A stretch of DNA of 33,178 nt from Bacillota bacterium (GTDB taxonomy: Bacteria; Bacillota; Clostridia; Saccharofermentanales; Fastidiosipilaceae). The stretch is taken from the NCBI GenBank assembly GCA_030055235.1, contig JASGUW010000075.1, positions 1-33,178 on the forward strand, in the 5' to 3' direction. The notes beneath the pieces were generated by a model. That model saw only the letters and a list, made by a program, of their open reading frames with translations. It was not told the origin of the DNA and searched no databases. Both the position numbers and the translations under genes were made by a program. The number at the start of each line of letters is the position of its first letter. Positions within the stretch are counted from its first letter, which is position 1. Shown in pieces: positions 1 through 33,178 of this stretch.

Positions 1-1150
1 GCCCCTGTTTTGCTGTCTCCCTGACATGGAAGAACTGCCGGTACTGCTCCTGGTGACTCTCTACAAGCTGCTCCTCCAGTAACTCACGTTCCAGCTGCAG
101 GATGTGAAGATCGAAGGCGACACGGTCGTCGGTCATGTGTTGTGGGTTGAAGTAGACATGCTGGTAACAGCGGCGGCAGAATTCTCCCCAGGGATGAAGG
201 AAGGTCTTGAGATAGATGGCTTCCCCATCCAGCATCCTTAGTCCATCCGGACAGTCAATCTCATCTCGATACGCATCAATGTAATCCCGCACAAAGCGCA
301 GATGGCTGGGGACGGCAATGCTGAAGTGGTGACGATGGGCACAGAGCTCGTCGATGTTCTGCTGACTGTAAAAGCCCTTATCCATCACAACATGCAGTCG
401 GGCAAAGTCCAGCTTCTGAAACTGGTGGAGCAGATTGGCCAGTGTCTTTACGTCTGTAATCGAACCTGGCAGTTCACGGCAGGTCACCGGAAGGAAGCTC
501 TTCTGTCCGTAGACCATGGCCAGATTGATCTGAGGCAGCGCTTCACGGTCACGGTTATATCCATAACGGACATACTCATTCTGTTTGGCATAGGAGGAGA
601 CGGATGTGATGTCATAGCAGAGATGGTCCCCCTCTGCCAGCTTCCTGCCCCAGAGCTTGAAGAAGGTCTGGCGTACATCCTCGGTAATAAGAGCCAGGAG
701 CTCGCTGATACGCTGGCTGCTGAGCACCCGGTCCGTTGGCGACTCATGGTTCTCAAGCCACACGTCCGCATCCGACAGTGGACGCCCGGTCAGCAGGACA
801 TACCAGGCCAGAGCCAGCATCTCCTTCCAGATCTCAGGTGCTGCCTTCCTGAGGGTGGAAGATAAGCCCAGCTCTTTTTCAATCTGATTCAGGAGCATGG
901 CCGGTCCGCTGACATGCGTCTTCACAGTCACAGCAGAATCCATCGCAGCGAGTTTGTCTTCACCAAAACGTTTGGAGGGAACAAATGCACCTGTCTCAGG
1001 ATCCAGCTTGCCCAGATAGACCTGTTTCGTCCGAGCCTGCTTCTTCTCCTTGTCCCAGTAACGCTCCAGGACCTCGTAGACGTACGTTGATCCGTTCTTG
1101 TGGCTCTGATAGTTCAGCTTTTTGCCTTCTAGTAGCGTATGCGTATCCAT
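1..1150 (-). CDS. IS4/IS1634-type DDE transposase, 3' end outside window
   Basis: An open frame of 383 codons on the minus strand starts at ATG 1150 and runs off the left edge without a stop, so only the N-terminal part is seen. It resembles DDE transposases of the IS4/IS1634 group, which cut and paste their own element. The region around D180 (CYDITSVSSYAKQ) fits the first catalytic Asp and its flanking motif, and D257 in VVMDKGFYSQQN fits the second. The third acidic residue would lie beyond the window. The N-terminal region (KNGSTYVYEVLERYWDKEK) is typical of the group. No good Shine-Dalgarno is seen before the ATG. It differs clearly from the second transposase in this window, so it is a different element. 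Confidence is high for a transposase and moderate for the exact family. Confidence 0.85.
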   Translation of the reverse strand, partial: MDTHTLLEGKKLNYQSHKNGSTYVYEVLERYWDKEKKQARTKQVYLGKLDPETGAFVPSKRFGEDKLAAMDSAVTVKTHVSGPAMLLNQIEKELGLSSTLRKAAPEIWKEMLALAWYVLLTGRPLSDADVWLENHESPTDRVLSSQRISELLALITEDVRQTFFKLWGRKLAEGDHLCYDITSVSSYAKQNEYVRYGYNRDREALPQINLAMVYGQKSFLPVTCRELPGSITDVKTLANLLHQFQKLDFARLHVVMDKGFYSQQNIDELCAHRHHFSIAVPSHLRFVRDYIDAYRDEIDCPDGLRMLDGEAIYLKTFLHPWGEFCRRCYQHVYFNPQHMTDDRVAFDLHILQLERELLEEQLVESHQEQYRQFFHVRETAKQG

Positions 1151-1450
1151 TGTGAGATTATCGCGATGTTTCGAGCACAAAAGAAAGTAGCCTAAGCAGC
1201 TGTCACATAGATGTAAGAATGCTTTCAGGTGTTTGACAGCTGACCTCGCTATATCACGAGCGGGATTATAGGCAGATATATCACTTCCAGATGGCTCTCT
1301 CTATGGACAGTCGACTCAATCCAGTTCTTTCTCTTCATTTGTTTCTGCATTTTGGCATTTCCGAATACATCGCCGATCAGTTGTGAAAAGGCAGTAAGAA
1401 CGTCTGCGATCCTGAATAGAGGCAATAGCTCAAAGTTTATAAACTCATTT
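1151..1450. other. Non-coding stretch between transposase and copper genes
   Basis: No convincing gene is seen. A minus-strand open frame of 76 codons (1249-1479) has no recognisable domain. The 8-base arms AGCTGTCA (1198-1205) and TGACAGCT (1234-1241) form a loose inverted repeat close to where the end of the insertion element would be expected, but I cannot fix its terminal repeat. Confidence 0.4.
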
Positions 1451-1453
1451 GAT

Positions 1454-1527
1454 ATCTGGTGGCACCTGATCCACTTCAAACATCTGGTGATACAGGTTTA
1501 GCTTCAGACACCAGATCCACTTCAATT
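1454..1527. repeat. Short repeated motifs resembling an insertion sequence end
   Basis: ATCTGGTG occurs at 1454 and 1481, and GATCCACTTCAA occurs twice (about 1468 and 1514), the second time after CACCAG, the complement of CTGGTG. Multiple short direct and inverted motifs of this kind occur at the ends of some insertion elements, including the IS21 family. No matching transposase lies beside it, so this may be a solo end. The family assignment is a guess. Confidence 0.3.
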
Positions 1528-1534
1528 GCTGAGC

Positions 1535-1576
1535 TATAATGTTAGCCGCGACTAACGAATGCTATCGAATCGATTC
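1535..1576 (+). promoter_or_regulatory. Probable copA promoter with operator-like palindromes
   Basis: A perfect -10 hexamer TATAAT lies at 1535-1540 with no good -35 at 17 bases. It is followed directly by the dyad GTTAG-N6-CTAAC (1541-1556) and then the perfect palindrome GAATCGATTC (1567-1576). A repressor bound here would block initiation, which fits metal-responsive control. Neither dyad matches the CopY or CsoR consensus I know, so the regulator is unknown. Confidence 0.45.
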
Positions 1577-1631
1577 TCCTCAAATCTCAGCAGTCGATTC
1601 ACTCTCATAATCTACAAAGGAGGCAGAGCTT

Positions 1632-4292
1632 TTGAACGCTCAAACACAGAATCATTATGACGTCGGTGGCATGACCTGTTCTGCCTGTCAGGCGCGCGTC
1701 GACCGCGCGGTTCGCAGCCTCGAAGGCGTCGAAGAGGTCAGCGTCAACCTTCTGACAGGGCGCATGCTTGTCAGTGGCAGCGCAGCACCAGAAGCGGTCA
1801 TCGCCGCAGTTGAAGACGCCGGCTACACAGGCACGCTGCGCACTCCCACAGAAAACACCACGTCGTCGGCACAAATCCCACAGACGAAACCCAAGGATCC
1901 GCTCAGCGCTGTCCGTGAAGCCGCCGCCGCCCTCAAGCGCCGCTTCTTCCTCTCCCTCATCTTCATGCTGCCGCTGGCCTGCCTCGCGATGGGTCCGATG
2001 CTCGGCCTCCCCCTTCCCGCCGTCCTCGACGGCCCCGCCAACACCGTCAGCTACGCCCTGGCCCAGTTCCTCCTTGCCCTCCCTGTCCTCTACCTCAATC
2101 GCAGCTACTTCAAAAACGGCTACCGCGCCCTCTGGCACCGCGGCCCCAACATGGACTCCCTGATCGCGATCGGTTCCACCGCCGCCCTCCTCTACGGCAT
2201 CGTCCTCCTCTTTCAGGCCAGCCACGCACTCGGCGCAGGCGACCTCGTCACCGCAGGCCAGATCCGCCACCAGCTCTACTTCGAAAGCTCCGCCATGATC
2301 CTCACCCTGATCACTCTCGGCAAATGGCTCGAAGCCCGCTCGAAAGCCGGCACCGGCCAGGCGATGCAAAAGCTCCTCGACCTGACCCCGCGCACCGCCC
2401 TCCGCGAGCGCCCGGACGGCGACAGCGGCAGCACCTGCGACGAAATCCCCATCGCAGCCCTCACTCCCGGCGATATCGTCCAGGTCCGCCCCGGCTCAGC
2501 CATCCCCGCCGACGGCATCGTTGTCTCCGGCGACAGTGGCGTCGACGAATCCGCCATCACCGGCGAAAGCCTGCCCGTCGACAAGCTTCCCGGCGATACC
2601 GTCATCGGCGGCACCATGAACACCCACGGCCAGCTCCGCGTCCGCGTCACCCGCCTCGGCGAAGACAGCACCCTTGCCGGCATCCTCCGCCTGATGGAGG
2701 AGGCCGGCTCGAGCCGTGCCCCCATCGCCCGCCTCGCCGACCGCATCTCCGGTATCTTTGTCCCCATCGTCCTCGCGATCGCCCTCGTCACGCTCCTCAC
2801 CTGGCTCGCGAGCGGTGCCGCCCCCGGCTTCGCCCTCCAGATGGCGATCAGTGTCCTGGTCATTTCCTGCCCCTGCGCTCTCGGCCTCGCCACCCCGGTT
2901 GCCATCATGGCCGGCACGGGCCGCGGCGCCGGCCACGGCATCCTGATCCGTTCCGGCGAAGCCTTGGAAACCCTCGCCGGCGTCCACACGATCGTCCTCG
3001 ACAAAACCGGTACCCTCACCAGCGGCGACATCGAAGTCACCCATTTCCACCCTCTGAGCGACGACGACCCCACCAGCCTCCTTGCCGCCGCGGCCGCCCT
3101 CGAATCCGGCTCCGAGCACCTCCTCGCCGCCGCCATCGTCCGCTACGCCGACCGCGAAGCCCCCGACACCAGGCGTCCCACCGTCACCCGATTCACCGCC
3201 CATGCTGGCCTCGGCGTTTCCGGCCACATCGAAGGCAGCCACTGGCTCGCCGGCAATGCCCGCTTTCTGGAAGAACAGGGCATTGACATCACAGATCTAT
3301 CTACGCAAAGCCAGCAACTCTCCTCCGCCGGCCAGACCCCCATCTACTTCGCCCGTGATGGCCGCGTCGTCCTCCTCATGGCCCTCGCCGACCAGCTGCG
3401 CCCGGAATCCCCCGCCGCCGTCCAGGAGCTGAAAGCCCTCGGCCGCCAGGTCGTGATGCTGACCGGCGACCATGCCCCGACCGCCCGCGCCATCGCCGCC
3501 GCTGCCGGCATCGAACACTACATCGCAGACGTGCTCCCCGCTGACAAGGAAGCCGAAATCCGCCGCCTCCAGGACAGCGGCCACCGCGTCGCCATGGTCG
3601 GGGATGGCATCAACGATGCTCCTGCCCTCATGCGCGCTGATGTTGGCATTGCGATCGGCGCCGGCACCGATGTCGCGCTCGAGTCCGCCGACGTCATTCT
3701 CCTGCGCTCGGATCCCCGCGACATTGCCCGCGCCATCCGTCTCAGCCAGGCCACCCTGCGCAACATTCGCCAGAATCTTTTCTGGGCTTTTCTGTACAAT
3801 AGCCTGGGAATCCCGCTGGCCGCCGGCGTTTTCTACCCCGCCTTCGGCTGGCAGCTAAACCCGATGATCGCCGCCGCCGCGATGAGCCTGAGCTCGCTCT
3901 TCGTCGTCACCAATGCCCTGCGGCTACGAAACCAGTCACTCGAAGTAGACGCGCGGCTACGAAATCAGTCCCTCGAGGTAGACGCGCGGCTACGAAATCA
4001 GTCACTTAACGACATTCCAGCCAAAACCCAAACAAAGGAGACTCCTAAGATGAGAAAATACACCCTCGACATCGTCGGCATGACCTGCCCGCACTGCGAG
4101 CGCGCCGTCCGCCGTGGCCTGGAGGGCATCCCCGGCACCTCCGAAGTCACAGTTGATCGCGTCAACGGCCAGGCCACGCTCCTGGCCGACGACCGCGTTA
4201 GCGATGTAGACCTCGATGTCGCCGTCTCGATAGCCGGCTTCAGCATCACCGCCATGCTCGAAGACCCATACTACGATAAGGACAATCCGTAA
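1632..4292 (+). CDS. copA: Copper-exporting P1B-type ATPase fused to a C-terminal CopZ-like domain
   Basis: This is an integral membrane pump predicted to export Cu(I) using ATP. The TTG start at 1632 is chosen because AAAGGAGG lies 7 to 8 bases upstream. The 886-residue protein has an N-terminal HMA metal-binding domain (CxxC at C16-C19 in GMTCSAC), membrane helices, the actuator TGES, the metal-site CPC at 413-415 (SCPCALGLATP), the phosphorylated D457 in DKTGT, and the hinge GDGINDAP near 658. The usual C-terminal end, after the last helices, is followed by an 11-residue unit RLRNQSLEVDA in 2.7 copies (from residue 764) and then a second HMA domain starting at M807 (CxxC in GMTCPHCERAV). 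CopA proteins usually end at the last helix and CopZ is usually separate. The fused domain has its own ribosome binding site (see the copZ entry). Confidence 0.95.
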   Translation: MNAQTQNHYDVGGMTCSACQARVDRAVRSLEGVEEVSVNLLTGRMLVSGSAAPEAVIAAVEDAGYTGTLRTPTENTTSSAQIPQTKPKDPLSAVREAAAALKRRFFLSLIFMLPLACLAMGPMLGLPLPAVLDGPANTVSYALAQFLLALPVLYLNRSYFKNGYRALWHRGPNMDSLIAIGSTAALLYGIVLLFQASHALGAGDLVTAGQIRHQLYFESSAMILTLITLGKWLEARSKAGTGQAMQKLLDLTPRTALRERPDGDSGSTCDEIPIAALTPGDIVQVRPGSAIPADGIVVSGDSGVDESAITGESLPVDKLPGDTVIGGTMNTHGQLRVRVTRLGEDSTLAGILRLMEEAGSSRAPIARLADRISGIFVPIVLAIALVTLLTWLASGAAPGFALQMAISVLVISCPCALGLATPVAIMAGTGRGAGHGILIRSGEALETLAGVHTIVLDKTGTLTSGDIEVTHFHPLSDDDPTSLLAAAAALESGSEHLLAAAIVRYADREAPDTRRPTVTRFTAHAGLGVSGHIEGSHWLAGNARFLEEQGIDITDLSTQSQQLSSAGQTPIYFARDGRVVLLMALADQLRPESPAAVQELKALGRQVVMLTGDHAPTARAIAAAAGIEHYIADVLPADKEAEIRRLQDSGHRVAMVGDGINDAPALMRADVGIAIGAGTDVALESADVILLRSDPRDIARAIRLSQATLRNIRQNLFWAFLYNSLGIPLAAGVFYPAFGWQLNPMIAAAAMSLSSLFVVTNALRLRNQSLEVDARLRNQSLEVDARLRNQSLNDIPAKTQTKETPKMRKYTLDIVGMTCPHCERAVRRGLEGIPGTSEVTVDRVNGQATLLADDRVSDVDLDVAVSIAGFSITAMLEDPYYDKDNP
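3921..4010 (+). repeat. 33-bp in-frame tandem repeat linking CopA to CopZ domain
   Basis: Units begin at 3921, 3954 and 3987, exactly 33 bases apart. The first two are complete and the third is partial, with only a few substitutions between copies. Each unit encodes 11 residues, RLRNQSLEVDA, so loss or gain of a unit keeps the frame. The sequence reads like a slippage-prone linker that has replaced the normal end of copA. Confidence 0.9.
4050..4292 (+). CDS. copZ: CopZ-like copper chaperone, internal in-frame start within copA
   Basis: An ATG at 4050 is preceded by AAAGGAG at 4034-4040, a good ribosome binding site at normal spacing. From here the frame gives an 80-residue HMA-domain protein (MRKYTLDIVGMTCPHC at the start, CxxC copper ligands, and a beta-alpha-beta pattern after it), the normal size and composition of CopZ, the cytoplasmic Cu(I) chaperone that feeds CopA. 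Because the upstream copA frame reads straight through, the same codons may be made both as the C-terminus of CopA and as free CopZ. Whether the internal start is used is inference. The ancestral state was probably two separate adjacent genes. Confidence 0.65.
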   Translation: MRKYTLDIVGMTCPHCERAVRRGLEGIPGTSEVTVDRVNGQATLLADDRVSDVDLDVAVSIAGFSITAMLEDPYYDKDNP

Positions 4293-4343
4293 TAGGGCGT
4301 GCGAAGCCCCCAACAGCCGACTGCCGCTACCGCACCGGCCGAC

Positions 4344-4376
4344 AACCCGCCCGGCCACGTCGCCGGAGCGGGTTTC
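4344..4376 (+). terminator. Strong hairpin after copA/copZ
   Basis: AACCCGC (4344-4350) continues into CCGGC (4351-4355). They pair with GCCGG (4362-4366) and GCGGGTT (4368-4374), giving a 12-bp stem with one bulged A and a 6-base loop. Only three T residues follow, so it may be a weak intrinsic terminator or a mRNA-stabilising hairpin between the copper genes and the phosphatase. Confidence 0.6.
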
Positions 4377-4424
4377 AAGCGCGCCGGCAGCGCACAGTAC
4401 TAAACGTGCAGAAACGAGACAAGC

Positions 4425-5300
4425 ATGAATTCCACTAATAACCCAACCCTCAAGCAGGAGCTGTCGACGCTCGTAGAAATAGTTGAAAGCACCGCAGCCT
4501 GGCTGCCCGGGGTCAGCGCCCCACATCAGGGCCTCCATGAGAAATCCGGTGTCGCCGACTTCGTCACCAGCCACGATATCGAAATGCAGCGCCAGCTCGA
4601 AGCGGCTCTCTCTGCCGCCTTTCCGGCTGCCTCCTTCCTGGGGGAGGAGGATGAAGCCCAGAACCCGGACACCCTCCGTCAGGCGCTGGCCGGCACGGAC
4701 GGCCTCTTTATCGTCGATCCCATCGACGGCACCTCCAATTTCGTCTACGGCTATAAACACAGCTCCGTTTCGGTTGCCCTTGTCCGCGGCGGCGAACCCG
4801 TCCTGGCCGTAGTCCATAATCCCTGGCTGTCAGAGACCTTTGCTGCGGCTAAAGGCCATGGTTCTTTCTGCAAAGACCCCCACACCACCCGCCCCTGCCG
4901 ACCGAGCAGCGTTCCCCTCAACCGTGCCGTCATCCTCTACGGCTCGACTCCCTACCAGCGAGACCTGATCGCCCCCGGCTACCGCCTGCTCCAGACCCTG
5001 CACGAGCAGGGCCGCGACATGCGCCGCAGCGGCTCGGCCGCCCTTGATCTCAGCTACATCGCCGACGGCCGCGGCGACCTCTTCTTCGAACTGCGCCTGC
5101 AGGCCTGGGACTACGCCGCCGGCCTCCTGATCTGCCGCGAAGCCGGAGCCGTCGTCACCGATGCCTTCGGAAACGTTCCCGTCCTGCCGCGCGCCAGCTC
5201 CATCATCGCCGGCAATCCGCTGACCCAGCCCGGCGCTCTCGACGTGATCCGTGAACTTGGCATCGACGAAGCGGTACGCATTTCAGAACAGGCGACCTGA
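4425..5300 (+). CDS. Inositol monophosphatase family phosphatase
   Basis: This 291-residue cytoplasmic enzyme belongs to the Mg2+-dependent inositol monophosphatase / 3'(2'),5'-bisphosphate nucleotidase superfamily. The metal-binding signatures are in order: the acidic GEEDE near residue 73, DPIDGTSNF starting at D98, and WDYAAG with D229. Length is normal for the family (about 250-300). The substrate cannot be told from sequence; inositol phosphate, the sulfate-assimilation nucleotide pAp, or NADP-type substrates are all possible. The ATG at 4425 has only a weak purine-rich stretch before it. It follows the copper genes by about 130 bases with a hairpin between, so it is probably a separate unit. 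Confidence 0.88.
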   Translation: MNSTNNPTLKQELSTLVEIVESTAAWLPGVSAPHQGLHEKSGVADFVTSHDIEMQRQLEAALSAAFPAASFLGEEDEAQNPDTLRQALAGTDGLFIVDPIDGTSNFVYGYKHSSVSVALVRGGEPVLAVVHNPWLSETFAAAKGHGSFCKDPHTTRPCRPSSVPLNRAVILYGSTPYQRDLIAPGYRLLQTLHEQGRDMRRSGSAALDLSYIADGRGDLFFELRLQAWDYAAGLLICREAGAVVTDAFGNVPVLPRASSIIAGNPLTQPGALDVIRELGIDEAVRISEQAT

Positions 5301-5365
5301 TTGCCACCTTTTTGTGATTAAAAAAGAAAACGGCGGCGCAGACCACCAGGTGGAGTAAATAGGTG

Positions 5366-5848
5366 TGGTCAATTTTTTCGTTCCTGCCCCGATTCCGGGA
5401 CACCAGCGCAATTTTTGTCCGCCCGTGGACAATTTTTTCGTTCCTGCCCCGATTTTGGGGCACCAGCGCAATTTTTGTCCATCTGTGGACAATTTTTTCG
5501 CTCCTGCCCCGATTCCGGGGCACAAACGCCCTTTTTTGGCCAGCCCTGGACAATTTTTTCGTTCCTGCCCCGATTCTGGGGCACAAACGCCCTTTTTTGG
5601 CCAGCCCTGGACAATTTTTTCGCTCCTGCCCCATTTTCGGGGCACCAGCGCAATTTTTGTCCACCTGTGGACAAATTTTTCGTTCCTGCCCCGATTTCAG
5701 GGCACAAACGCCCTTTTTTGGCCAGCCCTGGACAATTTTTTCGTTCCTGCCCCGATTTCGGGGCACCAGCGCAATTTTTGTCCATCTGTGGACAATTTTT
5801 TCGCTCCTGCCCCGGTTTCGGGGCACCAGCGCAATTTTTGTCCACCCT
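5366..5848 (+). repeat. Array 1: eight mosaic ~60-bp dyad-symmetric units
   Basis: Units begin at 5366, 5426, 5486, 5547, 5608, 5668, 5729 and 5789. Every unit has a left half starting TGGACAATTTTTTCG (the first varies) and a central hairpin TGCCCC..GGGGCA; in the seventh unit this is perfect (TGCCCCGA-TT-TCGGGGCA). Two right halves alternate. Type a' (ACCAGCGCAATTTTTGTCC) gives 60-base units and type b' (ACAAACGCCC, then a T run and GGCCA) gives 61-base units. The order is A A B B A B A A. The outer ends TGGACA and TGTCCA are also inverted in type A. Units are contiguous, with no unique spacers, so this is not a CRISPR. Function is unknown. Confidence 0.95.
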
Positions 5849-5858
5849 CCTGAACAGC

Positions 5859-6002
5859 ATTCTTCGATATTGTCCCGCGGCCAGGACCTGAACCTGGAAA
5901 AGAGCTGTGCTGTAAGTAAGGAAGGATGCCCCAACACGCGAGGCATCGTGAAACGATGTCAATTCCAGCTTGGTGTTCAAAACACTAATTAGGCACGGCT
6001 TC
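5859..6002 (+). other. Conserved non-coding tail of repeat element 1
   Basis: Directly after array 1 is a stretch homologous to the sequence that follows array 2 on the opposite strand (12171-12284). Shared blocks include TTC.TCGATAT, ACCTGGAAAA, AGCTGT, GGATGC..CAAC.CGCGAGG and TTAG.CACGG.TTC. This copy carries about 30 extra bases with two small perfect hairpins, CATCGT-GAA-ACGATG (5944-5958) and GTGTT-CAA-AACAC (5973-5985). The pairing of array plus tail at two sites indicates one defined element. Confidence 0.7.
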
Positions 6003-6576
6003 TATTTGAGTCGCTTGCTTTTTTATTTGGTAAATATTTATCATGCCGCCTGAAAAGGAGCTCTGATAGTGTTTCTCAGACTTCAGAGTTGACTCCGGGG
6101 CAGCCTTCTGGAAGCCAGAGGAGTCGAGGAAATGAGTAGGTATGCAACGCACAAATGAAAGATTTGCTGCTCAGCCTCCTGTCCTTTCTCGATCGCAGCG
6201 TGCTTTTTCTTCCCGCTTGTACCTCCCGGCCACCTTTCTCGTCCATCTCCCGTCCATCTCCCGGCCATCTCCCCCAGCCATTTTTCCCGTCCATCTCTCT
6301 CAGCCGACATTTCATTGCGGCACGAAAGCCAAGTTCCTAAGCCCTGCTCCTACAAACAGCAGACAGCCACACGCAGTTGGTTAGGGTGATCAAAGATTTG
6401 CGATTTCGAATCATGTGCCTCAGCCACCGACGCTGCCGCCGCCTCAGCCACCGAGGCTGCAGCAGCCTCAGGCGACTCGAATCACCGCCGACGCCGCAGC
6501 AGACTCAGACGAAGCAAATCACCGCCGCCAGACGTTTCCAGACCACTCTGAATGGCGAACTCGAGGGAAAATCCCG
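6003..6576. other. Non-coding region with low-complexity repeats
   Basis: No gene is recognised. The stretch 6238-6304 is a degenerate 11-12 base tandem repeat around CCCGTCCATCT. The stretch 6416-6475 repeats GCCTCAGCCACCGA-like blocks, which on the minus strand would read Ala/Ser/Glu-rich (like the acidic linker of the neighbouring secreted protein) but is interrupted by stops, so it may be a coding remnant. Several open frames here overlap on both strands, a by-product of the repeats. Confidence 0.5.
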
Positions 6577-9500
6577 CTAGTAGCCGCTGAAGAAGTCCGT
6601 CTCAGCGTAAGCGTCCTTCAGAACGAAGTCATTTGTCAAAATACCCCAATGTGCACCGGATGCTCCCTCGTCTGCCGTCTTCCACGGCTCATCGGCAGCC
6701 TCAAACCAGAAGAGCGGCGTACCGGTGGACAAAGACCAGTTTCGCACTGCCTCAAAATACTGCGCAGCTTCCTGCTCGCCGGCATTAGCGTCGCCAATCG
6801 TCTGCCCTGCGGTCGGCCAGCCGGTCTCAGACACAACGATCTCCTTGCCCGCAGCCCTGGCCTTAAGAGAGGCCATCGACGCGGCGAAGTTCGCGCCTGC
6901 ATCTGTGATACTGACACCCGCCCAATACGGATAGCAGTTGGGCATCAGGATGTCACAGGCATTTCGCACTTCAGGCCGCGAAAGGAGAACGTCCACACTG
7001 TCCGCCGTCGTGACCGGAATCGAACTGTCGGTCAGACGCTCGCGAACATAATTGATGTCCCAAATCAGCTCATCTGGCGTCAGATCACCGCGCAGGAGTG
7101 TTTCGCTGCCGACGCAGGCGACGCGGACCAGACCGTTGTTGCAATTGGCAATGAGTGCGTCGAGCTCAAGCTTGTCAGCATTTTCATCGCCGCACAGCCA
7201 TGCCGTTCCGATCACCGTAAAGCCCAGCGTTCGTGCCAGCGGGTATACCTTGCCAAGTTCTCCTGCAGAGCCAAAAATGCGAACGGTATCAGAAAACTCA
7301 GCCACGTGCTCAAGCTGCCTTTGTATCAGGTCAAGCGAAAGTCCGCTGCCCGGCGCACTGCCGTCCGTGTAAAAACCGACATTCACAGCAATGCGGTCGG
7401 CGCTCACCACCAGGCCGGAGCTCTTGTGTCCGCCCTCCTGGCCCGGTGCCTGCCGCTCCGGCTCAACAGTGACATCTCCCGCTGCCGTGCGGGTGATCAG
7501 AACGTAGTCCAGCGCCTGGGCTCTCGTCTGCTCGAAGCTGGCGGCAGGTGTACAGGTCGATGGAATCAGCATGATGTGGAGATGCGTCGCATTCTGATCA
7601 GAGCCACCGGTGGCGTAGCTGATGGAGAATGAACCATCGGAATTGAGATCGGTGTAGGGTTTGGCAAAGGTCGGCTTGACCCAGTAGGACCCGCCGGCAG
7701 AAAGCTGCAGATATAGAGAAATGCGGTATGAAGCGGGATCAAAGCAGCCGCCGTCCTCGCCAAAGACAAGTCCCTCGAAGTTTCCGAATTCGCCGTATAC
7801 GGGCGTATAGGTCATGGCGATGACGAGTCTTTCCGCGGTACAGGGCTTCACCTCTACCGGAGTCTTGGCGGTAACCATGGCTCCCTTCGCATCGCATATG
7901 GCAACACAGACACGATAACTGTCCGGGGTCGTGGGCTTCCAGTTGAAGATATTGCTGTAGCCATAGTCCCTTAAGATCACCTTCGCTCCATTGGAGCGGT
8001 AGACATAGAACTGATAGCGGTACGGAGTCGCTCCGTCTTCGCCCCTGGCCGCCAGGGCAACGATTTCTCCGACCTTATAGGTCGACTTGCTGCCGGCGCG
8101 GAAGACCGCCACCGTCAGGCCTTTCTTGACCGTCACGGTTTTAACCTCACTGACCACTCTCCCTTTGTCATCCTCGACATTAACACCCAGCTGATATGTA
8201 TCCGCTGTCAGCGGTATCCAGTTGAAGATGTTGCTGAAGGCATAATTGCGCAGGATGACCTTTGAACCATTGGAGCGAACGACATAGAACTGGTAGCGGT
8301 AAGGTGCCGTCCCACCCTCCGCCCGGGCCGCCAGCGCAACCCTTTCGCCGGTGTTATACGTCGTCCTGTTGCCGGTACGGAAGACGGCTATGCGAAGCGG
8401 GGCTTCCGTCGACCGACTGACCGTAACGGTTTTTTCCTGGTTGATTTCAGTCCCGGCTGCATCCATGACACTGACACCGACCTGGTACGTGTCCGGCGTC
8501 AGCGGCACCCAGTTGAAGATGTTGCTGAAGGCATAATTGCGCAGGATGACCTTGGCCCCATTGGAACGAATGACATAGAACTGATAGCGAAAGGGAGCCT
8601 CGCCGCCTTCGGCTCTGGCTGCCAGGGCAAGTCTTTCGCCAGTGCTATAACTCGTTTTACTGCCGGTACGGAAGACAGCGATCCTGAAATTCGCATTGTT
8701 GAAACAGCTCTCATATACGAGGGGCTGCCAGGATAGAGGGCTGCTGTCGGCAGGCTGATACAGGATGCAGAACGAGGGAGACAAGCCGTCGCCTTCGTCA
8801 ACAAGCCGGAAGACCTCCGTTCCAGCGTAGTGTTCGTAGCCCTTCGGGCTGGTCAGGGCGACCAGGCGGTAGTCTCCGACAAAGAGGGAAACAACGCGAT
8901 GCTCCTGGCCCGTCGTCCACTCCATCCCGGGTATGTCGTAATAATCTCCCGAAACGGAATTGAATCGCTGCAGTTTGACGACGGCACCCGGCAGAGAGGC
9001 CAGACCGGACTCTCCGTGTTCGCGAGCGCCAAGCGCAACCTGGTGTTTCCGGTGGCCGGCATGCATCTCCGGCATGTTTTCCATGACGAGGGTGTTGTCT
9101 GCCTGCAAAAACCAGCTGCCATTCGGATCCTGAACATAGAGATTGTTGTTATCGTCGGTTTTGAAGCGGATCGGGTCGCTCCCAACATAGCCGGCCGGAG
9201 CAGTGGATTTAATGTACACCGCTTCAGTCCCGGGTGACAGATAGAACCGTTTTCCCTTGCTGCCGGAGGTCCAGGCAAGCGCTGCGCCGTTGCTCAACCG
9301 GAGCCCCATCTTGCCGCCCTCCAGATCGACAGCGGGGTTCATCAGGTCGATGTTGCGGAAATAGAAGGGCGCACCGTGTTCAAGCTCGAGTCGGAGAGTG
9401 TCTCCGGCAAGAGCCGTCCAGGTCCAGTTGGCGGGATCCGGATCACTTGAGTCAGTGGCGACAGCGACTGACAGGTCTTCATTTATGCGAAAGATGACGC

Positions 9501-10215
9501 CCGGGCAAACCGCATACCCAGCCGGCAGGGTGGCCGCGCTGAATTGATATTCACCTGCGATAAGCTCTTTTTCAACGGGCTGGGCAGAGACATCCCAGTC
9601 ATCCATATACGACTCATCGTTATGAATCAGCTGCACATGGGAGCCTGTCAGCTGCTCGCTGTCCGGCTTTCCCTTTTCGACCACGGAGAATTTCAGTGTG
9701 ACAGATGACCTTCCGGCATCGGTCTGGGCAGTGGCCTGGAGGGGACTGTATCCGACTGTCCCGGTTTCGCCTGCCGGCATTGCATCGTTCTGCGCAGTTG
9801 GATCGGTGGCAGGGCTTTCAGACGTTTCGGCGGATTCCACGGATTCCTCGGTATCGCCTGCTGCCAGTGTTTCCGATTCGCTTTCCGGCGACAGGCTGTC
9901 GATCTCCGAGCCGGACTCTTCACTCTCTGCGTTTGCGACGGTAGCCGTGTTGTCTTTGTCCTCACTGCCTGACGTTTCAGCAGGTGGTGTCACATCGTTG
10001 CTTTGGGTGGTTTCAAGATCATTTGTGGCATCAGCTGCGCTGGGGGCGCTTTCTGAGCTCTGGCTGACTTCGTCCGGCAACAGGCTGTTGCCTGGTTCTT
10101 CACTCGCGGCAGCGGGACTGCCGCCAAAGCCGATTGTCAGCAGCATGCTGCCGATGATCAGGACGGGCAGCAGCAGTCTGTGGCCAGGTTTCCCTCGTGA
10201 TGCTTTCGTTTTCAT
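6577..10215 (-). CDS. Large secreted protein with SpaA-like region, three repeats and GH17 glucanase domain
   Basis: A 1212-residue protein. Residues 1-37 form a signal peptide (basic start, hydrophobic core, AAA cleavage). Residues 39 to about 165 are a Ser/Glu/Thr/Asp-rich linker. Next come collagen-binding B/SpaA-like beta domains (AGEYQFSA.LPAGY, VGDYRLVALTSPKGY). Three repeats of about 95 residues begin near 508, 606 and 699 (each with AVFR.G and SNIFNW). A beta-sandwich starts near 795, and a C-terminal glycoside hydrolase family 17 domain spans about 938-1212. GH17 residues are visible: the proton donor E1038 in VGSE and the nucleophile E1130 in SETGWP. Family members cleave beta-1,3 or related beta-glucans. 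There is no LPXTG anchor, so how it stays on the cell, if it does, is unclear. AAAGGA lies about 15-20 bases before the ATG. Confidence 0.85.
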   Translation of the reverse strand: MKTKASRGKPGHRLLLPVLIIGSMLLTIGFGGSPAAASEEPGNSLLPDEVSQSSESAPSAADATNDLETTQSNDVTPPAETSGSEDKDNTATVANAESEESGSEIDSLSPESESETLAAGDTEESVESAETSESPATDPTAQNDAMPAGETGTVGYSPLQATAQTDAGRSSVTLKFSVVEKGKPDSEQLTGSHVQLIHNDESYMDDWDVSAQPVEKELIAGEYQFSAATLPAGYAVCPGVIFRINEDLSVAVATDSSDPDPANWTWTALAGDTLRLELEHGAPFYFRNIDLMNPAVDLEGGKMGLRLSNGAALAWTSGSKGKRFYLSPGTEAVYIKSTAPAGYVGSDPIRFKTDDNNNLYVQDPNGSWFLQADNTLVMENMPEMHAGHRKHQVALGAREHGESGLASLPGAVVKLQRFNSVSGDYYDIPGMEWTTGQEHRVVSLFVGDYRLVALTSPKGYEHYAGTEVFRLVDEGDGLSPSFCILYQPADSSPLSWQPLVYESCFNNANFRIAVFRTGSKTSYSTGERLALAARAEGGEAPFRYQFYVIRSNGAKVILRNYAFSNIFNWVPLTPDTYQVGVSVMDAAGTEINQEKTVTVSRSTEAPLRIAVFRTGNRTTYNTGERVALAARAEGGTAPYRYQFYVVRSNGSKVILRNYAFSNIFNWIPLTADTYQLGVNVEDDKGRVVSEVKTVTVKKGLTVAVFRAGSKSTYKVGEIVALAARGEDGATPYRYQFYVYRSNGAKVILRDYGYSNIFNWKPTTPDSYRVCVAICDAKGAMVTAKTPVEVKPCTAERLVIAMTYTPVYGEFGNFEGLVFGEDGGCFDPASYRISLYLQLSAGGSYWVKPTFAKPYTDLNSDGSFSISYATGGSDQNATHLHIMLIPSTCTPAASFEQTRAQALDYVLITRTAAGDVTVEPERQAPGQEGGHKSSGLVVSADRIAVNVGFYTDGSAPGSGLSLDLIQRQLEHVAEFSDTVRIFGSAGELGKVYPLARTLGFTVIGTAWLCGDENADKLELDALIANCNNGLVRVACVGSETLLRGDLTPDELIWDINYVRERLTDSSIPVTTADSVDVLLSRPEVRNACDILMPNCYPYWAGVSITDAGANFAASMASLKARAAGKEIVVSETGWPTAGQTIGDANAGEQEAAQYFEAVRNWSLSTGTPLFWFEAADEPWKTADEGASGAHWGILTNDFVLKDAYAETDFFSGY

Positions 10216-10880
10216 GCTTGAGCTCGCTTTCCTTTGCGTACCAATGACGGCTGTTTGGAAGCTTGTGATGACGAACCTTTTTGCTGATCACGTTCAGAAG
10301 GGTAACTTCCTCGGCCTCTGACATGATCGGGTGCTCCGCCTGAATGATCCGGCTTTAAAAATGACTCAATGTTCGCTTTTCAGCATGTAGTCCTTGAAGG
10401 TGAAGTGCCTGCCTGCCGCTGGGGTGCTGAATGTTCAGGCAGCCTCGTATTTCTTCATTATAGAAGTTCCGGAAGGACATGTGCCGAATCGTAGGAAAAT
10501 ATTCCTCAAACTTCTGGTCCTGTTGCCTTTATGTCAAAGGCTGATACGACATCCCGGACAGCCAGAATGCTGCTGAAGTCACGAAAAATCTGTCAAAGCA
10601 CAGAGTTCCCATGATTTACCGGCCACTCCTGAAAAAGCCAAGACTGTAAACCCTGCTTTTGCCATGTGTGCATGGGCGGGCAGGAATCTTTTCGTTTGCG
10701 GTGATGTCGATATTGACGTTCTACCCCTGGTTGAAGCAGGCGGAGGACCAAAAAGCGGATTATTGGTACAAGATTCTGTTACTCGGGTAACACCTGCTGT
10801 TCTTCAACAGGAGGGCAGCAGAGTTGTATGCAAACGGGACAGAAGAGGAGGCGTTCTTTTACTCACCATTAACGATTTGT
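10216..10880. other. Non-coding region upstream of secreted protein and sixA
   Basis: No intact gene is seen. The minus-strand reading of about 10390-10480 (FRNFYNEEIR and following) looks like a short protein fragment with stops around it, perhaps a decayed transposase end, but I cannot assign it. A perfect dyad GTTAC-TCGG-GTAAC lies at 10778-10791. The bases right after it (GGTAACACCTGCTG) closely match GGTGACACCTGCTG near 12136. Confidence 0.4.
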
Positions 10881-10908
10881 TTGCATAGAGTAGAATGCTT
10901 ACTAATAA
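10881..10908 (+). promoter_or_regulatory. Candidate sigma-A promoter for sixA
   Basis: TTGCAT at 10881-10886 and TAATAA at 10903-10908 are separated by 16 bases, in an AT-rich patch 44 bases before the sixA start. No operator is evident. Confidence 0.45.
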
Positions 10909-10951
10909 GAGTGTAAGACTACGACGTGCTTCTTCATAAGGCGGTAATGCA

Positions 10952-11416
10952 ATGAAAAAACTATATCTTCTCAGGCACGCTAAAAGCAGCTGGGACAATC
11001 CCCTCCTCAGTGACTATGACAGACCACTGAATTCGCGGGGTAGAAGACAGGCCAGGGCCATGGGCCGGTTTTTCCGGGAACAGGCCTTTGAAATTGACGG
11101 TATCCTCTGCTCGAGTGCGTTGAGGACCAGACAGACGCTGGACCTCCTGCTCGAGTCCTATGCCTATAAGGGCGATATTGCGTACAGGGATGAAATCTAC
11201 GCCTCTTCGGTTTCCATTCTCATCAATCTCATCCAGCAGACAGAGCTGAATTCCCTTCTCCTGATAGGCCATAATCCGGAAATTGAAAGTCTGGCCGCCA
11301 ACCTGAGCGGTCAGGTTCTGATCATGCCGACCTGCCAGCTGGCAGTTATCGACATGGAAAATGGGAATCTGGAGCTCTTCACCAGGCCAGAAGAGGCAAA
11401 GAAAAGCAAGCGCTGA
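10952..11416 (+). CDS. sixA: SixA-like histidine phosphatase
   Basis: A 154-residue cytoplasmic member of the histidine phosphatase (phosphoglycerate mutase-like) superfamily, close to SixA. SixA removes phosphate from phosphohistidine in phosphorelay or PTS proteins; the substrate here is not known. The catalytic motif RHAKS is at the N-terminus (MKKLYLLRHAKSSWD), followed by the R..L..RGRRQA segment, the second arginine in SSALRTRQT, and the second histidine in LLIGHNPEIE. Length is normal for SixA. AAGGCGG lies about 8 bases before ATG 10952. It stands alone, between accessory sequences, with its own candidate promoter. Confidence 0.88.
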   Translation: MKKLYLLRHAKSSWDNPLLSDYDRPLNSRGRRQARAMGRFFREQAFEIDGILCSSALRTRQTLDLLLESYAYKGDIAYRDEIYASSVSILINLIQQTELNSLLLIGHNPEIESLAANLSGQVLIMPTCQLAVIDMENGNLELFTRPEEAKKSKR

Positions 11417-11434
11417 AAAACAGCCTGAAATAAG

Positions 11435-11453
11435 CCCATGCCTCACTCATGGG
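11435..11453. terminator. Small hairpin after sixA
   Basis: CCCATG (11435-11440) and CATGGG (11448-11453) form a 6-bp stem with a 7-base loop just after the sixA stop. There is no T run, so termination is uncertain. Confidence 0.3.
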
Positions 11454-11902
11454 TCTACAGGAAAGCTCCCGATTCCCACGAGCGGGCAGCTGGTAAGCAG
11501 CCCAAACGCATCTGCAGCAGCGATCTCGACCGTTTGCGAAAGAGCTGCTAATGAAGCAGGGGAAGGTTTTCCGGCCAGGATGGTTTTCCAGTTAGCCTTC
11601 TGAGTGCGCAGGGAGCGGTGATACATAAGCGATCGCTCGCTTTTCGGCCTCATGGGCACTGTTCCCGGGCATATCAAGCAAGGCTCTTTGATACCTGATA
11701 AAAGGAGGTGCCACGGCTGCCGTTTGCCAGCTCCGACAAAGACCTGCGCAGGCATCTGAACGGACGCCTTCTGCCATTTGATGTGCATGCCCTCACATGG
11801 ACAGTGCGTCAGGATATAAGGCATGGGATACCTGTCGGGAGAAGAGCTGGCGGCGAAAAGCAGCGGGCTGATTTCGGGTGGCCAAAACGGCGTGTAATCC
11901 AA
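11447..11902 (-). CDS. Unrecognised open frame, possibly decayed
   Basis: A 151-codon minus-strand frame with a TTG start inside the dispersed repeat. I recognise no domain. The protein is rich in Pro, Ser and Cys, with no membrane segment or signal peptide. A second frame (11793-12044) overlaps it and lies one base out of phase, starting at GTG 12044 behind a very strong ribosome binding site, so the two could be pieces of one frameshifted gene. The region could equally be non-coding. Confidence is low. Confidence 0.2.
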   Translation of the reverse strand: MDYTPFWPPEISPLLFAASSSPDRYPMPYILTHCPCEGMHIKWQKASVQMPAQVFVGAGKRQPWHLLLSGIKEPCLICPGTVPMRPKSERSLMYHRSLRTQKANWKTILAGKPSPASLAALSQTVEIAAADAFGLLTSCPLVGIGSFPVDP

Positions 11903-11966
11903 AAAACGATTTGGATATCAGGCTACTTTGACCACAAAGGGGCGCGCGCGCCGCTGCACGGCACAT
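11886..11966 (-). repeat. Dispersed repeat, copy 1
   Basis: Read on the minus strand this contains GCCGTGCAGCG, then CTTTGTGGTCAAAGTAG, then an inverted repeat ATCCAAA..TTTGGAT and TTGGATTACACG. The same ordered blocks occur on the plus strand at 33106-33178, the right edge of the window. The ATCCAAA hairpin with its T run looks terminator-like. Copies differ at several positions, so it is an old repeat or a diverged family, perhaps an insertion sequence end or a miniature element. Confidence 0.75.
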
Positions 11967-12055
11967 AGGCTCCAACCAGGCTGCAATGGCAAAGCTGATT
12001 GACATTACAGCCTGTTCAGACCACAGAGGAAGCGTTGAAATCACGATCGGAGTGA

Positions 12056-12068
12056 CTGGATCACCTCC
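12056..12068. other. 13-base match to the 16S rRNA 3' end, or a maximal ribosome binding site on the minus strand
   Basis: CTGGATCACCTCC is the conserved 3'-terminal sequence of bacterial 16S rRNA (anti-Shine-Dalgarno). The bases before it (ATCGGAGTGA) also loosely resemble the usual ATCGGAAGGTGCGG. No other rRNA sequence is near. Read on the minus strand it is GGAGGTGATCCAG, a maximal Shine-Dalgarno about 20 bases before GTG 12044. Confidence 0.4.
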
Positions 12069-12121
12069 ACCTTACTTACTCTTAGGTAAGAGAGCTTCGC
12101 TCACTCGGACAAGGTAAGCGG
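12069..12121. other. Compact cluster of short hairpins
   Basis: CTTAC and GTAAG pair around 12075-12090, GAGC-TTC-GCTC forms a small stable hairpin (about 12093-12103), and GGTAAG is repeated at about 12085 and 12113. The density of short stems suggests a structured RNA or an element end. No known RNA family is recognised. Confidence 0.3.
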
Positions 12122-12170
12122 CCCATAATCAGACGGGTGACACCTGCTGCCATGATTATTGATGCAGTAC

Positions 12171-12284
12171 GAAACCGTGTCTAATAAGTGTTCAAAATAC
12201 CTCGCGCGTTGAAGCATCCTCTTTTAATCCCTGTACAGCTGATTTTCCAGGTTTTGCGCTGGTTTCGGGGCGATATCGAGGAAT
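12171..12284 (-). other. Conserved non-coding tail of repeat element 2
   Basis: Reading leftward from array 2 on the minus strand, this matches the tail of element 1 (5859-6002) in order, with about 30 bases missing before the final block TTATTAGACACGG. Identity is clearly lower than between array units, so tails and arrays have evolved differently. Confidence 0.7.
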
Positions 12285-12297
12285 TTCTTTAGGGGAT

Positions 12298-12606
12298 TGG
12301 CCAAAAAGGCCGTTTGTGCCCGCGAGCCTGGGCACAAACCCCGATTTCTGGCCAGGGGTGGACAAAAATTGCGCTGGTGCCCCGAAATCGGGGCAGGAAC
12401 GAAAAAATTGTCCAGGGGTGGACAAAAATTGCGCTGGTGCCCCGAAACTGGGGCAGGAACGAAAAAATTGACCACAGCTGGCCCCAAAAGGCCGTTTGTG
12501 CCCCGAAACCTGGGCACAAACCCCGATTTCTGGCCACGGGTGGACAAAAATTGCGCAGGTGCCCCGAAATCGGGGGAGGAACAGAAAAACTCGTCCAGGG
12601 GTGGAC
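12298..12606 (-). repeat. Array 2: five mosaic ~60-bp dyad-symmetric units
   Basis: Units begin (plus coordinates) at 12298, 12359, 12419, 12479 and 12541, with a partial sixth at 12602. The array lies inverted relative to array 1. The second, third and fifth units are type A, nearly identical to array 1. The first and fourth are a third type, C. C joins the b' half found in array 1 (GGGCACAAACG, then GGCC..TTTT..GGCCA) to a left half reading TGGCCAGAAATCGGGG on the minus strand, so C is close to a palindrome of b'. The central hairpin TGCCCC..GGGGCA is kept, with slight decay in the outer units. Confidence 0.93.
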
Positions 12607-12758
12607 AAAACTGAATCGAAAACGGCTTAGAAAACGGGTTAGATACCGCTAATGCTCAGCACCAACGGTTCATAGTGTTTTGTGGCTAGGGCGAAGCAGG
12701 AGACATGGGCTATAAAACTGCGAAAGCTTCGAAAAAACTGAATCAAAAACGGCTTAGA
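12607..12758 (+). repeat. Pair of ~24-base direct repeats, 126 bases apart
   Basis: AAAACTGAATCGAAAACGGC followed by TTAGA (from 12607) recurs from about 12733 with one substitution. The first copy directly abuts the last repeat unit of array 2, so this may be the outer edge of element 2 or a target duplication. The segment between has no recognised content. Confidence 0.65.
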
Positions 12759-12759
12759 T

Positions 12760-13326
12760 GGCACAGATAGATTGGTTCCGACATCGACGCGGTGTTCTGG
12801 ACAGGCAGAAAGAAAGCAAACTCGCCGTATTCCGCTGGTGAGCGGAGAATGGTATTAAGATCCTTTGACTTCACCCCGTTCATCTCTCGAATGGCAGCCC
12901 GTGTAGATGTTTTTGTCTTCATTCAAAGAAAACGATCTTCAGCGGCTGCTTTGCGTCCAGAAAAGAACCGTTTTATGAGAATCACAAATCCTGGTTGTCT
13001 GGTTTATCTGGCTGCTGCTGTGATCAATCTGCGGAGTTCGATCTCAAGGCGTCGAAGCCCTCTCTGTTAGGGATGAAGGATTACTGTTTCATTTTGCTCT
13101 TGCGCCGAACTGCTGCAGCACAAACGGCAATTTTAGGCCAGCCATGGAACAAAAATGATGCGGGCGGCGTGACAGATGGACCTGGATGAAAGGACCAGAC
13201 GATGTGAGGAACTTCTGAACCAGGCAGAGCATCTGGTGTTTTGTCATTCACCACATGGAGAACAGCCAAAACGCACGTTTTTCAGGCGTTTCAGCTGTTT
13301 CTCACTTGATGGTTCAGACAGTCGCA
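12760..13326. other. Non-coding region between array 2 and transposase
   Basis: No recognised gene; open frames of 60-90 codons have no domain. The one identifiable item is a decayed repeat unit at 13119-13157. The segment probably holds the downstream end of the transposase element, but no terminal inverted repeat could be assigned. Confidence 0.45.
13119..13157 (+). repeat. Decayed isolated repeat half-unit
   Basis: GCACAAACGGCAATTTTAGG followed by CCAGCC.TGGAACAA matches the b' right half plus the start of the next unit in array 1 (GCACAAACGCCCTTTTTTGG, CCAGCCCTGGACAA), with several substitutions. It shows that the repeat family occurs outside the two arrays. Confidence 0.6.
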
Positions 13327-14937
13327 CTAGATGAGAAATTGCTTTTTAGCGTCGTCGACTTTGATGTGAGCCGGGATCCTGAGGCCGAAGTGGCTGAAAT
13401 AATCCTTGAGCGTCTGGTCTGCCACTTCCGTCGTCACGATTCCTTCTTTATTTTTGGAGCACATCAGTGATTGAGCTCGGCCCAACAGCTCAGAAATGGA
13501 AAGTGCTTTTCCACCTATCTCTTTGTCAATCATCTGAAGGACAATCGCGTTAATGATGTCGAAAAGGATCTTCCCCCGTACTGCCTGATCGTTCCATTTT
13601 GACAGCGGCAGCAAATCCAGGTAGTCTCTGCTCGTTTTGAAGGTTGTTTCCACATCAACTCGTCCGAGATATTCTGACAGCAGTTTTTCGGGACTTGTGT
13701 CCTTGTTGGAAAGCAGGACAAAGTAGCCGAACTTCACTTTCATCCAGTCTTTTTCCGATTCCTTCATCTTCTCGTAGGCTTCAGGATTCTCTTCCAGATG
13801 CTTGTGGTAGTGCTGCAGAGCCTGATTCTGATCGACATAGATGTAGGCGTAGACAGGGGTATCGAAGAGACGGATCTCTTTGCGATATCCGAAGTACAGG
13901 TGTGATTTGCGGACAAAATCGTAGCTGCCCCGGCCAAGCAGCGGCTTTACCTCATGGTAAAGCGATTCATATGGATAGCTCCTGCGCGCCGGCATGCGAT
14001 ATATGAGTTCCTTATTATTTCCTATATGATTGGCATTCAGCAGGTCTTCGGCAACATAGTCCGTATCCAGAACAAAAGACTCGATCGATATCTGAAGCTT
14101 GCCAAAAGCATCCTCCATGACGCTGCGGATGCTGCCAAGGTCAGGATCATTTCCCGGAATGATGTCGTACCAGACGGGCAAAGCAGTTTCCTCATCCAGA
14201 AGGAGAATCAGACGCATTTTTACCGCATCGCTGCCAAGACCATGGCAGCAGAGGGTGCTGAAGGGATTGTTTTCTATCTCATTGGGGAGGGGCATGGAGT
14301 CGACATAACAGGCCCGGCCAAAGGATGGCGTGAGCGTACGCATATGAGCTGCAAAAGCAGTGAAGAAGGAGAGGCGCGCGGTCTCTTTTCCCAGTCGCTG
14401 GAAGAAAAGGCTGTCCGAGCGCAGGGATGTCAGTGGCACGTCCGTCAGCAGATAGGAAGCAAATGACCTGCGCAGCAGGTTATCACAGCTGATTCTGCTG
14501 CCGTCCCGCAGGATCTGGTGCAGAACATGGCAAAGAAGCCGCTGGTGCTCTTCCTTTTTGGGGAAGGCGCTGCGCAGCACGGCGCCCAGGCCGCTTTTTT
14601 CCAGCAGGCTCAAAAGCAGCCAGCTGTCGCCGAAAATGGTGTGGATGACCGGTTCCGGGAAGAGAGCGTGGTCCTGCAGGCGCTCATCATCTTTGTCAAC
14701 CGGCATAAAAATCCCGCTTTGAGCATCGTATTCCACGAGTCCCCTGCTCGGCGACTGAAAAATACCACGTTTCCCCGATTCATCCAGATAAATCACAGAG
14801 CCGAGTCTCTCCACAACGACCTGTTTGGAGTGGTATTTCGCGCCTTTGACATATCTCGACTCTACGATGGCAGCTGAGCCACTGACGATGCGTCCGCTCT
14901 CATCGCGAACGAGCTTTTGTACCTTTATAAAACTCAA
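13327..14937 (-). CDS. IS1634-type DDE transposase
   Basis: A complete transposase of 536 residues if it starts at TTG 14937, which I prefer because AGGAGG lies 8 bases upstream. The frame is open to GTG 14946, but that codon directly abuts the Shine-Dalgarno. Candidate catalytic residues, numbered from GTG 14946, are D216 (CYVDSMPLPN), D294 (FVLDTDYVAEDLL) and E433 (GRVDVETTFKTSRDY), spaced as in the IS4/IS1634 group. The usual DKGYYS-like motif is DTDYVAE here, a variant. No frameshift is seen, so it may be functional. It separates the accessory zone from the dcw cluster and points away from it. It is not closely related to the transposase at the left edge. Confidence 0.88.
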   Translation of the reverse strand: MSFIKVQKLVRDESGRIVSGSAAIVESRYVKGAKYHSKQVVVERLGSVIYLDESGKRGIFQSPSRGLVEYDAQSGIFMPVDKDDERLQDHALFPEPVIHTIFGDSWLLLSLLEKSGLGAVLRSAFPKKEEHQRLLCHVLHQILRDGSRISCDNLLRRSFASYLLTDVPLTSLRSDSLFFQRLGKETARLSFFTAFAAHMRTLTPSFGRACYVDSMPLPNEIENNPFSTLCCHGLGSDAVKMRLILLLDEETALPVWYDIIPGNDPDLGSIRSVMEDAFGKLQISIESFVLDTDYVAEDLLNANHIGNNKELIYRMPARRSYPYESLYHEVKPLLGRGSYDFVRKSHLYFGYRKEIRLFDTPVYAYIYVDQNQALQHYHKHLEENPEAYEKMKESEKDWMKVKFGYFVLLSNKDTSPEKLLSEYLGRVDVETTFKTSRDYLDLLPLSKWNDQAVRGKILFDIINAIVLQMIDKEIGGKALSISELLGRAQSLMCSKNKEGIVTTEVADQTLKDYFSHFGLRIPAHIKVDDAKKQFLI

Positions 14938-14946
14938 AGTCTGCAC

Positions 14947-15410
14947 CTCCTCTCAGCTGACCCAGGATTCTACACAGATGGTGGTCAGATTTACATTCTA
15001 TGCCCTGACGACAAGAAAAGGCAGCCATCTTGCGCCGCAGTCATGACAAGATCTCGAACAGGATAAGCCTTTCCCCACCGGCTGAGGAATCGCTGAGCCT
15101 TTCCGGGCCAGATCAACAGCCAATCGCTATTTCGTCAAGACTTCTGAGGCGCCTTATGCTGCTTTTCTCGCACGGAATGGAGTGCCCAATCAGCGCTTTG
15201 CCTGCTTTCCTCTGATTTGGATCAGGGGAACGTGAGCTCCTTGGCATCTCCTGCCTCAACGCCTGCTCGCCAGCTTGCACTCTGGTGCATGTCATGACAG
15301 CCCCCAGGAATCTTTGTTCCGGGGCTCCGCGGGTCAGAAGCCTGTTGCGGACTGCTTTCTAGCTCCACGAAATCTGAGCTTTACAGGCTGCGATCTGATC
15401 AGAATCACGC
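14947..15410. other. Non-coding region upstream of dcw cluster
   Basis: No gene is recognised. A bulged hairpin lies at 15299-15326: AGCCCC pairs with GGGGCT and GGAA with TTCC around the loop TCTTTG. It sits about 85 bases before the mraZ promoter and has no T run, so its role is unclear. The left terminus of the transposase element must lie in the first part of the segment but was not resolved. Confidence 0.4.
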
Positions 15411-15439
15411 TTGTCAGAACAAAGTGGCATCGGTATGAT
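15411..15439 (+). promoter_or_regulatory. Promoter of the mraZ/dcw cluster
   Basis: TTGTCA (15411-15416) and TATGAT (15434-15439) are separated by exactly 17 bases, 95 bases before the mraZ start. MraZ represses its own operon in studied bacteria by binding short GTGG/TGGG-type direct repeats. Here AAAGTGG (15421), TTGGTGG (15444), TATGGG (about 15466) and TTGTGGGG (about 15486) lie within and after the promoter and are plausible, unproven MraZ boxes. Confidence 0.65.
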
Positions 15440-15534
15440 GAGTTTGGTGGCGAATTGTGTCATAATATGGGTCATTCACCGCACTTTGTGGGGAATGACC
15501 GCTTTGAAGACAAAAAGAAGTCAAAGGATACGAG

Positions 15535-15972
15535 ATGGCGCGTTACACACACAACAGCGACCAGAAAGGTCGGATTGTGATCCCCGCCCGCCTGCGCGAG
15601 CGGATGGGTACGACTGTGTATGTGACGCTTTCACTGGACGAAGGCTATCTGGCTGTCTATACGGAAGAACGCTTTGAAAGCGTACGTCGCCAGCTCGACG
15701 TACAGTCCGGCACCAACCCGCTGGTGCGCCGCCTGCGCCGCGCCATCATCGGTGAGGCGCTGCCCTGCAATCTGGATGCCCAGGGTCGTATCGGCATCAG
15801 CGATGAACTCTGGTCGGAGATCGGCGTGCAGCCGGGAGATGCGGTCTACCTGACGGATATGGGCGACACCATCCTGATCTGTGGCCGTGACTTCTTTGAG
15901 ATGCGCCGGACGGTGGAGACACCGATCAGTGCGCTGGATCTGAGTGAAATCGATGTCAGCCAGATCATATGA
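15535..15972 (+). CDS. mraZ: MraZ transcriptional regulator
   Basis: A 145-residue DNA-binding regulator at the head of the dcw cluster. It has the two expected SpoVT/AbrB-like half-domains, marked by DQKGRIVIPARLRE near the N-terminus and NLDAQGRIGISDELW in the second half. Normal length is about 140-150. MraZ forms rings that bind repeats upstream of its own gene and controls transcription of division genes. AAAGG lies about 8 bases before ATG 15535. The stop overlaps the start of rsmH, so the two are probably translationally coupled. Confidence 0.96.
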   Translation: MARYTHNSDQKGRIVIPARLRERMGTTVYVTLSLDEGYLAVYTEERFESVRRQLDVQSGTNPLVRRLRRAIIGEALPCNLDAQGRIGISDELWSEIGVQPGDAVYLTDMGDTILICGRDFFEMRRTVETPISALDLSEIDVSQII

Positions 15973-16969
15973 GATCCCGCCTGCACGCTTCGAGCATGAA
16001 CCGGTTCTTCTCGATGCGGTGATCAGGGAGCTTGAGCTCCGCCATGACGGTTCCTATGTGGACTGCACCGTTGGAGGGGCCGGACATGCAGCCGCCATTT
16101 ACGGGCAGCTTGGTAAAGGCGGTCGTCTTCTGGGCATCGATCGTGACCCGACCGCCGTCGCCGCCGCCCGGGCCCGTCTGAGTGCCCTGGCGGCAGCAGG
16201 CGAAAAGCAGGGAGAAGACGCCGCGGCCTGGACGGTCCGGCAGGCGCACTTTGCGGATCTGGACGAAGTCATGGATGAGTGCTGGGGCCAGGGCAGCCGC
16301 GCCAGCGGCATACTGGCGGATCTCGGCGTCTCAAGCCCGCAGCTTGAATGCCCCGAGCGCGGCTTCAGCTATCACAGCGACGGCCCCCTGGACATGCGCA
16401 TGAATCCGGAAGAGGGCGAAAGCGCGCTCGACCTGATCCGCCGCGTCGACCAGCGGGAGCTGAGCCGCATTCTGGGCGAATACGGCGAGGAACGCTATGC
16501 CGGGCGTATCGCCCGCAGGCTGCAGGAAGCGGCGCACGAGTGTGAACTTGAGGGCCGCAGTCTGACAACGGCAGCTGCTGCGGCGGCGATCGCCGCAGTA
16601 ATGCCGGCACGCTCGCGGCGTGAGGCACAGCATCCGGCACGGCGCAGTTTTCAGGCTCTGCGCATTGCCGTCAACGATGAACTGGGTGAGCTTGAACGCC
16701 TGCTCACACAAGCTCTGGAACGGCTGGAGGACGGCGGTCGCCTGCTGATCATCAGCTTTCACAGCCTGGAAGATCGCATTGTCAAGCACCGTCTGCGCAG
16801 CTGGCAGAATCCCTGCGACTGTCCGCCGTCGATGCCCTGCAGCTGCGGGAAGAAGAGCCGGGGGCGGGTGATTGCGGGCCGCGGCATTGTGGCAGATGAA
16901 GCTGAAACTGAGAGAAATCCCCGCGCCCGCAGCGCGCGACTCAGGATATTCGAACGACATGACGAATGA
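15944..16969 (+). CDS. rsmH: 16S rRNA m4C1402 methyltransferase RsmH
   Basis: RsmH (MraW) methylates N4 of C1402 in the 16S rRNA decoding site using S-adenosylmethionine. Seen are the N-terminal FEHEPVLLDAVI, the SAM motif DCTVGGAGHA, ILADLGVSSPQL, and the C-terminal HPARRSFQALRIAVNDEL and SFHSLEDRIVKHRLR signatures. At 341 residues it is somewhat longer than the usual 310, with an insertion near residues 75-95. The frame opens at GTG 15944, with ATG at 15953 also possible. Both overlap the end of mraZ and neither has a strong ribosome binding site, which fits coupling. Confidence 0.95.
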   Translation: MKSMSARSYEIPPARFEHEPVLLDAVIRELELRHDGSYVDCTVGGAGHAAAIYGQLGKGGRLLGIDRDPTAVAAARARLSALAAAGEKQGEDAAAWTVRQAHFADLDEVMDECWGQGSRASGILADLGVSSPQLECPERGFSYHSDGPLDMRMNPEEGESALDLIRRVDQRELSRILGEYGEERYAGRIARRLQEAAHECELEGRSLTTAAAAAAIAAVMPARSRREAQHPARRSFQALRIAVNDELGELERLLTQALERLEDGGRLLIISFHSLEDRIVKHRLRSWQNPCDCPPSMPCSCGKKSRGRVIAGRGIVADEAETERNPRARSARLRIFERHDE

Positions 16970-17097
16970 ACGTCCTGACTAATATTGAGAAGAATCTACT
17001 CCGGTAATAGATCATAAACTTATAACAACATGACGATCTAAAGAGTGGAGGAAGTGCTTAGAAATAGAAGCTTAGAGGGCAGAGGGCAGATCAGAAA

Positions 17098-17652
17098 ATG
17101 GCAGATGCACTGCGAGCCAATGACAGCGCCTGGGGTGAGGAGATCCCGGCTATCCCGCGACGGGGAACACAGGTCCATCCGGAGATCTATTTTGTCGAGT
17201 CTTCGGAGCGACGTCTTCGCGCCCGCTATTCCAATCTCCGGCGCCGTGAACAGCTTGAACGCTTACGCGGCTTTCTGCTGCTTGCGGCCGGCAGCGTCCT
17301 GGCCGCGCTGCTCGTGGGTGCTCTGGTGGCCAGTCATGCCCGCCTGATGAGCCTGAGCCATAACAATGCCGCCATGGAGCGTGAAATCCAGCGACTGGAA
17401 ACCCTGACCCGCCAGAAACAGGTGGAGCTTGTGGAGCGCATTGACGTGACCGCGATTGAGGCGCGTGCGCGTGAACTCGGACTTGACTATCCGCGTCAGG
17501 CTCAGCAGATCTACATCCAGATCCCCGGAGCCGACGGACTGGTTCTGCGCGACGCCGAGATGTCCGCCCAGACGGCCAGAGCCGCCGCTGAGGCGACGGC
17601 CAGGTCACAGACGGCCGAAAGTATGGCCGCCGCGAATGCCGACGGCCGCTGA
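17098..17652 (+). CDS. ftsL: FtsL-like septum formation protein
   Basis: A 184-residue bitopic membrane protein placed between rsmH and the PBP gene, where ftsL lies in most bacteria. A charged cytoplasmic N-terminus of about 55 residues precedes one membrane helix (about 57-77, LLLAAGSVLAALLVGALVAS), then a heptad-like coiled coil (MEREIQRLETLTRQKQVELV) and the short conserved end IEARARELGLDYP. It would join FtsQ/DivIB and DivIC at the septum. The Ala/Thr-rich C-terminal tail makes it longer than typical FtsL (about 110-120). A 128-base AT-richer gap separates it from rsmH, the only sizeable gap before sbp. Identity rests on topology and context. Confidence 0.8.
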   Translation: MADALRANDSAWGEEIPAIPRRGTQVHPEIYFVESSERRLRARYSNLRRREQLERLRGFLLLAAGSVLAALLVGALVASHARLMSLSHNNAAMEREIQRLETLTRQKQVELVERIDVTAIEARARELGLDYPRQAQQIYIQIPGADGLVLRDAEMSAQTARAAAEATARSQTAESMAAANADGR

Positions 17653-17660
17653 AACCGGCC

Positions 17661-19904
17661 ATGGACATGTACCAGGATGACAGGAAGGGTCGTCTGGAAA
17701 GCGCTTCCCGGGAGCGCCTGAGCCCCGCGGGACCGCTTTTTCTGGCGCTTTGCTTCGGCGCCGCCAGCGTGATCATCCTGCTGTCTCTCTACCGCATTCA
17801 GGTCCGTGAGCACGAGGTCTACGCCCGGGCCGCGGATCAGCTGCATTTTCGCAGCGTTGAGGAAACGCCCGGCCGCGGTCCGATCTATGCCGCGGGCGGC
17901 GAACCGCTCGCCCTGACGCGCTATGTGTACACCATCGGCATCACACCCCGGGATCTGAAATCACAGGGTACGAAGCGCCTGCCCCGGGAGACTGTCATCT
18001 CGGACCTGGCGGCCCTGCTGACCCTTACACAGGAAGAAGTCGAAGATGCCGCCGCCAGGGTCGACGAAAACTGGGTACTGCTAAAAAGAGATGTCGACCG
18101 CGAAACCCATGACCGCCTCGTTGCCTGGCGCCGCGAATACCGCGTCAGCGGCATCGCCATCGATCCCACCATGCTGCGCCACTACCCTCAGAATGAGACA
18201 GCCTCTGCCGTGATCGGCTTTGCCTCACAGGCGGAGGACATGAAGGGGATCAGCGGCATCGAAGCCGTCTACAACGAACGCCTCAGCGGACGGCCGGGCT
18301 TCCGCTATGCCGAGCTCGACAACTACGGCGGCGGCCAGCTGCCCTACAGCCGCAGCACGGCCGGCAGCGGCCATGACGGCTCGGGGCTGGTGCTGAATCT
18401 CAATCTGGGCATTCAGAAGGCGGCACAGACTGCGATTGATCTGGCCGTCCGGCGCTATCAGGCAGACAGAGGCGTCGCCGTCGTGCTCGATCCCCGCAGT
18501 GGCGCCATCCTGGCCATGGCACAGACAGGTGCCTACGATCTCAACGATCCCTACGCCCGGCCTGTCGGCTGGGACGGGGAGGACTGGCAGCCCAAAAACG
18601 ACAGCGAAGCGCGCAACTACCTCTACAGCAATGTCTGGAACAGCCGCGCCATCACCGACGGCTATGAGCCCGGCTCGACCTATAAGGCCCTGACCGCCGC
18701 CATCGCCCTGGATCTGGGCCTGGTCACAGAGACGGAGGTCTTTTCCGACGATCCCGTCTGGGTGGAGGGCTGGACCCAGTACCCGATCTCCTGCTCCGTC
18801 GAGGGCGGACACGGGCAGCGCACGCTGGCCGAAGCCCTGGAGACTTCCTGCAACCCGGTCTTTGTGCAGCTGGCGCAGCGCATCGGCATTGAGCGCTTCT
18901 ACGAATACGTGCGCGCCTTCGGCCACCGCGCGCCGACGGGCATCGATCTGCCCGGCGAATCCTCCGGTATCATTCACACCAATCCCATCCCGATTGACCT
19001 GGCGGTCTGGTCCTTCGGCGAGCAGGCGACCGTGACGCCGCTGCAGCTGATTTCTGCCTTCGCCTCCTTCGCCAACGACGGCATCCTGATGCGCCCGCAG
19101 GTTGTCGCGCGCTTTCTGAGTCCGGAAGGGGAGACGGAAGAGTCCGTCGCCCCGGAGGCCGTACGCCAGGTGATCTCTCCCGCGACGGCCGCCAGAATGC
19201 TGACACTGCTGCGCGGCGTGGTTGCCCGGGGCACCGGTGAAGTTGCGGAGGTTCCCGGCTACCGCGTGGCCGGGAAGACCTCGACCTCCACCCACGGCGA
19301 AAACGACGAGCATGAGGTGGTCTCCTTCGCCGCGCTCGCCCCGGCCGCGGATCCCCAGATCGCCGTACTGACAATTCTCTACGACCCCCAGGCCTCCAGC
19401 GCTTCCTGGCCGGCTCAGATCGCCTGCCGCACGATCATCGACAAGAGCCTGGGCGTACTGGGCGTCCGCAAGTCCTGGACGGACGCGGAACTGGCCCGCC
19501 TCTTCAGCCCCCAGTCCATCCGCGACGTCGTCGGCCAGACTGTCGGTGAAGCAGTCCGCCGCTCTCCCATTGTCTGCTGGGAGGCGCAGACGGCAGCCGG
19601 TGTCGATCTGGACAGCGAACAGACGGTCCAGGCCCAGTATCCGCCGCCCGGCACGCTGACCGCGGGCTGCGGCAGCTTCTACGTTTCGGTCGACGGCCTG
19701 ATCCCGGAGGATCCGGTAGCGGTGCCGGACTTCGCCGGCCTGGGCCTGGAAGAAGCCCTGCGCCTGGCTGAGCGCAGCGGCCTCAACCTGCGCCTGGAGG
19801 GCCCCAATCCCCGCGGCGTGGTGACGGGTCAGTCGCCGCAGCCCAGCAGCCAGAATACGGGCAGTGTCAGACGCTACAGCGTGATCACACTGCAGTTTGG
19901 GTGA
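17661..19904 (+). CDS. Class B penicillin-binding protein with PASTA-like C-terminus (FtsI/SpoVD type)
   Basis: A 747-residue septal peptidoglycan transpeptidase with one N-terminal membrane helix (about 25-47), a PBP dimer domain (GRGPIYAAGGEPLA), and the transpeptidase domain. The nucleophile S339 is in STYK (EPGSTYKA) and the second motif is SCN at 396-398. The third motif is KTS at 539-541 (VAGKTSTS) instead of the usual KTG. Two PASTA-like repeats follow: the first begins near 613 and is poorly conserved, the second near 688 (VAVPDFAGLGLEEALRLAE). Partner is FtsW, encoded in the same cluster. It may be PBP2B-like or SpoVD-like; no sporulation genes are seen nearby, which favours the vegetative role. 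It lies 8 bases after ftsL and its stop overlaps the next start. Confidence 0.93.
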   Translation: MDMYQDDRKGRLESASRERLSPAGPLFLALCFGAASVIILLSLYRIQVREHEVYARAADQLHFRSVEETPGRGPIYAAGGEPLALTRYVYTIGITPRDLKSQGTKRLPRETVISDLAALLTLTQEEVEDAAARVDENWVLLKRDVDRETHDRLVAWRREYRVSGIAIDPTMLRHYPQNETASAVIGFASQAEDMKGISGIEAVYNERLSGRPGFRYAELDNYGGGQLPYSRSTAGSGHDGSGLVLNLNLGIQKAAQTAIDLAVRRYQADRGVAVVLDPRSGAILAMAQTGAYDLNDPYARPVGWDGEDWQPKNDSEARNYLYSNVWNSRAITDGYEPGSTYKALTAAIALDLGLVTETEVFSDDPVWVEGWTQYPISCSVEGGHGQRTLAEALETSCNPVFVQLAQRIGIERFYEYVRAFGHRAPTGIDLPGESSGIIHTNPIPIDLAVWSFGEQATVTPLQLISAFASFANDGILMRPQVVARFLSPEGETEESVAPEAVRQVISPATAARMLTLLRGVVARGTGEVAEVPGYRVAGKTSTSTHGENDEHEVVSFAALAPAADPQIAVLTILYDPQASSASWPAQIACRTIIDKSLGVLGVRKSWTDAELARLFSPQSIRDVVGQTVGEAVRRSPIVCWEAQTAAGVDLDSEQTVQAQYPPPGTLTAGCGSFYVSVDGLIPEDPVAVPDFAGLGLEEALRLAERSGLNLRLEGPNPRGVVTGQSPQPSSQNTGSVRRYSVITLQFG

Positions 19905-21391
19905 TTTTTATGCGAAGCCATCATCAGGACCACCGCGACCTGGCCCCGCTGCTGGCGGGACTCGAGCCCCTTCTGATCGAGGGGCCGCTCTCCGCTTCTG
20001 TGCGCCGCCTGGCCTATGACAGCCGCCAGATCCTGGCGGCAAGCCTCTTTGTAGCCATCCCCGGCGAACGCCTGGACGGCCGCAGCTTCGTGCCGGAGGC
20101 CATCCGTGAAGGTGCCGTCGCCATTGTCTATCAGGCGGAGGACCGGGAGTCGGCCCGCCGCCTGGCTGTCGCCTGGCGGGAAAATGCCGCCGCCGACAGC
20201 CTGACCTTCGTCGCCGTGGCCGACGCCCGCCGGGCTCTGGCCCGGCTCGCCGTGAACTTTTACGGGCGCCCGCCGGACGAACCGCGGCTCTGGGTCGTCT
20301 CCGGACCCACGGGTACCCGCACACTGGCGGCGCTGCTCCACGGCGCGCTGTGTCAGCTTGGCATCCGGGCGGGCCTGGTGGACGGCATGCGGCTTTATGT
20401 CGGCCGGGAGATGCGCTATGCGACGCGGAATCATCCGGAAGCGCCGGAGATAGAGGCCATTCTCTGTGCCTTTCGCGAAGCCGCTGCCGGCCGCGCCGTG
20501 CTCAGCTTCGCGCCCGGGGATCTGGAACATGCCCGGGCCGCCGGTCTGGTCCCGGAGGCAACGCTGCTGACCGGACCCGTCGCCGCCGCGGCGGAACTTG
20601 GGGCGGCCAGTGGCTGGGTGCAGACGCCCGTGAGTCACACGGAGATAAGGGCCACGGGCCGCTGGAACAGCGTGCTGCGGGCGACGGATCTTTGCCGGAC
20701 GCGGGTCGACGGACGGGCGGGGACGAGCTTTGCCTGTACAATAAACGGACATATGCGAAGACTGGAACTTGGCGTACCGACCGGATTCATGGTCAGTAAC
20801 TGCCTGCAGCTGCTGCAGCTGCTGAACCTGGCCGGACTGCCCTGCGAGCCGCTTCTGCCCTGGCTTCGGACACTGACGCTGCCGGGTCACCTGGAGACGG
20901 TGCCCAACCGCCTGGACGCGGACCTCTATGTCGACCACGCCTGGACGGCCGCCGAGCTGGAGACGCTGCTGCTGGAGCTCAGACCGCACTGCCGCGGCCG
21001 TCTCATCGTGGTGGCCGGCGCCGGCGGCGATCGCAGCGCCCGGCCGCGCCGCGCGCTGGGTCAGGCAGCCGCGCGTCTGGCGGACATCGCCGTGCTGACC
21101 AGCAGCAATCCCCGCTCCGAAGGCGCTGACGCCATCGTACGCGATCTGCTGGATCTGACCGACGGCGAAAGAGCCCGGGTCTACGGCATTCCCGACCGGG
21201 TGGAGGCTATCGGACTGGCCGTCCGCCTGCTGGAGCCCGGCGACCTGCTGCTGCTGGCAGGGAAGGGAGCGGAGAGTTTTCGCATGCATGCAACGGCCAT
21301 TGAAGCCTATTCCGACCGTGCGGTGCTGGAGGCGGCGCTGGCGCGCCGCGGAGCCGGAGCGGAGACGAACGAAGAAAGGGAGCTGCCATGA
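19901..21391 (+). CDS. MurE-like protein with degenerate catalytic motifs
   Basis: A full-length 496-residue Mur-ligase-fold protein at the exact place of murE, between the PBP gene and murF. MurE adds the third stem-peptide amino acid to UDP-MurNAc-dipeptide. The N-terminal domain (RLAYDSRQILAASLFVAIPG) and C-terminal domain (VVAGAGGDRSARP, NPRSE, GKGAESF) are recognisable. Key residues are lost, however. The P-loop normally reads TGTNGKTTT but is SGPTGTRTL here, so the ATP-binding Lys is T139. The TTPE segment is NHPEAPE. The EVSSHAL motif is not found. YAHTPD is HAWTAA, the DNPR of meso-DAP enzymes is SNPR (402-405), and GKGHE is GKGAE. The frame is intact. GTG 19901 overlaps the PBP stop, and ATG 19910 is an alternative start. 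It is probably a pseudoenzyme or has a changed function. Confidence 0.85.
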   Translation: MIFMRSHHQDHRDLAPLLAGLEPLLIEGPLSASVRRLAYDSRQILAASLFVAIPGERLDGRSFVPEAIREGAVAIVYQAEDRESARRLAVAWRENAAADSLTFVAVADARRALARLAVNFYGRPPDEPRLWVVSGPTGTRTLAALLHGALCQLGIRAGLVDGMRLYVGREMRYATRNHPEAPEIEAILCAFREAAAGRAVLSFAPGDLEHARAAGLVPEATLLTGPVAAAAELGAASGWVQTPVSHTEIRATGRWNSVLRATDLCRTRVDGRAGTSFACTINGHMRRLELGVPTGFMVSNCLQLLQLLNLAGLPCEPLLPWLRTLTLPGHLETVPNRLDADLYVDHAWTAAELETLLLELRPHCRGRLIVVAGAGGDRSARPRRALGQAAARLADIAVLTSSNPRSEGADAIVRDLLDLTDGERARVYGIPDRVEAIGLAVRLLEPGDLLLLAGKGAESFRMHATAIEAYSDRAVLEAALARRGAGAETNEERELP

Positions 21392-22878
21392 CCCGGGAGT
21401 ATCTCATTGACGAAATCAGGGAAGTCCTTGACTGTCCGCTCTACTGCGGCGGCAGCCTGCGGGAAGAGGCGGGCCCCGACCGGCGCTTTGGCGGCGTGTC
21501 CACCGACAGCCGCCGTCTGCTGCCCGGTGAACTCTTCATCGCCCTGCGCGGCGAGCGCTTTGACGCCCATGACTTTCTGGATCAGGTGGCGGGACGGGCG
21601 GCCGCCGTTGTCATTGACCGCCCGGACGCGCTCGCCGGACTGCCCGCTAAGCTGCCGGCGCTGCTGGTGCCGGACACCATGACGGCGCTGGATCAGATCG
21701 CGGCCTGGTACCGCCGCCGTCTGGGAGCCCTGGGAGCCAGGGTTATAGCCGTGTCGGGCAGTGTGGGGAAGACGACGACACGTGAGATGGTCATCGCCGC
21801 GCTTGGACGCAAATTCAAAGTCCACGGCACAGCTCAGAATCTCAACAACCATATCGGCCTGGCGCAGACGCTGTTCGCGGCGCCGGAGACGGCCGAACTG
21901 CTGGTGCTTGAGCTCGGCATCGATCAGCCGGGCGACATGGACGTTCTGGGCGCCGTGGCGAATCCGGACATTGCGATCCTGACCGTGCTCGGCCTTTCCC
22001 ATGTCGCCCACTTCGGCGACCGCGAAGGTATCGCCCGCGAAAAGCTACGGCTGCTGGCCCATGTGCGGCCCGGCGGTGCCTGGATCCTGAACGCCGACGA
22101 GCCGCTGTTCCGGCAGGCGGCCCGGGAGGCCATAGGCGTTAGGGTGACGCTGGTCTCAGACCAGGATGCCCGGCCCTCCGATCTGCCTCCGACGGCCGAG
22201 CTCCTGGTGGCCCGCGATATTGAGACGACGGCCACCGGCACGCGCTTCGCCGTTGACCTGAAAACGGCCCCGGCGCCCGACGCCGACTGTCTGCTGCCGC
22301 GGGTCGACCTGGACGTGGCCGGCCGCCATCAGGTCAGAAATGCCCTCTTCGGCCTGGCCGCGGCACGCCTTCTGGGCCTGGCGCCCGCAGAGGCGGCCGC
22401 CGGGCTCGTCGACTTCGTCACCACCGGCGATCGCCTGCGCCTGGTGGAGATCGCCCCGCTCACGGTGGTCAGCGACGCCTATAATGCCAGTCTGGAATCG
22501 ATCGGGGCGGCCCTGGACTTTGTCGACACCATTGCCGCCGGACGGCGGCGGGTGGTGGCCATCGGCGGCATCGCCGAGCTCGGCGACCACAGTGACGAAG
22601 TGCATGAGGCGGTCGGGCGCCGTATCGCCCGGACGGCTCCCGACCTGGTTTTTCTCTCCGGTCCCGATGCCGGGGCCATGGAGCGGGGGCTGCGGGCGAC
22701 GCCGGAGGGAGAGGCGGTCTGCTGCCGGAGCTTCGCATCCAGAGAGGAACTGGAAGAGGCTCTCATTGCGGCCGTGCGCCCGGACGACCTGATCCTGCTG
22801 AAGGCCTCCCGTACCTATGCTTTTGACCGTCTGCTTGAACCACTCACACGCCGTGCGGAGGAACTTCGGCATGCCTGA
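21388..22878 (+). CDS. murF: UDP-N-acetylmuramoyl-tripeptide--D-alanyl-D-alanine ligase
   Basis: MurF adds D-Ala-D-Ala to complete the cytoplasmic peptidoglycan precursor. The 496-residue protein has an intact P-loop (SGSVGKTTT, K128), the AQNLNNHIGLAQTL segment, ELGIDQPGDMD, the GDR loop, and VSDAYNASLESI (usual DAYNANPDS). All three Mur-ligase domains are present. ATG 21388 overlaps the preceding stop as ATGA, with AAAGGGAG upstream. The contrast with its degenerate neighbour shows that loss of motifs there is not a property of the whole cluster. Confidence 0.95.
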   Translation: MTREYLIDEIREVLDCPLYCGGSLREEAGPDRRFGGVSTDSRRLLPGELFIALRGERFDAHDFLDQVAGRAAAVVIDRPDALAGLPAKLPALLVPDTMTALDQIAAWYRRRLGALGARVIAVSGSVGKTTTREMVIAALGRKFKVHGTAQNLNNHIGLAQTLFAAPETAELLVLELGIDQPGDMDVLGAVANPDIAILTVLGLSHVAHFGDREGIAREKLRLLAHVRPGGAWILNADEPLFRQAAREAIGVRVTLVSDQDARPSDLPPTAELLVARDIETTATGTRFAVDLKTAPAPDADCLLPRVDLDVAGRHQVRNALFGLAAARLLGLAPAEAAAGLVDFVTTGDRLRLVEIAPLTVVSDAYNASLESIGAALDFVDTIAAGRRRVVAIGGIAELGDHSDEVHEAVGRRIARTAPDLVFLSGPDAGAMERGLRATPEGEAVCCRSFASREELEEALIAAVRPDDLILLKASRTYAFDRLLEPLTRRAEELRHA

Positions 22879-23884
22879 TCTACGTGACATCATCTGTACC
22901 TTTTTCTTCGGGCTCGGGGGCCTGGCCGCCGCCGCTCTGCTCGGCCGCCCGCTGCTCGCCTGGCTCGGCCGCCTGCAGGTCGGCCAGCAGGTGCGCGAAC
23001 TGGGGCCGAAGTCGCATTATAAAAAGAGCGGCACGCCGACCTTCGGCGGCTTCATCTTCATGTTGCCGATTACGGTCGGGACCGTGGTCATCGCCCTGGG
23101 CTGGCCCGGGGCCCGGGGTCTGATCCCCCTGCTGATCTATGCGCTGGCGCTGCTGGCCACCGGTTTTGCCGACGACTATGTGAAGGTGCGCATCAATAAA
23201 AAAGGCCTTTCACCGCTGGCGAAATCGATCCCGATGTTCGTCGCCACGGCCGCCTTCGTCCTCTGGTATCTCAGCGGTCACATGACCCTGCCCGTCCTGC
23301 TGGTGCCCTTCACGAAGCTGCGGCTTGAGATCACGGGCTGGTGGCGCCTGCCCTATGCGGTCTTTGCCTTCCTTTATCTCTACTACATCGCCAACTCCGT
23401 CAATATCACCGACGGCGTCGACGGCCTGCTCTCCTCCGTCACCATCCCCGTCGCCCTGCTGCTGGGGCTGGGCGGTGAGCTGCTCGGCCTTCCGGGAACG
23501 GGCGGCTATGCCCGGCTCGGCAGCCTGATGACCGGCGCGCTCCTGGGCTTTCTCATCTACAACCGCCATCCGGCCCGGGTCTTCATGGGCGACACCGGCT
23601 CGCTCGCCCTGGGCGGCCTGCTGGCGGGCATGGGGCTGGTGACCGGCAGTCCCTGGATCTTCCTGTCGGCGGGCTTCATCTTCTGTGCCGAAAGCCTTTC
23701 GGTCATCATCCAGCGCGCCTACTACCGCCGCACCGGCGGCCGGCGCATCTTTCGCATGTCGCCGATCCACCATCACTTTGAGCTCGGCGGCTGGCCCGAG
23801 CCTGTCATCGTGCGCCGCTTCACGCTGGTGACCGTGCTGGGCTCACTGCTGGGTCTGGCAGCCTGGTGGCTGCAGCTCGGATGA
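22871..23884 (+). CDS. mraY: Phospho-N-acetylmuramoyl-pentapeptide transferase
   Basis: MraY transfers phospho-MurNAc-pentapeptide to undecaprenyl phosphate, making lipid I. It is a 337-residue polytopic membrane enzyme. Visible motifs: PKSHYKKSGTPTFGG, the Mg2+-binding DD at 101-102 (FADDYVKV), NITDGVDGL with D181, FMGDTGS with D241, and PIHHHFELGGW with H300-H302. I start at ATG 22871 rather than further upstream because CGGAGG lies at 22856-22861 and the protein then has normal length. The start overlaps the murF stop by 8 bases. Confidence 0.96.
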   Translation: MPDLRDIICTFFFGLGGLAAAALLGRPLLAWLGRLQVGQQVRELGPKSHYKKSGTPTFGGFIFMLPITVGTVVIALGWPGARGLIPLLIYALALLATGFADDYVKVRINKKGLSPLAKSIPMFVATAAFVLWYLSGHMTLPVLLVPFTKLRLEITGWWRLPYAVFAFLYLYYIANSVNITDGVDGLLSSVTIPVALLLGLGGELLGLPGTGGYARLGSLMTGALLGFLIYNRHPARVFMGDTGSLALGGLLAGMGLVTGSPWIFLSAGFIFCAESLSVIIQRAYYRRTGGRRIFRMSPIHHHFELGGWPEPVIVRRFTLVTVLGSLLGLAAWWLQLG

Positions 23885-25269
23885 AACGCGAAGAGCTCGG
23901 ATTTGAAGAGGGCCGCCAGGTTCACTTCGGCCTTCTGGCACTGGTGCTGGTGCTGCTGCTGTCCGGCCTGGTCATGCTCTTTTCGGCGTCGATGGCCCGG
24001 GGGCTGGTGCGCGAATCCGATACGACGCACTACATCGCACGGCAGATTGTCTTCTCCGCCGCCGGCCTCTTTGCCATTGCCCTGCTGACGCGTTTTCCGG
24101 CGCGGCGCCTGAACCGGGCCGCCCTGGCCGCCGGCAGCTATGTCCTGGTGACGCTGCTGCTGCTTCTGGTCCTGAGTCCCCTGGGCATCACCGCCAATCA
24201 GCACCGGCGCTGGCTGCCGCTGCTGCCGGGCATGACCTTCCAGCCCTCCGAGCTGGCCAAGATCGTCCTGGTCTTCGCCGCGGCCGTCTACTACGAACGC
24301 CTGGCCGCCTGGCGCCGGACGGAGGACTACGGCTGCCGCCGGCTGCGCCGCCGGGAGCGGGACGACAGGGGGCGTGAACGGATCCGCCGGGTGCGGGTCA
24401 AACTCAGTCCGGGCGGTCGGCTGTGGCGTGACTTCGCCTATGACATCCTCCTGCCCGCCGCCGCGCTGGGCATCTGGCTCGTCCTCATCGCCCTGCAGTC
24501 GCATGTTTCGGCCATGCTCATCCTCTGCCTGCTGCTTGTGTCAGTGATGCTCGGAGCCGATATCCGGCCGCGCTCCTGGCTGCTCGGCGGAGCTCTGGCT
24601 CTGGTGCTGGGCTCTCTTCTGGTCCTGCTGCTCTGGCTGAACCGCGACAGCCTGCAGGCCCTGGCCGCCAACGGCGGTCTGGTCGGGAAGATTGCGCAGC
24701 GCCTGGGCATCTTTCTGGGTCTGCCGGGTGTGACCGGCGACGATGTCTACCAGTCGGAGCAGGCCCTGATCGCCATCGGCTCGGGCGGTTTCTGGGGGAT
24801 TGGTCTGGGACGCAGCGCGCAAAAGACGAACTACCTCCCGGAAGCCCATAATGACTACATTTATTCGATTATCTGCGAAGAGTTGGGCTTTGTCGGCGGA
24901 GCGGCGATCGTGCTGCTCTTTTTCGTCTTCATGCTGCTGGGCTTCCAGATTGCCGGCCGGCAGCGGCGCCGTTTCGAACGCGTACTGGCGGTCGGTTATA
25001 CCTCTCTCATCTGCATTCAGGCGACCTTGAGCATAGCGGTCAATCTGCGCCTGGTTGCACCGACGGGTGTTTCGCTGCCCTTTTTCAGCTATGGCGGCAC
25101 GGCGAACTTTTTCTTCCTGATCGCCGTCGCCATGCTTTTAAACACATCCAAGTTCGGCGTCCCCCTTCCGCGCCATGAAGGAACAGGAGATGCCAGGGCC
25201 CCTGCCGCCGCTCGTCGCAGCGGACGGCCCGGGGCCGCTTCCGGGAATCCGGGGGAGGCAGCATCATGA
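23881..25269 (+). CDS. ftsW: FtsW peptidoglycan glycosyltransferase (SEDS family)
   Basis: A polytopic SEDS protein that polymerises lipid II at the septum with the cognate class B PBP. It has GLVMLFSAS in the first helix, RRWLPLLPGMTFQPSELAK, the large extracellular loop with EAHNDYIYSIICEELGF, and PTGVSLPFFSYGGTA near the end. Start ATG 23881 overlaps the mraY stop (ATGA). Two oddities: an Arg-rich cytoplasmic insertion of about 35 residues (about 145-180, CRRLRRRERDDRGRERIRR) and an Ala/Arg/Gly-rich C-terminal tail. murD, which usually lies between mraY and ftsW, is absent. Total 462 residues, somewhat long for the family. Confidence 0.95.
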   Translation: MKREELGFEEGRQVHFGLLALVLVLLLSGLVMLFSASMARGLVRESDTTHYIARQIVFSAAGLFAIALLTRFPARRLNRAALAAGSYVLVTLLLLLVLSPLGITANQHRRWLPLLPGMTFQPSELAKIVLVFAAAVYYERLAAWRRTEDYGCRRLRRRERDDRGRERIRRVRVKLSPGGRLWRDFAYDILLPAAALGIWLVLIALQSHVSAMLILCLLLVSVMLGADIRPRSWLLGGALALVLGSLLVLLLWLNRDSLQALAANGGLVGKIAQRLGIFLGLPGVTGDDVYQSEQALIAIGSGGFWGIGLGRSAQKTNYLPEAHNDYIYSIICEELGFVGGAAIVLLFFVFMLLGFQIAGRQRRRFERVLAVGYTSLICIQATLSIAVNLRLVAPTGVSLPFFSYGGTANFFFLIAVAMLLNTSKFGVPLPRHEGTGDARAPAAARRSGRPGAASGNPGEAAS

Positions 25270-26408
25270 GTGCATCGGCCCCAGAAGCTCTTGTCCTGTT
25301 TACCGGTGGCGGTACCTCCGGCCATATCACGCCGGCGCTGGCGATCGCCGAGGAACTGTGCGCACGTGTCCCGGGCGTACGGGTGGAATTTGTCGGTTCG
25401 GCAGACGGCCTGGAGGCGGATATCGTGCCGCGGGCGGGCTATGTCTTTCACCCCGTCAACGCGCGGCCCTTCCGCCGCCGCCTCTCAAAGGAACTGCTGC
25501 TCGCCGTGCGGGATCTTTTTGTCGGCCGCCGCCAGTGTCTTGGGCTGCTGGACCGGCTGCGGCCCGCCGCCGTCGTCGCCACCGGTGGCTATGTGTCGGC
25601 GCCGCTGCTGGCCGCCGCCGCCCGGCGGGGTGTGCCCTTCCTGATCCATGAGCAAAACGCCCTGCCCGGCCGCGCCAACCTGATGATGGCCCCAAAGGCC
25701 GGCGCGATCTGTCTGGGTTATGAGGCCGCCCGCTCCCATTTTCCCGCCGCCGCCCCGGTCACGGTGACCGGCAATCCGGTGCCGGCTCTTTATCGTGAGC
25801 TGACGCGGGAGGCGGCCAGACGGCGCCTGGGCTTTGGCCCGGAGGAACGCATTGTCCTGGTCACCGGCGGCTCGCTTGGGGCCAGGACCCTGAACCGCAT
25901 TGCGCTCGACTGGCTGGAGACAGATTCCGCGGCGGCGGATCTGCGCCTGATCCTGGTTTCCGGCCGCCTCCTGGCCGCAGAAACCAGGGAGCGCGCTCAG
26001 CGCATCGCCGATCCCCGCCTGGAACTCCATGACTTCCTCTATGACATGCCCTGGTATCAGGCGGCGGCGGATCTCATCGTCTGCCGTGCCGGGGCACTGA
26101 CCTGTGCCGAAATCGCGGCGCTCGGCCGCGTCGCTCTGTTCATTCCCTATCCCTATGCCACCGGCGATCATCAGGCGCATAATGCCCGCGTCGCCGAGAC
26201 GGCGGGGGCGGCCTTCTTCGTCCGTGACGCGGAAGCCAGTGCCGCCCGGTTTGAGGAAGTCCTGAGACGCCTGGAAGAACCGGGGGTTAAAGAAAAGATG
26301 GAGGCGAATTCGCGGAGCCTGGCCCAGCCGGAGGCCCGCCGCGAGATCTGTGACCGTCTGCTTGAAATCTGGCAGAGGGCCCCGGACGCCGGAGCGGGCG
26401 CTGAATGA
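25266..26408 (+). CDS. murG: MurG lipid II-forming GlcNAc transferase
   Basis: MurG adds GlcNAc to lipid I on the inner face of the membrane, making lipid II. It is a 380-residue GT-B enzyme. The N-terminal glycine-rich loop is GGGTSGHITPALA, followed by EQNALPGRAN, VTGNPV, the second glycine loop VTGGSLGA, and the UDP-GlcNAc-binding region CRAGALTCAEIAALGR with PYATGDHQAHNA. All are typical. ATG 25266 overlaps the ftsW stop. The genes murC and murB that often follow murG are not here; ftsQ comes directly next. Confidence 0.96.
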   Translation: MSASAPEALVLFTGGGTSGHITPALAIAEELCARVPGVRVEFVGSADGLEADIVPRAGYVFHPVNARPFRRRLSKELLLAVRDLFVGRRQCLGLLDRLRPAAVVATGGYVSAPLLAAAARRGVPFLIHEQNALPGRANLMMAPKAGAICLGYEAARSHFPAAAPVTVTGNPVPALYRELTREAARRRLGFGPEERIVLVTGGSLGARTLNRIALDWLETDSAAADLRLILVSGRLLAAETRERAQRIADPRLELHDFLYDMPWYQAAADLIVCRAGALTCAEIAALGRVALFIPYPYATGDHQAHNARVAETAGAAFFVRDAEASAARFEEVLRRLEEPGVKEKMEANSRSLAQPEARREICDRLLEIWQRAPDAGAGAE

Positions 26409-27337
26409 AACGCCCTGCGTCCGGACGCCAGAGCCGTCCCGCCCGGTCGCGGGTTGTCTCCTACCATGAGGGCCGGAGGCGTCTGGAACGCGAAAAAGGC
26501 GCCGCTGCCCGTCGCAACCGCCGTGGCCGCCGCGCCCGTCCGATCGTGACCGCGGTCGCTGTCGGGCTGCTGCTGGCCACGGCGCTGCTGCTCTGGCGCC
26601 TGCCCGCGCTCAGGCTGGAGCAGGTCTATGTCAGCGGCAACGTCCAGCTCGGCCGGGAGCGGATCGTGGCGGCAAGCGGCCTGGCCTACCGCCAGCACCT
26701 GGCGGCAGGTCTGGACGGCCTGGGGCGTTCGCTCTTTCACAGCCCGGAGCTGCGCTATGCCGCGGCCGAGCGGCGTATTCTGGCCGAGCTGCCCCTGGTG
26801 GAGGCGGTCAGGGCCACGCCCCAGCCGCCTTCCGGCGTCAGGATCGAGATCCGCGAACGCCGTCCGGTGGCCCGCCTGGCCAGCGGCGACACGAGTGCCC
26901 TGCTGGCGGCCGACGGTGTCGTGCTGGGTTTTCTGGCGCCGGGAGAGGAGTCGGCCCTGCCCCTGATCGAGGGTGTGGCGGCCGAAACGACGGTGCCGGG
27001 TGCGGCGATCAGCGGCCCGGACCAGGCGCGCGTCCGGCGCTCACTGCAGGTGCTTGACGAGATCAGCCGCGCCGACCGGGCCGACAGCGCCGACTGGTCG
27101 CTGCTGCAGGCGGTGATCTGTGTCCGCTCGATTTCGGAAGAGATGAGCTATCTCATCGTCCGGCTCACGAACGGGGCGGAGCTCGCCGTCCGCCTGGGCG
27201 GTCCCAGGCTGCTGGAAGAACAGGTGCTCTGGCTGCGGCATGCCGTCCGCAGCGGTCGCCTGGAAACACTGGGCCCGGGACTTCTGGACCTGGCCGCCGA
27301 ACGCTACGTCTATATTCAGGAAGAGGAGGGACCCTAG
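26405..27337 (+). CDS. ftsQ: FtsQ/DivIB-type cell division protein
   Basis: A 310-residue bitopic divisome protein. A very Arg-rich cytoplasmic N-terminus of about 45 residues precedes one membrane helix (about 46-66, PIVTAVAVGLLLATALLLW). Next is the POTRA domain (LRLEQVYVSGNVQLGRERIVAASGL) and then the FtsQ/DivIB beta domain (EIRERRPVARLASGD, AADGVVLGF). It would recruit and regulate FtsL, DivIC and the PBP/FtsW pair. ATG 26405 overlaps the murG stop. Whether it is called FtsQ or DivIB depends on lineage; in Bacillota the usual name is divIB. Confidence 0.9.
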   Translation: MKRPASGRQSRPARSRVVSYHEGRRRLEREKGAAARRNRRGRRARPIVTAVAVGLLLATALLLWRLPALRLEQVYVSGNVQLGRERIVAASGLAYRQHLAAGLDGLGRSLFHSPELRYAAAERRILAELPLVEAVRATPQPPSGVRIEIRERRPVARLASGDTSALLAADGVVLGFLAPGEESALPLIEGVAAETTVPGAAISGPDQARVRRSLQVLDEISRADRADSADWSLLQAVICVRSISEEMSYLIVRLTNGAELAVRLGGPRLLEEQVLWLRHAVRSGRLETLGPGLLDLAAERYVYIQEEEGP

Positions 27338-27338
27338 C

Positions 27339-27863
27339 ATGCTTCCCCTGCTTGGCATCATCATCGGACTTCTGATCGGCCTCTTTATGAATGTCGAAAT
27401 TCCGCGCGGCTACAGCGCCTATGTGGCGATTTTCATCGTCGCCGCCTTTGATTCGCTTGTCGGGGCCATCCGCGCCAACCTTGAAGAGCGCTTCAGCCTG
27501 CGCCTGCTGCTGACCGGCCTGCTCGGCAACTCTCTGATTGCCCTCTTCCTGACGGCGCTCGGTGAGCGCCTGAAGCTGGAGCTGAATCTGGCTGCGGTTT
27601 TCGCCTTCGTCATCCGCATCATCAACAACTTTTCCATCATCCGTCGCCTCTGGCTTGAGCAGCTCGACCGGCGTGTCCTGCAGCGCCGGCGTGTAGCGGG
27701 ACAGCCGACCGTGTCGAACGAAGAGCGGGTGGCGCCCCATGAGCCGTCGTCGCTGGGCCGCCGCCTGCCCGGTGCACGTGAGAAGCAGGAAGGCGCAGCG
27801 CGCCGGGAGCCATCCGGCCCTGAAAGCCGCTCGGAAGAACTGCCGGCCGACACTCAGGGCTGA
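27339..27863 (+). CDS. sbp: Small basic protein (DUF1290 family), extended
   Basis: A membrane protein of the small basic protein family found between ftsQ/divIB and ftsZ in many Bacillota. Its role is not well defined, although it is linked to division by location. ATG 27339 is chosen because GAGGAGGGA lies just upstream and MLPLLGIIIGLLIGLFM matches the family start. Three membrane segments and the conserved RGYSAYVAI, AAFDSLVGAIRANLE and FAFVIRIINNFSIIRR are seen. The family is usually about 110-120 residues. This one has 174, with an extra charged, Pro-rich tail after about residue 110 that looks disordered. Confidence 0.88.
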   Translation: MLPLLGIIIGLLIGLFMNVEIPRGYSAYVAIFIVAAFDSLVGAIRANLEERFSLRLLLTGLLGNSLIALFLTALGERLKLELNLAAVFAFVIRIINNFSIIRRLWLEQLDRRVLQRRRVAGQPTVSNEERVAPHEPSSLGRRLPGAREKQEGAARREPSGPESRSEELPADTQG

Positions 27864-28200
27864 AATTTGTCAGCATGACGGAAAACGGGACAGGAGCTTT
27901 GCAAAGACGTCATAACCACCGCGAATATAGCCTATATTACAGGAATATTTCATTTTCATTACAATATGCTGTTTGAGGCCTAAGATCATGATGTCATAAC
28001 AAATATCTCTGCTATCCTTCGATTCTGAGAAGAACTCTTGCAGGCACGGCAGGCTTCGCGTACAATAGGCGGGAATTGTCGCGGCTGAATTCTGTCGTTC
28101 TGACAATCTGTGCACAGCATACGCTCATGGAGCGCTGTTATTGGGTACCCGCTGACGCATAAGGAGCATCCGGCCATACCGGAGGAATGGAAGGGCACAA
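27864..28200 (+). promoter_or_regulatory. AT-rich ftsZ upstream region with promoter and dyad
   Basis: This is the only long gap within the cluster and is markedly AT-richer than its neighbours. A clear promoter has TTGCAG (28038-28043), a 17-base spacer and TACAAT (28061-28066), placing transcription start about 130 bases before ftsZ. Upstream, AATATAG-C-CTATATT (27924-27938) is a perfect dyad, and CGTCATAAC/TGTCATAAC is repeated near 27909 and 27993. These could be regulator sites. ftsA, often present before ftsZ, is absent. Confidence 0.65.
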
Positions 28201-29700
28201 GTGGACAAATATTCGAGCAGGCCTCTGAACTACACAGCCGCGGACCACGACGGTTACGCGTCAATTCGCGTGATCGGCGTCGGGGGTGGCGGCTGCAACG
28301 CCGTTGACCGCATGATTGAGAGCGATGTGCAGGGCATCGAGTTCATCACGATCAACACCGACTATCAGGCGCTCGAGCGCTCGCAGGCGACGCATCGCAT
28401 CCAGATCGGTGAGAAGCTGACCCGCGGACTCGGCGCCGGCGCTGACCCGGAAATCGGGGAGAAGGCGGCGACGGAATCCAAGGATGAGATCGCCTCATTG
28501 ATCCGCGGCACGGACCTGCTCTTTATCACCGCCGGCATGGGCGGCGGTACCGGTACGGGTGCCTCTCCGGTCGTGGCGGCCATCGCCCGCGACATGGGCA
28601 TACTGACCATCGGCGTGGTGACCCGCCCCTTCCGCTTTGAGGGTGCCATGCGCATGCAGAATGCGGAAACCGGCATCCGCAACCTTGAACAGTATGTCGA
28701 CAGCCTGATTGTCGTCCCGAACGACAAGCTGCTGGAAATTGCTGATGAAGACACTACCTTTGATGAGGCCTTTGCCATTGCCGACCAGGTGCTGAAGTAC
28801 GGCGTTGCCGGTATCTCTGACCTGGTCGCCGTCCCCGGTCTGATCAACCTGGACCTGGCCGACGTCCGCCGCGTCATGGTCGGCGCCGGCATCTGCCACA
28901 TGGGCATCGGCCGTGCCAAGGGTCAGGACCGCATTGAGATCGCGATTGATGAGGCCCTGCACAGCCCGCTGCTGGATACCAGCATCGACGGCGCGCACCG
29001 CCTGATCGTCAACTTCACCGGCCACAACCTGCGCCTGCAGGAGATCAACATGGCGACGAGCCTGGTGCGCGACTCCGCCGCCCCGGACGCCGACATCATC
29101 CTCGGCGCCGTCATCGACAACACGATGGAAGACGAGATCATGATTACCGTCATCGCCTCCGGCTTCGATCCGGCGGGGGAGACACAGCAGCGCCAGTCCC
29201 TGAACGAGCGCCTGGCCCGTGGTGCCAGTGACCGCGGCCGCCAGACCGCGCCGCAGGCGGGTCGTCTGGAAAGTGGCGGCTGGCGCCGTGCCAACTACGG
29301 CTCTTCCTATCAGCCGGGCGCTTATTCGCGTGACAACGAGCCGCGCCAGAGCGCGCCCGCGCCTGCGCCCGCTCCCGCACCCGCGCCCGAGCGTCCCCGC
29401 CGTGACGAAGCGGTGGAGACCGAGCGCAGCTACCAGTCGAACTGGCGCACGAACCGTCCCGAACCCGCAGCGTCGGATGAGGACATCCCGGCCTTCCTGT
29501 CCGGTTCCGGCCGTACGGCTGCCCCGGCCCCGGCGCCCTATCAGGAGCCGGCGCCGCGTGCCACCGCACCGCGCATGGATACCCGCCGTCATTCGGACAG
29601 TGACGACAGGCGTCGTTCCGACACTGTTGAGAAGCGTAAGACCGGCCGCATCCTGCCCTGGTTCTTCAGTGATACGGATGAGGAGCACAGCGATTCCTGA
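28201..29700 (+). CDS. ftsZ: Cell division GTPase FtsZ with long C-terminal tail
   Basis: FtsZ is the tubulin-like GTPase that forms the division ring. The GTP-binding signature GGGTGTG is near 112-118, and N216-L-D-L-A-D is the catalytic T7 loop. The core runs from about 20 to 325 ([13 protein letters not shown] to [10 protein letters not shown]). A disordered tail of about 170 residues has an Ala-Pro repeat (about 382-396). The conserved C-terminal peptide that binds FtsA/SepF/ZipA-type partners appears as DIPAFL at 428-433, about 66 residues before the end. The protein then ends with a second hydrophobic patch, [10 protein letters not shown]. The start is GTG 28201; GAAGGG lies about 5 bases upstream and GGAGG about 15. 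Total 499 residues, long for the family. Confidence 0.97.
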
Positions 29701-29721
29701 CAGAAAGACCCGTGTGCTGAC

Positions 29722-29758
29722 CGGGAGGTCAGCCGCCGCAGCAGGCGGCGGCCTCCCG
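29722..29758 (+). terminator. Strong hairpin after ftsZ
   Basis: CGGGAGG and GCCGCC pair with GGCGGC and CCTCCCG around a 6-base loop, a 13-bp stem with a small internal loop. There is no T run. A second possible stem follows, GGCGGC (29783-29788) with GCCGCC (29806-29811), ending in TGTTTT, which better fits a terminator or attenuator before nrdR. Confidence 0.6.
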
Positions 29759-29837
29759 TAGTACTTACAGCCGGCGCGGGCGGGCGGCGTGGCCGGAGAG
29801 GTCGGGCCGCCTGTTTTGGATATTAGGGAGGCCGCAC

Positions 29838-30344
29838 ATGAAGTGTCCCAATTGCGGTCAGGACAACGATCGCGTGATTGACAGCCGCCCCTGCGAAGAC
29901 GGGACGGCAACGCGTCGGCGCCGCGAATGCAATGCCTGCCGCTATCGTTACACCACCTTTGAGAAGGTTGAGACGCTGCCCGTCTATGTGGTCAAAAAAG
30001 ACGGCGGCCGTGAGCTCTTTGAGCGTGAGAAGCTGATCGGCAGCATCATGAAGGCCTGCAACAAGCTTCCCGTCTCCACCGCCGCCATAGAAGCCCTGGT
30101 GTCTGAGATTGAAGCCGACGCCCTGGGCCGCCTGAACCGGGAGATCAGCAGCCGCGCCATCGGTGAGGCGGTGATGGAAGGCCTCAGTGAGATCAATGAG
30201 GTCGCCTATGTGCGCTTTGCCTCTGTCTACCGCCGCTTTACCGACCGCACCGCCTTTGTCGAGGAACTGGCCCGGCTGGATGAACGCCGCGAAGCGGAGC
30301 CGGGAAAGGTCGCTGACCGGATGGCAGAACAGGAGAAGAAATGA
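29838..30344 (+). CDS. nrdR: Transcriptional repressor NrdR
   Basis: NrdR represses ribonucleotide reductase genes in response to ATP/dATP. The 168-residue protein has an N-terminal zinc ribbon with C3, C6, C31 and C34 (MKCPNCGQ and ECNAC) and an ATP-cone from about 49 to 139 (VVKKDGGRELFEREKLIGSI through EVAYVRFASVYRRF). AGGGAGG lies before ATG 29838. The C-terminus is slightly longer and more charged than usual. Its stop overlaps the response regulator start, so the three downstream genes are probably one unit. I saw no NrdR boxes in the window. Confidence 0.96.
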   Translation: MKCPNCGQDNDRVIDSRPCEDGTATRRRRECNACRYRYTTFEKVETLPVYVVKKDGGRELFEREKLIGSIMKACNKLPVSTAAIEALVSEIEADALGRLNREISSRAIGEAVMEGLSEINEVAYVRFASVYRRFTDRTAFVEELARLDERREAEPGKVADRMAEQEKK

Positions 30345-31048
30345 ATACGAAAACCGTTCTGGTTGTTGATGACGATCCCCATATCGTCGAACTGCTGACG
30401 CTGTATTTTGAGAAGGAGGGCTACCTGGTCCGCTCCAGTGGCGACGGCGTCAGTGCACTGGAGTCTTTTGCGGACGTGGAGCCGGATGTCGTCATTCTTG
30501 ACCTGATGCTGCCCAGGAAGGACGGCTATGATGTCTGCCGCGAAATCCGGCGCGTTTCCGATGTCCCGATCCTGATGCTCACCGCCCGCGGCGAAACGCT
30601 GGACAAGATTGTCGGGCTGGAGCTCGGCGCCGACGACTATGTCCAGAAGCCCTTTGAGCCGAAGGAGCTGCTGGCACGGGTGAAGGCCGTCCTGCGCCGT
30701 GTCGAAGCCGGCGGTGCCGGCCGTGACAAAGAGCCCGAGCGTGAGCGAGTCAGCTGGCCGGGTCTGGAAATTGACAAGTCGCGTTATCTTGTCCGCATAG
30801 GCGGCCAGACTGTCGAGATGCCGCCGAAGGAGCTGGAGCTTTTCTACTTTCTCGCCTCCCATCCCAACCGCGTCTATACCCGCGAACAGTTGCTGGGCTC
30901 GGTCTGGGGCTATGATTTCTTCGGCGAATCGCGGACAGTCGACGTTCATGTCAAACGCATCCGCGAAAAAATCGAAGACCATGGCGGCGGGCAGGGCTGG
31001 CAGATCCAGACCGTCTGGGGTGTCGGCTACAAGTTCGAAGTGGAGTAG
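30341..31048 (+). CDS. OmpR/PhoB-family response regulator
   Basis: A 235-residue DNA-binding response regulator. The receiver domain (about 1-120) has DDD near the N-terminus, the phosphoacceptor D54 in VILDLMLP, T in MLTARG, and K in YVQKPFEP. The winged-helix domain (about 135-233) is typical (PPKELELFYFLASHPNRVYTREQLL, RTVDVHVKRIREKIE). It shares four bases with nrdR (ATGA) and is followed by its kinase after 11 bases. Resemblance is to the ResD/WalR group, but the signal cannot be named. Confidence 0.95.
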   Translation: MNTKTVLVVDDDPHIVELLTLYFEKEGYLVRSSGDGVSALESFADVEPDVVILDLMLPRKDGYDVCREIRRVSDVPILMLTARGETLDKIVGLELGADDYVQKPFEPKELLARVKAVLRRVEAGGAGRDKEPERERVSWPGLEIDKSRYLVRIGGQTVEMPPKELELFYFLASHPNRVYTREQLLGSVWGYDFFGESRTVDVHVKRIREKIEDHGGGQGWQIQTVWGVGYKFEVE

Positions 31049-31059
31049 CGGGGCAGGGC

Positions 31060-32610
31060 ATGGCGCGCTTCGGCAAAGCTCTCAGGCCGCGCCGTGCCGC
31101 GACCTACCGCGGCCGTCTGGTCAGCTCCTTTATTGCGATCATACTGCTGAGCTTTTTCATCCTCTCCATCATCTTCTATACCACGGTTACCACGGCGCTC
31201 GGCCGCAACCGGGCGCGGCAGCTCAACGCCGCGGTGGCGGAACTGGCTGCCATCGTCGCCGAGCGCTGCGAAGAGGGAACCGATCTGAAGACGGACCCGG
31301 CGGTCGTCTTCTACATGTCCTTCATCCGCCGCTCGCTGGGTTCCTATGTCTGGCTGGTCGCTCCCGACGGCCAGCTTGTCGCCGCCACCGGCTTCCCCCC
31401 GGAGGTCAGCGACCGGCTTGACGCCGGGACATCGGAGGAACTGCCGCGCCTGCCGCAGCTTTTTGTCGGGGAGGATCTCACGTCCACAGGCTATACCTTT
31501 ATCGGCGGCAATTTCCTGGGACTTTTCGATCCGCCCGGGAATCAGCGCTGGATTTCGGTCATCCGCCCCGTCCATGACAGTGCCGGTGAGCTCAAAATTA
31601 TTGTCCAGATCCACGACCGCTTCGACATGTCCGAAGACAGCCGCAGCTACATGCTGAACGGCGTAGGCCTGGCCATTCTGGTAGCCCTCATCGCGGCCCT
31701 CGTCATCGTCCTGATCTTTTCCAACAGCGTATCCCGCCCCATCCGCGAACTCTCCGACGCCGCCCGTGCGGTCATGCAGGGCGACTACACCGTGCGCGTT
31801 CCAGAACCCCGCCCCGAGCCGGAAAAGCGCGACGAAGCCTCTGAGCGGACGGAGTCTGCCGACGAAATTACCTTTCTGGTGCGCAGCTTCAATCTCATGG
31901 CCGAGTCGCTCGAGCTCCAGAACACCGATCGCCGCGACTTCATTTCGGCAATCTCCCATGATCTCAGGACACCCTTGACCTCGATCCGCGGCTTCATCGA
32001 AGGCATGCTCGACGGCACCATCCCGCCCGAACGCTTCCCCCGTTATCTCGGCATTGTCCGTGATGAGACGGAGCGCCTGACCAAGCTGGTCAACGCCATG
32101 AACGAGGTCAATGAGCTAGATGGCGGTGCACTGAACTTTCACTTCGCTAACTTCGACATCACTGCCCTCATCCGCCAGGTGGTGCGCTCCCTTGAGAGCC
32201 TTATCGAAGCGCGCAGCCTGACCGTTCAGACCTCCCAGACCCCGGACTGCGAACCCCTGCTGGTGGTCGGCGACGAGGAGCAGATCGGCCGTGTCCTCTA
32301 CAATCTGCTCTCAAACGCCATCCGCCATGCGCCTGAGGCCGGCATCCTCTCGGTGACCTGGCAGCGCGGCGCAGGCGGGCGCTGTCTGGAAGTCGTCGTC
32401 GAAGACAACGGCCCCGGCATCAGCGACGAAGATCTGCCGCACATCTTTGAACGTTTCTACAAGTCCGATCGTGCCCGTACCCGCCATTCGGGCAGCGGCC
32501 TTGGCCTTTTTATCTCACGCGGCATCCTGACGGCCCACGGCCAGAAGATCACGGCCGGCCGCAGCCGCATGGGCGGAGCCCGCTTTGCCTTCACCCTGAA
32601 GCTTGCCTGA
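31060..32610 (+). CDS. Membrane sensor histidine kinase
   Basis: A 516-residue partner of the response regulator just upstream. Two membrane helices (about 25-46 and 200-222) flank an extracytoplasmic sensor domain of about 150 residues. A HAMP linker follows (SNSVSRPIRELSDAARAVMQ), with a charged Pro/Glu-rich insert in it (EPRPEPEKRDEASERTE). Then come the HisKA domain with the phosphorylated H300 in ISHDLRTPLTS and the HATPase domain (NLLSNAIRHAP, VEDNGPGI, FERFYKSDRARTRHSGSGLG). All catalytic boxes are present. The overall layout resembles WalK/ResE without a PAS domain. The ligand is unknown. Confidence 0.94.
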   Translation: MARFGKALRPRRAATYRGRLVSSFIAIILLSFFILSIIFYTTVTTALGRNRARQLNAAVAELAAIVAERCEEGTDLKTDPAVVFYMSFIRRSLGSYVWLVAPDGQLVAATGFPPEVSDRLDAGTSEELPRLPQLFVGEDLTSTGYTFIGGNFLGLFDPPGNQRWISVIRPVHDSAGELKIIVQIHDRFDMSEDSRSYMLNGVGLAILVALIAALVIVLIFSNSVSRPIRELSDAARAVMQGDYTVRVPEPRPEPEKRDEASERTESADEITFLVRSFNLMAESLELQNTDRRDFISAISHDLRTPLTSIRGFIEGMLDGTIPPERFPRYLGIVRDETERLTKLVNAMNEVNELDGGALNFHFANFDITALIRQVVRSLESLIEARSLTVQTSQTPDCEPLLVVGDEEQIGRVLYNLLSNAIRHAPEAGILSVTWQRGAGGRCLEVVVEDNGPGISDEDLPHIFERFYKSDRARTRHSGSGLGLFISRGILTAHGQKITAGRSRMGGARFAFTLKLA

Positions 32611-32621
32611 AGGTGCTTTTG

Positions 32622-32651
32622 GCGTCAGACGGCAAAAAACGGCCATGACGC
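32622..32651 (+). terminator. Possible hairpin after the histidine kinase
   Basis: GCGTCA (32622-32627) pairs with TGACGC (32646-32651), with an inner GGC/GCC stem around an A-rich loop. There is no following T run, so this is weak evidence for the end of the nrdR-kinase unit. Confidence 0.35.
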
Positions 32652-33105
32652 AGCCGGGCAGAATATGTAAGAGGACAGTATTTCGACCGGTGCACGACAT
32701 TTCGTATGTAATGCGGACCCTGGTGCACGACCAGCAGTTCTCTGATTATTCCCTGTTGTGTTAAATGCTGTATTAAGCCCGAAAGCTCTGTATATTCGAG
32801 TACTTTGCGGGAACGGGGTGTACGTGATACAGCCAGGGACTTGGTAAAGCTTTTTTCCGATCTATCCTCGAAACAGCTGAAACACCACGGCTTCAGTGTT
32901 GCCTCCATATACGCCTATAGGAGATCACTTCTCCAATTGCCTGCATGCAATTTCCTGCGCAGAGACCGGCCTTACAAGCTGCCGGAATGTGAATGGAATT
33001 CAATAGGATAGCGGGCGACGAGGATGATGGGCACGCCTCATAAAGGCATAGAGGAAATCCGGGTTTCCTTAGCCTGAACAAGTAAGATGAAAGCTGATCC
33101 TGCGC
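32652..33105. other. Non-coding stretch at the right end
   Basis: No gene is recognised. Short open frames on both strands have no domain or good start. The sequence is less GC-rich than the coding part, like the accessory zone. AGGAAA and TTTCCT form a small hairpin near 33051-33068, just before the dispersed repeat. Confidence 0.4.
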
Positions 33106-33178
33106 GCCGTGCAGCGTTGCGCTGCTGCTTTCCGTGGTCAAAGTAGGCCGGAATCCAAATGTTTTTTTGGATTACACG
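33106..33178 (+). repeat. Dispersed repeat, copy 2, cut by the window edge
   Basis: GCCGTGCAGCG (33106), GTGGTCAAAGTAGG (33134 onward), ATCCAAATGTTTTTTTGGAT and TACACG occur in the same order and spacing as in copy 1 at 11886-11966 on the opposite strand. The perfect ATCCAAA/TTTGGAT arms with a T run are kept in both. It may continue beyond the window. Confidence 0.75.

Follow-up and report, generated by a model that had tools for sequence, protein, structure and literature searches.

It has long been asked whether Mur ligases, apart from catalysing their reactions, also play a structural part in a cytoplasmic complex that makes cell-wall precursors, and the question is hard to test, the enzymes being essential. 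The nearest precedent for the gene described here is PAP11, a homologue of MurE that the plastid RNA polymerase carries as a peripheral subunit; in angiosperms it is part of this other machine and not of peptidoglycan synthesis (PMC12681378). Closer to the bacterial cell wall, Bordetella pertussis encodes a MurE-MurF fusion, which contacts MurG (PMC6420597). In this fusion and in the structure of a MurE-MurF ligase (PDB 8f5d) a MurE body is joined to MurF and can bind MurG, which supports a structural role. We report a MurE homologue, encoded in the dcw cluster of a bacterial genome, that matches PAP11 in sequence and fold, the likeness being limited to these two. PAP11 is eukaryotic, has a longer N-terminus and keeps many catalytic residues, whereas the bacterial protein has lost its catalytic residues and its gene still lies in a cell-wall operon. 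It differs also from the MurE of Bordetella, which is active and fused, in being separate and, judged by its residues, probably inactive. Our search of the open-access literature (subscription journals were outside its scope) turned up no account of an inactive MurE at the dcw locus of a bacterium, and phage records gave only distant MurE matches (~28% identity). Here the body and the catalysis of MurE appear to have come apart naturally; the catalytic copy is unlinked and one of the host strains is in culture, so that the old question becomes directly testable.

A MurE homologue between ftsI and murF

The gene is located in a dcw cluster (15535..29700, + strand) of the window, by which we mean the whole stretch of 33,178 nucleotides that was analysed. 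The cluster consists of mraZ, rsmH, an ftsL-like gene, ftsI, the MurE homologue, murF, mraY, ftsW, murG, an ftsQ-like gene, a gene for a DUF1290 protein and ftsZ. The homologue (19901..21391, + strand; 496 aa) starts with GTG, an in-frame ATG at 19910 being a possible alternative start, and its 496 codons contain no internal stop. Upstream of it, an ftsI/spoVD-type gene for a PBP with a PASTA domain (17661..19904, + strand) overlaps it by four bases, and its own stop overlaps the start of murF in the four bases ATGA (21388-21391). The murF gene (21388..22878, + strand) is intact, with 331 bits against a cut-off of 289 and the P-loop GSVGKT. Both the open frame of 496 codons and the tight overlaps with the neighbours, which the original prediction had pointed out, are therefore present. 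The GC content by codon position (0.77/0.53/0.78) is similar to that of the neighbouring genes. A frame of 471 codons also runs antisense over the gene (window 19874-21289, - strand); we took it as a by-product of the high GC (GC3), other genes here being overlain likewise, and not as a gene. Upstream of the cluster there are two long ORFs on the - strand, one of 1212 aa (window 6577-10215) with a weak GH17 match and one of 539 aa (window 13327-14946) with no match in Pfam.

The protein scored below the curated cut-offs of two MurE profiles, with 207 bits against 257.3 for TIGR01085 and 235.7 bits against 476 for NF001124 (PRK00139). A Pfam profile search matched its N and C domains and gave no match for the middle ATP domain. 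In spite of these scores the protein is, by its sequence, a MurE homologue. The protein is predicted to retain the three-domain Mur-ligase fold: an AlphaFold model (pLDDT 74, pTM 0.69, from a shallow input alignment of six sequences) aligned with solved MurE structures along almost its entire length with Z scores of 25-28, as for 2xja (Z 27.6, 449 residues, rmsd 3.6). In what follows, G000 is the window's genome, G001 its genus mate, f1 its family, and f2, f3 and f4 are other families. With the dcw-encoded MurE (TIGR01085; E. coli and families f2 and f4) the protein shares the position between ftsI and murF, the length, the predicted fold and 45 residues that vary neither in the dead clade nor in the active orthologues. 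It differs from the active dcw MurE in lacking the ATP, metal, carbamyl-lysine and TT motifs, in falling below the family cut-off and in having an invariant signature of its own.

Residue changes and selection in the dcw copy

Residues were mapped by aligning the protein with E. coli MurE and nine ordinary orthologues from sister families. The E. coli numbering (UniProt) and the roles of the residues are those that we take to hold for this enzyme, and the letters themselves were checked in the alignment. Residue roles were also drawn from PMC3829189. The P-loop, which in MurE ligases reads GTxGKT/S, is degenerate (G135-PTGTR-T141; 20303..20323, + strand), with K120 replaced by T139 and T121 by R140. 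The TTP substrate loop has lost both its Thr (T158-T159 to N177-H178), and in place of this motif the protein carries GMR (162-164) and RNHPEAPE (176-183), a putative pseudoenzyme signature (20384..20449, + strand). The EVSS metal-site position reads SFAP (202-205; 20504..20515, + strand), so that the metal-site Glu has become Ser (E183 to S202). The DH..H lid (D210/H211/H215) is deleted and the carbamylated K225 is replaced by Ala. The DYAHT motif reads D345-H-A-W348-T (20933..20947, + strand), with Trp for His (H360 to W348) in five of the five clade members. A remnant of the DAP-recognition motif DNPR is found as SNPR (402-405; 21104..21115, + strand), where the first Asp is changed (D414 to S402) and N-P-R is kept at 403-405, and GKG.E is kept at 454-458 as GKGAE (H468 to A457). 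The original prediction had read the P-loop as SGPTGTRTL, with T139 for the Lys, and the other ligase motifs as changed; the alignment with E. coli MurE agrees, with the qualification that NPR and GKG.E persist.

Among the ligand-side residues, the uridine-side Ser (S29, here S41), the UMAG-contact Arg (R193, here R212) and the pocket Arg (R390, here R378) are kept, and Arg378 and Arg405 are invariant throughout the pseudoenzyme clade. The new residues are conserved as well: GMR, RNHP and PE are identical in all five clade members, and G162, M163, N177, H178 and P182 are absent from active orthologues. Altogether 13 positions, including N177, H178, D207 and W348, carry a residue that all clade members share and none of the active orthologues has.

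Orthologues lacking the motifs were found in five genomes from three genera of Clostridia, all at ftsI-X-murF, and the carriers include a cultured isolate, HV4-5-C5C (DSM 103941). The copy in G001 is 79% identical and lies in the same slot, as do those of G008 and G011 (~35% identity), which show the same losses, and that of G007 (32% identity), where the P-loop Lys is kept and the other motifs are gone. The carrier genera form one clade, (G007,(G008/G011, G000/G001)), in a protein tree of seven dcw genes (support 1.000), and in the MurE tree the dead copies form a single group (89) whose sister is the active dcw MurE of families f2 and f4. Since G007 still has the P-loop Lys, the sequences are most simply explained if this residue was lost later and the metal-site, lid and TT-loop losses predate the split of the clade. 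Sister families have an ordinary DAP-type MurE at this slot, while the other sampled genera of f1 have lost the gene: in six genomes (G002, G003, G004, G006, G009 and G010) the slot is empty and ftsI is followed directly by murF. When a profile of the pseudoenzyme was searched class-wide against 391 genomes, the best score outside the genus was 379 bits, against 744 within it. The best matches outside the genus were ordinary MurEs, and the P-loop and EVSS were kept in 28 of the 28 best non-genus loci, which were the ones checked. As all nine sister-family orthologues also keep every motif lost here, the losses, on these comparisons, are not due to chance. The number of lost invariant positions does not discriminate alone, being 42 in the dead copy and 44 in the second MurE (murE2, below); it is the identity of the lost positions that separates the two.

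Sequencing or assembly error was rejected, since five genomes from three genera lack the motifs and one of them comes from an isolate, with a reported coverage of 2,457x. An intact P-loop in relatives at this locus had been proposed as the sign of such an error or of a recent pseudogene. It was found only in other families; inside the clade the Lys survives in G007 alone, whose copy has lost the other motifs. The motifs are missing at this locus from the genus mate and from two further genera, which argues against both.

To estimate selection, dN/dS was calculated by the Nei-Gojobori method on single sequence pairs. For the dcw copy it was 0.229 (CI 0.174-0.296) between G000 and G001 and 0.120 (0.086-0.161) between G008 and G011, and its middle domain is constrained too (0.19 and 0.16). 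The same pairs gave 0.212 and 0.118 for the neighbouring murF and 0.238 and 0.105 for murE2. The dcw copy is thus under purifying selection equal to that on murF and murE2, and the claim of selection rather than decay, for which dN/dS among relatives had been suggested as a check, was borne out (0.23 and 0.12). The frame is intact at a dS of 0.65-0.74, and about 21 stop codons would be expected under neutrality where none was seen, which together with the dN/dS values led us to reject a recent pseudogene.

An unlinked MurE and the stem peptide

A second murE is encoded in G000 on another contig (C231:7083-8447; L046:7017-8537). It scored 358 bits and has all catalytic positions intact, and no other murE candidate in this genome exceeds the curated cut-off. 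A second, intact murE, which the original prediction had suggested might lie elsewhere, is thus present and, from its residues, appears to do the ligase chemistry. Orthologues of murE2 are present in G001, G004 and G008/G011. Contamination is an unlikely source of the contig, since the orthologue in G001 (82%) lies on a contig with the same SatD-family gene and the copies of G004 and G008 group with it. Each member of family f1 has an unlinked MurE, those of G002, G005 and G009 scoring below the cut-off. The murE2 of G007 (G007:C130, L066) belongs to a different MurE clade from the G000 and G008 copies and groups with family f3. Because G007 keeps the dead copy despite this, the role of the dcw copy is suggested to be independent of which MurE makes the tripeptide.

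None of the murE2 proteins has a full DNPR, and GKGHE is mostly missing too, with replacements that differ by genus, which suggests that the choice of the third residue has been diversified or relaxed. The amino-acid motif replacements by genus read KDTG, KDSG, DMLY, EEVG, QDVV, KDVV, DDPG and QHSR.

Neither dapF nor Ddh had a match over the cut-off in any of the 12 family f1 genomes tested, and a search of 11 of these for the broader Pfam epimerase family gave no match either. For G000 alone the absence of dapF is weak, the assembly being fragmented (242 contigs, 94% complete); the weight comes from all 12 genomes, some of which are in one or few contigs. DapA and a LysA-like decarboxylase are present in the family, and DapL in G000, G001, G003, G007 and G008, so LL-DAP can probably be made by the DapL carriers. 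For the reaction that normally leads to meso-DAP (and on to lysine via LysA) the family has no recognised enzyme. Because the family is without dapF and Ddh and its intact MurE without the DAP motif, meso-DAP is unlikely to be the third stem residue, and f1 appears to be a lineage in which the meso-DAP stem peptide has been abandoned. The unusual stem peptide that had been offered as an alternative is thus upheld in part, as far as the missing dapF and Ddh and the intact MurE without DNPR and GKGHE go.

In the genera carrying the dead MurE, dapL adjoins a Mur-ligase-like gene (L114-L117; G000:C91, G001:C38, G007:C15 and G008:C23). We considered this ORF as another MurE and rejected it; judged by eye, from its sequence and an adjacent GatD-like ORF in G008, it is probably MurT.

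Possible roles of the retained copy

From its residues and its substitution pattern, the dcw copy is very probably both ligase-dead and under selection. It carries three marks of a pseudoenzyme: homology with the catalytic residues missing, purifying selection across genera and an active-looking counterpart elsewhere. Whether it serves the cytoplasmic Mur machinery as a non-catalytic adaptor, made with FtsI and MurF, is in our view an even call. The dcw cluster of the ancestor would have encoded an ordinary DAP-type MurE. In family f1 the ligase job would have passed to the unlinked murE2, after which most sampled genera would have lost the dcw copy and one clade would have kept it. This copy would then have lost the ATP/acyl-phosphate chemistry, kept the three-domain MurE body and gained conserved residues of its own. 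With frames that overlap ftsI and murF, its production may be coupled to theirs, and it may take MurE's place beside MurF/MurG in a cytoplasmic Mur complex, holding MurF/MurG near FtsI. It might still bind UDP-MurNAc-peptide or an amino-acid ligand and convert neither. We infer the adaptor role, which explains the data most simply, from the overlapping genes and from the published MurE-MurF/MurG contacts (PMC6420597); persistence at the locus is no proof of a partnership with MurF. More tentatively, and at somewhat less than an even chance, the protein could be a dedicated non-catalytic subunit of a divisome-linked lipid II machinery, with a new conserved pocket (GMR/RNHP/W), in a lineage with changed stem-peptide chemistry whose ligase reaction has moved to an unlinked MurE.

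Given the selectively retained ligand residues, the main rival to the adaptor reading is a sensor or regulator: on binding UDP-MurNAc-dipeptide, tripeptide or a DAP-like amino acid, the dead MurE would signal the supply of precursors to a partner such as MurF or FtsI. The retained R212, R378, R405 and GKG could equally mean this, as they and S41 do not vary in spite of the destruction of the ATP site, and the TT loop has been replaced by an equally conserved NHP, not by random residues. However, some of the retained residues may serve folding, the protein has no regulatory domain, and the supply of DAP is doubtful with DapL present but the epimerase not found; we regard a sensor as rather unlikely.

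Less probable still is a new enzyme, which would use the MurE scaffold to catalyse another, ATP-independent reaction via the RNHP/GMR/W pocket. The new polar invariants (RNHP) could mean new chemistry, and the 13 clade-specific positions would fit it, but the G007 and G008 versions diverge widely elsewhere in the middle domain and no enzyme with the Mur fold is known to us that functions without a P-loop.

That the dcw copy, for all its unorthodox residues, has remained an active MurE and that murE2 does something else is very improbable. The G007 copy, with its P-loop Lys, just passes the TIGR01085 cut-off (260 vs 257 bits), and the Arg and GKG of the amino-acid site persist; yet the other catalytic positions are gone in five of the five clade members, and murE2 lacks none of them and is the sole candidate over the cut-off in G000. 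A decaying pseudogene, on its way to the empty slot of the six sister-genus genomes and suggested also by the progressive loss of the P-loop, is the least credible reading, since in two independent genus pairs dN/dS is the same as for the cell-wall genes next to it, the frame has stayed intact and the new signature is common to the clade.

In family f3 dapF had no match in G013, G016 and G018. In these genomes and in G021 MurE is likewise encoded outside the dcw neighbourhood, possibly through a parallel loss of the dcw murE.
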